IMG/VR virus record: IMGVR_UViG_3300031578_012080
Span: 1 to 63,022 of that record
Length of the DNA: 63,022 bases
Source of the DNA: a virus
Direction: 5' to 3' (one strand)
Shown: positions 1 through 63,022 of the stretch, one piece after another
How the letters are laid out: every line of letters begins with the position of its first letter
How positions within the stretch are numbered: the stretch's first letter is position 1
Made by a program: the position numbers and the translations under genes
The notes under the pieces: generated by a model
Seen by the model: only the letters and a program-made list of their open reading frames with translations
What the model was told of the DNA's origin: nothing
The model's database searches: none

Positions 1-35
1 ACTAATTGTGCCAACGGAATTTTTACTACTTCCAT
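1..35 (-). CDS. start of an unidentified gene, cut by the left window edge
   Basis: An ATG at 35 opens a frame reading MEVVKIPLAQL before the window ends. It is preceded by AGGGG six bases upstream of the ATG, inside the gap after the gene that ends at 46. Only 11 codons are visible, so no function can be given. It shows that the one-directional gene series continues beyond the left edge. Confidence 0.5.
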   Translation of the reverse strand, partial: MEVVKIPLAQL

Positions 36-45
36 TTATATCCCC

Positions 46-381
46 TTAAAAAGTAAGACTGCCAATTCTCCAAAGATTCACTTGTGAAACACCATATAAT
101 ATAATTACATTTTCACATTCTTCAGTTTCACATTGTAAATTATTATCAAGAACATCATTAGGCCCATTAAATATGTAATGTCTACCACACTTTGCACAAG
201 TTAATTCTAACCAGCTACCAAAATAAAAATCTTTATTTGTTGCTTCTTTGTCACCGAATAATGGCTGTGGATTTTCTTCAACTCTTTTTCTGGCAAGATT
301 AAAACCAAACATAACACCAATAAAAAAATCTCTATTGGGCATTACTACATTCGGAGCTAATTTAAAATTATCATCATTCAT
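46..381 (-). CDS. small protein with a zinc-ribbon-like Cys cluster
   Basis: About 111 aa. The C-terminal half carries CAKC and then CETEEC about 22 residues later, the four-cysteine spacing of a small zinc ribbon. The N-terminal half matches nothing I recognise. An in-frame TTG lies one codon upstream at 384, but the ATG at 381 is the likelier start. The start overlaps the end of the SSB gene, so the two are probably translationally coupled. The association with SSB suggests a nucleic-acid role, but this is inference. Confidence 0.6.
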   Translation of the reverse strand: MNDDNFKLAPNVVMPNRDFFIGVMFGFNLARKRVEENPQPLFGDKEATNKDFYFGSWLELTCAKCGRHYIFNGPNDVLDNNLQCETEECENVIILYGVSQVNLWRIGSLTF

Positions 382-730
382 CAACTGTTTTTTCTAAAAC
401 TTGAACACTTTTAGCAAGTATCTCAACAATATTTCTTTTTACGTTATCTTTCTCATATTGTTTACTTTGAAGTTCACCTTCTATTAAAACCTTATCCCCT
501 TTTTGTAAATTTTTCTCACAATAATCAGCGAGTCCAGTCCATGCCGTTACATTAATATAACAAACATCTTCTTTAATCACACCTTCAGCCGTTTTAAAAA
601 TTTTACTTTGGGCAAGTCTAAAATTAACAACTTTTGCCGATGTTTTTTTTGTAAAATTAATTATTGGTATATCAGTAAGATTACCAGAAAAATATACTTT
701 GTTAAACTTTAACGGCATGAACTGTCTCAT
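374..730 (-). CDS. ssb: single-stranded DNA-binding protein, SSB type (OB fold)
   Basis: 118 aa. The sequence follows the bacterial SSB OB-fold: KVYFSGNLTDIP near residue 11, a VVNFRLAQS strand near 35, INVTAWTGLADYC near 60, then KGDKVLIEGELQSKQY near 77. It would coat ssDNA at replication forks or recombination intermediates. The acidic C-terminal tail of cellular SSB is reduced to KTVDE. The start has an AAGGA site eight bases upstream. The window also encodes a separate gp32-like protein at 28318-29649, so this phage appears to carry two different ssDNA-binding proteins. Confidence 0.85.
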   Translation of the reverse strand: MRQFMPLKFNKVYFSGNLTDIPIINFTKKTSAKVVNFRLAQSKIFKTAEGVIKEDVCYINVTAWTGLADYCEKNLQKGDKVLIEGELQSKQYEKDNVKRNIVEILAKSVQVLEKTVDE

Positions 731-742
731 TGAATAATATCC

Positions 743-1036
743 TTATTGTGCAGGTGTTTCTTCTGTGTTTTCTTCAGGTTGAGATGTTTCAGGAGTTGCA
801 TCAGCAACTTCTTCAACATTGTCTTCTTTCTTCGCAACCTTTATTTCTTCAGCAAGATCTTTCCTTACAAAAGTAATAAGTTTTCTGATAGTTGTCAATG
901 CACCTCTTGCACGATTACCAGCATTTTTTCTGTTTTTACTTCTGAATAATTCCAGATCATCAGTAAATGAATTGATATTCTCAATTAATGCATCTTCTCT
1001 TTCTTTTGGTGTTGCAGGAACTTCGTATTTTCCCAT
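743..1036 (-). CDS. histone H1-like (Hc1-type) DNA-binding protein
   Basis: 97 aa. Residues about 35-65 (KNRKNAGNRARGALTTIRKL onward) match the core of the small histone-H1-like Hc1 proteins of Chlamydia and Bacteroidetes, which have a lysine-rich helix, an (A)G(T/N)RARK stretch and a second basic helix. The last 25 residues are acidic, rich in Glu, Pro and Thr, and probably disordered. It likely binds and compacts DNA. Its place between SSB and nucleotide-metabolism genes fits a nucleoid role during infection. The family call is from memory of the motif; a profile search would settle it. Confidence 0.6.
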   Translation of the reverse strand: MGKYEVPATPKEREDALIENINSFTDDLELFRSKNRKNAGNRARGALTTIRKLITFVRKDLAEEIKVAKKEDNVEEVADATPETSQPEENTEETPAQ

Positions 1037-1058
1037 GGTATAACTCCTTACATTAATG

Positions 1059-1769
1059 TTAAATAAATTTTTTTGTGGTTTTTAAACCTGTTTCTATCTG
1101 AATTAATGGTTCCCACTTATAATATTTAAAATTATCTGATTTATATTCTATATCCAATCTATTCTCATCTACTTCAATTATTATATTACTTTTTCTGTAT
1201 TTTTTTACTAGTTTTAACAAAGTGTCAATTCTTGTTTTTATACCACTTGCAATATCAAATTTTCCTATGATATCATTATTTAATACTATATCAATGGCAC
1301 TTATTAAATCTCCTTCATATAAAAAATCTCTGTATCCATCATTTACCTTTACAAACTTTTGATGAAATAAATCATATATTAAACCATATTTAACATTTGG
1401 ACCATATAGTTCTGAAACTCTAAAGACTGCATATTTTTTATTACTATCCTTTAATCTATTTTCAATTTCAATTATCTTACGTGCACGCTCATTTATAGGT
1501 TCAAATACTTCATAAACGCTAAATGGTAATTTGCAGTTAGTATTCAAATATAAATCACTACCACTAACTAGAAAAACTATTCTTTCAATTTTTTTATCTT
1601 CAATTAAATAAAAAAGTTTTTGGGTTTCCTTAAAATTTATTAAATCAATTATTGCTGTGTCCGTTTTTCCTCTTTGATGAAATGTAACATCATTTTCTCC
1701 ATCATATTCAAGACACATTTGTATATATTTCTTAAAAACAAAATTCGGACTGTACACAAGAATATTCAT
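1059..1769 (-). CDS. degenerate NAD-dependent epimerase/dehydratase-like (SDR) protein
   Basis: 236 aa, shorter than the usual 310-340. Extended-SDR landmarks are present: FRVSELYGPN (canonical R..nvYGP), RDFLYEGDLISAI (canonical RDFvyVdDla), FDIASG, and a final WEPLIQIETGLKTT. The N-terminal Rossmann glycine motif is gone, since MNILVYSPNFVFKKY replaces MkiLVTGGxGFIG. The Tyr of the YxxxK pair appears to be Glu (ERARK). It may be a non-catalytic or repurposed sugar-nucleotide epimerase relative. It lies at the downstream end of the nucleotide-modification cluster, where a sugar role would make sense, but activity is doubtful. Confidence 0.6.
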   Translation of the reverse strand: MNILVYSPNFVFKKYIQMCLEYDGENDVTFHQRGKTDTAIIDLINFKETQKLFYLIEDKKIERIVFLVSGSDLYLNTNCKLPFSVYEVFEPINERARKIIEIENRLKDSNKKYAVFRVSELYGPNVKYGLIYDLFHQKFVKVNDGYRDFLYEGDLISAIDIVLNNDIIGKFDIASGIKTRIDTLLKLVKKYRKSNIIIEVDENRLDIEYKSDNFKYYKWEPLIQIETGLKTTKKFI

Positions 1770-1772
1770 ACT

Positions 1773-2327
1773 TTAATATTTTTCGACACTATTGTCTCTA
1801 AAAAAAACACTTATATTTGCCATTTTAAACATTTCTTCTGATTCTTCACCAGCATGGTATTTTTTTTGGCATTTTACTTCTTTTATACCACACGAAATTA
1901 TTAACATGGCACAAGTTCTACAAGGTGTCATTTTACAATACATAGTTGAGTTTTCCAATACTACACCATTTTTCGCCGCTTGACATATAGCATTTTGTTC
2001 AGCGTGTATTGTCCTGGTACAATGGCTGGAAACAGGACTCAAATAAACATGATTATCATGATCATGTTTATAATCATCTGGAACATACGTATCAAATTCG
2101 TGAATCTGTTCTTGTGTTATTATCTTTTTACGTTGTTCAAATTGATGTCCATGAGTATCACAATGCGGAAATCCAGGGGGTGAACCAACATATCCAGTCG
2201 TAAGAATCTGGTTTTTATAAACAATAACACATCCACTTCTTCCACGATCACATGTACCTCTTTTTGAAATAGAATCAACTACATCAAAAAAGTATTCATC
2301 CCATTTTGGTCTTACATAATTATTCAT
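1773..2327 (-). CDS. deoxycytidylate (dCMP) deaminase
   Basis: A zinc-dependent deaminase converting dCMP to dUMP. The signature is clear: HAE at residues 111-113 (numbered from the upstream ATG at 2336) and PCRTC with Cys139 and Cys142, plus the upstream GYVGSPPGFPHC segment usual in dCMP deaminases. The ATG at 2327 is preferred because AAGGA lies eight bases upstream. The ATG at 2336 is too close to it. The start overlaps the end of the hydroxymethylase-like gene. With dUTPase and the TS-fold enzyme next door it controls the dCMP/dUMP branch point, as in T4. Confidence 0.9.
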   Translation of the reverse strand: MNNYVRPKWDEYFFDVVDSISKRGTCDRGRSGCVIVYKNQILTTGYVGSPPGFPHCDTHGHQFEQRKKIITQEQIHEFDTYVPDDYKHDHDNHVYLSPVSSHCTRTIHAEQNAICQAAKNGVVLENSTMYCKMTPCRTCAMLIISCGIKEVKCQKKYHAGEESEEMFKMANISVFFRDNSVEKY

Positions 2328-3048
2328 CTTTAACATCCTTTAAATCATAAGATCTTACCATATTTTCTAACATATCAAAATGTCTCTCATATACATGAAA
2401 TGAAAATGGATGAAAATAAATTGCACCATCTTTAAGTTCAGGATATATCTTTTTCAAATCATCAAATAATCTCTCATATACTACACAGTGCCAATAGAAG
2501 TCATTAAAAAAACCATATATGGCATCACTTGATCTTTGTTTAACAACATAAATAAGCATATCCATTCTAATAAATATTTGTACACCGTCTGTGCACATAA
2601 AATCTGACATACCATCTCTATTATAATCTTCCCACATTGATGGTCTCTGGTAAATCATAACAGCTCTTCTTGAAAATTTATTTAGTTTTAATTCTTCAAG
2701 ACAATTTTTATATTGTGAACCATTTTCTTCAGAATAAATACACCATCCATAATTACTATTTATCATTCCATTTTTATCTGCAACATCTCGCCATATTTTG
2801 GCTTTCTTTCCTATTTCCTCCACAGATAATGATTGAGAATCATACCATTCTATTTCAGCTTTTGCATATTTTTCTGGTGTTTTTCGTGCACCAAAATCTA
2901 ATACTTTTTGTCTAGGGTCAAGCTTCATAATTGGGCAAAGTGTTTCAACCATTTTAACACCACTTTTATCAATTACAAAATGACCTCTTATACGATCATT
3001 ATTTAATTCTGAAAAGAACTCAAAGAGACGGTCCTCATTTTTTTGCAT
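2320..3048 (-). CDS. thymidylate synthase-family enzyme, probable dCMP hydroxymethylase
   Basis: 242 aa, about the size of T4 gp42. TS-fold landmarks are SRR at 126-128, nucleophile Cys152, QRSSD at 171-175 and HVY at 218-220. From the Cys to QRS the spacing equals that of E. coli TS with no gap. Continuing without a gap, the residue 31 after the Cys is Asp183. In E. coli TS (Cys146) this position is Asn177, which selects dUMP. In T4 dCMP hydroxymethylase (Cys148) it is Asp179. The likely reaction is therefore dCMP plus methylene-tetrahydrofolate to 5-hydroxymethyl-dCMP. The usual C-terminal folate-closing tail of TS is absent. The canonical PCH around the Cys is MCT. It is flanked by dUTPase and dCMP deaminase, with a carbamoyltransferase 1.9 kb upstream. 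Confidence 0.75.
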   Translation of the reverse strand: MQKNEDRLFEFFSELNNDRIRGHFVIDKSGVKMVETLCPIMKLDPRQKVLDFGARKTPEKYAKAEIEWYDSQSLSVEEIGKKAKIWRDVADKNGMINSNYGWCIYSEENGSQYKNCLEELKLNKFSRRAVMIYQRPSMWEDYNRDGMSDFMCTDGVQIFIRMDMLIYVVKQRSSDAIYGFFNDFYWHCVVYERLFDDLKKIYPELKDGAIYFHPFSFHVYERHFDMLENMVRSYDLKDVKDE

Positions 3049-3050
3049 TT

Positions 3051-3575
3051 TTATTCCTTCTTGTCTGTTGAGCCAAAACCACCATCACCACGTACTTTAT
3101 CCATCAACATGTGGTCATAAATTTCTTCTCTTGAAACTTCTTGTGGATTAGGAGTTAAAACAGGAACCATTGTCATCTGCACAAGTTTGTCACCTGGTAA
3201 GATCATTACATCTTCTTTACCAACATTATTCAAATTAATATGGATTTCACCATCATAAAATGTATCAATAACTTGTGCACCAACAAGTAGATGTTTTTTT
3301 GCAGCCACACCTGATTTATTAAGAAGCAAACCCATTGTGCCGTAATCAATTTCAAAAATTACACCAGATGGAATTAAAACTGATTGATTTGGCTGAAGTA
3401 ATATTTTTCCTGTATCGTCTATTTCAACACCTTTATTCACTTTGAGATTTTTTTCGATTAAATCTTTTACATACTTTTCAGTAGAATTTGGTGCAAAAAG
3501 ATCCATACCCGCATCTGTTGCATGTCCTCTTTTTGGAGATGTCACATCCCTAACTTTGGCAAATTTGATAATCAT
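3051..3575 (-). CDS. dut: trimeric dUTPase
   Basis: 174 aa. It hydrolyses dUTP to dUMP and pyrophosphate, and in phages with modified cytosine related enzymes may also act on dCTP. The conserved motifs are ATDAGMDLFAP (motif 1, residues 19-29), LLNKSGVAAKK (motif 2), GAQVIDTFYDGEI with Asp104 (motif 3), LPGDKLVQM (motif 4) and RGDGGFGST (motif 5, 162-170). There is an insertion of about 20 residues between motif 1 and motif 2 compared with short bacterial dUTPases. It starts at the usual MIIKFAKV segment and is packed between the TS-fold genes. Confidence 0.92.
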   Translation of the reverse strand: MIIKFAKVRDVTSPKRGHATDAGMDLFAPNSTEKYVKDLIEKNLKVNKGVEIDDTGKILLQPNQSVLIPSGVIFEIDYGTMGLLLNKSGVAAKKHLLVGAQVIDTFYDGEIHINLNNVGKEDVMILPGDKLVQMTMVPVLTPNPQEVSREEIYDHMLMDKVRGDGGFGSTDKKE

Positions 3576-3605
3576 TATCTTCTCCTTAGTCTTATTATAG
3601 TATTT

Positions 3606-4241
3606 TTATTTTATGTTTTTTACTCTTTTTACAAATTCGTCAAAAAAATCGTGGTTTTGGCCAGTAGAAGCAAAAATTTCTATGTTAACTGCTTCTTCTG
3701 AGGATTCGTAAACGGGCCTTATAAAAAACTCATAAATTGTAATTAAGTCTGGAAATAACTCATTCTCAATATCTGACGCCCTAAACATTAATGCTATTTT
3801 GTTATCATAATAGTGGATCAATGATAGACAACTTACATCTTTCCCTGATATTTCTGACATATAATAATCTTTAAGACTATTTGCCATTCTTAAAACGCAC
3901 CTTGTAGATTTTCTTTCATCACCAATAGTATTAGCCATCTTTTTTATTAAATTTATTGCTTGATGATATGGAATATCATTTCTATCTTCAACAGCATAAG
4001 TATAAATTGTACCCTCAAGTTTATCCATCTTATCAAAATTCCTGAAAGCGGGTCTATCTTTATGATGTCCGTATGCACCTTTATCTATGTTCTGCTCTGC
4101 AAATGTTCGTGATTTAACATAAAGATATTCATCAACACATTTTAAATCTTTAAGTTCGTCATCATTCAATCCAAAATTATTAATTCTCAAAAAATAAGAA
4201 TCATTTTCATATAGTGGTTTTTTAAAAACTTGAATTTGCAT
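3606..4241 (-). CDS. unknown protein, possible second thymidylate-synthase-fold member
   Basis: 211 aa. I do not recognise it outright, but the central part resembles a TS-fold core. There is a Q plus amphipathic helix near 94-103, KSTRCVLRM near 111-119 (compare sRRavl), a lone Cys138 followed by alternating hydrophobic strand residues, FRASD at 153-157 (compare QRSxD) and ELFPDL at 161-166. Aligning the RxxD motif puts Asp165 where TS has its substrate-selecting Asn. The Cys-to-Arg spacing is four residues shorter than in TS, and no clear HxY motif follows. It sits directly between dUTPase and the P-loop kinase. The family call is tentative; it could be unrelated. Confidence 0.4.
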   Translation of the reverse strand: MQIQVFKKPLYENDSYFLRINNFGLNDDELKDLKCVDEYLYVKSRTFAEQNIDKGAYGHHKDRPAFRNFDKMDKLEGTIYTYAVEDRNDIPYHQAINLIKKMANTIGDERKSTRCVLRMANSLKDYYMSEISGKDVSCLSLIHYYDNKIALMFRASDIENELFPDLITIYEFFIRPVYESSEEAVNIEIFASTGQNHDFFDEFVKRVKNIK

Positions 4242-4242
4242 T

Positions 4243-4908
4243 TTAAAGAATCCCTCTATTATTTGAAATTTCCTTAATATAGTCTAATAAAAAACCATAT
4301 TGTGTTTTAACATTTATATCTGTAATTTTATTTCTGCATGATATGTTTGCAACATCTATTTCTGCTTTTTTATCTATAATTGTTTCTGCAAAACCAATTG
4401 TCATATTCCTTATAAAATGATATTCATTTTCCTGAGTATATTTCAAATACTTTTGAGTGTAGTTATCAAATCTTTGCTGTTCTCTTATTGGTTCAAAAAG
4501 AAAAACCATATCATATATATTAAATAAATGGATATGTGTTTTTACTGTCAAAACACTTAAAAATTCATGATATTTTTTTATATTCTCTTCATCAAATGAA
4601 GATTTATCCAAATAAAATGTATAATAAAAATAACTATCAATGAGGCTTCTATCAAAAAATATTATTTTATTGTCATCATATATTTTAGCTGTTTCTTCTT
4701 GAAGTATTTTTTCACCTATCACTTCTATTTCAAAATCAAGATATTTAACTGGATCTTTTCTTATCTCATCAATATTTATATTTTTATCTCTTATAATTTC
4801 TGTTTTATGAACCACATTTTCTGGCCCTAAATCTTTTGTTAATTGTTCAATACAGGTTGTTTTACCTGAATGGGCCGATCCTGATATAACAATTATTAAA
4901 TTACTCAC
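4243..4908 (-). CDS. P-loop kinase, candidate deoxynucleotide (hydroxymethyl-dNMP) kinase
   Basis: 221 aa from a GTG start at 4908 (reading VSNLIIVISG), chosen because TTGGAG lies six bases upstream and the GTG overlaps the carbamoyltransferase stop (GTGAGTAA). A longer frame to 5010 would overlap that gene by 110 bases and has no sense of its own. Walker A is GSAHSGKTT near residues 9-17, and a DRSLIDSYFYY segment near 93-103 resembles the lid/Walker B area of NadR/AAA_28-type and nucleotide kinases. T4 needs gp1 to phosphorylate hydroxymethyl-dCMP, and this gene is the only small kinase in the cluster. The substrate is inferred, not shown. Confidence 0.65.
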   Translation of the reverse strand: MSNLIIVISGSAHSGKTTCIEQLTKDLGPENVVHKTEIIRDKNINIDEIRKDPVKYLDFEIEVIGEKILQEETAKIYDDNKIIFFDRSLIDSYFYYTFYLDKSSFDEENIKKYHEFLSVLTVKTHIHLFNIYDMVFLFEPIREQQRFDNYTQKYLKYTQENEYHFIRNMTIGFAETIIDKKAEIDVANISCRNKITDINVKTQYGFLLDYIKEISNNRGIL

Positions 4909-6601
4909 TATATGCTCCAATAAATAAATAAACATTTTTATCAGCACGTTCAAATTGAAAAAAGAAATCTTCCATTGCTTGATCAACAGTAAAAACAATG
5001 GGTTTTCCATGTATATTAAAAGATGTATTTATCAATGCTTTTGTTTTATCTTCCATCCTTTTTAATATTTTATAAATAGTTGAATCTCTATCAACAACAA
5101 TTTGTGGTCTACCAGAATATTTATTAATTAATGGATACTTATGCATTATACCACCATACTCTTCACAATAATCTATTTTATAATCATATGTCAAAATCAT
5201 ATATTGATCAGAACCAATAACTCTAGTGAATTGCTCAGCTTTAAAGAAATGATCAATATATTCATATAGAATACATGGTGCCATAGGCATAACTGTATTT
5301 CTTTTATTCAAATGATTAATATACTCAACATTCTTTTTTGTTGGTAATGCAAGAGTTGATGTATGACATAATGCTCTTGGTCCAAATTCCATATTACCAA
5401 ATACAATATTGACAATTTTATCATCCATCAATTTTTCTACAACACCGTCTACCATTTCATCTTGATTACCAACACATTTTATATAATCTGGATAATCTAC
5501 AGTAATATCTGTAATTTCATCTCTTTTTCCCCAAAGTAGACTATCAAATGGAAAGTTATTTTTTTGAAATTCATATAATCCTATTGCTGCTCCTTGATCA
5601 CCGCACACAGGACAAATACAAATATCACCTTCAATTTCATTCATTATTTTATTATTGAGTTTCACATTATAATAAATTCCACCAGTTAGAATAACATTTT
5701 TAATATTGAATTTTTCAATAATAAGAACATGAACACCTTCAATAATTTTTTGTATATAATATCCAACAACTATTCTCTTTATATTTTCATCCATTCTTAC
5801 ATCAAGACATTCAACCATGTTTTCAAAATCTTGATACCATACCTCTTTTGTTTGTTGCAATTCATCAATATTAATATAATCTGATGAATGATTTCCAGAA
5901 TTACTTTCATACATCAATAAATCAAACATGGTTTTTATAACACTTTTGGCAATCATATTTAATTTATCGATATCTTCATCAGAGCATACACTATCAATAT
6001 CAGATTCATACCCAAGGAACTTGTATTCATCCTGGTTCTCTTTCATTCCACAAAACGATGTAGCATATTGATACATAAGTCCTAATGATTTGAAGTATCC
6101 CGATGAATTGAAATCTTTCATTAAGGTTTTCTTCTTACCACCATTAAATGATAATTCATAAACTGAAAGAACTTCTTGATTATTACCAAATCCATCAGCA
6201 ACTATTACAGTTGCATCTTCTCTTCCATTATGTGAAACATAATATGAAACAGCCGACCATGCGTGAGCATCATGATGTGTAAAATCTTCATTCAATATTT
6301 CAAGCTTAAAATTATATTTTTCTTTTATTTCATTAATGAATCCATAATTATAATATTTATTTATTGTCTCATTATATTTTTGATAGAACAAAAAATTATC
6401 AAACCAATGAGAAACATATATTGTATTATCTTTGTCTGGATTGGGTGGACTCAATTCAAATATTTTCCTTATTGAATTTTCAGCAAATAATGAACATGAT
6501 TTTATGCCCGTTAATCTCTCTTCTTCATATGCTGCAATAATTTCATTGTCTTTTATACCTATTGCAGATGCGTTGTGTCCCAGTGTTATAAGTAATTCCA
6601 T
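4901..6601 (-). CDS. NodU/CmcH/TobZ-family O-carbamoyltransferase
   Basis: 566 aa, the usual full length. These enzymes make carbamoyl-adenylate from carbamoyl phosphate and ATP in a Kae1-like domain and pass the carbamoyl to a hydroxyl. Landmarks run in order: LGHNASAIGI and EEERL (7-30), the metal-binding HHDAH at 109-113, VIVADGFG, LTGGIYYNVKLN, PVCGDQGAAIG, MEFGPRAL, RNTVMPMAPCILYE, and LINTSFNIHGKPIV near the C-terminus. All signature blocks look intact, so I expect activity. Its place between the kinase, a UDG-like gene and the hydroxymethylase-like gene suggests the acceptor is the 5-hydroxymethyl group of a pyrimidine in DNA. Known relatives act on antibiotics and Nod factors, so another acceptor is possible. 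Confidence 0.93.
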   Translation of the reverse strand: MELLITLGHNASAIGIKDNEIIAAYEEERLTGIKSCSLFAENSIRKIFELSPPNPDKDNTIYVSHWFDNFLFYQKYNETINKYYNYGFINEIKEKYNFKLEILNEDFTHHDAHAWSAVSYYVSHNGREDATVIVADGFGNNQEVLSVYELSFNGGKKKTLMKDFNSSGYFKSLGLMYQYATSFCGMKENQDEYKFLGYESDIDSVCSDEDIDKLNMIAKSVIKTMFDLLMYESNSGNHSSDYINIDELQQTKEVWYQDFENMVECLDVRMDENIKRIVVGYYIQKIIEGVHVLIIEKFNIKNVILTGGIYYNVKLNNKIMNEIEGDICICPVCGDQGAAIGLYEFQKNNFPFDSLLWGKRDEITDITVDYPDYIKCVGNQDEMVDGVVEKLMDDKIVNIVFGNMEFGPRALCHTSTLALPTKKNVEYINHLNKRNTVMPMAPCILYEYIDHFFKAEQFTRVIGSDQYMILTYDYKIDYCEEYGGIMHKYPLINKYSGRPQIVVDRDSTIYKILKRMEDKTKALINTSFNIHGKPIVFTVDQAMEDFFFQFERADKNVYLFIGAYSE

Positions 6602-7342
6602 TTATCCCTCTAACAATTCTTTTATTTTTAAATTATAATGTTGTTTGCCATCTTTAAACTGCTGTCTATATATAAAATACGATGGATGATATGTATAAAC
6701 TGATTCAATTCTATTTTCATTCATAAAATTATAAACATCTCGTCCTAGTGCTAATATCTTTTTAGGTTTCAATATTTTTATTTCTTCTTCTAAAATATGC
6801 AAATATTTCTCATACATCTTCTCGTAAGAATAATTATTATTGTATGATTTATCATTCATTAAATTTCTTGATAAACATAATTTTGATAGATTAGTAAAAT
6901 ATATTCGTTTTAAATCTGATTTAAATCCTTCTCTTAACATTTTTGAAGTTAATGCAAAATAAAATGATGGTTTAAGCGGTTTTGACAACACATCTGTTTT
7001 ATTTGCATTATAAAATCCTGGTGCCATTCCAACTACCATTATACCATCAGTACCTATATACCCATCACCAACACAATTCAATTTATCTTCATCTTCCACC
7101 AAAATATCTTTATTTGTATCGAATAACAGTTGTTTATTTTTTTTATGTTCTTCATCAAAGACATGCATTAAAGGGGAAAATATAAAAAATAGGTTGGAAA
7201 CATCATCATCAACAGTAACAACAAATTCTGGATCAAGAAATTGTTCACGGTACTCTTTAAATACTGTGTATGTTAGTTCATTATATGGAAGAGAACTATT
7301 ATCTAAAATAAATTGTCTGAACCTCGCTAAAAATTCTTTCAT
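6602..7342 (-). CDS. uracil-DNA glycosylase superfamily protein
   Basis: 246 aa. The C-terminal two thirds carry a UDG fold: VVGMAPG at 103-109 (motif 1, GxxPG), IYFTNLSKL at 147-155, LKPKKILALGRDVYNFM at 191-207, and YHPSYF at 218-223 containing the HPS of motif 2. This pattern is that of family 4/5-like enzymes, but I see none of the four Fe-S cysteines of family 4. The first 95 residues are not recognised. It may remove deaminated or unmodified bases from phage DNA, or it may be a non-catalytic relative. Its stop touches the carbamoyltransferase start. Confidence 0.7.
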   Translation of the reverse strand: MKEFLARFRQFILDNSSLPYNELTYTVFKEYREQFLDPEFVVTVDDDVSNLFFIFSPLMHVFDEEHKKNKQLLFDTNKDILVEDEDKLNCVGDGYIGTDGIMVVGMAPGFYNANKTDVLSKPLKPSFYFALTSKMLREGFKSDLKRIYFTNLSKLCLSRNLMNDKSYNNNYSYEKMYEKYLHILEEEIKILKPKKILALGRDVYNFMNENRIESVYTYHPSYFIYRQQFKDGKQHYNLKIKELLEG

Positions 7343-7806
7343 TTTGCCAAAACCTTAAATTCATGCCATATTGATTTCAAATTTTCAAGTCTTTTTTTCA
7401 TAGATTTTACTGAATCATCATGCTTTTCATATTTTCTTGGAAATTCAATTTTTTTACCCAAATGAATATAAATTTTATTTTTATAATAGATAATCTTTGT
7501 TTTTAATCTTGTATATTCTACATGTGTTTGTTCCCATTGTCTTACTTTATTGAGACAATGTTTCTTATTCTTTTTATAATATTTTGCTCTTACTTTCTTG
7601 TCTCTCTTTTTTATTTCATGTCTTTGTTTATATTTTTTTACTCTACCTCCACAACATACTTTACATTCACCACTTGAAGGTTTTCCATCTCTTTTCAGAT
7701 AGAATCCATCTTCAATGTCCTTATATTCTTCACATTTACTGCATCTTTTTCTATTTTTTTGAATCTTAGAAAATATCTTGCTGATATCTTTTTTTGTAGT
7801 TTTCAT
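7339..7806 (-). CDS. basic zinc-ribbon protein of HNH-associated type
   Basis: About 155 aa from the ATG at 7806, which has GGA about 11 bases upstream. An upstream ATG at 7842 would lengthen the overlap with the glycosyltransferase gene from 41 to 77 bases. A four-Cys knuckle, CSKCEEYKD ... CKVCCGG, is followed by a very Lys/Arg/Tyr-rich helix. This resembles the zinc-knuckle front part often found on phage HNH proteins and free-standing phage zinc proteins. No HNH catalytic motif is visible. It probably binds nucleic acid; the function is unknown. Confidence 0.6.
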   Translation of the reverse strand: MKTTKKDISKIFSKIQKNRKRCSKCEEYKDIEDGFYLKRDGKPSSGECKVCCGGRVKKYKQRHEIKKRDKKVRAKYYKKNKKHCLNKVRQWEQTHVEYTRLKTKIIYYKNKIYIHLGKKIEFPRKYEKHDDSVKSMKKRLENLKSIWHEFKVLAK

Positions 7807-8992
7807 AAAAAGATATGTCCAAAAATTTTTGGTAATCTTCACATGCTCTTAATTCATCAATTATTTTCTGATAATCTAATGCTTTAATTTTTTTAATTAA
7901 TTCTTCTTCTGTAACCAGCAAATCATATTTTTCAATAATCTCTTTATACTTTGGTAAATGACCATAGACATGTTGCCATTTAGAATCTTTATGAATTAAA
8001 GGTATACATGCTCTATCTACAGCTTCATGAAATCTAATTAGAGAGAACTCATTCTCACAATATGCTGGAATTACCATTGTATAACGAGCAGCTGCAATAT
8101 ACTTATCGTTATAATCAAACCCATTTACATACGTATTTATTTTTCTTTGTTTATCTTTAAAAAAATGTTTGTAAGTTATACCTTCTTTATCAAAATCTTT
8201 TTCCAGTTCCAAGAGTTTGCCAATCATATTAAATCTATATGGAACAGATGTCATAACACTTGTCATACCAAAAACAAAATCATATTCTTTTTTATATTCA
8301 AAAGTCTGATCTTTGTTTCGTTTGTAAATAAATCCATATTCTACATAAGGAAAATATTCAGCATTTACCCTTGGACAATCATAATAAAAAAATCTTTTAT
8401 TTATAGGATTAACTGCATGAAAACTTAATTCAAGTGGGTCATCCACAAATTGAACAATGGGTACATTATAATTTCTATTCAAATAATATTCAACCATTAT
8501 TCTTCTATAATAGTTCTTTATTGATGAGAAGCTGAATCCATACTTATCATCTTTTACAATATTTTTATATAATCCTTCTAAATTATCTTCATTACCAAAG
8601 CTCCAAGCATCAATTAATGGGGTAAATGCAATTATAACTTTATTGAAATGATATTGTGAAAATAAATCATCAAGTATTTCTAATGATTTTTTCCATGAAT
8701 CACTCTTCATATAATCTGAACCATCAATAAGACTTGTAAATTTTGTTTTATTTTTAAGCGTTTTTTCAAGACGCTCTGGGCGGACAAATGTGAAGAAATG
8801 ATAATTGTTATTTCCAAGTTCCACAAAATCTAGATTTTTATCGATACGGTGTTTTGCGAAAAATCCACAATGATTACATCCAAACATGACTAATGTATTA
8901 TTTTTATATCCTTCTATTTTTTGACCTTTTCTTCTTCTCATAGTTTGTACATTTGTTGTATCAACTTTCACATCACTTTTTCTTTTTATCAT
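7766..8992 (-). CDS. GT-B-like glycosyltransferase, candidate DNA-base glycosyltransferase
   Basis: 408 aa. The C-terminal half looks like the nucleotide-sugar-binding half of a GT-B enzyme: YTMVIPAYCENEFS near 304-317 followed by RFHEAVDRACIPLI near 320-333, the R..Ea...G.iPv arrangement with Glu323. The N-terminal half contains FGCNHCGFF and no known motif. It is adjacent to the DNA polymerase gene and upstream of the UDG-like and carbamoyltransferase genes, so a role in glycosylating hydroxymethylated bases, as T4 AGT/BGT do, is plausible. It could instead modify a virion or host glycan. The family assignment is moderate and the substrate is inferred. Confidence 0.55.
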   Translation of the reverse strand: MIKRKSDVKVDTTNVQTMRRRKGQKIEGYKNNTLVMFGCNHCGFFAKHRIDKNLDFVELGNNNYHFFTFVRPERLEKTLKNKTKFTSLIDGSDYMKSDSWKKSLEILDDLFSQYHFNKVIIAFTPLIDAWSFGNEDNLEGLYKNIVKDDKYGFSFSSIKNYYRRIMVEYYLNRNYNVPIVQFVDDPLELSFHAVNPINKRFFYYDCPRVNAEYFPYVEYGFIYKRNKDQTFEYKKEYDFVFGMTSVMTSVPYRFNMIGKLLELEKDFDKEGITYKHFFKDKQRKINTYVNGFDYNDKYIAAARYTMVIPAYCENEFSLIRFHEAVDRACIPLIHKDSKWQHVYGHLPKYKEIIEKYDLLVTEEELIKKIKALDYQKIIDELRACEDYQKFLDISFYENYKKRYQQDIF

Positions 8993-8998
8993 GCCGGT

Positions 8999-11900
8999 TT
9001 AAACCTTTAGTTTTAAAATATTATCTATAAAATATGTTTTCATTCCTGCAAAATCTTCATCTCTTCTTATTTTTACTTTTACAAGATCACCATTATAAGT
9101 ATCACTATTTATTAATCCAATATCTTCAGCAACATTTGACCATGCTTTCAAATCAATTGAATAACATTCATCGTATACTGTTGCATAAACTAATTTTCCA
9201 CTAATTTCAATATTATTAATATATCCAAAGCAAAATTTTGGAGGACCTATTGTCATTTCTTCACATTCAATTAATGTTTTTAAATATCTATCTTCAGATT
9301 TTACTTTTTCAAACTGAAATACTCTTTTTTCAATTAGCTCTTCATTTTTCTTATCAATTATGCTATCTATTTCTTCAGTATCTTTGGTTATGTGTATAAA
9401 ACTATTTAATGTACATGGTTTATAACTATAAATTGAATATCTTGAAACAGCAAAATATACAATTCTTCCAAGTTTAATTACATTCTTATAGTTTTCAAAA
9501 ACTGAATTCCATACTTTCAATGTTATAAATGAATTATCATCTTCAATTCTTATCTTATAAAATCTTCTTCCAGCCTTTGTTTCACCATCTTCAATTCTTT
9601 TTATAACACCAATGCTTGCACCATATCCGTTATCCTTTATGTTTTCAATAGTTCCATATTTTTTAACATCAATCTGCAATTGATTCATCTTATTGATAAA
9701 TTCAAAACCTAAAACAGTATTAGTAAATTTATCATTTTCTTCATCTGTAAGTTTGAATAGTTCAAGATCCATATCTTCAATTGTTAATTGTTTAATATCA
9801 ATTGTAAGATTGTTTGTTATTTTCTCAATAGTATTACAAATGGTATCAGAAACTGGATTTTTATCTCTTTCCTTTGCCAATCTACTGTGTTCTCCTACAA
9901 AAAACCCTTTTCTGTTTTGACATTTTTTATAATAAGTAAAAAGAATTTTTATTCTATCACCAAAATCATCAAATCCGCCTACAAGAATTAATGGCATCAT
10001 GACTCGTTTGGTAACTTTACTTTTACCTCTTTGTTTTATTGTTCTTTCAAGGAAATCATCAAAAGATGTGAACGGATGTTTATTTGAAATTTCAGCAGCT
10101 GGTTCAGCACCAACACCTTTCAAATTTATAAATCCAATAACAATACTATTCCCATCTATTGTGAAATTTAATTTACTTTTATTTACATTAATTCCTTCAA
10201 TATTAATTTCTAATTTTTTAGCTTCCCTTATGTAGCTCTCATATTTTGATTCATCTTTTGGAATATTCTGTAATACAGCACAAATATATTCTTTTGGATA
10301 ATATGTTCTGAGCCATGCACAACGATATGAAATTATTGTATAACTTACTGCGTGGGACTTGTTGAAGCCGTAGCCGGCCCATTTTAAAAATCCATCAAAA
10401 AGTTTTTCCAGTTCTTTTACAGGAAGATGTTTCTTACCATTTGCAATAAATTTCTTTTTATATTCCTGAAGTTTTTTCCATTGTTCATCTTTAACTGTTC
10501 CTTTTACTTTAGTAAGTAGTTTTCTTAAAATATCTGTTTCAACCAATGTAAAATCAGCTATTTTATTAGCAATCTGCATTATTTGTTCTTGATAAACTAC
10601 AATACCATAAGTATATCCAAGAACTTCTTCCAATAATGGGTGAATCTTATATTTTGATTTTCCTAATTTTCTTCTACAAAATTCATCAGTCATTCCACTT
10701 TGTAATGGTCCAGGTCTACCTAAAGCTGTAACAGCTGCCAAACAATCAAAACTATCACATTTTGAATCTTTAAGCAGTTTTCTCATCATTGGACTTTCAA
10801 ATTGGAATATTAAATTACCATTTCCAAGCATAATCTGTTCATATATTTTAGGATCATTTAAATTACTATCAATATCTTCATGTGCATCAATTTCTTTTCC
10901 ATGTCTTTCTTTAACAATTTTAATAGTATCCTTAATAAATGTTAGATTTAATAATCCAAGTATATCATATTTGACAAATCCAAAACTTGAAAGTTCCGCA
11001 CCTCTTTTTCCTTCAATCCATGCTGACAATATATTATTTTGTCTTGTAACTAATGGTAAATTTCCTGTCAAATCATGTTTGCTAATAATAAATCCTGCAG
11101 CATGTGCAGAAATATTTCTTATTCTTCCACGTATATTCCAAAATGTGTTATAGGGATTCAATGTTTTTTCTTCTGTTTTTCTTTGAACAAGTTGTTCATA
11201 TTGTTTTTCTCTAAGTGGTTCAAATAATGGACCAAAAGTTTTTTCTGCCTCCTCTTTGTCCATTAGATCAACATCTGATGTCAATTGTTTTGTTATCATT
11301 CTTGATACGACAAGCGGAACATCAAAAACTCTACAAACATCTGCGATTGAAGCTCTTGTCTGATAAGTTCCATAAGTACCAATTGCACATGTTTTGTTTC
11401 TACCATATTTTTGAATAATATAATCTTTTATTGCATCTCTTCCATGAGGTTCAAAATCTATATCAATATCAGGCATATCTTGACGTGCTTCATTTAGAAA
11501 TCTTTCAAAGAATAAATTGAATTGTAATGGATCAACATCAGTTATTCTGAGAACATAACATAATAATGCTCCTGCTGCCGATCCCCTACCACAGCCGACC
11601 CAGATATCATTGTCCCAAGACCATTTTACCATATCCCAAACAATTAAAAAATATCCTGAATATTCTTTTCTTTTTATTACATCAAGTTCCATTTCTAATC
11701 TAGCAATATACTTTTCGTTATTTTTCCCTCTTTCCTTCAAACCTTCAAATGCTAGATGTCTTAAATACTCATATGAACTATCAAAACCTTTAATGTCATC
11801 ATAATCTGCAATTTTCAAACTTGTATCAATTTCAACTTTACAACTATCTGCAAATTTTACTGCATTCTTTTTTGCCTGTTCATATACATCACGTGGAACT

Positions 11901-13273
11901 ATTTCAGTATATAAATCTTCATATGTTTGGTCAAGATCTTCAGCTGATTTATACCATAGTTCTTTAGAATGAAATGTAAATATTTTATCTGGGTCTTCTT
12001 GTAAATCTTTTATCTTATTATTATTTTGTATTAATAGCATAACATCTTGATAATATGAATCATCTTTCTTAACATAATGACAATCACTTGTCACAACTAA
12101 ATCTATGTCTAAATCCTTTGATATTTTTACAAGTTCTGCATTTACTTTTTGTTGTTCTTCAATATCAAGTAACATTAATTCAAGAAAGAAATCTTTTCCA
12201 AATATACTTTTATAATATTCAGATGCCTTATATGCACGATCCAAATCACCATTTAAAATACACTGTGAAATTGGTCCTGCATAACATGCTGTTCCACATA
12301 ATAATCCTTCAGAATATTTTTCAATCATTTCATGTGTTGTTCTTGGTCTTCTATAATATCCATTTATCCATGCATCTGACGTTAATTTTATCAGATTACT
12401 TAAACCTGTATTATTTTTTGCTAATAATGTTAAATGATAATTTTTTCTAAATTTACTTTGTAGATCTTCTAGTGAATCAAATCCTTCTGGCAATTTTAAA
12501 TCTTTTGCTGCTTTTACATTATATTCACGAAGATCTCTATAATCATTTAAATAAATCTCACATCCATATATTGCATTTAATCCTAGTTCTTTACAAATAT
12601 TATATTGTCTTGGAATTTGACCTAACATTCCATGATTGGTAATTGCTAAATGTTTCCATCCTCTTTCTTTTGCAGCATGTGCATATTCTTCAACAGTACC
12701 ATATCCATCTAAAAGTGAATATTCATCATGAATATGTAAATGTACAAACGGTTGGCATCCCTTTAATTTTTTTATTTTATCATCATATTCCTTTATAAAC
12801 TCTTTTATAAGGGGAATAGAAGGTTTTATTTGATCATACCATTCATCATAAGATTCACCTTTATCAATTTGCACAACTTGAGGATGCCAAATCGCAATTG
12901 CGTGGCCATTTTTCTTTTTTTCTAAAATACCATAATCCGCAAGATCCAATAATTCTCTTGCTAATTCGCCAATCGCAATTATTAGTTCTGGTTTCTGTTC
13001 ACCAATTATTCTTGTAATATAATCAACAAGCTCATCTTCATCTTTTTCATTTAAATCGAGTTCATCTTGTTTTCTAGGTAGGGCAGTGATGAAATAATTA
13101 TTAGAAGTTAGTTTTAGTGATGAAAATAATTTTCGTAAATGTTTGGAAAATTTTTCTTTTGCAATTTCTTTCTTTATATCAAATGGAAAATCACAATTAT
13201 CAGTTTCTCTATCTATTAAAATATCTAATCCGAAAATTAGAATCTTAGATTCTTTGTTTCCAAATTCTATCAT
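8999..13273 (-). CDS. dnaE: DNA polymerase III alpha subunit (DnaE type) with an N-terminal UDG-like domain
   Basis: 1424 aa replicative polymerase. Residues 1-165 look like a UDG-superfamily fold (NYFITALPRK near 59-68, KPELIIAIGELARELL near 94-109, WHPQ at 129-132) but lack the GxxPG motif. The PHP domain starts near 176 with HLHIHDEYSLLDG, then TNHG, YGCEIYL and SDCHY, so its metal site looks intact and could proofread. GCGRGSAAG and PDIDIDF (601-607) carry the catalytic Asp602 and Asp604; KYDILGL near 767 supplies the third. HAAGFIISK and GYGFNKSHA follow, then a C-terminal OB region (GASIGVIKRIEDG). E. coli DnaE is about 1160 aa, so the excess is mostly the N-terminal domain and the tail. 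The start has AAAGG upstream. Confidence 0.93.
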   Translation of the reverse strand: MIEFGNKESKILIFGLDILIDRETDNCDFPFDIKKEIAKEKFSKHLRKLFSSLKLTSNNYFITALPRKQDELDLNEKDEDELVDYITRIIGEQKPELIIAIGELARELLDLADYGILEKKKNGHAIAIWHPQVVQIDKGESYDEWYDQIKPSIPLIKEFIKEYDDKIKKLKGCQPFVHLHIHDEYSLLDGYGTVEEYAHAAKERGWKHLAITNHGMLGQIPRQYNICKELGLNAIYGCEIYLNDYRDLREYNVKAAKDLKLPEGFDSLEDLQSKFRKNYHLTLLAKNNTGLSNLIKLTSDAWINGYYRRPRTTHEMIEKYSEGLLCGTACYAGPISQCILNGDLDRAYKASEYYKSIFGKDFFLELMLLDIEEQQKVNAELVKISKDLDIDLVVTSDCHYVKKDDSYYQDVMLLIQNNNKIKDLQEDPDKIFTFHSKELWYKSAEDLDQTYEDLYTEIVPRDVYEQAKKNAVKFADSCKVEIDTSLKIADYDDIKGFDSSYEYLRHLAFEGLKERGKNNEKYIARLEMELDVIKRKEYSGYFLIVWDMVKWSWDNDIWVGCGRGSAAGALLCYVLRITDVDPLQFNLFFERFLNEARQDMPDIDIDFEPHGRDAIKDYIIQKYGRNKTCAIGTYGTYQTRASIADVCRVFDVPLVVSRMITKQLTSDVDLMDKEEAEKTFGPLFEPLREKQYEQLVQRKTEEKTLNPYNTFWNIRGRIRNISAHAAGFIISKHDLTGNLPLVTRQNNILSAWIEGKRGAELSSFGFVKYDILGLLNLTFIKDTIKIVKERHGKEIDAHEDIDSNLNDPKIYEQIMLGNGNLIFQFESPMMRKLLKDSKCDSFDCLAAVTALGRPGPLQSGMTDEFCRRKLGKSKYKIHPLLEEVLGYTYGIVVYQEQIMQIANKIADFTLVETDILRKLLTKVKGTVKDEQWKKLQEYKKKFIANGKKHLPVKELEKLFDGFLKWAGYGFNKSHAVSYTIISYRCAWLRTYYPKEYICAVLQNIPKDESKYESYIREAKKLEINIEGINVNKSKLNFTIDGNSIVIGFINLKGVGAEPAAEISNKHPFTSFDDFLERTIKQRGKSKVTKRVMMPLILVGGFDDFGDRIKILFTYYKKCQNRKGFFVGEHSRLAKERDKNPVSDTICNTIEKITNNLTIDIKQLTIEDMDLELFKLTDEENDKFTNTVLGFEFINKMNQLQIDVKKYGTIENIKDNGYGASIGVIKRIEDGETKAGRRFYKIRIEDDNSFITLKVWNSVFENYKNVIKLGRIVYFAVSRYSIYSYKPCTLNSFIHITKDTEEIDSIIDKKNEELIEKRVFQFEKVKSEDRYLKTLIECEEMTIGPPKFCFGYINNIEISGKLVYATVYDECYSIDLKAWSNVAEDIGLINSDTYNGDLVKVKIRRDEDFAGMKTYFIDNILKLKV

Positions 13274-13335
13274 GCATTATACCTTTTCTCTCTTCATAAA
13301 ATATATTATTATTATATTCTTTTTCACAATCAAAT

Positions 13336-13482
13336 TTACTCTTCTCTTTTGATTTCTTTTAATTCATATCTCCCATCGCAATAATCATTACAAACTTCAT
13401 CTATAACTGTCCCTAATTTTTCCCAAAATGCTCTTAAGCTTCTCTTATCCAATTCAGCTTTTAATTCAAATGTTATCTTCAT
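13336..13482 (-). CDS. small 48-aa protein of unknown function
   Basis: A short open frame starting MKITFELKAELDKRS and ending KEIKREE. It begins at an ATG at 13482 with GGGG six bases upstream, immediately after the 300-aa gene, and ends 62 bases before the polymerase start. The composition is charged, with an aromatic/Cys patch (CNDYCDGRY). No family is recognised. The good ribosome site and the clean fit between two genes support it as real. Confidence 0.55.
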   Translation of the reverse strand: MKITFELKAELDKRSLRAFWEKLGTVIDEVCNDYCDGRYELKEIKREE

Positions 13483-13493
13483 ATTAATCCCCT

Positions 13494-14396
13494 TTAGAAG
13501 CTTTTAACCTCTTTCAAGTTCTTAATTCTTATTTCATATTCTTCATTTATTTCTTTTTGAATACCGGACCATTGTCGTTCAAGTTCTTTATAATACTGCA
13601 TTTTCTGATGTTGATTTAAACTTAATGCCATATCCGTAGCAATTTTTATTTTATTTAAAACCCGTTCAATTACAACTCTAATATAAATAGTTTCAACTTG
13701 TTTTGAAATCAGTGGACTCATTGATTCAATACCCAAAAAACTTGCTGTTTTTGGATCCAAAAACTTCAAGAATTTTTCAGTCTGATCTAATTCTTTACTC
13801 TTTAATAATGCTTGAGACTGTATTTTAAGTTTTGATAGAATTTGTGTTTGGAGATTATTAACTACATTTTCTTGTTTCATAATCAGATCATCAAGACCCT
13901 CAATTCTATCTTCATCAATTCTATCTTGCTTTATCTGCTCTAATTCTTGTAGCCGTGTAATCTGTTGTTTCATTGAAAGTTCTATTAATTCTAAATCATT
14001 TATTCTTTCATCAACTAAAACTTTAAATATATCTGTCATTTGTTGTTGTTGTTCAACAGGTAAATTATTCATACCATTTTTTCTATTATATTCTGCTACT
14101 GCTGCACCTTTAAAGTTGAAATGATTATTAAAATGTCTAGTCAACATTGCTAATGATATTTTTTCACCAGTTTTTTCGCGAACCTTATCCCCAAATCGTG
14201 TTAATATTTGATCGTATGAAAATCCATTCAGATAAGCTTCATTTATTTTAATTGCAAAATACTGTAGATTACAACAAGGGCACTTTGGATCGATAGTCAT
14301 ATATTTAAAAATAATTTTCTCATCATCTTCATCCTCAAGCGTTGTTGGTACCATCATATTTATTTGTTCTTTTTTTTCTTTTCTTCTATTCATCAT
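13494..14396 (-). CDS. unknown coiled-coil protein with N-terminal Cys pair and HTH-like segment
   Basis: 300 aa. After a basic start there is CPCC near residue 39, then a helix-turn-helix-like stretch (GFSYDQILTRFGDK ... ISLAMLTRHFNNHF). The rest is long, Gln/Glu/Lys-rich and helical (about 110-300), a likely coiled coil. The zinc-plus-HTH-plus-coil layout recalls DNA-recognition subunits such as small terminases, but I cannot claim that, because no large terminase lies nearby. The start is ATG at 14396 with GGAG six bases upstream. It overlaps the HD-nuclease gene by 11 bases. Confidence 0.6.
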   Translation of the reverse strand: MMNRRKEKKEQINMMVPTTLEDEDDEKIIFKYMTIDPKCPCCNLQYFAIKINEAYLNGFSYDQILTRFGDKVREKTGEKISLAMLTRHFNNHFNFKGAAVAEYNRKNGMNNLPVEQQQQMTDIFKVLVDERINDLELIELSMKQQITRLQELEQIKQDRIDEDRIEGLDDLIMKQENVVNNLQTQILSKLKIQSQALLKSKELDQTEKFLKFLDPKTASFLGIESMSPLISKQVETIYIRVVIERVLNKIKIATDMALSLNQHQKMQYYKELERQWSGIQKEINEEYEIRIKNLKEVKSF

Positions 14397-15267
14397 CTAT
14401 TTCTCCAATCTTACACCAATTTCTATTCTTATATTTATCTTGCGTCCACCCACGTACATATTTAGCATGATTTAATCCATTTATAACCGAACTTATATTA
14501 TCTGCTTTCGCAAGTATATATGATTCTTTTGTTTTACATTCTTCTGGACTTCCCCATTCTCGTTTACCATGTGAACTTAAAATCATATGATATAATAACA
14601 TCATCTTTTTAGGACCTATATCATTTGGAATTATTTTAGAAGCAAATAATGCAGATATTGAAAGATGCCCTAGTAAATGTTCCCAATTTGTTTTTATAAT
14701 CATTTTTTTATCACCTAAATCTTTAATATCATAACACTTTAATTTTCCAATATCATGTAATAATCCACCTGTTATAATCAAATCCCTATCCATTTCTTTA
14801 TAATAATCGCATAAATAAATAGCAACCTCTGTCGTTTCAACTGTGTGCTGTAATAATCCATGAGGATAATTATGATGACGATTTTGAGCTGCTGGATATA
14901 TTAAAAATAAATCTAAAATTTCATCAACAAAAATAGAATCTATAATTTTTTTATATTCCTTGTCCTTTATTTGATTACATAAATTTTGAAAACGAATTCT
15001 ATAATCTTCATACATTGGACTGTCTTCTTCATCTATACTTTTTCCTACATAAATTATATCTAAAAATTGTTCGTCTTTTCTTTTTCTTAATCTTCCTTGT
15101 ATTTTTATTTTATCATTTACTTGATAAGAGTTAGCAAATAAATCTATATTATCTTTTAAAATCCCTTCAATCATTCCATTATGATTTTCCAACATGATAG
15201 AAAGATGATTCTTTTTAACCTCAATTTTTCTAATATGATACTCGTCAATTATATCTTTATTTGCCAT
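14386..15267 (-). CDS. OB-fold plus HD-domain 3'-5' exoribonuclease, YhaM/Cbf1-like
   Basis: 293 aa. An N-terminal OB fold (about 10-75) is followed by an HD domain. HD landmarks are NRHHNYPHGLLQHTVE (first His), LLHDIGK (HD pair), HLLGHLSIS, and HMILSSHGKREWGSPEECKT, the form typical of YhaM. YhaM removes nucleotides from 3' ends of RNA or ssDNA with Mn2+. In a phage it could degrade host transcripts or trim DNA ends. All metal ligands I can identify are present. The start has AAGGAAA upstream. Confidence 0.82.
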   Translation of the reverse strand: MANKDIIDEYHIRKIEVKKNHLSIMLENHNGMIEGILKDNIDLFANSYQVNDKIKIQGRLRKRKDEQFLDIIYVGKSIDEEDSPMYEDYRIRFQNLCNQIKDKEYKKIIDSIFVDEILDLFLIYPAAQNRHHNYPHGLLQHTVETTEVAIYLCDYYKEMDRDLIITGGLLHDIGKLKCYDIKDLGDKKMIIKTNWEHLLGHLSISALFASKIIPNDIGPKKMMLLYHMILSSHGKREWGSPEECKTKESYILAKADNISSVINGLNHAKYVRGWTQDKYKNRNWCKIGEIDDE

Positions 15268-15268
15268 T

Positions 15269-15499
15269 TTATCTTTCCTTTTGTTTTAAATAACATTTTT
15301 GACATAAACCTCTTGCAAATAATTTGCCACCGCATCCAATATTACTACAAATGCCATCAATATAAATAAAAACTCTGGTTCTTATTTCGCCTCTTAATCT
15401 CATTTGTTGATAATGTTTATAACACTTCCCTCTACAGACAGCATCTCTTTCACATTTTTTTACTAAACATTTGTTTCCTTTATTTTTTACATATTTCAT
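15269..15499 (-). CDS. small double zinc-knuckle protein
   Basis: 76 aa with two similar Cys/His modules: CLVKKCERDAVCRGKCYKHY (residues 11-30) and CSNIGCGGKLFARGLCQKCY (about 51-70). Each has a C-x4-C then C-x2-(3)-C/H pattern, the short knuckle seen next to phage HNH domains. There is no nuclease motif. It is probably a nucleic-acid-binding accessory protein. It lies directly after the HD nuclease and before a thioredoxin-like pair of genes in the same orientation. Confidence 0.6.
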   Translation of the reverse strand: MKYVKNKGNKCLVKKCERDAVCRGKCYKHYQQMRLRGEIRTRVFIYIDGICSNIGCGGKLFARGLCQKCYLKQKER

Positions 15500-15720
15500 A
15501 TTTCTTCAAGATAGATTTTTATTTCTTCAATTGTACACAATTTTTGATTTTTTACATCTTGAAAATCAAATAATCCTTGTTTAAAAACAGTTTCAATAGT
15601 TATTATATTAAATTTCCTTACGTTTTTATCATCAATTATAATTATTTTTTTTCTAATATTACAAAGAGAATCAATAATTAATGTAAATTTTTCATCACCA
15701 TGGTGTGCAATTACTTTCAT
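15496..15720 (-). CDS. unknown 74-aa protein
   Basis: 74 aa, beginning MKVIAHHGDEKFTLIIDSL and ending in an acidic helix. The first part is predicted beta-rich. No domain is recognised. It overlaps both neighbours by four bases (ATGA-type junctions), so it is translated as part of the operon with the thioredoxin-like gene upstream. Confidence 0.6.
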   Translation of the reverse strand: MKVIAHHGDEKFTLIIDSLCNIRKKIIIIDDKNVRKFNIITIETVFKQGLFDFQDVKNQKLCTIEEIKIYLEEI

Positions 15721-16010
15721 AGATATGTCCTAACTGTTTTTTCAAAATTACTTTCACTTTTAAATCCATTCATTCTAAAAATAAGCTCATTATCTTTTAT
15801 AAAAATAAAAGTTGGTAATTCTTTTATGTTATAATATTCTGCAGTTGAATAATCATCAATAGCATCGACTCTTACAATAGAAAATTTTTCGTTATAGATT
15901 TTTTCTAATTTGGTGAGGAAAGGTCTTATCTTTTCGCAGAGTATACAAATTGTTGACCAGAATTCTACTATAATAAGCTTATCTGGATTTGCTAACTTCT
16001 TAATATCCAC
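15717..16010 (-). CDS. thioredoxin-like protein with CILC active site
   Basis: 97 aa. The thioredoxin fold is clear: IIVEFWSTICILCEKIRPFL with a CxxC, VRVDAIDDYSTAEYYNIKELPTF containing the conserved cis-Pro, and a C-terminal strand and helix. The pair is CILC rather than CGPC, which should shift redox potential or partner choice. It starts at GTG (16010) with AGGA six bases upstream. It may reduce phage enzymes such as a ribonucleotide reductase encoded elsewhere, or serve the HD-nuclease/zinc-protein operon. The role is unproven. Confidence 0.8.
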   Translation of the reverse strand: MDIKKLANPDKLIIVEFWSTICILCEKIRPFLTKLEKIYNEKFSIVRVDAIDDYSTAEYYNIKELPTFIFIKDNELIFRMNGFKSESNFEKTVRTYL

Positions 16011-16028
16011 AATTAATCCTTATTAATC

Positions 16029-16532
16029 TTAAGTTAATGATAAATTTCTAAATAGTGTTGATGAATAATTTAATAAAATTTGATATGCTCTATCTAGTTC
16101 TTTATCATTCATTTCTTTTAATTGTTTTTTTAATCTTCTTTCAATCTCAAAAATAATTGTTCTAACATCATCAGGTGTCAGATATAGTGTTCCAGCTAAA
16201 ACTATTCTCATATCATTATGATTACTATTTCTGACTACATTTTTAAATTGATCTAATTTTAATTTTCTCTTTTTATCATTATAATTGTAAAGTATCTTTT
16301 TACTTAATTTTTTTATTGTATATCCGTCCCAGCTATTAAATGAACTTTTATATGCTGATAATATATCCAAACAAAATCTAAAAATATGTTTTTCATCATT
16401 GTCTTCAATTATTAGCCCAAACGTAGCAAAAAAATTAGCATTGCTAAAATTTTTTCTTGCCAAAGAAAGGATTTGGGTTCTTTCTTTTTTTGAAAGAACA
16501 TGCCATCCATCAAACTCTACACTTAATTTCAT
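16029..16532 (-). CDS. unknown 167-aa protein
   Basis: 167 aa, mostly alpha-helical and basic. It begins MKLSVEFDGWHVLSKKER, and a later segment (LYLTPDDVRTIIFEIERRLK) is a helical region. No motif is recognised. Its end lies 19 bases before the thioredoxin-like gene, and its start follows the metalloprotease-like gene with no gap, so the group 15.7-19.3 kb is probably one transcript. Confidence 0.55.
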   Translation of the reverse strand: MKLSVEFDGWHVLSKKERTQILSLARKNFSNANFFATFGLIIEDNDEKHIFRFCLDILSAYKSSFNSWDGYTIKKLSKKILYNYNDKKRKLKLDQFKNVVRNSNHNDMRIVLAGTLYLTPDDVRTIIFEIERRLKKQLKEMNDKELDRAYQILLNYSSTLFRNLSLT

Positions 16533-17087
16533 TTAATCTTCTTTTTTCATAATCCGATCTGCATGATCGACAAGCTTCTTCCATAAATCTTTATCTTTAT
16601 ACTTTTTACTATATAAAAAATTTCTAATTTCTGCTTTTGTAAAACCCTGTTTTAACATGTCAATAATCTGTTCAATTCTTGCTTGAATCTCTCCAGCATC
16701 TGTAACATATTTTTCATAATCTACTGAATTATCACCCTTAGTATAATCTACATGCGGAAAATCTTTATAAATATTCTGAAAAATATGTGTGACCTCATGC
16801 GTAACAACAGATTTTGGATTGTTTAAATATTTCTTTACATCTGCTTCACTTTTAATATCATATCTATCAACTTCCCTTAATGTCATGTAAACTCTTTTTG
16901 TTTTGTGATTTGACGATCCTCTTTCATCTTGTTCTCTAAATTCAAGCTTTATTTTATCAAGAATTTTTTCTAAATCTTTTTTCTCCTTGCCCTCATAAAT
17001 TTCGAGAAGACGATCCAAAATATATTTTCTTTTCTTAGGTGCATCTTTTAAATAGTATGTTTTTTCTAAGAAATCATCTTTAGCCAT
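16533..17087 (-). CDS. putative zinc metalloprotease (HExxH)
   Basis: 184 aa. The only clear motif is VTHEVTHIFQNIY near residues 97-109, an HExxH zinc site followed by a helical extension. A later Glu (DAGEIQARIEQI, about 131-142) could be the third ligand. This is the layout of small zincins such as phage-encoded or toxin-like peptidases. Possible roles are virion-protein processing or cleavage of a host protein. No signal peptide is seen, so it would act in the cytoplasm or be packaged. Neighbours are unknown. Confidence 0.55.
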   Translation of the reverse strand: MAKDDFLEKTYYLKDAPKKRKYILDRLLEIYEGKEKKDLEKILDKIKLEFREQDERGSSNHKTKRVYMTLREVDRYDIKSEADVKKYLNNPKSVVTHEVTHIFQNIYKDFPHVDYTKGDNSVDYEKYVTDAGEIQARIEQIIDMLKQGFTKAEIRNFLYSKKYKDKDLWKKLVDHADRIMKKED

Positions 17088-17089
17088 AA

Positions 17090-17548
17090 TTAAAACCTAT
17101 TCAACGCCTCTTCAAATTTTTGTTTTAAAATGTTATTTATTCCATATTTACCATTATTATACGCTAAAACTGTTTTGTCTTTATTAGATTCTTTTAAAGA
17201 CAAATTCTTAATCATTTCAACTACAAATCCTTCTAAATTCTCTTTCTTTACATCTTCATTATCTTTTTTTAATTCATCACTTATTTTTTTAATTTGATTT
17301 TCAACATCAGATCTACTTATATTATCATCTTTTATCATTTCATAAAAACGGGAAATACTCACTTTTGCTGTTCCACCTGGGACAGTAATTGTTTTATCAT
17401 TCATTAAGTCATTATATAACTTTACTCTATCATCACGTGATAAAAACTCCATTAAAAAATCACCTTTGTCAATCCATGGTATGGAGATTTTTATTTTTGA
17501 AGCTTTTTCAAGAATAATATTATCAATAAGTTTATTTTCTTGTATCAT
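17090..17548 (-). CDS. unknown 152-aa protein
   Basis: 152 aa, highly charged and helical, starting MIQENKLIDNIILEKASKIK. No domain is recognised. It overlaps the end of the 596-aa gene by 17 bases and ends two bases before the metalloprotease-like gene, so all three are likely co-expressed and may work together. Confidence 0.55.
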   Translation of the reverse strand: MIQENKLIDNIILEKASKIKISIPWIDKGDFLMEFLSRDDRVKLYNDLMNDKTITVPGGTAKVSISRFYEMIKDDNISRSDVENQIKKISDELKKDNEDVKKENLEGFVVEMIKNLSLKESNKDKTVLAYNNGKYGINNILKQKFEEALNRF

Positions 17549-19322
17549 TTATAATATTCTCGATTATTGACGACTTACTTTCTTTATAGTTCATGTCACC
17601 GTCTAAATTTACTTTATTAAGCACATCATACGTTTCTTTGTTAATTTTTCTATCTTTTGATGCAGTTTTCCCAATATTTTTATTTTCTTCGGCCAACATA
17701 TTTTTAATATTTAATGCAAATGAAGCAACGATATTTCTATTACTTCTTTCATAAACTAACTCAGATTCATATTTTTCAATGTACTTGTTTGGCAAGAATG
17801 TCATAGCCTTCTTAAAGATCTTCTTAGCAGCTCTGGGTGAATTAGCGATAGGATTATTAGATAACATTAATCCTACCTTTTCACAACTACCAGATTTATT
17901 GTGGATACATCCTTTACAGTTTTTATTTGACTTCACTGCATGGATTAAACGTTTTCCTACATGACTGATATTAGAAAACGCTTTCCTCATTTCATCAGTT
18001 CTACAATTCGCATAAATATTAGAATCAATAAATACATACCCTAATTGACCATAATTTTTCTCAAGCTTACTTTTATTTTCTTTTACAAATCTTCGTACTT
18101 CATCAAGAGAAAATGCCTTTTTTAATCTTTGTTTTATTTCATCTAATGTTTTGCCGTTTGTCATAAGATTAAATGCATAATTTGTCATTCTTGATTCATT
18201 ATAATTAGCCTTATTCTCTAAATTGTTTACATCTTTTACAACTTCCTCATTCTTCAATTTCGCAAAATCAGTATCGAAATTGGAATGACTTTGTTTATTC
18301 ATAAAATCTTTAATTTTAGAAGCACTATAGATATTGAAATTTTCTACTTCTGTTGGTTTAAATCCTTCATCTAATAATCTTTTTGTTGCTTGTTTCTGAT
18401 CTAAACCATTAAAAATATGAGTTTTAAATACTGGAAATATCTCACCATTCTTTCTCTCTATAGAAACTCTTCTATTCTTTTCAATATTGTTTCTAACTAT
18501 TCTTTCTTTTGCTTGTTTCTTATCACTATCTCTTTTAAAAGAAACGACATTATCTTCATCAACCTTTGATGATGCTCTGATATTATCATCAAAATCTGAA
18601 ACAAAATCAGCCACAACTCTGTTTACGTCTTCACTTGCTAATCTTACAACATATTCTTTAACTATCGTTTCATTTATTGCTGACGAACTGGCAATTTTAT
18701 TGATGACAGCTTTAGCTTGACTCGAACTTGATATTTTTGGGTCTTGTTCAACTTTAAGATTGGTTAAAATACAATAACCTCGTTTTAACATTGAACAATC
18801 ATTACATTCTCCATCATCTCTTACTTTAGAGATAAATGATTGTGCTGCTTTTGTTCTATTTCTTAGATAACTTTTTATTTCATTACAATCTTTAAAACCT
18901 CTTTTATCAACATACACATAACCAATTTGTCCAAATTTGTCCATTAATGTTTTATACGCAAAACTATTAAGATATTGTCTTAAAAGTGATACTGCAAACT
19001 TACGCTTTAATTGCTCAATTAAACCATCAATGCTTGAACCATTATGTAATAAAACTAAGCATGCTTTTTCAATTTTCTTATTCTCTTGGTCATCTTTGAT
19101 TTCTTTATTGGCTACGGTTCTAACATTATCATCTGATAAATCAGTAGCCCTATCAAGATTTCTAGGATCATATTCAATATCAACTGTTTCAATCTTTTCG
19201 GGATCAAAATCAGCATTATCAGTTGCTAATTTATCAATATAATCAGGCAATTTATTTTTATCACTACCAATTATGCCTGAAAAGCCATTATCGAAAACAC
19301 CTTGAAATTCTTGAACACCCAT
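17532..19322 (-). CDS. 596-aa protein with an internal duplication and two Cys clusters
   Basis: Two copies of a module of about 165 aa are visible, at about 84-250 and 377-545. Each has a helix pair (KRKFAVSLLRQYL / KKAFSLDEVRRFV), then FGQIGYVYVDKRGFKDC / YGQLGYVFIDSNIYANC, about 27 residues later CNDC / CKGC, and a fourth Cys seven or eight residues on. In copy 1 the cysteines are 146, 173, 176 and 184. Four conserved Cys per copy suggest a metal or Fe-S site. The region between copies is Lys/Arg/Asp-rich. I recognise no family. It heads a group with a zincin-like gene. It has a clear AAGGAG site and a hairpin leader upstream. Confidence 0.65.
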   Translation of the reverse strand: MGVQEFQGVFDNGFSGIIGSDKNKLPDYIDKLATDNADFDPEKIETVDIEYDPRNLDRATDLSDDNVRTVANKEIKDDQENKKIEKACLVLLHNGSSIDGLIEQLKRKFAVSLLRQYLNSFAYKTLMDKFGQIGYVYVDKRGFKDCNEIKSYLRNRTKAAQSFISKVRDDGECNDCSMLKRGYCILTNLKVEQDPKISSSSQAKAVINKIASSSAINETIVKEYVVRLASEDVNRVVADFVSDFDDNIRASSKVDEDNVVSFKRDSDKKQAKERIVRNNIEKNRRVSIERKNGEIFPVFKTHIFNGLDQKQATKRLLDEGFKPTEVENFNIYSASKIKDFMNKQSHSNFDTDFAKLKNEEVVKDVNNLENKANYNESRMTNYAFNLMTNGKTLDEIKQRLKKAFSLDEVRRFVKENKSKLEKNYGQLGYVFIDSNIYANCRTDEMRKAFSNISHVGKRLIHAVKSNKNCKGCIHNKSGSCEKVGLMLSNNPIANSPRAAKKIFKKAMTFLPNKYIEKYESELVYERSNRNIVASFALNIKNMLAEENKNIGKTASKDRKINKETYDVLNKVNLDGDMNYKESKSSIIENIINDTRK

Positions 19323-19335
19323 AATAACTCCTTTT

Positions 19336-19366
19336 TTGCTTCTCCCTTAGCGGTCGATTGAAGCAA
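19336..19366 (-). promoter_or_regulatory. hairpin in the leader of the 596-aa gene
   Basis: On the minus strand TTGCTTC and GAAGCAA form a perfect seven-base stem around a 17-base loop containing GACCGC. The 3' arm runs straight into the AAAAGGAG ribosome site of the gene starting at 19322. The element is richer in G and C than the surrounding DNA. It could shield or present the ribosome site, stabilise mRNA, or be a weak terminator; the sequence does not decide. Confidence 0.4.
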
Positions 19367-19383
19367 GTTAAAATTTATTTATA

Positions 19384-19833
19384 TTAAGAAACTTTATCAG
19401 CTACACCATCTTCAAGCTCATTAAACATTCTTAAAACTGTTTTCCCATCTTCAGAAATTTTCCAAAAATCACCTGTCTCAAGATCTTGATAAACTTGTTT
19501 TTCAGCAAATTTAAAAATACCAAGTTGTCTGAATAATTTTGCTGTCTTAATAGGAAGTTTATCAGTTGCACCTTTTACATTATTAAATTGAGTTGCAATA
19601 CCATCAAAAACATGAAAATGTGATTCACCTGACTGTATTCTTCTAATTTCAGCATCTAAAGTATCTCCTGCAATTATATCATGTCTGGCAATCTTTCTAA
19701 TAACTGCACATGCCTGTTCTTTTGTAAAATTGCCGGTAAGAATACTTTTGTTATCTTCAAAAATTTGTATTTCACCTTCATCATCAATGTGCAATTTATC
19801 CAAAAAATCTGATTGACCTTCTCTTCTTACCAT
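19384..19833 (-). CDS. unknown 149-aa protein
   Basis: 149 aa, starting MVRREGQSDFLDKLHIDDE. Mixed alpha/beta, acidic at both ends, with an AGDTLDAEIRRIQSGESHFHVFDG segment in the middle. No motif is recognised. It lies upstream of the 596-aa gene and is separated from it by about 60 bases that carry a hairpin. Confidence 0.6.
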   Translation of the reverse strand: MVRREGQSDFLDKLHIDDEGEIQIFEDNKSILTGNFTKEQACAVIRKIARHDIIAGDTLDAEIRRIQSGESHFHVFDGIATQFNNVKGATDKLPIKTAKLFRQLGIFKFAEKQVYQDLETGDFWKISEDGKTVLRMFNELEDGVADKVS

Positions 19834-19855
19834 ATTGTGCTCCTTATATGTTATA

Positions 19856-20053
19856 TTATTTTATCTTCCGCTTTTTTAATAATTTGTTTCCTTTTATCAA
19901 CCAAACATTCTCAAAATCAATATTTTCAAATGGATCTTCCTTTTTAATACTTTCAATAAATGCTCTTTGTAATGTAAAATTAAAAGCCTTTTTTGTAAAA
20001 ACTTTATCTAAAAATGAACTTTGTTCTGCACGTGTAAACTTATACATCTTCAA
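19856..20053 (-). CDS. unknown 65-aa protein
   Basis: 65 aa, basic, starting MKMYKFTRAEQSSFLDKVF. The phrase QSxFLDK is shared with the next gene product (QSDFLDKLHI), which may mean a common interaction motif or chance. No domain is recognised. It overlaps the 126-aa gene upstream by 14 bases. Confidence 0.55.
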   Translation of the reverse strand: MKMYKFTRAEQSSFLDKVFTKKAFNFTLQRAFIESIKKEDPFENIDFENVWLIKGNKLLKKRKIK

Positions 20054-20420
20054 CTACCTCAACATCTGTATCATCTATATTACCTTTATCTTCCACGTCT
20101 TCTTTTGGCTTTTTTTCTTTTTTGGATTTTTCTTTAATTTTTGTTCCATCTCTAAATTCACTTATTTTTTCCAATTTATCGGCTAAAAAATTTAATGTTT
20201 TGGAAAATTCTTTTGCATATGATCTCAATACAGATGGTGCTGTTTTTAAAACACCATCACTAATTTGATCTAATCTTACCAATTCTATAATATCTAAAAA
20301 TATTGTTTGGTTTGAATACCCTTTCATAATTGCATTCAAAATGGCATGAATAAAATTACTTTTTGCATTTTGTTCAACTGATTCTGTAAGTACGTTAATT
20401 CTATCTGATTTTTTTTCCAT
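20040..20420 (-). CDS. unknown 126-aa protein with charged tail
   Basis: 126 aa. The first 85 residues are helical (MEKKSDRINVLTESVEQNAK onward). The last 40 are a Lys-rich stretch followed by a Glu/Asp-rich tail, probably disordered. No family is recognised. It overlaps the following 65-aa gene and is separated from the HTH gene by about 85 bases with nothing clear in them. Confidence 0.55.
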   Translation of the reverse strand: MEKKSDRINVLTESVEQNAKSNFIHAILNAIMKGYSNQTIFLDIIELVRLDQISDGVLKTAPSVLRSYAKEFSKTLNFLADKLEKISEFRDGTKIKEKSKKEKKPKEDVEDKGNIDDTDVEVVEDV

Positions 20421-20505
20421 TTAAATATCCTTAGAAAATAAGAACAAACCAAATTAATAATATATGGTGTTATTATAGATATTATAAAAAGAAAAGAAAA
20501 GAAGA

Positions 20506-21222
20506 TTAAAGATGCAATTCTGGTTTTAATTTTACACGTGATTGTGTACAGTAAAGGGAGTTGTATTGTTGAAGTATATTAAAAATCTTGAGATATTTTT
20601 GTGCAGTTTTGTATCTTTCACTTTTATCATTAGGAATATTTCTTATTTTTTTAACACCAAGTGTTATTCTAATTCCTACCGTTCTATTTGTCATCTTTTT
20701 ATTTTCAATAATAATAATGTTGTCAGTTGCTTTTTTAAGATCATGTTCCTTAAAATATTCAACCATTGCAATCTTTTGTTTTTTAGTAACGTTATTACTA
20801 AGAAACTCTTCCATTTCAATTATATCAACTTGTCTAAGCATATATAATAATTTAATTCGTTTAAGTGATCTTTTTCTATAATAACATACCATTTCTTGAG
20901 AAACTTCTAATATTTTACCTATTATCTCCTGTTTTTTCTTAAAGAAATACGTAAAAACTATAACATATTTTTCTATTTCTGGAAGCATAGTATTAATTAT
21001 ATATAAAATTTCATCAATTTTAGCTTGTTTATCGATAGAGATTGAAATATCATTATTTTTATATAATGAATCAACATCGCTAAAAAATTTATCAATAATA
21101 GAACCATCAACTGCAATTTCTGTATTATGATATGTGTAGCCTTCAGCTTTTAGAATACTCAGTTTATTTTGAACTGTATTTGAAGAGTTACTAAAAGTAC
21201 TAAATGCATCTTTAGTTATCAT
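20506..21222 (-). CDS. sigma-70 region 4-like helix-turn-helix protein
   Basis: About 238 aa from the ATG at 21222, chosen because AGAGG lies six bases upstream. A longer frame to 21282 would overlap the small zinc gene. The stretch IIGKILEVSQEMVCYYRKRSL about residues 98-118 has the pattern of a sigma region 4 or LuxR-type HTH (IA..L.vS...V......A). A second helical HTH-like stretch follows (VTKKQKIAMVEYFKEH). It may be a phage transcription factor acting with host RNA polymerase. No region 2 is visible. Confidence 0.45.
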   Translation of the reverse strand: MITKDAFSTFSNSSNTVQNKLSILKAEGYTYHNTEIAVDGSIIDKFFSDVDSLYKNNDISISIDKQAKIDEILYIINTMLPEIEKYVIVFTYFFKKKQEIIGKILEVSQEMVCYYRKRSLKRIKLLYMLRQVDIIEMEEFLSNNVTKKQKIAMVEYFKEHDLKKATDNIIIIENKKMTNRTVGIRITLGVKKIRNIPNDKSERYKTAQKYLKIFNILQQYNSLYCTQSRVKLKPELHL

Positions 21223-21376
21223 CATTTTCCTCTTCTTCATTTGATTTATTGCAGGAACAACTGTTGCAGATAAGAGTACCATTCTTTAATATTTCACCTT
21301 TATTAATTCCACATATAGTACATTTACCAGAAAGAATTGTTATTTTTTGAGGTGTTCCAATTTTAGTAAAAGCCAT
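21212..21376 (-). CDS. small zinc-finger protein
   Basis: 54 aa from the ATG at 21376 (MAFTKIGTP), which has GGAGA seven bases upstream; a longer frame to 21397 overlaps the ligase-like gene. It contains CTIC and CNSCSC about 16 residues apart, a compact zinc finger, followed by an acidic Glu/Asp/Asn tail. Its stop overlaps the start of the HTH gene, so the two may act together. Function unknown. Confidence 0.6.
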   Translation of the reverse strand: MAFTKIGTPQKITILSGKCTICGINKGEILKNGTLICNSCSCNKSNEEEENDDN

Positions 21377-21378
21377 AA

Positions 21379-22305
21379 TTAGTTCTCCATTATACATTCT
21401 TCAGGTTTTATATCAAATCTCATTCGATAATATTTTGGTTCTAAAAAATACATTTGATATCTGTCTAAAGCTTTTATCTCTACAACTTTACCAATATAAT
21501 CGCTTTTATTTTCAAATAAATCTCTTCTAATAGAAATGTCACTTATTGCACCGATTTTTTGAATATCTATTAAAATACCATTTGAATATTGACCTATAGA
21601 AATAGAACAACACTCTCCTTCTCTCTTAGGAGTATCAAATGCATCCATTAAAACAACAAGATAAGACTTTAAAAATTTAAGTATTTTCCATGCATTTGAC
21701 TTATAAAAATGATAAAATGATGTTGGTTTTCTTAAATAAAAAATAGGTGACTGCCCAATTACACCATTTAATGGTTTGTTTTTATAAAAAGAAGGGAAAT
21801 AAATTTTTGATTTTTTTATTTGTTCCATATCTATAATATTATCTTCAATTATTTTTCTTCTTTGTTCAAAATAAGTACTACTTAAGTCTTTTCCATCAAA
21901 GTAAATGACATCATAAATTATAAAAACAGGCATACCGTATTTATCAAATAACTTATTCATATTATCTAGCCCATGTTTATAAAATCTCAAAATATCTTTT
22001 AAAAAACATGAACCATCTAAAATTAAAATACCATCCAATAATGTGTTTCTTGGTAAATATAATCTTTTTAATCCATTTACAATATAATCAAATTTTTTAT
22101 GAAATAAACGAATATGTGGATCTATTTTTTGAATTTTACCATTAAATGTGATATCCTCTTTTATGAGGCACTGTAATCTTAAGCCTTGTTTTATAGATTC
22201 GGCAATATAATTTGACTCTTGAATATATTTTTGTAAAATATCTTCTGGTTTATCGGTTACAATTTTCTTTGGCAACATCAAGTTGACAAAATTAGCCATG
22301 CACAA
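21379..22305 (-). CDS. ATP-dependent DNA ligase-like nucleotidyltransferase
   Basis: 308 aa. The ligase/capping-enzyme order can be followed: CLIKEDITFNGKI as motif I with a Lys but KEDI instead of KxDG; LLDGILILDG as motif III; FIIYDVIYFDGKDL with EQRRKII as motif IIIa; WKILKFLKSYLVV as motif V; then an OB domain (GILIDIQKIG, YIGKVVEIKAL) ending in YYRMRFDIKPEEC. It would seal nicks during replication and recombination. Motif I is degenerate, so activity is uncertain. It is translationally coupled to the SbcC-like gene. Confidence 0.6.
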   Translation of the reverse strand: MCMANFVNLMLPKKIVTDKPEDILQKYIQESNYIAESIKQGLRLQCLIKEDITFNGKIQKIDPHIRLFHKKFDYIVNGLKRLYLPRNTLLDGILILDGSCFLKDILRFYKHGLDNMNKLFDKYGMPVFIIYDVIYFDGKDLSSTYFEQRRKIIEDNIIDMEQIKKSKIYFPSFYKNKPLNGVIGQSPIFYLRKPTSFYHFYKSNAWKILKFLKSYLVVLMDAFDTPKREGECCSISIGQYSNGILIDIQKIGAISDISIRRDLFENKSDYIGKVVEIKALDRYQMYFLEPKYYRMRFDIKPEECIMEN

Positions 22306-24691
22306 CTTCTACCTTACTTCCTGAAGTAGTTTTATTTATAATAATTTCATCCTTTTGTAAAATATTTTTGAGCTCTTCAATATGAGTAATTACAAAAATC
22401 TGCTTATACTCTTTTGAAATAGAATGTATTATTTTTCCAAATTGTTCTATTCCATGTTTATCTAGTTTTGCAATTTTTTCATCTATAATTAATGCTTCGT
22501 GTTTTTTACCTGCTCTCATAGATAATAGACTTGCCAATCCAAAAATAATACTAAAAACTATTCTTACTGTTTCACCACCCGAATAGTTCTGTAGATTCCT
22601 CAAATCATTTTCACCTTCATCAACATATATTTCAAGTCCACCACCTTTTTTTCTTTCACCACTTTGGGTCTTTGGATCTAAATCAAATTTTATTTTTATT
22701 TTATCTGAACCATCATTAAATTCCCGCATCAAATTATTAGAATATTTTTCCAACATAGGAATTGCATTTTGCATCAACATTTTTTGAATTCCATCTTTCC
22801 CAAAATATTTTGTTAAATGCAAAAATGCTGATTTATATTTTCCATGACTTTTATTTTCTTCATTCAATTTATCAATATGTTTACGTGTTTTTTCAAAATC
22901 CTCTAATTTATCTTTTGCAATTCCTATTTCAATATTTCTTTTTGATATAACTTCATCATACTCTTTCATTTTTTCTTTTGTTAATTCAATTACACTATTT
23001 ATATTTTCCAGTTGTTCTTCATAATCATCACAATCCTTTTCTTTTATTTTCTTTACTTCTTCTTCTTTCTTTTTTATAGCCTCATCAAATTTATTAATTT
23101 CAATTTGTATATCTTCTCTATCTTTTTTCACATCTTTAAAATATTTTTCAATATCTTTTTCCTTCTGCACAAATACATTTATTTTTTCAGTCAAAGTATT
23201 AAACTTATTTTTTTGCTCATTTAGTGTTTGTATATCGTGAATCTTATTATTAAATTTTTTTGAAAATTCATCGTAAATACTTGATAATGTTGAAATATTA
23301 TCTCGATTATCAGCCATTTCATTATTTTTTATGTCTTCACTTGCTTTTAATTTATTTATTTTACCATATATTCCTGTTAATTTAATATTTATGACATTTT
23401 CTTTTTCTTTTATTTCTGCAAGCTCTGCAAGCTTATCACTTTTATAGTCATCTTTATAGTCATTATTAATTACTTCACATTGTTTCTCAGTTATTGGGCA
23501 TACATTTCCGAATTCCTCGATCTTATTCAATAACTTATTCACTTGAGCTTTTTCAGAAATTATTGTTGCTTTTTCTTTTTCATCTTCTTTTGTCTTTTCA
23601 TCTTCTTCTCTTATCTTCTTTCGTATATCACTTAATGATTTTTCTAATTCAATAATCAAATTTTCTTTTTCTTCTTTTTCTTTTTTAACATTAGACATTT
23701 TTGTTTCAATTAAATCATAAGATTCAATAATATTTGTATATTTTTCTATTTGAACATTTACTTCTACTTCTATTTCATTTCTAAATCCATCAACATTTTC
23801 TTTTTCTCTATCATACTTTAATCTTTGTTCACCCTCTTCTTTTTCAATCTCTTCTAAATCATCTAACAAACGGTTAAAATTCCTTGACAATTCAATTATT
23901 TCATTATTTATATTTTCAGTCTTACTTTTCTGTTCTTCTATACTATTACAGATGTTCTGTTTTTTATCTAAATATTTATCTAATTCCTCCATCTCTTCAT
24001 CTCTTAATTTGCTATGATCTATGAGTGATTCTTTACTAGATTTAAGATCATTTTTAATCTGACTTTCGTCTTTTAACTTCTCTTCACGATCTTCAATTAA
24101 TCGTTTGTTAATAATAATTTTTTCATCATATTCTTTAGACTTTTTACTTGATATTTTTGATGCGATTTCATATACATCAATATCCAATAATTCTCTAAAT
24201 ATTGTTTTTCTTTCACTACTTGTTCCATTAATGAATGCCAATGATTCTCTTTCATTGAGATATATTGTTGAGCTATATGTTTTAGCACTCAATCCTAATA
24301 TTGTTTCAATTTTTTTATCAGTTATTTTCCAATCATCTTGTCTCTCACCATTATTTCTATCATAAAATACTTCATGTGTAGCCGATGAACCACGCTTTTT
24401 ATTTCTTACACTTTTCCATCTTTTTCCATCTATCCAAAAAATAACTGCAGTGAATAACTCATCTGATGTCCAGTTTATATAATCATCTAAAATATCACTT
24501 CTTCCTGCTTCTTTCCCAAAAAGATTAAATGGAATCATTTCAAATAGTGAAGATTTACCTGAACCATTTGATAGATCAACATCATCATGTATTTTTCCAG
24601 TTACAAGACAATTTGTTATTCCACTTAAATCAACTACCTGTTTTTCTTGATAGCTTAAAAATCCGCCCAATTCCAATTTTTCAATCAGCAT
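22292..24691 (-). CDS. sbcC: SbcC/Rad50/gp46-like recombination ATPase
   Basis: 799 aa SMC-like ATPase that partners the SbcD-like nuclease. Walker A is SNGSGKSS near residues 42-49. A long coiled coil runs from about 180 to 620, interrupted near the apex by CPITEKQC (Cys398 and Cys405). The C-terminal half has the signature NYSGGETVR and the Walker B segment ALIIDEKIAKLD followed by VITHIEEL. The hook has C-x6-C rather than the usual CxxC. The ATG overlaps the SbcD stop (TAATG). Confidence 0.92.
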   Translation of the reverse strand: MLIEKLELGGFLSYQEKQVVDLSGITNCLVTGKIHDDVDLSNGSGKSSLFEMIPFNLFGKEAGRSDILDDYINWTSDELFTAVIFWIDGKRWKSVRNKKRGSSATHEVFYDRNNGERQDDWKITDKKIETILGLSAKTYSSTIYLNERESLAFINGTSSERKTIFRELLDIDVYEIASKISSKKSKEYDEKIIINKRLIEDREEKLKDESQIKNDLKSSKESLIDHSKLRDEEMEELDKYLDKKQNICNSIEEQKSKTENINNEIIELSRNFNRLLDDLEEIEKEEGEQRLKYDREKENVDGFRNEIEVEVNVQIEKYTNIIESYDLIETKMSNVKKEKEEKENLIIELEKSLSDIRKKIREEDEKTKEDEKEKATIISEKAQVNKLLNKIEEFGNVCPITEKQCEVINNDYKDDYKSDKLAELAEIKEKENVINIKLTGIYGKINKLKASEDIKNNEMADNRDNISTLSSIYDEFSKKFNNKIHDIQTLNEQKNKFNTLTEKINVFVQKEKDIEKYFKDVKKDREDIQIEINKFDEAIKKKEEEVKKIKEKDCDDYEEQLENINSVIELTKEKMKEYDEVISKRNIEIGIAKDKLEDFEKTRKHIDKLNEENKSHGKYKSAFLHLTKYFGKDGIQKMLMQNAIPMLEKYSNNLMREFNDGSDKIKIKFDLDPKTQSGERKKGGGLEIYVDEGENDLRNLQNYSGGETVRIVFSIIFGLASLLSMRAGKKHEALIIDEKIAKLDKHGIEQFGKIIHSISKEYKQIFVITHIEELKNILQKDEIIINKTTSGSKVEVVHG

Positions 24692-25884
24692 TATTTTACC
24701 TCAACGTTTAATACTTCATCAAGAATTTTTTTTCCCTCATCAACAATTATTTGATGTACATCTTTTTTAACTTCATCTTTCTTACCATCTGCATATTTAC
24801 TAAAAATATCCATATGGTCCAGTTCAGACATTTCTTTAACACTTATTTCAGATTTATCGTCTTCGTGGATTTCTGTTATTACTTTGCCAACATAGTTCCA
24901 TGATTTTTCTCTCAATTTTTTCTCAAGATCATCAATAGGAATCACTTTTTTATCAATTGCTTTTATTGTTAACTTTAATCTTGTTATTGAATATTTTAAA
25001 TTTGGTTCAATTTTTACAATTTCCTCTAATGTATTAAATTGTTCAATTGAATCACCTGTTAAATCAGCCTCAATTGTCATGAAATTTCTATCTTTAACTT
25101 CTATAAATTCATCTCTTCCATTTTCATAAAAATAAAAACCTTTTTTCTCTCCTTCTTCCCCAAAATCAACTTTTGCAATAGAACCCATATGCCGACAAAA
25201 ACTATTTAGTTCTTGTTGTTTATGTATATCTCCTAAATATACTTTTGTCCAAACTTTTTCATCAAATATTTTTAGTGGTATTGCTTTTCCATGTGACACA
25301 TATCCCAAATCAATACTGTTTCCAATTTTTGATGCATCTGTTCCAAAATGACCAAAAAATAATTTATGATCTGCTTGTGAAGCCTTTGCCCTTAATTGTA
25401 GTGCATCTATATGTTTCATTTGGTAATCATGAAATTCTTCTTTCTTAATATTCATTTCAATTTTATTAATATGAGGAAAAAAACATAATGTTGCACAATG
25501 TTTATCAATATTGAAAATTTCTTCTTTTTCAATAACATGTAAATTTGGTATTTGAGTGCTTAATTCCACAAGTTCCACAAGATCATGCGCTCTTGTTCTT
25601 CCTTGATCATGATTACCAAGCATTAAATAAACATCAATATCAAATGAAAGCATTTTTTCTATCTTTTGTGACAATAATCTTCTGAATATTTGATCAGGTC
25701 TTTTAATATGATAAAAATCACCAGTTATAATAATCATGTCTACATTTTGTTTTACAGCATAATCAATAGCTTGCTCAACATTATTAAGTATATCTTGTGT
25801 TCTTGTATCATATCCAAGATCAACATCCATTTTTCCATATTTATATCGACCTAAATGAATATCTGATAAAATTACTGCTTTCAT
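24691..25884 (-). CDS. sbcD: SbcD/Mre11/gp47-like nuclease
   Basis: 397 aa metallophosphoesterase. The five motifs are present: LSDIHLG (7-13), ITGDFYH, LGNHDQG, FFGHFG and YLGDIHKQ. It forms a complex with the SbcC-like ATPase to resect DNA ends for recombination-dependent replication, as T4 gp46/gp47 do. The C-terminal 120 residues after the nuclease domain are acidic and would hold the SbcC-binding part. Adjacent genes (RecA, RuvC-like, ligase-like) form a recombination operon. Confidence 0.92.
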   Translation of the reverse strand: MKAVILSDIHLGRYKYGKMDVDLGYDTRTQDILNNVEQAIDYAVKQNVDMIIITGDFYHIKRPDQIFRRLLSQKIEKMLSFDIDVYLMLGNHDQGRTRAHDLVELVELSTQIPNLHVIEKEEIFNIDKHCATLCFFPHINKIEMNIKKEEFHDYQMKHIDALQLRAKASQADHKLFFGHFGTDASKIGNSIDLGYVSHGKAIPLKIFDEKVWTKVYLGDIHKQQELNSFCRHMGSIAKVDFGEEGEKKGFYFYENGRDEFIEVKDRNFMTIEADLTGDSIEQFNTLEEIVKIEPNLKYSITRLKLTIKAIDKKVIPIDDLEKKLREKSWNYVGKVITEIHEDDKSEISVKEMSELDHMDIFSKYADGKKDEVKKDVHQIIVDEGKKILDEVLNVEVK

Positions 25885-26345
25885 TTTGTATCCTTCTTGA
25901 ATTTTAAAATCATATTGTTTGGATCTTTTTCTTTTGGTTTTTCTACATCATACATTTTAATTTTATCTTTTATATCATCTGAACTTATTAAAATCATATC
26001 TATTTGTTCTAATATAAAACGATATCTATCTGTAATATTATGCCAAACTTCTCCATCTTTTGAATCAGCCATCATACGTTTTTCTTCAAGTTTTTCTTTC
26101 AACCAAAATAAAGCATGCTGACCATTTACCATCCTTAAATTACTTTTATTTATTAATTCTAAAAATAATTCTATTTGCTCATTTGAAACTTTAGTAATCT
26201 GTAATCCTTCAGCCACTAACACTTGATTTAATAACCAATTTACAGATACTTCAGATTCTCTTACAAAAATACCTTGTTGTTCATCATATCTGTATTGTAT
26301 TTCAGGTGAAGTTTTACTTTTCCTTTTTATCGTCTTTTTCTTCAT
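25881..26345 (-). CDS. unknown 154-aa protein in the recombination operon
   Basis: 154 aa, basic start (MKKKTIKRKSK), then a helical core (LNQVLVAEGLQITKVSNEQI, LVNGQHALFWLKEKLEEK-like) and a charged end. No motif is recognised. It overlaps the RuvC-like gene by 32 bases and the SbcD gene by four, so it is embedded between recombination genes and may be a mediator or small accessory subunit. Confidence 0.6.
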   Translation of the reverse strand: MKKKTIKRKSKTSPEIQYRYDEQQGIFVRESEVSVNWLLNQVLVAEGLQITKVSNEQIELFLELINKSNLRMVNGQHALFWLKEKLEEKRMMADSKDGEVWHNITDRYRFILEQIDMILISSDDIKDKIKMYDVEKPKEKDPNNMILKFKKDTK

Positions 26346-27051
26346 TTATTATTAAATTATTTCTAACTTTAATGTCCGCAATAGTAATACCAACTGAATC
26401 GCCAATATCACTATTTATACCAGATTCTGTATAAATATTCATACTTATCTGGTCAAATCTTTCTTCCATTTTATAAATTATCTTTTTTAAATCTTTTCTA
26501 ATTAACTTTCTTGCTTCTGTCTTATTTATTCCATCTTTCCCCATTCTTATTTCGATATTTTCTTTTGATAAAGCATCTTCGTTTGTCTTCTCGATATCTG
26601 TGTAGACATCTGAGATCTTCTGTTTATATGAAGATAGTTTATCTTTACTCATCTTTTCGAATATCCTACATACCTCCAGTTGAACATCAGCTTTTTTAGC
26701 ATTTCCTCCAACACCAAGGATTTTTTTCCACTTTTTTGGTTCATAAATATTAGCTTCAATTTTACCATATTCATATGCTTTAAATAATATTATTCCACCA
26801 AATCTTGTCAATATTTTCATAGTTTTTCTATTATTCACAAAGATGGTTTCTTCAATTGCAATATTTTCAGGTTTAAGCTTAGCGAATATTCTTTCAAATT
26901 CATTTCCAAGCAAATAAAGTTTTTGAATATGACTCATTCCTCCATCTGGTTTTATTAAACCAAAATCAATTAATGTAAAATACCCTCTTTTAAAATCAAC
27001 TGCTGACCATCCTGTACTATTACTGGATATATCAATCCCTAAATATCTCAT
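26314..27051 (-). CDS. RuvC-like Holliday-junction resolvase
   Basis: 245 aa RNase H-fold nuclease. GIDISSNSTGWS at 5-16 gives the first Asp, AIEETIFVNN near 66-75 the Glu, and DIGDSVGITIAD near 215-226 the C-terminal Asp pair. The spacing matches RuvC, with an insertion of about 45 residues before the last block. It would resolve recombination junctions and branched DNA before packaging. The downstream 154-aa gene starts inside its end. Confidence 0.8.
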   Translation of the reverse strand: MRYLGIDISSNSTGWSAVDFKRGYFTLIDFGLIKPDGGMSHIQKLYLLGNEFERIFAKLKPENIAIEETIFVNNRKTMKILTRFGGIILFKAYEYGKIEANIYEPKKWKKILGVGGNAKKADVQLEVCRIFEKMSKDKLSSYKQKISDVYTDIEKTNEDALSKENIEIRMGKDGINKTEARKLIRKDLKKIIYKMEERFDQISMNIYTESGINSDIGDSVGITIADIKVRNNLIINEEKDDKKEK

Positions 27052-28244
27052 TGTTGTTTTTCTTCTTTCTCTTCTTTCTCTTTTCTTTCTTTTGCTTTTG
27101 CAATTTTTTCTTTCTCAGAATCCATCATACCATCATCTTCAATATAAAATTCTCCTTCATCTATATATTTTTGAATCATATCTTTGATATGGGGATGTTG
27201 TGCAATAACTTCTGGAAATTCTTTCTTTCTAAAATTTTTTATATTTTCATCAACTAATTCTCTTGTTCCAGGTTTTACTACATTATAATACCCTCTTTTT
27301 ACATTATCAATTATTCCATTTAATTCACCAACACCAAACATTTCATCATCATTGTCTATTCCTGATCCATCATAGTTTATTTTGAATTCAATTGCATCTG
27401 CAGGCAACGAACCAGCTTTATTCTTTTCAAATTTTAATCTTGTTCTATGTGATACTATCTTTCCTCTATCATCTCTTTCTTCTGATTCCCAAACTTTTGC
27501 AACTCTTAATACAATTGTTGCATAAAATGGAAGTGCATTGCCTCCCGTGCGTGTTTCAGGACTGCCAAACATTTTATTTGGATCAGCACGAATTTGGTTA
27601 ATGAAAAACATAATAGTTGGTGATTGTGCTGTTACCATTGCTGATGTTGTTTTCTTTAATCCTTGAGACATAGCAGATGCTAATGATGCCATTCTTAAAC
27701 TTTGATCCATTTTCTTATGAACCATTTCAAGAGGAACTAATTGAGTAACCGAATCAATCATAATAACACCAAAATTACCAGGCTTATTGATTTTTTTCAC
27801 ATATCCATTTTCATCAAGATCAACATCCCCTAAAATAGCCATTTCCATAATATCAAATGCTTCTTCAGCTGAAGAAACAGGTTTTACAAACAATCTTTCA
27901 ACATCAACACCAAGATCTCTTGCCCATCTTGCTTGAAATTTGAACTGATTTTCAGCATCAATTATAAGATGTTCTCTTTCAGGGTGTTTTCTTTGTGAAG
28001 CGGCAATTGCGAGATATCCCATTAATGTTTTGCCTGAATGTTGAGGACCATAAGCTTCTATTGTTGAACCTTCTGGCCATCCTTTACATTCTCCAATTGC
28101 TTCATCAAGAAGTAATGATCCAGTTGGTACAGCAGGTTGTATATTTAATATTGATTTTCCAGCTCTTTCCCATTTTCCACCAAATTTTTCTTCTATTCTT
28201 TCTGATGCCGTCATAGGAATACTTTGTTTTTTCTTTTTTGCCAT
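27048..28244 (-). CDS. recA: RecA/UvsX-type recombinase
   Basis: 398 aa. Walker A GPQHSGKT near 65-72, IIDAENQF, Walker B VIMIDSVTQLVP, MFFINQIRADPNKMF and the L2-like TGGNALPFYATIVLRV all follow RecA. The C-terminus is a Lys/Glu tail. It catalyses strand exchange and recombination-dependent replication with the SbcCD-like pair. The start has AAGGGG seven bases upstream, within the T-run side of a terminator-like hairpin that separates it from the gp32-like gene. Confidence 0.93.
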   Translation of the reverse strand: MAKKKKQSIPMTASERIEEKFGGKWERAGKSILNIQPAVPTGSLLLDEAIGECKGWPEGSTIEAYGPQHSGKTLMGYLAIAASQRKHPEREHLIIDAENQFKFQARWARDLGVDVERLFVKPVSSAEEAFDIMEMAILGDVDLDENGYVKKINKPGNFGVIMIDSVTQLVPLEMVHKKMDQSLRMASLASAMSQGLKKTTSAMVTAQSPTIMFFINQIRADPNKMFGSPETRTGGNALPFYATIVLRVAKVWESEERDDRGKIVSHRTRLKFEKNKAGSLPADAIEFKINYDGSGIDNDDEMFGVGELNGIIDNVKRGYYNVVKPGTRELVDENIKNFRKKEFPEVIAQHPHIKDMIQKYIDEGEFYIEDDGMMDSEKEKIAKAKERKEKEEKEEKQQ

Positions 28245-28258
28245 GAATCTACCCCTTT

Positions 28259-28292
28259 AAAAAAAATGGACAGAGAGTTACTCTATCCATTT
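28259..28292 (-). terminator. rho-independent terminator between the gp32-like and recA genes
   Basis: On the minus strand AAATGGA and TCCATTT pair in a seven-base stem, extended after one mismatch by four inner pairs (AGAG/CTCT) around a five-base loop. It is followed by a run of T residues (eight A on the plus strand, 28259-28266). It lies just after the gp32-like stop and before recA. It may partly terminate transcription, so that gp32-like mRNA is more abundant than recA mRNA. Confidence 0.7.
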
Positions 28293-28317
28293 CATATGTT
28301 AATTGTTTAAATCATTT

Positions 28318-29649
28318 TTAAAATGGTACATTGCGACGACGACGTCTTGTTGTTCCATTACCTTCACTCTTTTCATCTTCTTTCTTATCGTCTTCTTTCT
28401 TTTCATCTTTTTTATCTTCTTTTTCTGTTTCCTTTTCAGCTTTTTTTGCTTCTTTTGCTGCCTTCTCCTTTTCTTCTTTCTCCTTCTTTTCTTTTTCTTC
28501 TGCTTCTTTAATTGCTTTTTCTACATCGGCATTAATTAATTCAATTGTTCTTTCACTATACGGTTTAACAGCAATATTAAGTTTAACAGCTTTATTATAG
28601 ATAGGTTGAAATTTTATACATTTTTCTTTTACTGGGCATGGATCATCTTCAGCATTACAACCTTTGTCATCTGCAGTAAACTGACCTTTGCATTCATATT
28701 CATTAATATCGCTTTCATCAGTTCCTTCTTGTTCTTCTTTTGGTTCGTCCTTTTGTACAGTTACTTCTTCTTTATCACTTTTAGTATTTTCCTTAGCAGG
28801 TTTTTCTTCTTCTTTATCTTTTTTTTCTAATTCTTCGGTGTTGACACTTTCATCATCTGGTTTTTTCTTAATGTTTGCATCTTCGATATCATCAGGATCA
28901 ACCATTTTCAATATATCATCAAATGGTTTTTTAGCAGTGGTTAACACTTCAATAATATCCTTTATTGTTGAAGGTCTTTTCAGTGCTTCAAGATCATAAC
29001 CATGATCGATTGCTTTTATTTCTTCTTCAGATAATGGTGATGCATTTCTGTCAGGAACAACAGTATAATTTCTTCTTTTTCCTTCACCATCAGTTTTAAT
29101 TTCAAAATCATAACCTTTTTTAATGTCTGATGGATTCCCCCATTTTGGATTTTTGGCGTATTCAAATATAGTTTTCCAAATTGAAGAAGGAGCAGTCATT
29201 CTTTTGGGTGCAATAACCTTAGGATCATCTTTTTTGTTTTTATCCAGTTTCTGTTCCATTTCGTCACGATCAAAAATGTTCATATCGTATCTTGGTGCAC
29301 CACCGCTGATTTCACTTATTTTTGCAACAAGTGCCACAACTTCAGGACTCTTATCCGTCATATCTTCTTCTTCTTTAAGTCTGTTAACCTCAGTCCAAAG
29401 TTCTCCAACATATTCACAAACAACACATTTGTCTTCAATACCATGTGTTATTGGACGGCCTTTTGCACTGTTGTTCTGGGGAATCCAATGTTGTTTGTAA
29501 CCAAAAAATGGAAATTTACTGGTATCTTTGTTTGGAATAAGTCTGATATTATGGGTTGCATTATCTGAAAACTTCATTTGTCTCACATCTTCATACGTCT
29601 TTTTTTCTCGCTTTTCTGCTTCTGTGGCCCAAGGATTTTCTTTTGTCAT
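28318..29649 (-). CDS. gp32-like single-stranded DNA-binding protein
   Basis: 443 aa. The core (about 1-235) resembles T4 gp32-type proteins: NIRLIPNKDTSKFPF, GYKQHWIP, a zinc-type KCVVCEYVGELW, MTAPSSIWKTIFEYAKNP and GYDFEIKTDGEGKRRNYTV. A second Cys cluster lies near 315-340 (CKGQF ... CNAEDDPCPVKEKC). The tail is a long Glu/Lys repeat, probably disordered, ending in five Arg and NVPF. It would coat ssDNA and recruit replication and recombination proteins. It has a very strong AAGGAGG site and its own terminator, consistent with high expression. Confidence 0.75.
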   Translation of the reverse strand: MTKENPWATEAEKREKKTYEDVRQMKFSDNATHNIRLIPNKDTSKFPFFGYKQHWIPQNNSAKGRPITHGIEDKCVVCEYVGELWTEVNRLKEEEDMTDKSPEVVALVAKISEISGGAPRYDMNIFDRDEMEQKLDKNKKDDPKVIAPKRMTAPSSIWKTIFEYAKNPKWGNPSDIKKGYDFEIKTDGEGKRRNYTVVPDRNASPLSEEEIKAIDHGYDLEALKRPSTIKDIIEVLTTAKKPFDDILKMVDPDDIEDANIKKKPDDESVNTEELEKKDKEEEKPAKENTKSDKEEVTVQKDEPKEEQEGTDESDINEYECKGQFTADDKGCNAEDDPCPVKEKCIKFQPIYNKAVKLNIAVKPYSERTIELINADVEKAIKEAEEKEKKEKEEKEKAAKEAKKAEKETEKEDKKDEKKEDDKKEDEKSEGNGTTRRRRRNVPF

Positions 29650-29710
29650 CTTCTATTCCTCCTTAACATAAAAATTTATTAATTATTTTACTTTTAAATA
29701 TACAAAACTA

Positions 29711-30352
29711 CTAAGTTGGCCATCCTCCGTTTTCGCTAATATCCATTTTATATTCTTTTTCTACGCTTTTTTTACTATCTTTTTTATCAATTACATTATA
29801 AGTTTTACTGGATCCAACCCGTTTATTTCCTGCTAAAATTTCTGCTTCCCATTTCATCATAGAAGCAATATTAATTATCTTCTCCCCTTTCTCTCCAAGC
29901 CCATTGGCGATGGCCAATATATTTTTCATATCTCTTTTTGCTTCAGCTATTTCTTGTGATATACTTTCATATTCGTCATCGGATTTCAAAGTATCTTCAA
30001 CAAGTTTATCTGTAACCCTAATTTTTTCTTCTTTCGCAATCTTGTTTAATTCATCTCTGTATTCACGTCCTTTTTTAGCAATCCAAACTTCAAATTTTGT
30101 TTTCAACATATCATGTTCGTAAACTGCCTGATTATATAATGCATTCCACCTTGCATGCAAAGATGGATTTTCTGACATTATTTTTGAAATTATTGCAGGA
30201 TTGAGGTTATTAATTGTTGGAATATATAAAGCTTCATCTATATCTTGATTTATTATATCCTGCCCAATTCTAACACTCACAGTAATTGAAAATTCACTGT
30301 CATTAACTTCTTCTGAATTTACAGATTTAACTGCTTTTTTTCTATTTATCAT
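29711..30352 (-). CDS. unknown 213-aa protein, possible recombination mediator
   Basis: 213 aa. The middle is helical (NPSLHARWNALYNQAVYEHD, then WIAKKGREYRDEL), and a later NGLGEKGEKIINIASMMKWE segment is well packed. I associate this pattern with UvsY-like or other recombination-accessory proteins in phages, but only from genomic context next to gp32-like and RecA genes. No catalytic motif is visible. It is separated from the gp32-like gene by about 60 AT-rich bases holding that gene's ribosome site. Confidence 0.45.
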   Translation of the reverse strand: MINRKKAVKSVNSEEVNDSEFSITVSVRIGQDIINQDIDEALYIPTINNLNPAIISKIMSENPSLHARWNALYNQAVYEHDMLKTKFEVWIAKKGREYRDELNKIAKEEKIRVTDKLVEDTLKSDDEYESISQEIAEAKRDMKNILAIANGLGEKGEKIINIASMMKWEAEILAGNKRVGSSKTYNVIDKKDSKKSVEKEYKMDISENGGWPT

Positions 30353-31010
30353 ATTTTTTTACTTTTATTGAAAAACCATAAAAATCAAATACTTTTTTTA
30401 ATCTTTTTGAAATTTTATATTCGTCAATATTACCTCTTAGTTCGTCTATAAAAGATTTCATAGGCACAAATCTAATTGTCTTCTTTTTTTTATAATTTCT
30501 ATCTTTTCCAAATAAATGTGTTTGTGAACATTCAAAAAAATCGGAATAGAAAATACCTATATTTTTAAGTTTTATTATTTCATTATCCAATATTTCTTGA
30601 ATAATTCCTTCAATAAATAAATTGAATAAATATTTTGAATCAAGTTTTTTTAATTTTAGAAATTTTCTAGCATAAACAAATATTTCTTTGTGGTTTGTTT
30701 TTTCTGAATATAAACCCTTTGTTTTTCTATTTTTAAATTCTACTTCATTATTAATAAATTGTTTAAAAGTTCTGGACCCATAAAATCTAGGATTATAGAA
30801 AAACCTTTCATTTCTCTTTATATATAATTTTCCAAATAGCAATATATTAATATATTCTTTTTCTATTGTAATTTTTCTTAAAAAATAAATAAAATAATCT
30901 AAGATAAGATATATTTGTGGGATTTTTAATGATGTTCTTTCTTTGAATCTATTTAAAATGTTTTCGCAGTATCCATATTTATAAGCTATTCTATGAAATC
31001 TTGCTTCCAC
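30342..31010 (-). CDS. protein with two divergent HU/IHF-like domains
   Basis: 222 aa, very basic. Two stretches follow the HU outline: helix pair, then a strand with I.l.gfG.F, a basic turn and a final strand. The first is about 25-95 (INILLFGKLYIKRNERF, then FKQFINNEVEFKNR). The second is about 115-200 (IIKLKNIGIFYSDFF, then KKTIRFVPMKSFIDELRG). It may bend or coat phage DNA. It starts at GTG (31010) and overlaps the end of the exonuclease gene. The similarity is by pattern only and either domain could be misread. Confidence 0.4.
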   Translation of the reverse strand: MEARFHRIAYKYGYCENILNRFKERTSLKIPQIYLILDYFIYFLRKITIEKEYINILLFGKLYIKRNERFFYNPRFYGSRTFKQFINNEVEFKNRKTKGLYSEKTNHKEIFVYARKFLKLKKLDSKYLFNLFIEGIIQEILDNEIIKLKNIGIFYSDFFECSQTHLFGKDRNYKKKKTIRFVPMKSFIDELRGNIDEYKISKRLKKVFDFYGFSIKVKKYDK

Positions 31011-31864
31011 TGACTGATATTCCTAATAAATGATTTAAATTCTAGTTGTTCAAATAATTCTTCGAGAGCATCAAAATCATTTTCTTTATCATTCTCAAGA
31101 CTAAAAAATAAATCAATATTTTCGTTAAGGGTAACTAATTTTCTTGCTAGTTTAATTATATTAATATTACCCCTAATTTTTTCCTTTATTTTATCACTAG
31201 CTCCTTTAATTCCATCAATATCTGCCAACATTGCATCCACTGTTCCATTTAGAGATATCAATTTTGAAGCAGTTTTATTACCAACTCCTGGCACACCTGG
31301 AATATTATCTTTATTATCACCTGTCAATGATAAGAAATCAACAACTTGATCAGGTCTTATAGAAAATTCTTTCATTAACCAATCAACATCAATATACTCA
31401 TGACTGGTTGATCTTGTAATTTTTAAAAGCTTAATATGAGGAGAAATAAGTTGTTGAAAATCATGATCAGCACTTATAATAATAACTTTTTGCCCTTTTT
31501 TCCTTGCTTTTCTAGTTAATGTTGCAACAATATCATCACCTTCAACATCATCAATTTTATATTGTCTTACAAGTTTAAAACATTTAACAATAGTCTGAGT
31601 CATTTGTATTTGTTCATGATAACCAGATTGAAAACCCGTTCGGTTTGCTTTATAATCAGGAAAGATATCTCTTCTAGCTTTATTACCTCCATCCCAACCT
31701 ACAAATATGTAATTTTCTTCTGATTTAAACTGTCTAACAAATGATCTCAATGAATTCAGAAATCCATAAATTCCCTGAGTTTCTTGACCACTACTTGTAC
31801 AAAGTGGTTTCACACCAAAATAACATCTGGCAAAAAGATGATTTCCATCAATTATTATAACCAT
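30986..31864 (-). CDS. 5'-3' exonuclease (FEN / PolA N-terminal domain type)
   Basis: 292 aa from the ATG at 31864, which overlaps the upstream stop as TGATG and has AGGA seven bases before it. Landmarks are IIDGNHLFARCY, FVGWDGGNKARRDIFPDYKANR, DVEGDDIVATL, IISADHDFQQLI, LTGDNKDNIPGVPGVG and the H3TH DNA-binding segment NKTASKLI. The acidic metal ligands look complete. It would remove RNA primers and flaps, as T4 RNase H does; the DnaE polymerase here has no such domain. Confidence 0.9.
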   Translation of the reverse strand: MVIIIDGNHLFARCYFGVKPLCTSSGQETQGIYGFLNSLRSFVRQFKSEENYIFVGWDGGNKARRDIFPDYKANRTGFQSGYHEQIQMTQTIVKCFKLVRQYKIDDVEGDDIVATLTRKARKKGQKVIIISADHDFQQLISPHIKLLKITRSTSHEYIDVDWLMKEFSIRPDQVVDFLSLTGDNKDNIPGVPGVGNKTASKLISLNGTVDAMLADIDGIKGASDKIKEKIRGNINIIKLARKLVTLNENIDLFFSLENDKENDFDALEELFEQLEFKSFIRNISQWKQDFIE

Positions 31865-32040
31865 CACATCATCCTGTTAAATTCTGTTAATACTTCATCA
31901 ATTGTAGTTATTTTTTCACTATCAATTTTTTTAAATATTATATTTTTCTGTCTTTTAGCTTCTTTTCTGTTCATTGAATCTTCAGGCATTTCACTATAAG
32001 CAAAATCAACAACTTCTTTTAATTCTTTTTTATCAATCAT
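31864..32040 (-). CDS. small 58-aa protein of unknown function
   Basis: A short frame from an ATG at 32040 (MIDKKELKEVVDFAYSEMPE) ending EFNRMM with a TGA at 31864-31866. The stop overlaps the exonuclease ATG, a sign of translational coupling. The protein is charged and helical, and no family is recognised. It fills the otherwise empty 180 bases between the helicase and exonuclease genes. Confidence 0.6.
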   Translation of the reverse strand: MIDKKELKEVVDFAYSEMPEDSMNRKEAKRQKNIIFKKIDSEKITTIDEVLTEFNRMM

Positions 32041-32046
32041 TTGATA

Positions 32047-33645
32047 TCAGTTTTTTATTGAATTTAAAAAATATTCTGGAAATAAATTCTTATTTTTCAT
32101 TATAAACCAATTTATTCCACTATCCATTATATACGTAGTACATTCATCTTCTTTATGTCGTACACCTCTACCAGCAGCTTGAACTAAAATTAATGCAGCT
32201 TTCCACACATACCAATCATAATCAATTTCCATTCTTCTTTTTATTTGTTTATCCCCAAGAAAAAGATATGGTATTTTTACAATAACAACAAATCGAGCAA
32301 GATCATCTTTGAGATCAATTCCTTCATACATAGATGGACTCATTAAAACTCTTGGCCCATCTGATCTCATAAAACTACTTAATACTTGATCTCTATTTTT
32401 ATCATCATGAAACATTAATCTTCTTCTAGCTTGTGCATTCAAATTTAATCTTATATAATTAGAAATTTTATATGTATGTGTAAATATTAATCCTTTATCT
32501 CCATCATGATGATCCAGAATCTTATGGACATCATTAACAATATTAGGTAATGTTGAATTAATACTTGCAAGATTCATTTTACCAGTATTTGTCAAATAAA
32601 TTGGTCTAATACTAACAGGAAATGTTGATGGATTTTGAATAAATTTTGTTTTATCTATTGATATTCCCAAACTTCTACAAAAATTATCTTTATCCAATAT
32701 TGTTGCAGACATCAAAATCTTTTTATCACAATATTGAAATAAAAAATCTCTTGCAAAATATGAAATAGTAAGCGGTTTAAAGACAATGATTTTTCTTTTT
32801 AATTTTTCATTCGTTGTAATGTCAAAAATCCATTCAGTATGATTATAACTATCTAAAAAATTATTAACTCTATCTCTTTGTCTATCAAGTCCATCCAGTT
32901 CTTTTTTTATTTCTTTTATTCTCTCTTCATGTGCATGATAATCATCTTTTATTTCTTCAAGTTCTTTTGCAAGAATACCAATTAACTCATTTACTTTACT
33001 AAGAACTTTATTCATCCAAGGAATATATTCAGCTACTGTTTTATAAGTTGGTATTTTTGAAGTAACTCCTAGTCTTGAAAGATAGAATGTTGAAAAACTA
33101 AATTCAATAAATCCCATTAATATTTTTTCAACATTATGGGCTTCATCTAAAATTAATAATCTTCGATCTTTAAAAACAGTTGTATAATTCATTACATTAA
33201 GAAAATAAGTATAATTCATTAATGCAATTTTAGAATTTATTGCTTCTCTTTTTGCTATTTCATAAGTACATTGTCCTCTCACGGGACATTTTCCAATTAA
33301 ACAAAATCCATTATCACATGTTTCTCTATTATCTAGAAACACACATGGATAATTATTTTTGCCTTTTAATATTTTAATATCATTAGAAGCATAATCAACT
33401 TCATATTGTGTTTGAAGAATTTTTTGTGATGTTAGAAGATATCCTTTATTGTAGTATAATCCTGCGGTAAGTCCTATTGCACTTTTGCCTGAGCCAGTAG
33501 GGCTTTCTAAAATAACATATTCATAACCTGCTTTGAAATAATCTCTTATCTCTTGTATGGTTTGTTTTTGGTACTGTCTATAATCATCATGTGGAAAAAA
33601 TTCCAAAATATCATGAGTTGGTTCCCAAATATCATGTTCATTCAT
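32047..33645 (-). CDS. XPD/DinG-like SF2 helicase with Fe-S cysteines
   Basis: 532 aa. It has YRQYQKQTIQEIRDYF, Walker A ESPTGSGKS (47-55), then five cysteines (101, 110, 115, 120, 126) placed as in the Fe-S domain of XPD/DinG, the box LLILDEAHNVE, and late motifs MSPSMYEGIDLKDD and LVQAAGRGVRHKED. It is a 5'-3' DNA helicase by family. In this operon it probably unwinds forks or R-loops during replication and repair. The motifs look complete, so activity is expected. Confidence 0.9.
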   Translation of the reverse strand: MNEHDIWEPTHDILEFFPHDDYRQYQKQTIQEIRDYFKAGYEYVILESPTGSGKSAIGLTAGLYYNKGYLLTSQKILQTQYEVDYASNDIKILKGKNNYPCVFLDNRETCDNGFCLIGKCPVRGQCTYEIAKREAINSKIALMNYTYFLNVMNYTTVFKDRRLLILDEAHNVEKILMGFIEFSFSTFYLSRLGVTSKIPTYKTVAEYIPWMNKVLSKVNELIGILAKELEEIKDDYHAHEERIKEIKKELDGLDRQRDRVNNFLDSYNHTEWIFDITTNEKLKRKIIVFKPLTISYFARDFLFQYCDKKILMSATILDKDNFCRSLGISIDKTKFIQNPSTFPVSIRPIYLTNTGKMNLASINSTLPNIVNDVHKILDHHDGDKGLIFTHTYKISNYIRLNLNAQARRRLMFHDDKNRDQVLSSFMRSDGPRVLMSPSMYEGIDLKDDLARFVVIVKIPYLFLGDKQIKRRMEIDYDWYVWKAALILVQAAGRGVRHKEDECTTYIMDSGINWFIMKNKNLFPEYFLNSIKN

Positions 33646-33667
33646 AAATAAAAATATCCTCTATCAT

Positions 33668-34198
33668 CTATGCATAATCTAATTGACTGATTTTTACTTT
33701 TATAATTTTTTGAAAAAACGGTGGTAATATTTTTGCATATCCATTTCCAATATTTGCATCAACTACTGTTCCTTTTATACAAACTAATCCTCCTTGTTTT
33801 ATAACTACTTCATCTCCAACATTATATACACGCTCATGTTCACATATAATTATATCATCCATATCGAGATAAGCTTTCAAAATCGCCATTTCATCGTCTT
33901 TTGCAATTCCTATATACTCGATAATATTATTTATATCAAGGAGTTTTGAATAATTTTTATCTTTCAATCTTATAAATAAATAACTCGCAAATAATTCATG
34001 CCTTTCTTTTAATTGTAATTTTTTATTTTTTACTTCTCCTATATCTTCTTCAATCATCTCAATTATTTTTTTATTATAATTGGGAATAAACAATTCATCA
34101 ATATTTATTTCTACACCTATCTTATCAACTTCTTCTTTAATTTTAACTTCTTTTCCTAAATAATATGTGAAAACAAACCAGATATTAGTTTGATGCAT
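33668..34198 (-). CDS. NusG/RfaH-like transcription elongation factor
   Basis: 176 aa from the ATG at 34198 (MHQTNIWFVFTYYLGKE), which has AGGA seven bases upstream; a longer frame to 34255 overlaps the sigma-like gene. The NGN domain is seen in WFVFTYYLGKE, ELFIPNY and ELFASYLFIRLKDKNY. The KOW domain is YNVGDEVVIKQGGLVCIKGTVV near 130-152. It would bind RNA polymerase and act as an elongation or antitermination factor for phage transcripts. It lies directly after a sigma-like gene, so the pair may reprogram host RNA polymerase. Confidence 0.85.
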   Translation of the reverse strand: MHQTNIWFVFTYYLGKEVKIKEEVDKIGVEINIDELFIPNYNKKIIEMIEEDIGEVKNKKLQLKERHELFASYLFIRLKDKNYSKLLDINNIIEYIGIAKDDEMAILKAYLDMDDIIICEHERVYNVGDEVVIKQGGLVCIKGTVVDANIGNGYAKILPPFFQKIIKVKISQLDYA

Positions 34199-34220
34199 TA
34201 TACTATCCTTTGTATAATTA

Positions 34221-35150
34221 TTATTTAAAAAAGACTTCATCGACAGTAAGATCAAATTTACTTTTCAATTCTTTTTTTGCAAAATCATGCAACTTATATT
34301 TTATCTTTGTAATTTGACCTCTTGATCTATTAAATTTTTTTGATAACAATCCATCATTTTTAATTCCCCAAAAAGAATAATTAATTATATCTTTAAACAT
34401 CATTTTTTCAAATTCTTCGACAAAAATCTTTTTTAATTCAATAAATTTCTTATGAGTAATCTTATGTTTATCTGCTACGTATTCCAAAACCTCTTTGGTG
34501 TTGGCTTTCATTTTAATTATATTTAGTAAATCTTTAATCAATTCTTCAGGAATTTCCATATCAGTTAAAGCTAATTTTTTATTAATATGTTCAACAATTA
34601 CACGCTGAAAATATATAGTTTCTTTGTTATCCTCTTTACGTCTTGTTTGCAATTTTCCAACTGCTTGTTGTGAGATTACTTCTTCATATTTCATATGCTC
34701 GCCATAAAGATTATTGATCTCAATATTATACATATTAGAAGATGTTTTTCGTTTTATTTTCTCATATCTTTTAAATAAAATATTCATTGATGTTTTCAAT
34801 GTATCCCATGTATACGTAGAAAAACACCAATTAACATCAGGATCAAACCACTTTTCTAATTCAATGTGTAAATGAGTACATGCTTCTTGATATAAGTCAT
34901 TCTCCGATAACATATTATACTTTCTTAAGCGGTTTGAATTTTGTTGTATAAAGTTGTGAATTATTTGATGCCATGTTGCACCGCCGCAACCCCTTTCAAA
35001 TAGAATTATTTTAAACACTTTGTTTTTAATTTTTTGGTCTTCTGTACTTCTGTAGATTCTAACGAGATCTTTTTCGCACAAGTCACGTAAGACATCAATT
35101 CTAGGATTCGTGATAACATATTCGATGGTATATCTGGAATGGGCTAGCAT
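34221..35150 (-). CDS. sigma-70-like transcription initiation factor
   Basis: 309 aa. Region 2 is recognisable: SENDLYQEACTHLHIELEKW near 97-116 followed by FDPDVNWCFSTYTWDTLKTSM, the DL.QEg...L..A..kfdp...FstYa pattern. A C-terminal HTH (GLLSKKFNRSRGQITKIKYK, about 268-287) matches region 4. It likely directs RNA polymerase to phage promoters. The 70 bases upstream (35151-35221) hold a TATAAT-like hexamer and a four-codon frame (MIKQ) behind AGGAG, which may be a leader; the evidence for that is thin. Confidence 0.75.
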   Translation of the reverse strand: MLAHSRYTIEYVITNPRIDVLRDLCEKDLVRIYRSTEDQKIKNKVFKIILFERGCGGATWHQIIHNFIQQNSNRLRKYNMLSENDLYQEACTHLHIELEKWFDPDVNWCFSTYTWDTLKTSMNILFKRYEKIKRKTSSNMYNIEINNLYGEHMKYEEVISQQAVGKLQTRRKEDNKETIYFQRVIVEHINKKLALTDMEIPEELIKDLLNIIKMKANTKEVLEYVADKHKITHKKFIELKKIFVEEFEKMMFKDIINYSFWGIKNDGLLSKKFNRSRGQITKIKYKLHDFAKKELKSKFDLTVDEVFFK

Positions 35151-35221
35151 CCTGACATCCTTTCTAGTTAGAGAGTTTTTAATATTATAATTATTGTTTT
35201 ATCATGTTTCTCCTGTAAATT

Positions 35222-36364
35222 TTAAAAAAACTTTTCAAGTTTAAAATAATTATTTTTCTGTGAAAATGCATCATTAATTTCTTTTTTTATACAATCATCT
35301 GGATCTTTGCCTTGAGGAAGAAGAATATTAGAAACACATATATCTTCTAGACACTCCAGGATTTTTTTTGCTGCATCTTGACCAGGATTCTTTTTCTTTC
35401 CATTGACATCAATCTTCATATCGTTATCCAGTAAAATATCGATGGCATTAAAATTCTTAATTAGAAGTTTTATTCTATACGGATTTATATGACAACTTAA
35501 TGCCGCAACGGCATTATATCCAAAGTTAATTAATTTTATCGCATCGAACACTCCTTCACAGATTATCACGTAGTCCTTTTTTACTGCTTTGTCCCAATTA
35601 AAAAATATTTTTAATAAAGGTGCACCGAACGGATATAATATTTTTTTAACTTCATATTTTTTTCTTAATTCTTTAATTTGATCTTTTGTATAATTTCCTG
35701 CTTTTATTTGGTCTTTTATTTTTTTCCATAAATCAGATCTTCCTGACATATCTCTTGCTGCAAATGTAGCTAATTTGTTTTCAAAATAAACTGGTATTAT
35801 TAATCTATCTCTATATTTCTCATCATATGTAGATTTTGGATCATGACAATACATCATTTTCCATTTTTTTATATTCTTTAAACTTACTCTAAATTTTATT
35901 TTAGATAGATACTTTTCAGCTGGTTCAAAACATTGAGGATATTTTATTTCTTTAACTTCTTTTTCATCTTCCTCTGTATCACAAGGTCTTTTATATGCCA
36001 GCATTTCTTCATACGAACGACCTATTTTGTCAAATACATCTTCTGCTTTTTCTTCTCCAATTCCAACTTTTATTTTTATAAATTTAATTGTTTCCATTAT
36101 GTTTGGTAATTTTTCCATCTTTTTTACAAATGTGAAAAGATTACCACCACCACATACAAAACAATTATAAACACCATCTTTTTCCCTAATAGAAAATGAC
36201 GGACTTAAATCATCATGATCTGGAAATGGACAACAACATTGAAATTCTCTTCCTTTATGACCATGATATTCAGAATAATCAATATCATATTCATCTAAGA
36301 TTCTTATTAAATCAATTTTTTTATAGATTTCTCTATATAATTTTTTAAAATCAATATCACTCAT
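35222..36364 (-). CDS. DnaG-type DNA primase
   Basis: 380 aa. An N-terminal CHC2 zinc finger has Cys43-45, PFPDH (46-50) and CFVC (68-71). The TOPRIM core has VIICEGVFDAIKLINFG and the acidic DILLDND, followed by GQDAAKKIL. It makes RNA primers for the DnaE polymerase and should work with the DnaB-like helicase encoded 2.1 kb upstream. It is shorter than bacterial DnaG (about 580 aa) because the C-terminal helicase-binding domain is absent. Confidence 0.92.
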   Translation of the reverse strand: MSDIDFKKLYREIYKKIDLIRILDEYDIDYSEYHGHKGREFQCCCPFPDHDDLSPSFSIREKDGVYNCFVCGGGNLFTFVKKMEKLPNIMETIKFIKIKVGIGEEKAEDVFDKIGRSYEEMLAYKRPCDTEEDEKEVKEIKYPQCFEPAEKYLSKIKFRVSLKNIKKWKMMYCHDPKSTYDEKYRDRLIIPVYFENKLATFAARDMSGRSDLWKKIKDQIKAGNYTKDQIKELRKKYEVKKILYPFGAPLLKIFFNWDKAVKKDYVIICEGVFDAIKLINFGYNAVAALSCHINPYRIKLLIKNFNAIDILLDNDMKIDVNGKKKNPGQDAAKKILECLEDICVSNILLPQGKDPDDCIKKEINDAFSQKNNYFKLEKFF

Positions 36365-37164
36365 TTAATTTTTAAATTGTTTGCTGTAATATGATCTTTC
36401 AAAATATTATTCTTATTATACTCACAATCTACATAATCACAATATCTACAACCATCAGCTGGTTTTTTCTCAAATTCATTATTATCAATACAATCAAACA
36501 TCTTATTTACTAATACTACAATTTCATTATAATCTTTATCTTCTACTTTTTGTATAAAAATATCATTTACTTTTTTGGCAGGATGTACAAACAATACAGC
36601 ATCTTCAACATAACCATATTTTTTATTAAGTGCCCAACTATATATTAATCCTTGTATTCTATAATAATCATAATATTTCCCAGTTTTCCAATCTACAATA
36701 AATAATTTATCATCTACTTGAAATATTGCATCAATATATCCTTTTACATTTATTTCATACCTATCATTTTCATATGGTATTATAAATTCTAATTCAATTC
36801 CATAATCTTTTCCAAGATATTTTGCTTTTTGTAACCATTTATTTTTATGAGCCATGGCCACCCAATTTTTTATCATTGTGTAGCCACTCATTTTTGTATA
36901 CTTTAAATATGGATCAGTACACTTATATTCTTTTGTCTTTTGATTAAAAACACCTTCCCAATCATTGAATAAACTCCTTGTTATGAAATCTTTTTTATAA
37001 TAAAAAGCTTTCATTAATTCATGGAATGCTTGAGCTTTAACTAATGTTGCACCGGCTTTTGATATAGGTTCTCGTTTGAGAATCTTATCTTGTTGAAATG
37101 CCCATGGACAACCATCAAATTTACCCAATGTTGAAGCCGATAGATTAAAATCTAATTTTTTCAT
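36361..37164 (-). CDS. PD-(D/E)xK nuclease of the Cas4/RecB type
   Basis: 267 aa. It opens with NLSASTLGKFDGCPWAFQ (Cys19). The nuclease core is GYIDAIFQVDDKLFIVDWKTG, which holds the D and DxK residues, followed by YRIQGLIYSWAL (QxxxY). Three Cys near the end (CRYC, then DYVDC) complete the four-Cys Fe-S pattern of Cas4 and AddB. It likely acts as an exonuclease or endonuclease on DNA ends. No CRISPR genes are near, so a replication/recombination role is more likely than adaptation. Confidence 0.88.
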   Translation of the reverse strand: MKKLDFNLSASTLGKFDGCPWAFQQDKILKREPISKAGATLVKAQAFHELMKAFYYKKDFITRSLFNDWEGVFNQKTKEYKCTDPYLKYTKMSGYTMIKNWVAMAHKNKWLQKAKYLGKDYGIELEFIIPYENDRYEINVKGYIDAIFQVDDKLFIVDWKTGKYYDYYRIQGLIYSWALNKKYGYVEDAVLFVHPAKKVNDIFIQKVEDKDYNEIVVLVNKMFDCIDNNEFEKKPADGCRYCDYVDCEYNKNNILKDHITANNLKIK

Positions 37165-38459
37165 TTTTTAAATATATCAACAACAAAATCTATTGCTTTC
37201 TCATTTAATCTCATATTTTCCATTAATTTATATTGTTCTTTATTTGTTGCCATTTTCTCTATCATTGCTGCTTTTTTTTCATCATCATATAATAAGAGTT
37301 TTGATAATGAATTAACGTGTTCTTCAACTTCCTTCTTGTTGGTTGTAATATTATATTTTTTAGCAATATTTTCTAGTATTAATGTTATTCTTACTGTTTC
37401 ACTTGCTTGATCATTATTGTTATCATAGAAATAAACTTTTCCATTTGCATTGTTTTTCAGAAACTCTTTTTCTGTTTTGCCAAGTCTTGTTAAATAATTA
37501 TTCCAATTTCGAGCTATCTCATCATTTACCATTGCATCAGGAATAGGAGCAAATTTTGATTTCTCTTTTATTGAATTTATAACAATACGTTTAAAATTGT
37601 CATCATAATTTTTCTTTTTGACTTTAAATAATTCTTTTTTTACTTCTTCTTTATAATCATCAACAGATTTATATCCCATTCCTATTGCAAATTCTTCATT
37701 TAATTCCTGCTTAACTTTTTGTTTTATCAAATTAAGCTTAACATTAAATTTTGCTCTTTTTCCTGCTTTTGTTTTATCTCTATAATCTTCTGGAAATGTT
37801 ACATCAATAATTCTTTCCTCATCAATTTTCATTCCTATCATTTGATCTTCAAAATTATCGATAAACTGGTGTTTACCATTTTGAAGTTCATTTATACAAA
37901 TTTTATAATCTTTAGCAGTTCCACCCTTGAATGGTTTTTCCTCACCATGTAATATTCCTTCAAAATCAATTACAGCAACATCAAAATTATTAAGTATTTG
38001 TTTATCTGAATCAACAATTTTATCTTTCTTTGCCAAATCTGCTGTTATCTTATTCTGAATTGCATCTTCATCTACTGTTGGTTCAACATATGATAAATCT
38101 AAATTTTCAATCACTGGTAATTTCACATCAGGCTTTAATTCTGCTTTAAATGACATGGTGAAATCACTTTTATCATTTGTTAAATCACCAAAAAAATTGA
38201 AATCACTTGATGATACTATATTATATTGTGCTGCAACTTGTAAATATATTTCATCAATTAAGTTTTTATAAAGTTGTTCTATATCAAAGTTTTTTTCTGC
38301 AATATTTCTTGGAATATTTCCTTTTCTAAATCCCTCTAGTTGTGGCAAATTTTTTCTTATAGTATTATATGTCTTATCTTTTCTTTTTATGAAAGTATCA
38401 GCATCCTCTTTCACAGTAATCAAAACAGGTTGTGACATTTTTTTTAGTTTAACTTCCAT
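37161..38459 (-). CDS. tig: trigger factor-like ribosome-associated chaperone
   Basis: 432 aa, the same length as bacterial trigger factor. GFRKGNIPR at 43-51 matches the ribosome-docking signature, with Phe44-Arg45-Lys46 at the same numbers as in E. coli. The FKBP-like PPIase domain follows (VIDFEGILHGEEKPFKGG, then FIDNFEDQMIGMK and VTFPEDYRD, about 165-245). The C-terminal helical arms run from about 250 to the end. It would bind nascent chains on host ribosomes. It sits among replication genes between primase/nuclease and DnaB-like helicase. Phage copies are rare in my knowledge. Confidence 0.9.
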   Translation of the reverse strand: MEVKLKKMSQPVLITVKEDADTFIKRKDKTYNTIRKNLPQLEGFRKGNIPRNIAEKNFDIEQLYKNLIDEIYLQVAAQYNIVSSSDFNFFGDLTNDKSDFTMSFKAELKPDVKLPVIENLDLSYVEPTVDEDAIQNKITADLAKKDKIVDSDKQILNNFDVAVIDFEGILHGEEKPFKGGTAKDYKICINELQNGKHQFIDNFEDQMIGMKIDEERIIDVTFPEDYRDKTKAGKRAKFNVKLNLIKQKVKQELNEEFAIGMGYKSVDDYKEEVKKELFKVKKKNYDDNFKRIVINSIKEKSKFAPIPDAMVNDEIARNWNNYLTRLGKTEKEFLKNNANGKVYFYDNNNDQASETVRITLILENIAKKYNITTNKKEVEEHVNSLSKLLLYDDEKKAAMIEKMATNKEQYKLMENMRLNEKAIDFVVDIFKK

Positions 38460-38480
38460 TTAATACCACCCTTTTATTAA

Positions 38481-39881
38481 TTATTCATTATTATTTTCTT
38501 CATCTTCATCCATCTCTTCATCTTCTTCAAATCGCATACGCTCAAATTGTTTTATAAAAAATGCTTCTTTTATGTCGGAATCTCTTGTTTTTGGAAATTC
38601 AAATTTTGCACGTTGTTTGTCACCTGTTATTCCAATCATATTGTCAGCATTATGACCAATTTTATCACTAAATGCGGCATCAACTGTGTCAACACCTTTT
38701 CCATGTTTATGTCTACTATGTGATTCTCTATTAAATTGACTTGCCGCTATAACTGGAAATGCCATTTTTCTTCCTAATAATTTTAAATCCCATGTTATAG
38801 CACCAATTTTATCATCAACTGTCTTATCATTTGGAACCATTTGATAAAGTGGATCAATTATTAATAAATCAACTTTTTCGTTTATTGCATTTTCGAAAGC
38901 TATAATTCTAGATTCAATAAATGAAGCATTACAATTTTCAGGTGCATCAATAAAATATAAAAAATTATCATGTGCATCTTTTTCTTTTTTTAATTGTTTT
39001 TCTAAATATTCAATCTCTTGATCTTCTAATAATTCTGGACGCTTCAGCTTATTATAATTTATACCACTAATGTGACAATAATACCTATTCCTTTGTTGAT
39101 CTAGAGGCATCTCTATTGTTATCACAATGACATTATAACGACTGTTATATGCATGACCGGCAAAATTAAGTAGTAAAACAGACTTACCCATTCCTGGACG
39201 ACCAAGAACAATAGTTAATTCTCCTGGAAACCAACCACCAGTCGCCCTATCGATTACGCTATATCCACTTGGGATACCTCTATATTTTGACGGATCTTTT
39301 TTCTTTGCTTTTATAAGATCCATATCCCTCTTAATATCATGAAAGATATTTTCTTCAATCATTCTAAAACTACCTGAACCAGCAGATATTTTAACTATTG
39401 TATCTGATATAGTTTGAATCATTTTTCTAGAATCAACTGTTGATTGATTACTATGAATCTTTTTTAATGAATCATTAACATCTAAATTAAGATCAAATAC
39501 AATTCTACAATTTTGCAACTCTTTAAGTTTATTTAAAGTGATTTTAAATGACTTGGGCTCAAAATCTTTTTCAAATATTTTATCTAACAGTATTTCCTTG
39601 TTTTCAAACTCATCTTTGTTTGTATATTTATGCTTTAGATTTTCTATAAGCATATTCTTTTCGAGACATTCTGAATGTTTTATATAATTCGAAACAATCT
39701 GTTCATATAACCATTTTTTAAATGCAGAATAAAAAATTTCATTACTCAAACCAAAGTTTACAACATAACCAATATTTGAATTAATTTCATTTACGTTGAA
39801 TTCACTATCTTTACTTGCATTATATAATAAACAACGCAAAACTCGATCTTCTAATTCTATATCAACAAACGGTTTTGGCAC
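38481..39881 (-). CDS. dnaB: DnaB-like replicative helicase
   Basis: 466 aa. The RecA-fold helicase domain has GYSVIDRATGGWFPGELTIV, Walker A GRPGMGKS, VIVITIEMPLDQQ, Walker B DLLIIDPLYQM, a sensor ASQFNRESH, and a C-terminal KHGKGVDTVDAAFSDKIG segment. The N-terminal domain is divergent. The end is an acidic Glu/Asp/Asn tail. It is encoded just after the loader and upstream of the primase, forming a bacterial-type replisome with DnaE. Confidence 0.92.
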   Translation of the reverse strand: MPKPFVDIELEDRVLRCLLYNASKDSEFNVNEINSNIGYVVNFGLSNEIFYSAFKKWLYEQIVSNYIKHSECLEKNMLIENLKHKYTNKDEFENKEILLDKIFEKDFEPKSFKITLNKLKELQNCRIVFDLNLDVNDSLKKIHSNQSTVDSRKMIQTISDTIVKISAGSGSFRMIEENIFHDIKRDMDLIKAKKKDPSKYRGIPSGYSVIDRATGGWFPGELTIVLGRPGMGKSVLLLNFAGHAYNSRYNVIVITIEMPLDQQRNRYYCHISGINYNKLKRPELLEDQEIEYLEKQLKKEKDAHDNFLYFIDAPENCNASFIESRIIAFENAINEKVDLLIIDPLYQMVPNDKTVDDKIGAITWDLKLLGRKMAFPVIAASQFNRESHSRHKHGKGVDTVDAAFSDKIGHNADNMIGITGDKQRAKFEFPKTRDSDIKEAFFIKQFERMRFEEDEEMDEDEENNNE

Positions 39882-40624
39882 TATTTATCGCCCTTTTTCT
39901 CTAATAGTTCATCCATTAATTTTTCACCTAATAAATCTCTGTAATCATCACCAATAAGATCAATTTCTATTAGTCTTTCTTTGAAATTAGAATATAATGC
40001 ATCACCAAAAACATCTTTATTGTCCCTTAACTCATGATTTGCTGTGATTATAGTTACTTTATTGGCATCATCACGTTTTGTGAAGATTTCATCAATATGG
40101 ACTCTTTCCTTTTCAGAAACATCAAATAATCTTACAATATCATCAACAACTAATATATCTGTATTGTCCACTATATAATCCCAATATATTTTTCTATCCT
40201 CACTCTTCCAACCAGAGCGTGCAAAATTAATTATTTCAGATGATTTGCAGAAAAAACATTTATAATGTTGTTTAATAGCTTCTTTAAGTATAATAATAGA
40301 AATAGTAGTTTTTGCCACACCATGTGGGCCCGAAAGATATAATCCTATTCCTTTTTTAACTGCATTTTCAAGATTATTTAAATAACTATCAATTTTATCA
40401 ATAGAATCATAATTTTTTTCAACTGTTAATATTCTTTTCTTTATTTTATCTAATTCAAATTTAAAATATTTTTGTGGTATATTTGCTAAAATATAATTTG
40501 TGTCTAACCATTTTTTAATAGAATCAATATTTTCTAATCTTTGATAAACCTTCTCATTTCCAAATTGAGTCAGTTCTCTGAATCTAAAATAATGATTCCA
40601 AAAATCTTTTTTCTTAGTCATCAT
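39881..40624 (-). CDS. DnaC/DnaI-like helicase loader ATPase
   Basis: 247 aa AAA+ protein. Walker A is GPHGVAKTT near 99-107, Walker B DILVVDDI near 155-162, and a sensor strand VTIITANHEL follows. The 95 N-terminal residues are helical and basic, the part that contacts helicase in DnaC-type loaders. The stop and start junctions with the DnaB-like gene overlap by one base, which supports joint function. Confidence 0.88.
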   Translation of the reverse strand: MMTKKKDFWNHYFRFRELTQFGNEKVYQRLENIDSIKKWLDTNYILANIPQKYFKFELDKIKKRILTVEKNYDSIDKIDSYLNNLENAVKKGIGLYLSGPHGVAKTTISIIILKEAIKQHYKCFFCKSSEIINFARSGWKSEDRKIYWDYIVDNTDILVVDDIVRLFDVSEKERVHIDEIFTKRDDANKVTIITANHELRDNKDVFGDALYSNFKERLIEIDLIGDDYRDLLGEKLMDELLEKKGDK

Positions 40625-41561
40625 TTAACCAATCATATCCATTAAATATTTCATCTTCATTGTTTTCATCTTTTAAAATTTTGACACCTTCATTATATAA
40701 TTTTTTAAGACCTTTTATATCATTTAATTCTAAATATGAATTATATGCTATATTGTCATTAATTTGCCCTTTTGCTATTTTAATTGCTAGATTTCTATTA
40801 CTTTCATTTTTTTCATCTGCATATTTATCTAAATTTTTAGATTTGAAATCATTACTTGAATTTTTTTGAATTGATTCAAATTTTCGTTCATCTTGTATAT
40901 TTCTTAATATTCCTAAAATATAATTTGGATGTCTATTAGCATATAATTTCTCATCATTATTATAAATGTCACAAACTTTTTCTAATATTTTTTCATTTAC
41001 TTCTAATAATGGTTCAGCCAGTTTTCTTATATCTTCAAGTTCAACTTTCTTATTTTTCTTATTATAATATTCAATAGTTCCTTCTATTGTTTTTCTTAAT
41101 TTCTTAATAACTGTTTCTTTTGAACACCTTGGTAAAATACTTTCTTCAATATACTTATCTAAATATATTTTTATATTCTTCTTTCTTCTTATTTTACCTT
41201 TTTTATCAAATATTTTTATAGAAAATTCACCCTTATCATCAGAGTCATTATCTGAATATATTTTAGTTAAATTTAATACATAAACATTGTTTTTATAATA
41301 TCTTTTTGCTAATTCCCAATATGATAATTCTCCCCAAACACTTTCTATAATATCATTATCATCACCAATAATAATTTGACTTTTAAAAACCGAAAATGGT
41401 ACTTCGAATTCATCTTTTTTATCTTTATACTCTTCTTCATTATCAATATAAAATTTATAAAATCTAATTAGAGTATTAAATGCTTCCGGTGATAATAAAA
41501 AACAATATCTTTGAAGAAAGACACTTGGTATTTTATAATACTCCATATTATTTTTTGCCAA
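40614..41561 (-). CDS. putative replication initiator / DnaD-like protein
   Basis: 315 aa. No clear motif, but the position directly upstream of the loader and DnaB-like helicase is that of phage replication initiators. The N-terminus (MEYYKIPSVFLQRYCFLLSP) could be a winged helix. The C-terminal part has a helical stretch with HPNYILGILRNIQDER resembling the YxxxI segments of DnaD/DnaB-like domains. It ends in an acidic tail. About 85 AT-rich bases without a gene separate it from the helicase gene at 41648. The assignment is mainly contextual. Confidence 0.4.
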   Translation of the reverse strand: MAKNNMEYYKIPSVFLQRYCFLLSPEAFNTLIRFYKFYIDNEEEYKDKKDEFEVPFSVFKSQIIIGDDNDIIESVWGELSYWELAKRYYKNNVYVLNLTKIYSDNDSDDKGEFSIKIFDKKGKIRRKKNIKIYLDKYIEESILPRCSKETVIKKLRKTIEGTIEYYNKKNKKVELEDIRKLAEPLLEVNEKILEKVCDIYNNDEKLYANRHPNYILGILRNIQDERKFESIQKNSSNDFKSKNLDKYADEKNESNRNLAIKIAKGQINDNIAYNSYLELNDIKGLKKLYNEGVKILKDENNEDEIFNGYDWLNDD

Positions 41562-41647
41562 CTTGAATTAAAATAAATTTTGATGGTCAATATTTAAATT
41601 TATAATGAATATTATATAATTTTTCACAACAAAATTATCATAATATT

Positions 41648-43126
41648 TTAAAAATGTTCTCTGACTTCAAATTCTTTTTCCATATTATATATTTCTATTC
41701 TTCTCTTTGATTGTCCAGTCAAATATCGTATACGATCATAAAAATCTACAATGATTGCCTCTTCCTTTATATTATTTTCAACATTTGGATATGGTCGTAA
41801 TGTTCTACCAATCCTTTGAAAACATTTGATTAGTGATTTTCCACCTCCAGCAAGTATAGCAGCATCAAGAGCAGGTAAATCCAGTCCTTCATCAGCAACG
41901 GTAGTACCAATCAATACATTTAATTCTCTTTCTCTTATTTTTTGTAATAATATTTTCCTATCTTTCTTTTTTACTTCACCTCTTATAAATGCAGCTTTTA
42001 TATCGGGTATCTCTTCTTCTAACATCTTTAAAATTATTTTTCCATGTTTTATCAATGAAACTGTTATTAGTACAGTCTTATCCATTTCTAAAAATCTATG
42101 AACACAATCAATTATCAATCCATTTCTTTCATCATTTTCAACAATATATTCTTTATATATTGTTCTAAATTTCTTTCTAAAAAATTGATACTTTGTAATC
42201 TTATTTGGTGGCAATATATAAATAATAGGTCTAACTAAAAATCCTCTTTCAATTAAATATGAAGCCGTAATATTTGCAATTATTTTTCCAGTATATGCTT
42301 CAAGTATTATATCAGTTGAATCATATTTAAAAGGCGTTGCGCTCAATCCGTATTTATAAAATGCATTTTCCGCCAGTGTTAAGAAGTTTACAAATGATAC
42401 CGCCTTTGAATGTTGACATTCATCATTTATAACTACATCAGCATTCTCAACCATTCTTCTTACTTCATCTTTTTTATTTAATATCTTTTCTGAAATTTCT
42501 TCTTTTATATATGATTCATCATCAATAGGTTCATATTCATATCCTAACGCCGCATTTATTGTTTGAATAGTAGCAACAGTAAACTTTTTTATTTCACAAT
42601 GTCCGCCGCCTAGTCTTCCAATTTCAAGTTGCAACATATCTGAAATTTCATCATATGCCTGTTCCAAAAGATCAATGGTATGTACAACAAAAATTGTATT
42701 TAAATTCAATCGTGCAATGATGGAAGCACCAATCACAGTCTTACCACCACCAGTGGCAACTTTTATTATGCCTCTTTGTGCTATTATTGCATCATCAATT
42801 ATTTTTTGTTGATAGTCTCTGTACTCTTTACCATGTACTTTCAATTCTTTTGTCTGTTTAGGATATTCTCGTTCATCGACAACATCAAATTTAACTTTGT
42901 GTTTATCAAATACATTTGAAACATATGAATAAAGACCAGTAGGATATTTTACTTCATTACCATTATGTAGAAGGGAATATTTGTAATTCACAGATTCTTT
43001 TCTAAATGGAGAATATTCCTGAATTATATATGATAAATCTTCATTTATCTCTTTCAATAATTCGTGGTCTAATTCTTCCTTAGATTTTATGTGAGTCCAA
43101 ATATTCCCTAATTCAAGTTCAACCAT
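41648..43126 (-). CDS. UvsW-like SF2 DNA helicase
   Basis: 492 aa. Motifs run in order: YRDYQQKIIDDAI (Q-motif region), ATGGGKTV (Walker A, near 123-130), FVVHTIDLLEQA (Ia), VATIQTINA, INDECQH (DExH box), YGLSATPF (III), then the second RecA domain with TVLITVSL, VLIGTTVADEGLDLPALDAAI (V) and RIGRTLRPYP (VI). T4 UvsW unwinds branched DNA and helps switch from origin- to recombination-dependent replication. The N-terminal 90 residues are not recognised. Confidence 0.9.
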   Translation of the reverse strand: MVELELGNIWTHIKSKEELDHELLKEINEDLSYIIQEYSPFRKESVNYKYSLLHNGNEVKYPTGLYSYVSNVFDKHKVKFDVVDEREYPKQTKELKVHGKEYRDYQQKIIDDAIIAQRGIIKVATGGGKTVIGASIIARLNLNTIFVVHTIDLLEQAYDEISDMLQLEIGRLGGGHCEIKKFTVATIQTINAALGYEYEPIDDESYIKEEISEKILNKKDEVRRMVENADVVINDECQHSKAVSFVNFLTLAENAFYKYGLSATPFKYDSTDIILEAYTGKIIANITASYLIERGFLVRPIIYILPPNKITKYQFFRKKFRTIYKEYIVENDERNGLIIDCVHRFLEMDKTVLITVSLIKHGKIILKMLEEEIPDIKAAFIRGEVKKKDRKILLQKIRERELNVLIGTTVADEGLDLPALDAAILAGGGKSLIKCFQRIGRTLRPYPNVENNIKEEAIIVDFYDRIRYLTGQSKRRIEIYNMEKEFEVREHF

Positions 43127-43155
43127 ATACTTATTAATTTCTTATTTAATCCTTT

Positions 43156-43201
43156 ATGAAATTTTAATTATTTTTATAATAAAACATCAATAAAATTTCA
43201 T
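43156..43201. repeat. 11-base inverted repeat at the end of the 999-aa gene
   Basis: ATGAAATTTTA (43156-43166) and TAAAATTTCAT (43191-43201) are perfect inverted copies around 24 AT-only-rich bases. The right arm overlaps the stop codon of the 999-aa structural gene. The structure could slow RNA decay or end transcription between structural and replication blocks. There is no clear T-run, so I do not call it a terminator. Confidence 0.4.
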
Positions 43202-46200
43202 TATTTAATTAATAGTTTTTCATTTAATCTAAAAATATCATAGTGAACTTGTCCTTCTGCTGCTTTATGAACACCTTTATTTCCTATTTGAATAAACAAA
43301 AACATTTCACGTGTTCCTCTATCAATTACCAACAATGGCATTATAAATTCTGCATTTGTTGGATCAGTTGTTGGGTCTTCAAATATAACTTCTAAAAATG
43401 GATTATCTAAAAATCCTCTTGAAGTTGTTTCAGGAGAAGCAGGCATTGTTATTTCAGATTCTTCCCATAATTTGCCACCACCATAGTATCCTAAAACTTC
43501 ATACGCAGCTTGTGTAATAATATCTGTATCAAATTTTAAAGTACCACAACTTCCTAATTCAACTTTTGAACCATCTCTTAGATAATCATCAAATGAACCA
43601 GGCAATCTTATTGAAAGTGGTGTATAATTAATATTTGAAGTTCCCAATGTAGTATTTGCAACAACCCCTCCGCCTGTTCCATTATTAAAGAAAAGTCCAT
43701 TTTGTCTTTTATATAACATTTCAATAGCTTTACTTCCTACATCTGAACCTTGATACGGTGAATATTTGTAAACCATTTTTAGTTGTGCGCTTCTATGTGC
43801 TGCTCCAAGATAGTCAACATCAAGCCAAAGTGGTGTTTCATCAGACATTGTATTAAAATACAATGCAATATCTGCATCTGATCCGGTACAATCAATAATA
43901 AAACCATTCACATCATATCCATCGCCACTACCATTCCTCACAGGTATTTCTCTTCCTGCCCATCTATAATGGGTTACTAATGCACCGCCTGGTATATCAT
44001 ATTGAACACCTGTCGTGTTGTTATATAATCTTACGTAAGTACCTTTTGTATCACCTGTTACATTATGATGTTCAAATACGGCACCATAATCACCAGGATC
44101 ACCAAGATTATTTATTAACAATTCTACTTCACTACCTGTAAACGCACCAGTTGGATCATATTTGAGGGATTCAAGTTCAGCAATATATTTATCCTCATGA
44201 ATGATGAAATAATTTTCAGTTACATCTAGATCACTGATCTGTAAATTTGTTTCTGATTTTGTTGCAACTTCTGTTCCACCAGTGGCAGCTGAATAAATAC
44301 CTTTTACATGTTGTAATGGAAAAGGAACATATAATGCTTTTGTACTAGCAGGACCCGCATCAATTGTTTCTACAGATAATAATCTTGTTCCACCATCTTT
44401 TGTTGAAGTCGTTTCAATAAGCGGACTAAAGAATAATTCCTTTCTTCCATTAATAATATCAATTTCTTTATAAACTTGAGTATCATCTTCATTTTCAAAA
44501 GGATGATTGAATAAAACGTTTTTATTCATCATAATATTCTCAAATGTTTCGCCTCTTAATACAGTTCCTGTAGAAAATGAAGCATGATCTACATATGAAA
44601 CTTTGTAAAAATCAATAGGAACACTTGTTAATCCTTGACCAGCAGGATAAGTTAGTGTATAATAAATCCAAACACTTTTCTGAGTTCCTAAAATAAAAGT
44701 TCCACTACCATTAAATGTAAACAAATAAGGATCAGCAAGAGTACCTGTACCTGACCAGGTTCCAGCAGTACTCATATTAGTTTTATTTTTATCTTCAGTA
44801 TAAATTTCAGGAGTACCATCAATTACTGTACCAGTTGGCAATTTAGTAGTTATTTGAACAGTAATTGTATTACCGGCTGCCCAATTTCCAGTACCACTAC
44901 TTCTATATGCATCAAGACTTGTATCAGTTGTATCATAAGCTACTTTTGCATATATAACTTCTTGATCAGTTTCAGTATCAGACCATACAGTTCTTTTTCC
45001 ACTTGTTCCTTCATTGCCTAAGAAATCTGTATAGCCATTAATATCAGAATCTGCAATTGAATCATACTGTAAAAAATTTGTTTTAGCTGAAGATAATGTT
45101 CCACTAAATAAACGATGAAGATTTTCTTCCATTATTTTATCGAGATTCACATCTGGAAAATTAACCTTAAAACGCATATCTAAAATATCATCAAAATCTA
45201 TTCCATCATTAAATTTGCCATCAGGTCTATCAGAAATTGTATCAGCTAAAACTGTTGCATTTTGTTGTTGATTTTCATATGCAGCAGAAGGATTTGCACC
45301 TGTATCGTTATAAGCTTGATTTCCCCTTCTAGATACTTTAAACATTGGAACGGCATAAGTATATCCATCAGCAGTTCCTAATGCAGTTCTTGAAGCTTCA
45401 TCACCTGCACCGGCTCTCCATAATCCAGGATCATTTAAAACAATATCCATATTTGTAAAATTATATCCTGACATTTGTGGATTAATAGCTGCTCCTTGAC
45501 CTTGAACATTTGCAGTATCATCAAATCCAGTAGAAAAAACATTTGTAAATGTTACTTCATCAACAACTCTTATTCTATATTGAAGCTGAATTCTTTGAGA
45601 TGTTTCAATTCCATCTTCTGATGGTTTTATTGTTGGATCAACAATATCATCAGGAAGATTTGTTCCACCATATTGTGTATTTCCATAAGCATAGATTTCT
45701 GTAAGAGACGGTTTATTCTGTGTTATTGGATTATTGTTAGGGTCTCTTGAACGAACTTGTGCATAGAATACTTCTAAAAATACAAAATCATTTCTTCCTT
45801 CTGTTGTTGCTGCTGAAAGTTCAATAGAATTCAATGAAGCATCAGTATAATTCACACCACCTACAATCATTGGCCAACCATTCACAATAATATTTGGCTT
45901 ATCAATATCTTTCTGATCAAGCGAAGAATAAAATTGAAATGTGTTTGCAATTGCTGAATTACCAATAGGAAATTTATTTCTTCCCATATTCAGCCAACCA
46001 CTTGGAATTTTTGAACTAACTAGGTTTCTTAACCATTCTGATCCAACATCATCCAATAAATTCCATTCTGAATCAAGTGCAGGTTTTCCTGTTCTCCAAA
46101 CTATATTGACCCAAAATCTGTTCTTTGCTTGTAAAGTTCTACTTACAACTTCTTCACTTGGAATATAACCTTTGTTATAATTTCTTGTACCTTCGTTCAT
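43201..46200 (-). CDS. large virion (tail) structural protein
   Basis: 999 aa from the ATG at 46200 (MNEGTRNYNKGYIPSEE), chosen because AGGAGG lies six bases upstream and the ATG overlaps the upstream stop (TAATG). The ATG at 46206 has no spacing from that site. The front (RFWVNIVWRTGKPALDSEWN, WLRNLVSSKIPSGWL) resembles front parts of large phage tail proteins that start with a dimer or trimer segment. The rest is beta-rich, with Gly/Thr/Asn stretches and no transmembrane or enzyme motif. It probably forms a tail or fibre component. The exact family is unknown. Confidence 0.65.
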   Translation of the reverse strand: MNEGTRNYNKGYIPSEEVVSRTLQAKNRFWVNIVWRTGKPALDSEWNLLDDVGSEWLRNLVSSKIPSGWLNMGRNKFPIGNSAIANTFQFYSSLDQKDIDKPNIIVNGWPMIVGGVNYTDASLNSIELSAATTEGRNDFVFLEVFYAQVRSRDPNNNPITQNKPSLTEIYAYGNTQYGGTNLPDDIVDPTIKPSEDGIETSQRIQLQYRIRVVDEVTFTNVFSTGFDDTANVQGQGAAINPQMSGYNFTNMDIVLNDPGLWRAGAGDEASRTALGTADGYTYAVPMFKVSRRGNQAYNDTGANPSAAYENQQQNATVLADTISDRPDGKFNDGIDFDDILDMRFKVNFPDVNLDKIMEENLHRLFSGTLSSAKTNFLQYDSIADSDINGYTDFLGNEGTSGKRTVWSDTETDQEVIYAKVAYDTTDTSLDAYRSSGTGNWAAGNTITVQITTKLPTGTVIDGTPEIYTEDKNKTNMSTAGTWSGTGTLADPYLFTFNGSGTFILGTQKSVWIYYTLTYPAGQGLTSVPIDFYKVSYVDHASFSTGTVLRGETFENIMMNKNVLFNHPFENEDDTQVYKEIDIINGRKELFFSPLIETTSTKDGGTRLLSVETIDAGPASTKALYVPFPLQHVKGIYSAATGGTEVATKSETNLQISDLDVTENYFIIHEDKYIAELESLKYDPTGAFTGSEVELLINNLGDPGDYGAVFEHHNVTGDTKGTYVRLYNNTTGVQYDIPGGALVTHYRWAGREIPVRNGSGDGYDVNGFIIDCTGSDADIALYFNTMSDETPLWLDVDYLGAAHRSAQLKMVYKYSPYQGSDVGSKAIEMLYKRQNGLFFNNGTGGGVVANTTLGTSNINYTPLSIRLPGSFDDYLRDGSKVELGSCGTLKFDTDIITQAAYEVLGYYGGGKLWEESEITMPASPETTSRGFLDNPFLEVIFEDPTTDPTNAEFIMPLLVIDRGTREMFLFIQIGNKGVHKAAEGQVHYDIFRLNEKLLIK

Positions 46201-46415
46201 TACCATCCTCCTAATTTATATTTTATTTCATCAAGGACAAATTTATTTATCTGAAATTGTAACTTACTATTAAAATTTAAATTTTCTGGTGGATATTCTT
46301 CTTGTAATTTTTTAAAAATTTTATCTCTTAAATCTAGATCATTTGCTACTCTTGAAGGAAGTAGATCCCAATTTAAAATTAAACTACCATCTTTAGATAT
46401 TGTCACTACTTTCAC
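46200..46415 (-). CDS. unknown about 71-aa protein
   Basis: The frame is open to an ATG at 46445, but that ATG lacks a ribosome site and overlaps the HTH gene by 20 bases. A GTG at 46415 (reading VKVVTISKDGSLILNWDLLP) has AAGG eight bases upstream and is preferred, giving about 71 aa. Beta strand then helices; no family recognised. Its stop overlaps the start of the 999-aa structural gene, so it is probably co-translated with it. Confidence 0.55.
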   Translation of the reverse strand: MKVVTISKDGSLILNWDLLPSRVANDLDLRDKIFKKLQEEYPPENLNFNSKLQFQINKFVLDEIKYKLGGW

Positions 46416-46425
46416 TTTACTATCC

Positions 46426-46752
46426 TTATTTAAATTGTGAAACATTCATTATGAATAAATTATTATTCTGAACTATGTCTCTTAATCTTTCTTCACCAAT
46501 CTCATTTCCCCATATTGTTTTTGAAAATTCAGTTAAAATCAACCAAATATCCTTTGATAGTTTTATAAATTTATCCTCTATATTTTTATCATCAAGTTCA
46601 AAATCATTTAATAAATTTATAAAATCTATTTCTGAATATCTATAATTTCCACCAACGGTTTTCTTAGGAAATATTTTTTTTTGTTTACACAACTTATATA
46701 AAGTTGGTCGTGAAATATTTAATCTTTTAGTTATATCTCCTGTCGTATACAT
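46426..46752 (-). CDS. MerR/excisionase-type helix-turn-helix regulator
   Basis: 108 aa. The N-terminus MYTTGDITKRLNISRPTLYK followed by LCKQKKIFPKKTVGGNYRYS is a classic winged MerR/HTH_17 DNA-binding segment. The rest is an acidic helical region without a recognised effector domain. It would regulate transcription and probably its own operon, because three direct repeats sit just upstream. It lies between a terminator and a structural gene, an unusual spot for a small regulator in a tail cluster. Confidence 0.78.
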   Translation of the reverse strand: MYTTGDITKRLNISRPTLYKLCKQKKIFPKKTVGGNYRYSEIDFINLLNDFELDDKNIEDKFIKLSKDIWLILTEFSKTIWGNEIGEERLRDIVQNNNLFIMNVSQFK

Positions 46753-46765
46753 CTTAATATTAATC

Positions 46766-46793
46766 CTTTTACAGTTTTTACTGATTTTTACTA
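46766..46793 (-). promoter_or_regulatory. three direct repeats upstream of the HTH gene, candidate operator
   Basis: Read on the minus strand, AGTAAAAATC, AGTAAAAACT and GTAAAAGG follow each other with a period of about ten bases, one helical turn, 14 to 40 bases upstream of the HTH gene start. This is the layout of a site bound on one DNA face. The A-rich repeats could also be a promoter UP-type tract or chance in AT-rich DNA. A TATAAA-like hexamer lies just upstream. Confidence 0.35.
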
Positions 46794-46810
46794 TATGGTT
46801 TTATAAAGAC

Positions 46811-46840
46811 AAAAGAAAAAGGCCTTCATAAGAAGGCCTT
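46811..46840 (-). terminator. rho-independent terminator
   Basis: AAGGCCTTC and GAAGGCCTT form a perfect nine-base stem with a four-base ATAA loop (46819-46840), GC-rich against AT-rich surroundings. On the minus strand the stem is followed at once by TTTTTCTTTT (46811-46820). It ends transcription coming from the 115-aa gene and the structural genes upstream, so the HTH gene must have its own promoter or read-through. Confidence 0.9.
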
Positions 46841-46868
46841 CATCCAAAAAGAGATATATTTTTTGTTA

Positions 46869-47216
46869 TTAAAATTTTACATCAAAACTCATACTACATG
46901 GATTTTTAAGTTTTTCATCTTCAGCCTTATCTTCTACAAATGACCAAAAAACTTTCAAATATCTTATCTTTTTTCCTATCCGTTTACTTAATCCACTTTT
47001 AATTTTTTTAAGATAATCATCTTCGTCAAAAATACCTGGAAAATTATCAGGATTTATAGTGAAATTAAAGTTAAAAGAAATCTTTTCTTGGTCTTTACCT
47101 TTTAAAACATTATCGATACCAAAACTGAAATCAATAAGACAATCTTTTACATCTGGAAAGATATCAGAAAGAAATTCTTTGATTCCTTTTATTATATTTG
47201 TGTCTGCCACTTTCAT
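46869..47216 (-). CDS. unknown 115-aa protein of the structural cluster
   Basis: 115 aa, starting MKVADTNIIKGIKEFLSDIF and ending in a beta-rich MSFDVKF. It mixes helices and strands with no recognised motif. It has a strong AAGGAGG site and a GC-rich hairpin leader upstream, and a terminator 30 bases after its end. It is the last gene of the transcript that covers the tail proteins to its right. Confidence 0.6.
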   Translation of the reverse strand: MKVADTNIIKGIKEFLSDIFPDVKDCLIDFSFGIDNVLKGKDQEKISFNFNFTINPDNFPGIFDEDDYLKKIKSGLSKRIGKKIRYLKVFWSFVEDKAEDEKLKNPCSMSFDVKF

Positions 47217-47237
47217 ATTTCCTCCTTACAGGAATAG

Positions 47238-47273
47238 TCGCCTGAAAGTCATCCGTTTTACCGGGAGAGGCGA
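47238..47273 (-). promoter_or_regulatory. GC-rich hairpin in the leader of the 115-aa gene
   Basis: TCGCCT (47238-47243) and AGGCGA (47268-47273) pair around a 24-base loop that can form a further short TCC/GGA pairing. The element stands out for its C/G content and lies 15 to 20 bases upstream of the ribosome site. No T-run follows on the minus strand, so it is more likely an RNA leader or processing element than a terminator. Confidence 0.4.
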
Positions 47274-47303
47274 TAATAAAATTAATTAATTATATATCTC
47301 TTT

Positions 47304-47852
47304 TTAAAATGTTAATCTCCATAAAATTGCCATTGTCATTGCGGTTGTCTTATTTAAGACAGGAAAATTTTTAACATTTACCATTGTTCCATCAGACGCA
47401 ATAGTTGCATCTTCACCACCAAAAAGACCCATTTCTACTAAAGGTCCATTGGCTTCACTTTCAAGAAACGTTGTGGTCAAATCAATGACATTTGTTCTTG
47501 TAAGTGTTGGATCACCGACATCATCAACATATGTTTTATCAGAAAATTCCTTTCTTGTTAATTCCGCAACAAGTTGAGTTTGACTTGCTGATTCTGCTGG
47601 TGGATTTTGTAAATCCCAACCAACACCACCTGTGCCAACTGCAAGAGTTAAAATTCCAGGAATTGTTGGTGATGCAGTTTCAATTGCCCATGAAGCTATC
47701 AAATCACTACAAATATCAACAATCAAATTATCATCATGATAATCAGGTGCTGAAAGAATCTTTTCTCTTGTGAGACCAATTCCCAATTTTATCCAAAGTT
47801 CTCCTTTGTAACGAAATTTAAATTTCTCTGATCCTGTTACAATCTTTTCCAT
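47304..47852 (-). CDS. phage virion structural protein (tail-fibre or head-fibre type)
   Basis: 182 aa. It has the form of small phage structural proteins of the LAVGTGGVGWD class: after a helical N-terminus come LTLAVGTGGVGWDLQNPP, TQLVAELTRKEFSDK, then ESEANGPLVEMGLFGGEDA and a closing MTMAILWRLTF beta strand. I know this arrangement from many uncharacterised tail-associated proteins. The start has AGGAGG six bases upstream. It is encoded between a short basic protein and the 115-aa protein. Confidence 0.6.
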   Translation of the reverse strand: MEKIVTGSEKFKFRYKGELWIKLGIGLTREKILSAPDYHDDNLIVDICSDLIASWAIETASPTIPGILTLAVGTGGVGWDLQNPPAESASQTQLVAELTRKEFSDKTYVDDVGDPTLTRTNVIDLTTTFLESEANGPLVEMGLFGGEDATIASDGTMVNVKNFPVLNKTTAMTMAILWRLTF

Positions 47853-47868
47853 GTATATCCTCCTGCTA

Positions 47869-47988
47869 TTAAAGATTTATTGTTTGTTTTTTTCCATTTT
47901 CCGTTATTATTATTTTAACATTGCTTTCTCTTATACCTTTATATTTATCGACATTTGGTTTTACCTTTTGTTTCTGCTTCTTTTTCAT
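47869..47988 (-). CDS. small basic 39-aa protein
   Basis: A short frame from an ATG at 47988 with AAGGAG seven bases upstream, starting MKKKQKQKVKPNVDKYKGIR and ending KKQTINL. The ribosome site overlaps the stop of the giant tail gene. The protein is strongly Lys-rich at the N-terminus. It could be a small virion or DNA-interacting peptide; no family is recognised. Confidence 0.55.
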   Translation of the reverse strand: MKKKQKQKVKPNVDKYKGIRESNVKIIITENGKKQTINL

Positions 47989-47999
47989 TTTAATCTCCT

Positions 48000-50900
48000 T
48001 TATGGTACAAGTACTATTGTCACATCCACATCTGGTCCTACACCATAAGGACCATTTAATATACCGGCATCCTTATCAACAGGGACATCTGGTACTAAAT
48101 AAAATCCTTTATAATGAGCAACAATTTGTCCTATTGTTTCTTCAACTTCTTCTATGTTTTCACTAAGAGCTACACCAACGTCTGGATTTGATTCTTCAAC
48201 CGAAGCATATGTATCACTGAATCCAACAGCAGGATACCACATATCAACACCCAGTAAACTACCAAGCAATACTCGTTCTTCTTCAATTGGTAAAGAACCA
48301 ACCAAAGGACTATATAATTTATTTAATATGAATATCTTTTTAAGATAATCACCAAACATAAATATAACAGTTGGACTATCAGTTGGTAGATCTTTTGTTT
48401 CTTGAAAAAATGAACCACCTAATAATAAATCTGTCCAATCATCAACTAGTTGGTCATACAAATCATCTAAATCATAATTCAGTGTTATCTCATGTCTTGG
48501 GCAATGTACATTATAACTTCTTGTATAATAATCATTAAAATATGAACCAACTTCTGGATCAAAATCACTTCCATCAACTCGATAATCATTTAATATGAAT
48601 CTATGACTACTGTTACATGGTGGAATTACATAATCATCAGATTTTACCCATTCAAATGTAACTTGTCTGAGTTGAGTACAAACATGAGCATGTAGTGGAC
48701 CTTCAAATTCAAATCCACCTAAATAATCATTTACATTAAAAGTATTGAAAATACTTTTTTCAGTTGGGTCGAAGTCACTTCCATCAACAGTGAAATCGTT
48801 AAGATAAAAAGTAATATGACGATATACATAGAATTCATTATAATAGTAAGTAATTTCAATTTGATCTCCATAATTTGGCGGTGCAGTTAATTTTACATAT
48901 CCTCTTGTTGGATCAAACTCATCAACGCTTACAGGTGTTCCATTTATAGTTACAACAAAATCTGTCAATTCAGCAATTTCAAATTCATCTTCTTTTATCC
49001 AAGGCTTAAAATATGTGAAGAAATCATCTTTTGTTGGCTCGCCTAAAAATTGATTTGAAACATTTTCTGTTATCTCTTGTATTTCTGCAGCATATTCTGA
49101 ACAATCTGTTCTCATATCTTCAGGATAAAGATTTTCAAAACCAACTTTATATCTATCACAAATTGCTGTGCTTGTTGTTTTAATTGCAACTTGCCATCCA
49201 TAAATATCTAAGATTGGTATTTTTCTTCCCCATTGGTCCAATATATAATCACCTTGTGGATCTTTTTCCCATTGTAGTTCACAAGCATTTTGAAAATAGA
49301 AATGTTCTGTCCAAATAAATCTTATTATGTAAAAAATATGTGAAGGTTTAACAACTGTCATAAATGCATTTATCTGTTCACTCATTAATGATAAATTTGA
49401 ATCAAGTGGTCCAGCACCTTCAACTAAAACATCAATTTTAACAATAAATTGCTCTGAAATATCAGCATCTTTGCTAAATACTGGCTCTCTTAATTGCACA
49501 TCATTTTCAACAAATAATTCTAATCCACGTTGCAATGATGTTTTCGTTGAACCTTCAAATAATATACTTATCAAAGCTAAAAGTAATTGTCTATAATCTT
49601 CTTGTGATATCACATTACTTGGAGGGATAGTTATTAAATATCCTAAATTTTGCCAAATTAATTTTGGATCCAGAATATCATAATCTAAATCATTTTGTGA
49701 TTTTTCTTCATCATATTCCAATCTTGCTTGTTCCATTGCATGAGATTTAAGATGACCATAAAATATAGTTGATGGTGATCTTGAATAACTACTACCCATA
49801 TTTTTGAATATGTCTTTAATATACTCAAGAGATTGATAATATTGGTCATTTCTTTTTTGAATAGCTCTTGATGCTGTTATATGAGTTGTAAATCTATATT
49901 CAAATGGAACCATTACATTTCCAACATGATCAATTGCATTAATAATAACTATTATTGATGCATTATGTTCAAATTGTCCTGTTGGTGTAGCAAAAACTAT
50001 ATAACCTCTATTTCTTTCAAAAAATGAAAAATTAAGATTATCTTCAAACAAGAATAAATCAAGTATTTGGGAAACAGTAATATCAAGATTGTTTTCATTT
50101 AAAAGATATTTACTTAGCTCTTGATTGTATTTTGAATTTATAATTTCTGCTTCATAGTCATCTAATCCATTAAGATAATCTGCAAGCTTTTTAATTGTAT
50201 TATAAGCATTATTACTTAAATTTAATTGTAGACTTATAATACTATTTATTTTGACAACAAAATTTACATTATCTATTGTTAGTCTTACATTAGTTGATGA
50301 CCCAGTGTATCTGAATCTTATAGTATCACGTGTTATTGGTTTATATATAACATTATTTATTTTAATCTGGACTGTTCTTATATTAACTCCAGATTGATTG
50401 TCATCAATATATGCAATAACATTAGTTTTTGTTGATACGTCAGTAGAATTTGGAGTAGGATAAAGTTCTCTAACTCTAGGTGCTTCAGTATCTGCTTGTA
50501 TAAAATTGAATATTACTTCATCAGCTATATTGCCTGCAATATCACTAACATTATAAATTCTGAGTACTTCTACATCCTCAAAATTTAAAACACCTTGAAT
50601 AGGACTTATTGTTATTTCATAATCTGTTGGATTTAATGGAACCCAAGAAAAATATGAAGAATTTTTAGTTTGAGAATATTCTATACCATTAACTTCAACT
50701 TTTATTGAACTTACATCAACACCTGAAAAATCATCACTTACTTTAAATTTAAATTCTGTTGTTGATTCTGTAATGACACCATCAGGTGGCTCAATATCAT
50801 AAATTACAGGTGGAATTAAATCAATTTTAACAATTTCTGTATTAACAGTTTCTATATTTCCAGCATTATCACGTGAAAAATATTTCAGGGTAAATGTGCC

Positions 50901-53900
50901 AGAACTATTAATATCAACATAATGTCCACTTGGTGATGCTATTGTTGGTGTTGAACCATCAATTGTGAAAAATGTTGTATCCCATCCTGAAGCTTCATCA
51001 TCAACAATAAAATTGATTCGTGTTGATGAAGTAAATCCACTTGGAGGAACATCAGTTGTTGTTACAGGTGGGGTTTTATCAAATTTTACAGTTGTTGTTT
51101 TTACTATTTCTTCGTTTCCAACATTATCAACTGCATAATACTCAATATCATATGCACCTTCAGGCATAAGAAATGGTGCAGTATATTCAACAAATAACAA
51201 ATCATCAGCTAATCTATAGTAAGTCTTGTCCACGCCTGAGTGAATATCAACTGGTACCAATGTTATTTGTACAGTTGGGCTAACAAACCAATCATCTTCT
51301 CCTGTTGGAGTTACAGGATTGGTAAAAAGTTGTGTTGTTGGTGCATCTCCATCAACAAAAACATGAAAGGCTGCTTCTTTAACTGCTTCAATATTTCCAG
51401 CAATATCGACTGAAAAATATTTTATAATAAATTCACCTGAATCATATAATATTATTTTACTATTGACAACAATAGGGGATAAAACTGTAGGTGTAGTACC
51501 ATTAATTGTGAAATATGTTCTATATAAACCTGATGTCACGTCAACTACACTAATATTTATTGTAACCGGACCCTGTCGCCATGATAAATCTACAACATCA
51601 TCAGTTGTTATAGGCGCAATTCTATCTAATTTAAATGGTAAATTAGAATATGCACTTGCTTTTTGATTTTCACCTGTTGTGGGTATAGAATTATTATCAT
51701 ATGCTCTTGCAAATATTGTATGTTCACCATCACCATATCCTGGAAAAATTGTACTTAATGGAGCAGGAATATCAAAAATAAATTTAACTTCTGTTGGTGA
51801 TATACTATCAAATTTTGTCAGATCATTTACAACAGTAATTGTTTTATTTAATGAAACCGAATCGTATCCAAGCTTTAAACTTTCAATTCCTACAAAATAT
51901 TCATAATCACTTAATATTTTATCTTTAATTTTATAATTTGCAATAAGAGAATGAGGTGCTTTTATATCACCAACATGTGATTCACTATTCGGATCGTCAC
52001 TTACAGCAAATCCTATAGTTTGACCTATACTCGTTGCTGTATCTGTACCAGTTGCCCATAATAATGTAAATGTTCCACCACCACCAACACGATTTGAAGA
52101 AAGTGTAAATTTACCAGTGCCACTATTAAAACTAATAGTATAATTTGATGCACCTACTGCTTCTAATTTTGATTCTATTTCATTTGCAAGAGTTGTACTT
52201 GTGTAAACACCTGCAGCTATAGTAGCAGTTAATTCAACAGCTACAGTTTCTTCAAAATTAATTTTATCATTTACACCTGTATTAATTCTATATTTCTGAT
52301 TAATAATGGTAATTGCACCATTTTCATCATTATAACTATAATCAATACCAAGATCTAACATTACATCTGGATCAGGTTCTGTGTCCCAAACTTCTAACGT
52401 ACCATCAATTATTGGAATATTCTGAATTACTGGATCAGTTGGATCAAGTACTTCTCCTACAAAATCTATTGCATCATGTATATTTCCAGCCATTAGAACT
52501 TCATCATAAAGTCCTAATCCTTTTTGCACACCTTTTATTGTATATTGTTCTTGTGAAATTGAAGAATGTGCAGCTATGACTTCTTTAAGAAATTTATTAT
52601 ATAATCTTATTCTTAAATAATCAGATTCATAAGAATCAAACCATGCAATATTAGAAGAAATATCATATCCTAATGTCTCACCTATTGATTCTCCACCTGT
52701 CCATAAAAATGTGATTGGAGAATAATCAGCTAAATAAGCAAGTGATCCTGTATTATCTGAAGTTATATCATATCCAATTATTTCACCAGCTGTTAGTGCT
52801 GTATTTGTTCCTGTTAACCATAACAAATTAAAAATATTACCGCCACCAGTGCCATCTGATGTGATAGTAAACTTATTTGTTCCAGTATCATAAGCTACTG
52901 TATATGTTGAAGCTCCAGCCAAATCCAATCTTGTCTTTATTTCTGTTTCAAGTTCAGTTGATGTATATTGTCCTGAATTTAAAGTAGCAGTTAACTCAAC
53001 AGCAGCAGTTTCTTCAAAATCAATCTTATCATTTACTCCAACAGAAACTTTAAATTTACTATTTATTGTAAATTTTTCACCATCACCATATTGATATTTT
53101 TCAATATCAGCTGTATATTCAAATAAATCTTTTACATTTTCAGCATTTAATTTCGTTGCAACTTCATCTTTTAAATCTGTTCCACTATATGTTCCAGCTG
53201 GTATTATAACATTGAAAATATCAGCTGATTCTTGGATTGATAATCTATCATTTTCACCTGAAATAATTTCATATGTTAATGGTCCAGGTACTGCTTCTTC
53301 TGATAATTTTATAGTTGTATCGTCAGTAGTTATTTCTACATGTAAACCAAAATCTTTATTATACCAACCATTTGTTCCAGTCTCAGATGGATCAGGAATA
53401 TAAGTTATATCAAGTTGAGGAATTCTTCTATCAATAATAATTGGAAATACTGCTTCTTTTACATCTTCAACATTTCCAGCATTATCAACTGAAAAATATT
53501 TTAATGTATATGTTCCATCTTCTATAAGAGTTACTGAATCACCAAATGCCGATTCTTGAGTTGGTGTTGAACCATCAGTTGTATAATAAGTTCTATATTT
53601 TAATGAAGCATTATCGGTAGCTCTGAAATTTATAGTAACAGGATGATCATGAATTAATGGTGCATTTACTGCTTCTAAAATTGTTCTATCTAATGTATTT
53701 AATGCTTGTGGTTCACCTGAAACATCAAAAGCATAATCAACATAAATATAATCACTAACTGATAAAGGAACTCCACCAAATATATAATCAATTTCAACAA
53801 CATCACCAACATCAATTGGATATTCACCTGATAATTTTAAATTACTTTTATTTGGAAATATTCCTATGACTGTATCAGGATGATTAAAATCAACCTCATA

Positions 53901-56354
53901 ATATGCATTTTTATTTACATTAAAAACTCTTAATGCTCTTGAAATAGAATCACTTGCAATTTGAATAACATAATTTGATATTCTTATTGCTTGTTCATTT
54001 TCTGTTAATGGTTCAACAATAACTTCATTTCTATTAACACCATCTATTCTTATCGGATAATAATATTGAAGTTTTGTTTCATTATAAATTCTTGATATAC
54101 TTACAACATTATTATTGTCAAACAATAATCTATTTAATGATATTACAGAAGGATGTTCATCTTCAATGTATTGATATCCTGCTGCAAATGTAGTATATAT
54201 TATCCCTTGTAAACGAATAGAATCATCAATAGTTTCAGGAGGTGTTTTATCATATTTTATTTCATAACTATTTTGATTTTCTATATTTCCTGCTAAATCA
54301 GATGAATAATAATATAAAGTATGAATACCTTCACTTGGAAAATTTATTATATCACCATCTTTGTATTCAACAACTATACCTTCATCCCAACGATAAAACA
54401 TTTTATATACACCAGAAAGATTATCTTCTGCTGATAATGTTATATCTTGGTCTGTTACATACCATCCATTATTACCATCTGGATCAGGAATTGTTAATGT
54501 TGTAACAGGAGATGTTCCATCAAGTTTATATTCTTTTGATTTTACTTCACCTACATTATCTTCATTATCAATAGCATAATATTCAAGTGTCCAATGTGCA
54601 TCATGAGGCAAAGTTACAGGAGATGTATAAACTAAAAATATAACTGTTTCAGAATAAGTATGTGGATATGCACCTTCATCTAATCCAAACACTTCATTTG
54701 TTGCATCATTTCCCGTTGGAGCTAAAAATTTAACTTGAGCTGTAGCCGTATTAGGATTCAATGATTTTATTGTTATATAATTTTCACCAGATTCATCACC
54801 TTCAGCGTCTGTTTCTACAGCAACATCTTGTCCAATTGCATTATTAATTTTGCCTATTATTTCTACAAGTGTTGTTTCAGAAGGTAAAAATCCTGAAATT
54901 TCAATTTCTTCAGGAATACCTGAATTATCAATCTCAATATTTACTTTATAATTTGTGCTTAAATCAATTGTTGTAGCAATTTCAACAGTACTTGTATATT
55001 TTGCAGTTGACGTTACTCCTGTCTCATGTAACTTATAATAAATTGCTTTTATTCCTGATGGATCAGTAGCTGAAACAGTAATATCAGGAGTAGTACGATA
55101 CCAACCATTTGTGCCATTTGGTGGAAAACTTTCAGAAACAAATGCATTTGGTGCCTCAAGATCAATACTAACTTCTACCGTTGCTTGTTTTACTGATTCT
55201 TCATTTCCTGCATTATCAACACCAAAATATTTTATTATATAATTACCTGTTTCATCAAGAATAACTGAAGTTCCCGAAGAAGAAGTTATATCAGGTGTGG
55301 ACCCATCAGTTGTAAAATAAATATTATTTATGCCTGAAATATCATCACTTGAGAAGAAATGAATAGTAACAGGTTCTTTTTGTAAACCTTCGGGGGCATC
55401 ATCAGCAGTAACAGGTGCAACATTATCTAATTTAAAAACATGTGAATTAAGGTCTTCAGTATTGCCAGCAAAATCAATAGCATAATAATCTAATGTATAT
55501 AATCCTTCACTTGGCATTTGAAAACTGTTACCTACTGCTTGAATAACATTTTCACCAATATATGTTAAAGCACCTGTATCATCAGTAACATCAAATCCTG
55601 CATCGGGTCCAACACTTGTTGATGTGTTTGTTCCTGTTGCCCATAATATATTTAATATTCCAATGCCACCAGCACCATCAGAAATTATTGTAATTTTTCT
55701 TGTTATAATATCAAATGTTACTGTATAAACTGAAGATCCAGCAGTATTTAATGCAGCTCTTATTTTTGATGCAAGTGTTGGACCATCATAAGAACCAGGA
55801 TCAATTATTCCAGTTAATTCAACTGATGGTGTTTCCTCAAAATTAATTTTATCATTTACACCACTTTGGACATCAACTTTAAGATATGATTGGAAAGTAT
55901 CACTATTCCATCTATAAAAAATATTTCTTAAACCTGACGTGCCATCTGTTGCACTTATTAATATAGTTGGATTTGTTTTATACCATCCATTTTCACCATC
56001 TGGATCAACAACTGTAAGAGAAGAAACAGGAGCAACATTATCCATCCATAATTCTTGTGTTTTTGTAAATTCCTGATTGCCATTGTTATCAATAGAAAAG
56101 AATTTTACAGTTGTTTTTCCTTGCCCAGTTATCTCAACTTCTGTTGTTATATTATCTGGTTGATTTGGACCAGAAGGTGAACTATAATTAGGTTCACTTC
56201 CATCAAGTGTATAATATGTAGCAGCTAGACCAGAAGGAATATCATGTTCTGTATCACCACTGTCTATACCTTGTAAACGCAACAAAAAGGTATTTGTTTG
56301 GTTCCATGTCTCAAACGGAATATTACTAGTCGTAACTGGAGGTGTATTATCCAA
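48000..56354 (-). CDS. giant tail protein with Ig/chitobiase-like repeats
   Basis: 2784 aa starting at TTG (56354). Between the in-frame TGA five codons upstream and this TTG there is no other start, and AAGG lies eight bases before it. Residues about 1-2060 contain nine or more repeats of an Ig/chitobiase C-terminal-like fold, each with a YYTLDGSxP-type strand and an ending such as YFSVDNAGNVE or YYAIDFAGNTE. Three clear copies of another module of about 100 aa begin GVNDKI near 163, 1105 and 1358. The last 620 residues are different (RNDQYYQSLEYIKDIF, LISILFEGSTKTSLQRG, then DFDPT strands) and resemble a baseplate-anchoring part. It likely forms a long adhesive fibre or baseplate arm; such repeats bind carbohydrates. 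Confidence 0.8.
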   Translation of the reverse strand: MDNTPPVTTSNIPFETWNQTNTFLLRLQGIDSGDTEHDIPSGLAATYYTLDGSEPNYSSPSGPNQPDNITTEVEITGQGKTTVKFFSIDNNGNQEFTKTQELWMDNVAPVSSLTVVDPDGENGWYKTNPTILISATDGTSGLRNIFYRWNSDTFQSYLKVDVQSGVNDKINFEETPSVELTGIIDPGSYDGPTLASKIRAALNTAGSSVYTVTFDIITRKITIISDGAGGIGILNILWATGTNTSTSVGPDAGFDVTDDTGALTYIGENVIQAVGNSFQMPSEGLYTLDYYAIDFAGNTEDLNSHVFKLDNVAPVTADDAPEGLQKEPVTIHFFSSDDISGINNIYFTTDGSTPDITSSSGTSVILDETGNYIIKYFGVDNAGNEESVKQATVEVSIDLEAPNAFVSESFPPNGTNGWYRTTPDITVSATDPSGIKAIYYKLHETGVTSTAKYTSTVEIATTIDLSTNYKVNIEIDNSGIPEEIEISGFLPSETTLVEIIGKINNAIGQDVAVETDAEGDESGENYITIKSLNPNTATAQVKFLAPTGNDATNEVFGLDEGAYPHTYSETVIFLVYTSPVTLPHDAHWTLEYYAIDNEDNVGEVKSKEYKLDGTSPVTTLTIPDPDGNNGWYVTDQDITLSAEDNLSGVYKMFYRWDEGIVVEYKDGDIINFPSEGIHTLYYYSSDLAGNIENQNSYEIKYDKTPPETIDDSIRLQGIIYTTFAAGYQYIEDEHPSVISLNRLLFDNNNVVSISRIYNETKLQYYYPIRIDGVNRNEVIVEPLTENEQAIRISNYVIQIASDSISRALRVFNVNKNAYYEVDFNHPDTVIGIFPNKSNLKLSGEYPIDVGDVVEIDYIFGGVPLSVSDYIYVDYAFDVSGEPQALNTLDRTILEAVNAPLIHDHPVTINFRATDNASLKYRTYYTTDGSTPTQESAFGDSVTLIEDGTYTLKYFSVDNAGNVEDVKEAVFPIIIDRRIPQLDITYIPDPSETGTNGWYNKDFGLHVEITTDDTTIKLSEEAVPGPLTYEIISGENDRLSIQESADIFNVIIPAGTYSGTDLKDEVATKLNAENVKDLFEYTADIEKYQYGDGEKFTINSKFKVSVGVNDKIDFEETAAVELTATLNSGQYTSTELETEIKTRLDLAGASTYTVAYDTGTNKFTITSDGTGGGNIFNLLWLTGTNTALTAGEIIGYDITSDNTGSLAYLADYSPITFLWTGGESIGETLGYDISSNIAWFDSYESDYLRIRLYNKFLKEVIAAHSSISQEQYTIKGVQKGLGLYDEVLMAGNIHDAIDFVGEVLDPTDPVIQNIPIIDGTLEVWDTEPDPDVMLDLGIDYSYNDENGAITIINQKYRINTGVNDKINFEETVAVELTATIAAGVYTSTTLANEIESKLEAVGASNYTISFNSGTGKFTLSSNRVGGGGTFTLLWATGTDTATSIGQTIGFAVSDDPNSESHVGDIKAPHSLIANYKIKDKILSDYEYFVGIESLKLGYDSVSLNKTITVVNDLTKFDSISPTEVKFIFDIPAPLSTIFPGYGDGEHTIFARAYDNNSIPTTGENQKASAYSNLPFKLDRIAPITTDDVVDLSWRQGPVTINISVVDVTSGLYRTYFTINGTTPTVLSPIVVNSKIILYDSGEFIIKYFSVDIAGNIEAVKEAAFHVFVDGDAPTTQLFTNPVTPTGEDDWFVSPTVQITLVPVDIHSGVDKTYYRLADDLLFVEYTAPFLMPEGAYDIEYYAVDNVGNEEIVKTTTVKFDKTPPVTTTDVPPSGFTSSTRINFIVDDEASGWDTTFFTIDGSTPTIASPSGHYVDINSSGTFTLKYFSRDNAGNIETVNTEIVKIDLIPPVIYDIEPPDGVITESTTEFKFKVSDDFSGVDVSSIKVEVNGIEYSQTKNSSYFSWVPLNPTDYEITISPIQGVLNFEDVEVLRIYNVSDIAGNIADEVIFNFIQADTEAPRVRELYPTPNSTDVSTKTNVIAYIDDNQSGVNIRTVQIKINNVIYKPITRDTIRFRYTGSSTNVRLTIDNVNFVVKINSIISLQLNLSNNAYNTIKKLADYLNGLDDYEAEIINSKYNQELSKYLLNENNLDITVSQILDLFLFEDNLNFSFFERNRGYIVFATPTGQFEHNASIIVIINAIDHVGNVMVPFEYRFTTHITASRAIQKRNDQYYQSLEYIKDIFKNMGSSYSRSPSTIFYGHLKSHAMEQARLEYDEEKSQNDLDYDILDPKLIWQNLGYLITIPPSNVISQEDYRQLLLALISILFEGSTKTSLQRGLELFVENDVQLREPVFSKDADISEQFIVKIDVLVEGAGPLDSNLSLMSEQINAFMTVVKPSHIFYIIRFIWTEHFYFQNACELQWEKDPQGDYILDQWGRKIPILDIYGWQVAIKTTSTAICDRYKVGFENLYPEDMRTDCSEYAAEIQEITENVSNQFLGEPTKDDFFTYFKPWIKEDEFEIAELTDFVVTINGTPVSVDEFDPTRGYVKLTAPPNYGDQIEITYYYNEFYVYRHITFYLNDFTVDGSDFDPTEKSIFNTFNVNDYLGGFEFEGPLHAHVCTQLRQVTFEWVKSDDYVIPPCNSSHRFILNDYRVDGSDFDPEVGSYFNDYYTRSYNVHCPRHEITLNYDLDDLYDQLVDDWTDLLLGGSFFQETKDLPTDSPTVIFMFGDYLKKIFILNKLYSPLVGSLPIEEERVLLGSLLGVDMWYPAVGFSDTYASVEESNPDVGVALSENIEEVEETIGQIVAHYKGFYLVPDVPVDKDAGILNGPYGVGPDVDVTIVLVP

Positions 56355-56372
56355 AGAACGAACCTTTCAAAT

Positions 56373-59300
56373 TTATGCTACATTAATTACTAAAGTATTT
56401 ACTGCTAAAAATTCTAAATCACTAATTGCAATATCACTTGATCCCGATTCACCATTAATTATATATGAAACAGTATAATTATGATTACTTGGTAAATCTC
56501 CATCAATTGTTGAAACTACTATTTCACCTTCAGAAGAAATAAATCCTTGACCTGGTGCAGTATCAACATCATTTTGGTTTGTTACAAGTGTCAATAATCT
56601 ATCACTTTCAAAAATTGCATAAAATCCATCACCTGCATTACTTCCTAATGTTTTATGCAATAATGTGTTTTCACCTGTTGAATAGGAATTTACAACACTA
56701 GATTGAAATAATATAAAATCAGTATTTATTATTTCTCTATTAACTTTTGTCCCATCAGTTTTTATCATAGTTGTCAAAGGAACTAATACCGATTTCACTT
56801 TATCAACATCTTCAATAATATGAATAACATCACTTTGTGCTAAATGACTTCCCATATCTAATGCATCCAGATAATTAACTATTTTTGTAATTATATCTGA
56901 TTTTACCGTTTCAATATCAGCTTCTGTAATAACTGAAGATCTTAAAACAACTGAAAATTCAAAATCAAGTTCAGTTTGCAATACACTTTTTACTAAAATA
57001 TCAGCTGTTATATTTCTTACTTCTTCAATATCTTCTTGAACTATATTTACCAATCTACTCATTGTATATGTAATTGTTAATAATTCTCCATAAACATATA
57101 TTACAGTAACTGGAATACCATTTGGAATTGTTGAAGATGCTGATCTGGCAATCTGAACTTTTTCAGTTGGTTCAGCTTCTTGAATAAGATAATCAATATT
57201 TTCTTGATATATTATTGAACCACTTTTTATAATAATAGATGCTGTATCTATTCCAAGTTTTTCTAATTCTTTATACTCATTGTTTACAAGTGTTATTTCT
57301 TCAGTGTAAGAAAATACATCACCTAATGGAATACCATTTGCAAATATAATTTTAACTTTTCTTTGTGATCTAGAAGAATTTCCTTCTATTAAAATATCAT
57401 CAATGCTCTCAAATTCATAATTTACATTTTCTTCTAATGCACCACTTTCCGATCCAACTACAGAAATTATTGATGTTGCTGGTTGATAAGTTAATAAAAT
57501 AGGTTCACTATCTCTATATCTATATGTTGCTTTTATTAAATCAGTTATAAGCATTCCGATTGATGCATTTGTATAATTTGTTGGTTCAAGTTCAAGTGAT
57601 ACCCCATCAAGTCCAACAAGAAGACTTTCAACGAGATCAGTATTTGCTAATTGTGCTGTTGTTTCTCCACCTGTAGCATTTGAATATAAAACTTCATTTG
57701 TAATCGATGTAGTATATTTATAATTACAAGATAAATGATCACCAATAATCAATCCTGTATTTAATATTATAGAACCATTTAATAATGTTACTGTATATTC
57801 CGATTCATTCATTAATGTACCATTTTTAAAAACAAATAATGATCTTTTTGCAATCGGAAAATTAAGAGTTTGAAAAAATACTTCACCACCTATTGCTGTC
57901 TCAATTAAAACTTCATTTGTTATCTGTGTCTTATAATAATAATCAGCTTCAACTACATCCCCTGTTTCTAATGCTAATGTGAATGTCACTAATCCTGTTT
58001 CAAGATCACAATTAACATCAATTCCTTTTAGCATTTCTGATGAATTTTTTCTTACTCTCCAGTTTCCAAGTAAATCATATTCGCCACTTTGTGTTAAATT
58101 ATTCACATTGTTTACTCTGAATATTGGATATGTTAAAGATGGTAATCCACTTGTAGAACTAATTATCATATTTGTTGCATCATCAATATTAAATTGTTCA
58201 TCTTCTGACTGATTAAATAGAAATCCAATACTTTCTGTAACTTGAATATCATCACCACCTCTTATATAAATATCAACTTTTCCGTAAACGTGTTTTTTTC
58301 TTACTTCATCGTAATCTCTTTGCATCATTGGATGTCCTGCTCCAACAACCATCATGTCTCTCACTTCAGGAACTGACATTACAATTCTTCTATATCCTGC
58401 ATCTGTTCCAACATCTAGTCCAACAAAAGCTAAATTTGCTCTATCAGCCAAATCAGCATTTGATTCTGAATCTTCACCGCCAATAGCAGGTTGTAAATTT
58501 GTAACTCTTAATCCTGCTACAGTTGAACTAACTATTGTATTTGCATTTACATTTCCTGCTGCTCCAGGAACTAGAGCAACAGCAGCCAATGTTATTTCAT
58601 ATTGTTCCGTAATTTCATTCCAATAATCATCAAGTCTATCTACATACATTGTTGCTTCTGATAATGTTGAAAAAGCAATAGCTTCTTCAGTTTCTGTTGG
58701 AATTGTACTTGCTTCAGTTTCAAAAGCTATTGTAATATTTGTTGTTGGGGCAATATTTGTAAAATAAAGAAGATCAACATTTGAACTAGTAGCTTCACCT
58801 CTAGATACTCCAAAATTTGATGCTAATCTATCAAATGATAAATCAATCATTGATTGAACATCATCATCATTTTCAAAAAAGTATGCATCTTTAAGTAATA
58901 ATTTTTTAGTAGATGTCGCAACTGGATCAGAAATTCTATCATTATCCTCATCATCAAGCTTTCTAAGAGCCATAAATGATTGAGATCGCATTGCAAAATC
59001 TAATCTTATATATGCTAAATAAAATTCTCTACTTTGTGGATCAATATGAATTTGTCTTTCAACAGAACCAGGTTTCACATCTAAATTTGGTTCTCTTCCC
59101 AAGAGTATTGTTATTAAATCAAGTGCAACTTCTTTTTGTGTTCTAATTGGAAAATCAATTTCTTCTGTTGTAATCGTAAAAGGTATTACACCTATTTCAA
59201 TTGAATGTGAACTTTCTTCTGCAATATCATTAACCGCAGTAATAACATAATATTGTTTTGCATCTTCAGTTAGTCCTGTATGTTCATAAGAATATATCGT

Positions 59301-59576
59301 CTGTTCTTCAATTGTTTCAACTATTGTTGTTGTCTTTTCAGCTCCAACCTGCCTTACCTCTTCATTAGATGATACAATAACTTGGTCAATTCTTGTTATT
59401 TCATCAATTAAAGAATTATTCAGTTTAACATATCCGCTAACACCACCACCAGATGTGGTAGCATTGTAGATATTGTATCCACTTATATTCGTTTCAGGAT
59501 TTTTTACCCAAAATATAGTAATTCTATTTGAATATACTTGATATGTTAATCCTGTTGGAGGTGTTGGTATAGACAT
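56373..59576 (-). CDS. baseplate J-like protein with N-terminal FN3 domain
   Basis: 1067 aa. Residues 1-130 form a fibronectin III-like domain (PPTGLTYQVYSNRITIFWV, SGYNIYNA, YYVITAVND). The baseplate J/gp47-type part follows: DLITILLGREPNLDVKPGSV near 153-172, IHIDPQSREFYLAYIRLDFA, later GTDAGYRRIVMSVPEVRDMM and GKVDIYIRGGDD. The second half has repeated YYYK / NYKYTTSITNEVL-type beta modules. Gene J proteins build the wedge of contractile baseplates. The FN3 and repeat inserts make it about twice the usual length. Confidence 0.85.
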   Translation of the reverse strand: MSIPTPPTGLTYQVYSNRITIFWVKNPETNISGYNIYNATTSGGGVSGYVKLNNSLIDEITRIDQVIVSSNEEVRQVGAEKTTTIVETIEEQTIYSYEHTGLTEDAKQYYVITAVNDIAEESSHSIEIGVIPFTITTEEIDFPIRTQKEVALDLITILLGREPNLDVKPGSVERQIHIDPQSREFYLAYIRLDFAMRSQSFMALRKLDDEDNDRISDPVATSTKKLLLKDAYFFENDDDVQSMIDLSFDRLASNFGVSRGEATSSNVDLLYFTNIAPTTNITIAFETEASTIPTETEEAIAFSTLSEATMYVDRLDDYWNEITEQYEITLAAVALVPGAAGNVNANTIVSSTVAGLRVTNLQPAIGGEDSESNADLADRANLAFVGLDVGTDAGYRRIVMSVPEVRDMMVVGAGHPMMQRDYDEVRKKHVYGKVDIYIRGGDDIQVTESIGFLFNQSEDEQFNIDDATNMIISSTSGLPSLTYPIFRVNNVNNLTQSGEYDLLGNWRVRKNSSEMLKGIDVNCDLETGLVTFTLALETGDVVEADYYYKTQITNEVLIETAIGGEVFFQTLNFPIAKRSLFVFKNGTLMNESEYTVTLLNGSIILNTGLIIGDHLSCNYKYTTSITNEVLYSNATGGETTAQLANTDLVESLLVGLDGVSLELEPTNYTNASIGMLITDLIKATYRYRDSEPILLTYQPATSIISVVGSESGALEENVNYEFESIDDILIEGNSSRSQRKVKIIFANGIPLGDVFSYTEEITLVNNEYKELEKLGIDTASIIIKSGSIIYQENIDYLIQEAEPTEKVQIARSASSTIPNGIPVTVIYVYGELLTITYTMSRLVNIVQEDIEEVRNITADILVKSVLQTELDFEFSVVLRSSVITEADIETVKSDIITKIVNYLDALDMGSHLAQSDVIHIIEDVDKVKSVLVPLTTMIKTDGTKVNREIINTDFILFQSSVVNSYSTGENTLLHKTLGSNAGDGFYAIFESDRLLTLVTNQNDVDTAPGQGFISSEGEIVVSTIDGDLPSNHNYTVSYIINGESGSSDIAISDLEFLAVNTLVINVA

Positions 59577-59588
59577 TAAAATATCCTT

Positions 59589-61079
59589 TTATTGAAGTCT
59601 TATTTCGTCTTTAAGCTCATCCATTTGTCCAGCTTTATTTACAACATTTACTTGAATATTATATAATAATGGTTCAGTTTCATTTTGAGTAACAATTACA
59701 CTTTCAATATATTCCAAAAATTCTTGATCTGTTACTTCTTGATATTCAGCTTGCTTTATTTGAACAGTTTTAAATGTTTCAAGCGTATTTACAATTTCAC
59801 CAGTTATTTTAGTTTCTACAAATTCTGCTATCTGTTTTGTTCCTATCATTGTTTCAAGATTTGTACCATACCAAGATGCAATAGTATCACTTCCTAAAAC
59901 TGTTTTTATCATCTTTTTCAAATCTTGTAATAATTTATCAATACCTCTTACTGTTTTATATTTACCCAATGGATTAAGAGTATAATCTATTAAATCTGAA
60001 TTAACTTTGCATTTATCACATTGGTTAGGATCAACAACATAATCAACTGATATTTTATCTTGTGTAACATCTGCTTCATAATAATAGGATGCTTCTACAA
60101 GATCATCATCATGAGGTGTTAAAACTATTTTTACCCATCCTGTTTCTGGATCAACACCTGTAACTTTTACAGGTTCATTATTTATCCAAACAATAATAGC
60201 ATTATTTAATGTATCAGCTGGAGTTTCTACAAAACTTTGATTCAAAGGCAACAATGGAGAATGAACAGTAAAAAATTCATTTTCTGTTCCAGTAAAATAA
60301 CTTGATACATCTTCTCTTTCAATAAATGTTCTTTGAGTATTTAATTTTTCAAAAAAGATAATATTCAATGCATTTTCAATTAATGATGTTTCATTTTTTT
60401 CTGTATACCACCCATTATTATTTCTTGTAAAATATTGAATTGTTACTTCTTGATCTGCAGCAGGTGTTTCTTTAATAACAATTTTACTATTCACAGCATC
60501 TAGTTCATCAATTTTTGCTTTAAAATAATATGATATTGTAACTGTATCTGAAACTAATGGTGGTTCTGATAATTGAACTCTTCCAGATATTGGTTCAATA
60601 TTTACAATATCAGCATCTTCTACAATATCACCATTTATTTTTACTTCAATATCATCTACTTCAATTTCAGTATTAAAATCATATGTTTTTGATCTTATTA
60701 ATGGAATTCCTTGAGTTATAAAATAATCTTCAGTTCCAGTTAATTGTTCAGAAACATCTTCGTCTACAACCTTCATTTTTACAGTAACATCATCACGATG
60801 TGTTGCGTATTGAGCTAGCTTTAAACCATTATATATTGGTCCAGATGTAACATAAATTATTCTATTTGTTCCATCAAATTGATCACTTACATTTTCCATA
60901 ATTAAGGTTTCTGTTAAACTCCCCCTTAATCTTCGAAAATCATTTATACGCACAACAGTACTATCTGATGTTTTCATTGATTTTTTCAAAACAACAGTCT
61001 GATGATCTTCTCTTACAATTTGATCTTCTTCAATTATTTTATTGTCACATTCTCTTACAAGACTTTTGTCATATGACAT
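59589..61079 (-). CDS. baseplate/tail structural protein with repeated beta modules
   Basis: 496 aa, starting MSYDKSLVRECDNKIIEED. At least three repeats of a beta module (GRVQLSEPPLVSDTVTISYY; GWVKIVLTPHDDDLVEASYY; the start of the protein is similar) are shared with the baseplate J-like and giant proteins. A CDKC lies near 330. The C-terminal 130 residues (LLQDLKKMIKTVLGSDTIAS, then WYGTNLETMIGTKQIAEF) resemble small baseplate wedge proteins of the gp25 kind. It is coupled to the 169-aa gene (overlapping ends). Confidence 0.65.
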   Translation of the reverse strand: MSYDKSLVRECDNKIIEEDQIVREDHQTVVLKKSMKTSDSTVVRINDFRRLRGSLTETLIMENVSDQFDGTNRIIYVTSGPIYNGLKLAQYATHRDDVTVKMKVVDEDVSEQLTGTEDYFITQGIPLIRSKTYDFNTEIEVDDIEVKINGDIVEDADIVNIEPISGRVQLSEPPLVSDTVTISYYFKAKIDELDAVNSKIVIKETPAADQEVTIQYFTRNNNGWYTEKNETSLIENALNIIFFEKLNTQRTFIEREDVSSYFTGTENEFFTVHSPLLPLNQSFVETPADTLNNAIIVWINNEPVKVTGVDPETGWVKIVLTPHDDDLVEASYYYEADVTQDKISVDYVVDPNQCDKCKVNSDLIDYTLNPLGKYKTVRGIDKLLQDLKKMIKTVLGSDTIASWYGTNLETMIGTKQIAEFVETKITGEIVNTLETFKTVQIKQAEYQEVTDQEFLEYIESVIVTQNETEPLLYNIQVNVVNKAGQMDELKDEIRLQ

Positions 61080-61588
61080 TATACTCTATCCTTATCAAAT
61101 AATTTCTCTGCATTTATTTTATCTTGTTGTGTTCTATACAATGATTTGATATTTGAATTTGTGAATAACGAATTTAAAGTATTTAATAATTCAAAGGTTT
61201 CTGTTTGTGCTATTACTCTTAAATCCCTTTCTTTATATTTTTGTTCTATTGTATCTGTTATCTTTTTTATTTTATACTCAATTCTTTCTCGTTTATATTT
61301 AATATTATCAATAAATGGTTCTTTAATTCGTGCCATAAGGATAGCAGGATTTATATCATCATACATATGTTTTTCTCTTGCTATTTCATTTTCTTTCATT
61401 TCAGTTAGGGCATTTCCACCCATTGCACTATCTGCTGTTTGTAATTCTGCTCTTGTAGTTTCCAAATTAGCAATTTCAGTAATTAAAGTATTTATATGTT
61501 CATTTGTGTTTTCTATCTCAATGCTCAAAAATGATCGCAAACCTTGCAATTCATCACTTGTCATTGTTCCTAGAAAGTTGAACGCCAT
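61079..61588 (-). CDS. 169-aa coiled-coil structural-cluster protein
   Basis: 169 aa, starting MAFNFLGTMTSDELQGLRSF and continuing as long charged helices (IENTNEHINTLITEIANLE, YKRERIEYKIKKITDTIEQK), a likely coiled coil. No family is recognised. The gene is the first after a structured 190-base leader and its end overlaps the 496-aa baseplate gene, which suggests a virion assembly or scaffold role. Confidence 0.6.
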   Translation of the reverse strand: MAFNFLGTMTSDELQGLRSFLSIEIENTNEHINTLITEIANLETTRAELQTADSAMGGNALTEMKENEIAREKHMYDDINPAILMARIKEPFIDNIKYKRERIEYKIKKITDTIEQKYKERDLRVIAQTETFELLNTLNSLFTNSNIKSLYRTQQDKINAEKLFDKDRV

Positions 61589-61619
61589 ATATTTTCCCTA
61601 TTGTTGGTTTTTACATACA

Positions 61620-61673
61620 GCACTATAAGTAGTGCAAAAATGCTCTCCTCCGACTATAAGAGTCTATGAGCAT
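61620..61673 (-). promoter_or_regulatory. two-hairpin RNA leader before the 169-aa gene
   Basis: GCACTA/TAGTGC (61620-61635) form a six-base stem with a four-base loop. Just beside it ATGCTC/GAGCAT (61640-61673) enclose an inner GACT/AGTC hairpin. The block is much more structured than other gaps. It lies in the 190-base gene-free stretch 61589-61780, about 30-85 bases upstream of the next start. It could be a structured leader, a processing site or a partial terminator; no T-run follows. Confidence 0.45.
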
Positions 61674-61714
61674 CTCTGAGGAATCTAGTCTTTTGAGGTT
61701 ATTTAATGGCTGCT

Positions 61715-61720
61715 ATTATA
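61715..61720 (-). promoter_or_regulatory. possible -10 promoter element
   Basis: TATAAT on the minus strand followed by AGCAG, about 125 bases upstream of the 169-aa gene. I find no good -35 hexamer 16-18 bases upstream. In AT-rich DNA such hexamers arise by chance; its location in the only sizeable gap of this region, before a structured leader, is the reason to list it. Confidence 0.25.
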
Positions 61721-61756
61721 AAAACTTAAGAAAAACAAACTAAATTATTAATCTTA

Positions 61757-61837
61757 TTTTCCTAAGAATTTCATTAGTGCTTATTTTCCTAAGAGTTTCA
61801 TTAGTGCTTCTTTTCCTAAGAGTTTCATTAGTGCTTC
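61757..61837 (-). repeat. three tandem copies of a 27-base unit across a stop codon
   Basis: The unit (plus strand begins TTTTCCTAAGAGTTTCATTA) occurs three times without gaps at 61757-61783, 61784-61810 and 61811-61837. The two upstream copies on the minus strand encode EALMKLLGK twice. In the third copy the Glu codon GAA is TAA, the stop of the gene, and the rest would read ALMKFLGK before a second TAA. The copies differ at few bases. Confidence 0.9.
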
Positions 61838-63022
61838 ACCAGTTTTAACAGCTGGATCACCAAAATTTGGAGCACCCCATGTGACTACAACTCCTCCTGT
61901 AAATCCATCAATACTACTTGATGGACCACCTTCAGCATTTGCAATAGAATCTTTTAAATATTCATTTCCGCCTTTTGATGTAGGAATACTTAATAAATGT
62001 AAATCTGCATCAAAAAATATTGTATCTAATAGATCTATCATTTCCTGAAGTCTTATTAAAACATTTTGTATATATTCTATTTTTTTCTGAATAAGTTCAA
62101 TAAATTTAACAACTGCATTTGATAATTTTTCTGTTCCTGCAAGTAATGATTTTAATAATTTTTCTATTAATCCAATAAGTTCTTCAACTGGTAAAATATC
62201 ACCAATTCTTATTGCATTCCAGTTTGGATATAATCCTGTTAATTCACCAGGTGCAAACACTTTTGAATATCCATCACAACGTTGTGACATTGTGCCATTT
62301 TGACAAGCAGCAACATCCCAAAATTTTTCAAATGGAATATCTTCTGGAACTATTTTTTGATTTTCCAAGTTTGGATCAGCTTTATCTGTAATTGTTTCTT
62401 CATCATAACCATAATGAATTTCAAGTATTCCTGTATATACTGCTGTTAGTTCTACTGTACCATCCTGGGCATTTAATAATTTATATTCTGGTAATACAGC
62501 ATCTTCAGGAAATATTACTACAGACCCTTCATAAACTGGTGTATTCCTTAAATTAATTGTTTGTTTACCTAACTTTGTAATTTCATATTCTTCACCCGAT
62601 ATTGCTTTATATTCACTATTTTTAATTTTCTCTATATATGTTGATATTTTTCTAGTTGAAGTTCCTGTATTACTACATGAAAGACCATCATTATATATAC
62701 AATTTGCATTCTCATATCCATCGCATTGTGTTGTTCCATCATGACAAGTTATTTTATCAAAATAATATTCATTAAAAACACTATCAGTACATCTATAATT
62801 TGTTGAACCTTCAAGATCATAATAATTATACTCAACATTATATTCTATCGGTTGTGTTAATATTGTTGTAGTTATTGAAACTTCACCTGTTTCTGCATTT
62901 ACTAACTCAACTTTTCCAATATATGTTGATGGTGTAAATCTTATAGTTAATGGTTCAACTACAGGATGTTTTCTTAAATAAATCGTATGTGTTTCTTCTT
63001 CTAAATTAAGTTTATGTTTTTC
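61781..63022 (-). CDS. tail/virion structural protein, N-terminal part beyond the window
   Basis: The frame is open to the right edge, so the start is outside; at least 413 codons are visible. The upstream part has the usual tail-protein beta stretches (GTVELTAVYTGILEIHYG) and a Cys-rich repeat (CTDSVF, CHDGTTQCDGYENANC, then CDGYSKVF) of a CxxG type seen twice or three times. The C-terminal 150 residues contain helices (LIGLIEKLLKSLLAGTEKLS) and end in two copies of EALMKLLGK. A TTG at 62368 could start a 195-aa product, but nothing supports it. The function is probably a fibre or baseplate-associated protein. Confidence 0.6.
   Translation of the reverse strand, partial: EKHKLNLEEETHTIYLRKHPVVEPLTIRFTPSTYIGKVELVNAETGEVSITTTILTQPIEYNVEYNYYDLEGSTNYRCTDSVFNEYYFDKITCHDGTTQCDGYENANCIYNDGLSCSNTGTSTRKISTYIEKIKNSEYKAISGEEYEITKLGKQTINLRNTPVYEGSVVIFPEDAVLPEYKLLNAQDGTVELTAVYTGILEIHYGYDEETITDKADPNLENQKIVPEDIPFEKFWDVAACQNGTMSQRCDGYSKVFAPGELTGLYPNWNAIRIGDILPVEELIGLIEKLLKSLLAGTEKLSNAVVKFIELIQKKIEYIQNVLIRLQEMIDLLDTIFFDADLHLLSIPTSKGGNEYLKDSIANAEGGPSSSIDGFTGGVVVTWGAPNFGDPAVKTGEALMKLLGKEALMKLLGK

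Follow-up and report, generated by a model that had tools for sequence, protein, structure and literature searches.

Organization of the Locus

The window, by which we mean the whole 63,022-nucleotide stretch of DNA that was analysed, contains a single tight run of minus-strand genes extending from a DnaE-type DNA polymerase down to approximately position 1059, with intergenic gaps of -77 to +30 bases (Table 1). An earlier sequence-only reading had placed an intact NodU/TobZ-type carbamoyltransferase (CT) about 1.9 kb upstream of a thymidylate synthase (TS)-family enzyme, with a P-loop kinase, a possible second TS-fold protein and a dUTPase between them and the DNA polymerase alongside. This arrangement held: the distance from the end of the CT gene to the start of the TS-family gene is 1.85 kb, the dUTPase lies between the two, and all of these genes belong to the one packed run next to the DnaE-type gene. 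The kinase assignment also stood, with a different start; as read from the sequence, translation likely begins at a GTG (position 4908) that overlaps the CT stop, and the ATG at 5010 is disfavoured.

Three linked genes were absent from the earlier list: those for the dCMP deaminase, the UDG-superfamily protein and the putative glycosyltransferase (GT). The dCMP deaminase matches the Pfam models for both dCMP deaminase and MafB19-like deaminase, and its gene overlaps that of the hydroxymethylase by 17 bases. Of the open reading frames scanned in the window, which is a 63-kb linear fragment, none was recognised as a dCTPase or MazG.

Table 1. Genes of the minus-strand run, their predicted products and the basis of each assignment.
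Feature	Coordinates	Strand	Basis
Carbamoyltransferase (CT), 566 aa, predicted 5-hydroxymethylcytosine O-carbamoyltransferase	4901..6601	-	PF16861/PF02543, relatives, TobZ positions
Predicted dCMP hydroxymethylase, T4 gp42 type, 242 aa	2320..3048	-	PDB 1b49 match, gp42 clade
TS2, predicted second TS-fold protein, 211 aa, new family	3606..4241	-	Alignment, AF2 model, Foldseek, CT-contig scan
P-loop deoxynucleoside/deoxynucleotide kinase, 221 aa	4243..4908	-	Pfam AAA_28 5.6e-12, dNK 9.2e-07
Trimeric dUTPase-family protein	3051..3575	-	Pfam PF00692 3.2e-16
dCMP deaminase (ComEB type)	1773..2336	-	PF00383 1.4e-21; TIGR02571 8e-27, under its equivalog cut-off
UDG-superfamily protein, abuts CT	6602..7342	-	PF03167 2e-10; fusions in relatives
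Putative base glycosyltransferase (GT), 408 aa	7766..8992	-	Homologues near dCMP-type TS genes; weak Glyco_trans_1_2 match of L143 homologue
Weak NAD-dependent epimerase-like protein at end of run, pathway role uncertain	1059..1769	-	PF01370 E 0.02, under cut-off
DnaE-type DNA polymerase, start of packed run	8999-13273	-	

The Main TS-Family Enzyme Groups with T4 gp42

The main TS-family protein matches PF00303 (1.7e-13) and the structure of T4 dCMP hydroxymethylase (PDB 1b49; E = 1.6e-52), and equivalents of the catalytic Cys148 and of Asp179 are present. The Asp stands in place of Asn177 of TS, and is the residue that switches TS from dUMP to dCMP. Phylogenetic analysis placed the protein inside the T4 gp42 clade (SH-aLRT 100) and outside the clade of the dCMP 5-hydroxylase AfhB, and the score of 1.6e-52 obtained with the gp42-type enzyme compares with 0.0078 for AfhB. 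We conclude that the protein is a dCMP hydroxymethylase of the T4 gp42 type, the activity being predicted from its sequence. We rejected a canonical thymidylate synthase on account of the Asp at the specificity position together with the gp42 clade, and an AfhB-type hydroxylase on account of the tree and the scores.

The CT Belongs to a Clade Paired with Asp-Type TS Enzymes

Both NodU/TobZ-type domains are found in the CT (Carbam_trans_C, 3.5e-30; Carbam_trans_N, 3.5e-17). A single-sequence search of viral contigs yielded no matches to the CT; an alignment-based search did find relatives. The CT is 32–49% identical to its phage relatives and only 22–29% identical to other phage Nol-like CTs.

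Positions W408, G421 and R423 of TobZ differ most between CTs of modified and unmodified contigs in the MetaGPA report (Yang et al., eLife 2021, PMC8670742). The window CT has Ile, Cys and Thr at these positions, differing from TobZ at all three and from the cyanophage-type controls at two. Across the CT clade G421 is replaced by Cys, with Gly or Met instead in a small number of members, and R423 by Thr (Arg in L037 and L038), whereas all four cyanophage-type controls keep both G421 and R423. The comparison was made by position, and these two are among the three top discriminating positions of that report; W408 is not a discriminator, being Ile in three of the four controls.

Gene context ties the same clade to dCMP-type TS enzymes. 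A TS-family gene lies beside the CT in 41 of the 44 IMG/VR stretches fetched, and another stretch (L009) has an Asp-type TS elsewhere on its contig. The pairing of CT with Asp-type TS recurs in all five named phage records fetched and in both genome-bin loci, and the Asp at the 177/179 position is present in 55/55 tabulated TS proteins, which comprise that of the window and 54 encoded next to other CTs. Because it is seen in 41 of 44 related loci, the pairing is not due to chance. No CT was found in 30 records with a gp42-type TS, a set that held no positive control and many short fragments. Carbamoylation of a sugar or the cell surface by a cyanophage-type CT was rejected on gene context and residues. 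The earlier reading of both enzymes is thus supported, the TS lying in the gp42 clade with its Asp and the CT clade being tied to dCMP-type TS.

TS2 Is a Predicted TS-Fold Protein Seen Only at CT Loci

Single-sequence searches with TS2 of Pfam, PHROGs, NCBIfam, PDB, phages and IMG/VR gave no usable relatives, and the second TS-fold protein that had been listed as possible became visible only once its family was built. Profile-profile comparison of the family with TS gave an E value of 1.7e-6, against non-significant values for four other families. A usable fold was obtained from the 13-member alignment (AF2 model, pLDDT 90.6), as compared with a pLDDT of 34 from the single sequence, and the top Foldseek matches of this model were all TS-fold. 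From the model we conclude that TS2 has the TS fold. An independent scan of IMG/VR found the family restricted to CT-bearing contigs (15/15).

TS2 lacks a complete TS catalytic set. The His207/Tyr209 motif is lost throughout the family, with an STxQN-like motif in the corresponding region, and in the window TS2 a Thr replaces one of the two Arg residues that bind phosphate. The catalytic Tyr and Cys, the RxSD motif and the cytosine-reading Asp are invariant in the 13 aligned members, and by these residues TS2 seems to have kept the capacity to bind a cytosine nucleotide. TS enzymes are dimers in which active-site Arg residues are shared between subunits. TS2 could accordingly pair with the hydroxymethylase in a heterodimer, as a subunit that is catalytically inactive or regulatory, a proposal compatible with the pathway put forward below, which we consider a serious possibility at rather less than even odds. 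Its TS fold, its exclusivity to CT loci, its adjacency, the Thr substitution and the lost His/Tyr motif all speak for such a role; the invariant residues exceed the needs of a purely structural one.

A Proposed Cytosine Hypermodification Pathway

We propose, with a probability of roughly 0.7, that the cluster encodes a phage pathway of cytosine hypermodification in which hydroxymethylcytosine (hmC) is made and then O-carbamoylated. As judged by homology and active-site residues, the gp42-type enzyme would convert dCMP to 5-hydroxymethyl-dCMP with methylene-THF. The P-loop kinase adjoining the CT could phosphorylate the modified nucleotide, standing in for T4 gp1, and the dCMP deaminase and dUTPase, to go by their families, would draw leftover dCMP and dUTP to dUMP and dTMP. 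The CT would form carbamoyl-adenylate from carbamoyl phosphate and ATP, and would carbamoylate the 5-hydroxymethyl group of 5hm-dCTP or of single-stranded DNA. The likely product is 5-carbamoyloxymethylcytosine, possibly with a second decoration. TS2 may serve as a dedicated TS-fold partner that aids the hydroxymethylase or performs a further step, and the putative GT may also decorate some hydroxymethylcytosines. The likely gain to the phage is escape from restriction enzymes. Both this resistance and the full replacement of cytosine put forward in the sequence-only reading are inferences; complete replacement is unproven because no dCTPase was recognised in the 63-kb fragment.

The extra partners, TS2 and the probable GT, suggest that the locus may include a step of DNA chemistry as yet undescribed. 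A tentative extension, which we hold to be improbable though worth stating, is that the pair of TS-fold proteins, together with the two candidate decorating enzymes, builds an undescribed cytosine derivative. This might, for example, be hmC that TS2 modifies further as a TS-fold enzyme independent of folate, or a base with a carbamoyl group as well as a sugar, and TS2 would then found a new functional class of TS-fold protein dedicated to carbamoylation.

The Putative GT and Alternative Routes

The window GT protein had no match in Pfam, PHROG or NCBIfam, and a single-sequence search of IMG/VR with it found none. In Pseudoalteromonas phage XG4 and in Agathobaculum phage AB434P2 a homologue is encoded close to a dCMP-type TS gene, and so it is in locus L143, where GT, CT and gp42-type TS co-occur and the GT homologue has a weak Glyco_trans_1_2 match (E 0.042). 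The protein is a probable base glycosyltransferase, as judged by this Pfam match and gene context, and the hedge in the sequence-only reading that the base might be otherwise decorated was a wise one. The UDG-superfamily protein is fused to the GT in L143; its fusion partner in L009 and L013, and by reading in L007 too, is the kinase.

With the GT present, two decorating enzymes possibly share the hydroxymethyl group, or a sugar attached to it, which counts against hmC carbamoylation as the whole pathway. The GT might instead add a sugar to hmC and the CT then act on a sugar hydroxyl, giving a carbamoylated glycosyl-hmC. NodU, TobZ and NovN of the CT superfamily carbamoylate sugars, in keeping with such a route, as are the two phages and L143 described above and the epimerase-family genes that adjoin the CT in several relatives. 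We nevertheless regard it as unlikely: a search with the GT profile turned up no homologue at the 44 IMG/VR or five named phage CT loci, which share the CT signature, so the usual acceptor of the clade is not the product of this GT, and the GT call itself stands on a weak match and context.

A still less probable route starts from 5-hydroxycytosine and leads to 5-carbamoyloxycytosine, either the main TS-family enzyme or TS2 being an AfhB-type dCMP 5-hydroxylase. The 5-hodCMP synthases belong to the TS superfamily, 428 phage records contain relatives of AfhB, and the best solved-structure matches of TS2 are to AfhB of phage HY126 (9iqc/9iqu). That match (E 4e-5, 15% identity) is better than the one to ordinary TS by a small margin only, however, the TS2 profile had no match among PDB sequences, and the main enzyme is far from AfhB, inside the gp42 clade. 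That the CT merely sits near the hydroxymethylase and has a small molecule or a surface sugar as its acceptor, as might be suggested by other phage Nol-like CTs found in contexts without an annotated TS, is the least probable reading, since those CTs are only distantly related and retain G421/R423, and the Asp-type TS pairing is near universal in the clade of the window CT.

Under hmC carbamoylation, the reach of 5-carbamoyloxymethylcytosine would grow from the single metagenomic enzyme assayed to a family of phage loci, among them those of Xanthomonas phage Xp15 and of phages of Acinetobacter and Bacteroides, isolates whose DNA is open to direct testing. The analysis also brings to light an unnamed TS-fold family seen only with the CT pathway. 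Phages possibly equipped with two hmC-decorating enzymes bear on restriction escape and on the question of which host defences detect such phages.

Comparison with Known Systems

The core of the system is already known, and the window locus matches it as a further predicted member of the 5hmC carbamoyltransferase type. In the available part of the MetaGPA report (Yang et al., PMC8670742), the reaction was demonstrated for a phage enzyme of the same type, a 63-kDa protein from a TS-bearing contig, and CT co-occurred in modified contigs with TS, dCMP deaminase, MafB19-like deaminase and PRA-PH domains. Both systems pair a NodU-type CT with an Asp177 TS-family enzyme and have a dCMP deaminase nearby, and the CTs are similar in size (63 kDa against 566 aa here); the window CT is changed at G421/R423 of TobZ, two of the positions that stood out there. 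Unlike that pathway as described there, the window has a T4 gp42-like TS and no recognised PRA-PH/MazG gene, and adds TS2, UDG-superfamily and GT genes.

With the T4 pathway to 5hmC and glucosyl-hmC (gp42, gp1, AGT/BGT) the locus shares a gp42-type hydroxymethylase, a nucleotide kinase and a downstream decorating enzyme; it differs in the predicted decoration by carbamoyl transfer, an AAA_28/dNK-type kinase, the lack of a recognised dCTPase and a DnaE-type polymerase. The AfhB/5-hodCMP synthase system (HY126, Mosigvirus) likewise uses a TS-fold enzyme, one that modifies C5 of dCMP, and supplies the nearest solved fold to TS2, but the window TS falls outside the AfhB clade and TS2 has about 15% identity and no sequence-level match to it. 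Further known CT loci are those of Xp15, of Acinetobacter phages HHU4, Effie and MD-2021a, and of Bacteroides phage BF494P1 and their kin, where the CT adjoins an Asp-type TS with kinase, MazG-like or deaminase genes nearby. These loci have other TS lineages and are without TS2 or GT, and BF494P1, unlike the window, carries two intact TS-family genes.

Gene content of the cluster

Judged by its sequence, the core of the gene cluster in the window is the published 5hmC carbamoyltransferase system (Yang et al., eLife 2021, PMC8670742). The record, classed as linear in IMG/VR (63,022 bases), carries the cluster within a single tightly packed run of genes with gaps of -77 to +30 bases, in which the most likely GTG start of the P-loop kinase overlaps the stop of the carbamoyltransferase (CT) gene. 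On inspection by eye, the DnaE protein opens with ~170 residues that resemble a UDG-like domain; Pfam made no such call. Elsewhere in the window are a weak match to sigma-70 region 4 (E 2e-4), possibly a phage sigma factor, and the longest ORF of the window.

Features of the window, with the members of the gene run listed in run order
Feature	Position	Strand	Remark
Gene run	~1059-13273	minus	
DnaE polymerase	8999-13273	minus	
Putative base glycosyltransferase (GT)	7766-8992	minus	408 aa
Small endonuclease-like ORF		minus	
UDG-superfamily protein	6602-7342	minus	
CT	4901-6601	minus	
P-loop kinase	start 4908	minus	GTG, most likely
Second TS-fold protein (TS2)	3606-4241	minus	
dUTPase		minus	
gp42-type dCMP hydroxymethylase (HM)	2320-3048	minus	
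dCMP deaminase		minus	
Epimerase-like ORF		minus	weak
Sigma-70 region 4 match	20506-21282		
Longest ORF	48000-56354		2784 aa

The carbamoyltransferase and its TS-family partners

Both carbamoyltransferase domains are present in the window CT (Pfam), and an alignment search found relatives at 44 IMG/VR loci, several of which are near-duplicates (L034 looks to be Xp15 itself, with the length and coordinates of L005). A thymidylate synthase (TS)-family gene lies in the fetched stretch at 41 of the 44. L009 has its TS elsewhere on the contig, the specificity Asp likewise being present by reading; the L049 contig stops within its CT; and the short contig L037 shares its gene scores with L038, where a TS is present. 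Asp occupies the 177/179 position, which switches TS-family enzymes from dUMP to dCMP, in 55 of 55 tabulated TS proteins.

TobZ W408, G421 and R423 are the three top differential positions reported by Yang et al. (PMC8670742). They were located in CT from the paper's numbering and the conserved motif GPRAL. The CT clade has an aliphatic residue at the first, Cys at the second, where a few members have Gly or Met, and Thr at the third, where L037 and L038 have Arg; four cyanophage-type CT controls, near which no TS is annotated, have G and R at the latter two. W408 does not discriminate, because Ile is found there in three of the four controls.

The window HM matches the T4 dCMP hydroxymethylase structure PDB 1b49 (E 1.6e-52), retains the equivalents of Cys148 and Asp179, is ~48-51% identical to Aeromonas gp42 proteins, and falls within the gp42 clade of a 65-row tree (SH-aLRT 100), away from the separate clade (99) formed by the phage dCMP 5-hydroxylase AfhB and two relatives. 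No CT was found on the contigs of its closest relatives (L051-L053, 53-61%), and thus the gp42-type gene may, from the tree, have joined CT independently of the TS lineages that CT loci normally contain.

TS2

TS2 has no significant match in Pfam, PHROGs or NCBIfam. A confident predicted model (pLDDT 90.6), built from an alignment of 13 members with 33-44% identity to the window protein, has as its best PDB matches AfhB, thymidylate synthases, MilA and T4 gp42. Profile-profile comparison with the HM family gave E 1.7e-6; comparisons of TS2 with four other families encoded at the same loci gave nothing significant. Counting positions from the sequence, TS2 retains the Cys, RxSD and a Tyr that lines up with the catalytic one of TS, and an Asp follows the D of RxSD at a distance of eight residues, as N177 follows D169 in TS. 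It lacks both the NSNYG context and the His/Tyr motif, and in the window protein one of the two Arg positions is occupied by Thr. An independent profile scan of IMG/VR found 15 TS2 loci, all 15 already in the CT set by contig name, with patterns built from CT-linked members that could miss more distant TS2 proteins without CT.

Eight CT loci (L002, L020, L022-L026 and L030) carry two intact TS-family genes each, the second directly after the kinase, the place of TS2 in the window; in several, RSxD reads RSxN, as in AfhB.

Putative glycosyltransferase and UDG-type neighbors

One homologue of GT (E 1.5e-19), in Pseudoalteromonas phage XG4, lies ~3.4 kb away from a gp42-type TS gene; another (E 2.5e-6), in Agathobaculum phage AB434P2, overlaps a TS gene at that gene's end, and by reading this TS has Asp at its specificity position. 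A third (43% identity), on contig L143, is fused to a UDG domain. A short ORF upstream of it corresponds to the GT N-terminus, indicating that the gene is split or interrupted. L143 also carries a gp42-type HM, dUTPase, CT, kinase, TS2 and deaminase, nearly the window's gene set. It is titled a Patescibacteria MAG (genome_contigs) and is probably a phage contig that was placed in a bacterial genome bin. Among the other CT loci, L002-L050, the GT profile detected no homologue; it gave a single weak match (E 6e-4) in L069, where a gp42-type TS is present and no CT was seen. The name glycosyltransferase is tentative: a single family hit backs it, obtained with the L143 homologue at E 0.042.

In L009 and L013 the kinase carries a fused UDG domain, and the L007 kinase has a similar UDG-type extension by reading. 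L008, L011, L012, L015, L017, L019 and L039 have NAD-dependent epimerase-family genes (f23) in the neighborhood of CT, TS2 and HM, a hint of sugar-nucleotide chemistry close to the pathway.

Proposed pathway and relation to the published system

HM would convert dCMP to 5hm-dCMP, the P-loop kinase would phosphorylate this product, and CT would carbamoylate the 5hm nucleotide or single-stranded DNA, with dCMP deaminase and dUTPase directing pools to dUMP and dTMP. PMC8670742 shows such carbamoylation for a phage enzyme of the CT type, which also accepts 5hm-dCTP but not 5hm-dUTP. Among the ORFs of the window put through Pfam, none was recognized as a dCTPase or MazG, which leaves full replacement of C unproven.

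That study was the only literature found on 5-carbamoyloxymethylcytosine, in a search whose coverage mostly excludes subscription papers and preprints and which is therefore weak as evidence of absence. The domains it lists, in its available text, as co-occurring with CT are TS, dCMP deaminase, MafB19-like deaminase and PRA-PH; the window matches the first three but not PRA-PH. Relative to the same text, TS2, the UDG fusions and the added GT extend the system beyond its published description.

Follow-up and report, generated by a model that had tools for sequence, protein, structure and literature searches.

The DNA analyzed here (the window) is the 63,022-base IMG/VR virus record IMGVR_UViG_3300031578_012080, which has a GC content of 25-33% and whose larger genes lie on the minus strand. 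We found that it encodes a complete three-domain trigger factor (TF), at 37161-38459, and that this is a resident phage gene rather than the product of a misassembly. Our combined findings suggest that the TF is probably a functional, phage-owned, ribosome-docking chaperone made together with the replication proteins. Diverged TF genes are present in dozens of other large uncultured phages, a short way upstream of their replicative polymerase.

Phages are known to depend on chaperones or to bring in their own, GroES/GroEL-type and DnaK systems among them, but we are not aware of any virus with a demonstrated gene for the chaperone that sits on the ribosome. Our searches of open-access journal papers found no phage-encoded TF, and the novelty is thus provisional. 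Analogues of TF were also not detectable among the viral proteins of a viral survey (PMC8407431).

A complete trigger factor gene in the window

The gene and its parts are as follows.

37161..38459, minus strand: phage trigger factor gene, 432 aa, ATG start; identified with TIGR00115, three Pfam TF domains, and AF2 plus Foldseek
38043..38459, minus strand: Trigger_N, the N-terminal ribosome-binding domain (by homology), residues 1-139; Pfam 64.9 bits, cut-off 22.2
38319..38333, minus strand: GFRKG, putative ribosome-docking motif, residues 43-47, numbered identically in E. coli TF
37734..37991, minus strand: FKBP-type PPIase domain (FKBP_C), residues 157-242; Pfam 39.5 bits, cut-off 21.1
37179..37667, minus strand: Trigger_C, the C-terminal chaperone/cradle domain, residues 265-427; Pfam 75.1 bits, cut-off 22.7

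An earlier note on this DNA had described a full-length TF with all three domains, and this description held up. The domains follow the order N-terminal, FKBP-type PPIase, C-terminal, each above its Pfam cut-off, and the protein matches the NCBIfam equivalog TIGR00115 ("tig") over residues 14-426 with 243.2 bits, relative to a cut-off of 180.2 and to 477 bits for E. coli TF. A phmmer comparison with E. coli TF (1w26) aligned residues 10-427 (E 2e-27). Together, these scores exclude a chance match.

The window TF thus resembles bacterial Tig (TIGR00115; PF05697/PF00254/PF05698; E. coli structures 1w26 and 2vrh) in domain order, length and predicted fold, as well as in its motifs. The GFRKG motif does lie at residues 43-47 in both proteins, as had been noted, and the docking signature was likewise found to be intact, with residues 43-50 (GFRKGNIP) satisfying GFRxGxxP. 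E. coli TF contacts the ribosome through its F44-R45-K46 loop. In the PPIase domain, the window TF retains all 11 of the columns whose conservation among bacterial TFs is 96% or higher. It differs from bacterial Tig in a short deletion in the N domain, a small loop insertion in the PPIase domain and an N at residue 48, which is K48 in E. coli and K in 94% of bacterial TFs. Other differences are its sequence (only ~25-31% identical) and its location, in a phage among replication genes instead of beside clpPX.

The AlphaFold2 model of the window TF has a mean pLDDT of 93.1 and all-helical C-terminal arms. Its top Foldseek matches were E. coli TF on a translating ribosome (2vrh_A, E 2.9e-22) and 1w26. 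Superposition on 1w26 with VIA covered 402 residues with a Z of 20.4 and an rmsd of 8.9, the latter an effect of domain placement. A fold search of BFVD with the same model gave zero matches at E<=0.001.

The trigger factor gene is resident in the phage

The window gene sits in a tightly packed set of replication genes, listed below together with the more distant gene for the phage DNA polymerase III alpha (PolIII alpha).

39881..40624, minus strand: DnaC/IstB-like helicase loader; profile match (Pfam)
38481..39881, minus strand: DnaB-like replicative helicase, directly upstream of TF with a 21-bp gap; Pfam DnaB_C 8e-33
36361..37164, minus strand: PD-(D/E)XK exonuclease; its start codon overlaps the TF stop by 4 bp
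35222..36364, minus strand: DnaG-like primase; 4-bp overlap with the PD-(D/E)XK nuclease gene
8999..13273, minus strand: phage PolIII alpha, 1424 aa, 24 kb from the window TF

Placement of the gene in a replication block, also proposed in the earlier note, is borne out by its flanking DnaB and nuclease/primase genes. Besides DnaB, the DnaC-like loader, PolIII alpha, the exonuclease and the primase, the window encodes a phage SSB, RecA, RuvC and SbcCD, and its contractile-tail genes include baseplate wedge phrog_6 and a sheath initiator. Codon use in the TF gene matches that of the other window genes tested (r 0.948), its GC of 0.256 equals that of its neighbours, and neither clpP nor clpX adjoins it, unlike in the bacterial contaminant records described below. 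The matched codon use, the 4-bp overlap and the site between the DnaB and nuclease/primase genes identify it as a resident phage gene. A four-base overlap had been cited before as making misassembly with host DNA unlikely; we found it between TF and the following PD-(D/E)XK gene, and codon use and GC fit the phage as well.

Several other features of the window were recorded. The replication block contains a NusG-like transcription antiterminator (33668-34255), and two superfamily-2 helicases, of the XPD/DinG and XPB types, are present in this one phage (32047-33645 and 41648-43126). Consecutive genes for a dCMP deaminase and for thymidylate synthase-like, deoxynucleoside kinase-like, Nol-like carbamoyltransferase and uracil-DNA glycosylase-like proteins occupy 1773-7342, possibly forming a modified-base or nucleotide module. 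Scans of the whole window for tRNAs and Rfam families found nothing.

Trigger factors in other uncultured phages

We searched IMG/VR for further phage TFs in two ways. First, an alignment-based scan yielded 14 loci, 11 of which carried TF and PolIII alpha together; most of these 11 also carried further replication genes (SbcC/D, RuvC, RecA, primase). Second, PolIII alpha was used as the query, which avoids the bias of TF-derived patterns. A TF was found in the flank of 20 of 80 loci, with 19 among the 28 first-listed loci (which make up nearly all of the loci at >=36% identity to the query) and one among the other 52. Besides the window, 33 distinct TF loci were listed, on contigs of up to 372 kb, and every one of them has TF on the strand of PolIII alpha and upstream of it, across a gap of 0.6-2.9 kb (median 1.3 kb). 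The window TF, at 24 kb from PolIII alpha and between DnaB and PD-(D/E)XK, is placed differently.

The contractile-tail baseplate protein phrog_6 was present in seven of the contigs tested as well as in the window (at least eight surveyed contigs). A search for terminase PF03237 in the other TF contigs gave only weak matches below the cut-off; their phage identity therefore rests on IMG/VR classing, phrog_6 in several of them, and gene content. A sister phage of the window carrying TF was not found: the nearest relatives of the window PolIII alpha are ~35% identical and their contigs are without TF, which was missing in 32/32 and 49/50 searched contigs with the closest or more distant PolIII alpha, respectively. 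Scanning viral contigs for close relatives gave none with the window TF and one weak match with the window DnaB.

Some of these loci have unusual arrangements. A small protein with the M41 (FtsH-type) motif HEAGH, below the Pfam cut-off, is encoded between TF and PolIII alpha in L031 (11862-12539), L038 (9207-9875) and similar loci, and might form a phage protein-quality cassette with TF. In L034, TF is split into two overlapping frames (8112-8591 and 8525-9472) upstream of PolIII alpha, possibly through a frameshift error, decay or frameshifting. In the 112,813-bp viral contig L027, the gene at 9737-10426 is not a TF; its product has a single FKBP domain preceded by a long N-terminal stretch.

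Annotated phage records gave a different picture. A tblastn search with the window TF against 50,697 such records detected TF-like sequence in 28. The bacterial tig gene usually has clpP as its partner, and at least 12 of the 16 TF-positive records examined carried clpP in the same record, one of them (L004) in the gene order tig-clpP-clpX. We rejected the TF matches in these as phage TFs; the records filed as phage that carry both tig and clpP (L004, L006-L010, L012, L014-L017 and L019) are probably bacterial contigs. Four of the 16 were without clpP, two of them labelled "UNVERIFIED_ORG". Two divergent phage TFs, used as further tblastn queries, retrieved only the same kind of record, and thus three TF queries found no clearly genuine TF in the 50,697 annotated phage records. 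The best PHROG for the window TF was PHROG 26774 (2e-46, residues 15-427), which is annotated as of unknown function and not as TF. This family may itself rest on bacterial-like or contaminant sequence, since bacterial TFs fit it far better (407 bits for E. coli TF) than the window TF does (159 bits).

The docking loop is conserved where the PPIase site is not

Conservation was assessed in 16 phage TFs fetched via PolIII alpha only; those found with TF patterns were left out of motif conservation because the patterns contain GFRKGK. Of the 432 columns of E. coli TF, only seven show no variation among the 16, and G43, R45 and G47 account for three of the seven. F44 is kept at 88%, and K46 is often replaced by P, A or E, of which P occurs in bacterial TFs too (L021). 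The 11 conserved PPIase columns fared worse, with a median of 5/11 and two phage TFs at 0, although L020 and L022 retain all 11, as does the window TF. Eight PolIII-linked TFs were scanned with Pfam, and three of them gave no FKBP match. Divergence notwithstanding, the model of the L031 TF (pLDDT 86) still has E. coli TF as its best structural match (E 4e-22).

That G43, R45 and G47 are kept while most else, including the PPIase site, has diverged lends strong indirect support to the idea that phage TFs dock on ribosomes, and suggests that docking is under selection in these proteins. For the window copy such selection is suggested by analogy, since close relatives were not found. The window TF is like the PolIII-alpha-linked phage TFs (e.g. 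L022, L031, L038) in being phage-encoded, full length, located in a replication block and in keeping GxRxG, but unlike most of them in its complete PPIase signature.

Retention of the docking loop also sets phage TFs apart from the TF paralogues of Myxococcus xanthus, which are extra copies without the docking motif (PMC11559001). Both are extra copies beside another TF, yet only the phage proteins keep the motif. Plastid Tig2, which consists of the N domain only, is the reverse of the M. xanthus paralogues.

Origin of phage trigger factors

We built a tree from 83 TFs: 33 from other phages, 49 from bacteria (among the matches listed, and Bacillota-rich owing to the search pattern) and the window TF. 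A single branch parts the 33 phage from the 49 bacterial TFs, with SH-aLRT support of 98, or 93 without four long rows. Unlike the PolIII-alpha-linked TFs, the window TF is placed with the bacterial TFs, where Bacillota are nearest to it in path length; its terminal branch measures 1.75-1.98 changes per column. The closest bacterial TF among the matches listed is ~31% identical. The earlier note had suggested a phylogeny to find the donor lineage. The placement obtained is Bacillota-like, but with so long a branch the donor is only weakly indicated. Joining the window TF with its nearest phage TFs (L020/L022/L023) was rejected (p 0.018), whereas joining it with all phage TFs was not (AU test, p 0.506). 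Separate capture of the window TF is therefore the favoured reading, and the AU test leaves room for one viral clade of phage TFs.

Taken together, we see about an even chance that large phages possess a viral TF branch, long kept beside the replicative polymerase, in which the docking loop is the conserved function and the PPIase is dispensable, and that the window phage took its TF independently. If so, host ribosomes would receive a nascent-chain chaperone of viral origin, or phages would use TF to keep host factors away from the exit tunnel.

Possible role of the phage trigger factor

We infer ribosome binding, expression timing and clients of the window TF from the comparisons above. Its gene packing suggests that it is made in one transcription unit with the replication proteins; together with the position just upstream of PolIII alpha in 33/33 other loci, this points to early or replication-phase expression. 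The GFRKG loop of the N domain, judging from conserved sequence and fold, would dock TF at the exit tunnel of host ribosomes, where E. coli TF contacts ribosomal protein uL23. The cradle and prolyl isomerase would hold and fold nascent chains and so allow phage proteins to fold when translation is heavily loaded during infection; the large multidomain replication enzymes would most likely be the first of these clients. Counting against this explanation, the window TF has N in place of the K48 of most bacterial TFs, no close relative of this phage was found, TF is to our knowledge absent from most phages, and the host has its own.

Alternatively, the protein could act off the ribosome, as an assembly or stability factor for the polymerase, helicase or nuclease, or as a tuner of their turnover by host ClpXP. 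The tie of TF to replication genes in the window and to PolIII alpha in 33/33 other loci fits this proposal, as does the M41-like peptidase gene between the two in several phages. There is also a precedent in host TF, which accelerates the degradation of the lambda replication protein O by ClpXP and delays it for some other phage proteins, MuA among them (PMC7804408). We nonetheless regard it as unlikely: the best-kept feature of phage TFs is a docking loop that would be superfluous off the ribosome, and gene neighbourhood in phages mostly reflects expression timing.

A phage TF could instead serve host takeover by dosage, with the extra copy competing with host TF and SRP at the exit tunnel, slowing host synthesis and blocking division to the benefit of the phage. 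An excess of full-length TF is toxic to E. coli and Myxococcus, where it reduces protein synthesis and disperses the Z-ring, and these effects need the ribosome-binding N domain (PMC11559001). Conservation of the N-domain loop in phage TFs, most of which show PPIase decay, agrees with such a role, but the window TF has intact PPIase and C-terminal domains, more than a blocker requires, and we consider this explanation slightly less likely still. That the gene is a neutral passenger, either a tig acquired recently from a bacterium or bacterial DNA joined to the contig by misassembly, appears very improbable: its place on the bacterial side of the tree, its bacterial PPIase residues and the failure to find a sister phage that keeps it would agree, but ~31% identity to the closest bacterial TF among the matches listed argues against recent capture, and the open frame, phage-like codon use, overlap with the next gene, lack of adjoining clpP/clpX and recurrence of TFs in other phages argue against an incidental presence.

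We thus prefer to read the TF as a nascent-chain chaperone that docks on ribosomes and is produced along with the replication proteins. Bacteria nearly always retain a single TF that binds ribosomes, seemingly because of dosage toxicity (PMC11559001), and a second, phage-borne copy would be a natural experiment on control of the exit tunnel in infected cells. The docking loop offers a clean, directly testable point mutant.

The earlier note had proposed long tail proteins, encoded to the right of TF, as its clients. Tail genes do lie to the right, at 43-61 kb, but TF is on the minus strand and they are upstream of it in transcription. TF sits among replication genes, and gene order gives the proposal no support. 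It is weakly favoured by the proline content of a 2784-aa tail-region protein, which is 4.8% compared with 2.9% overall.
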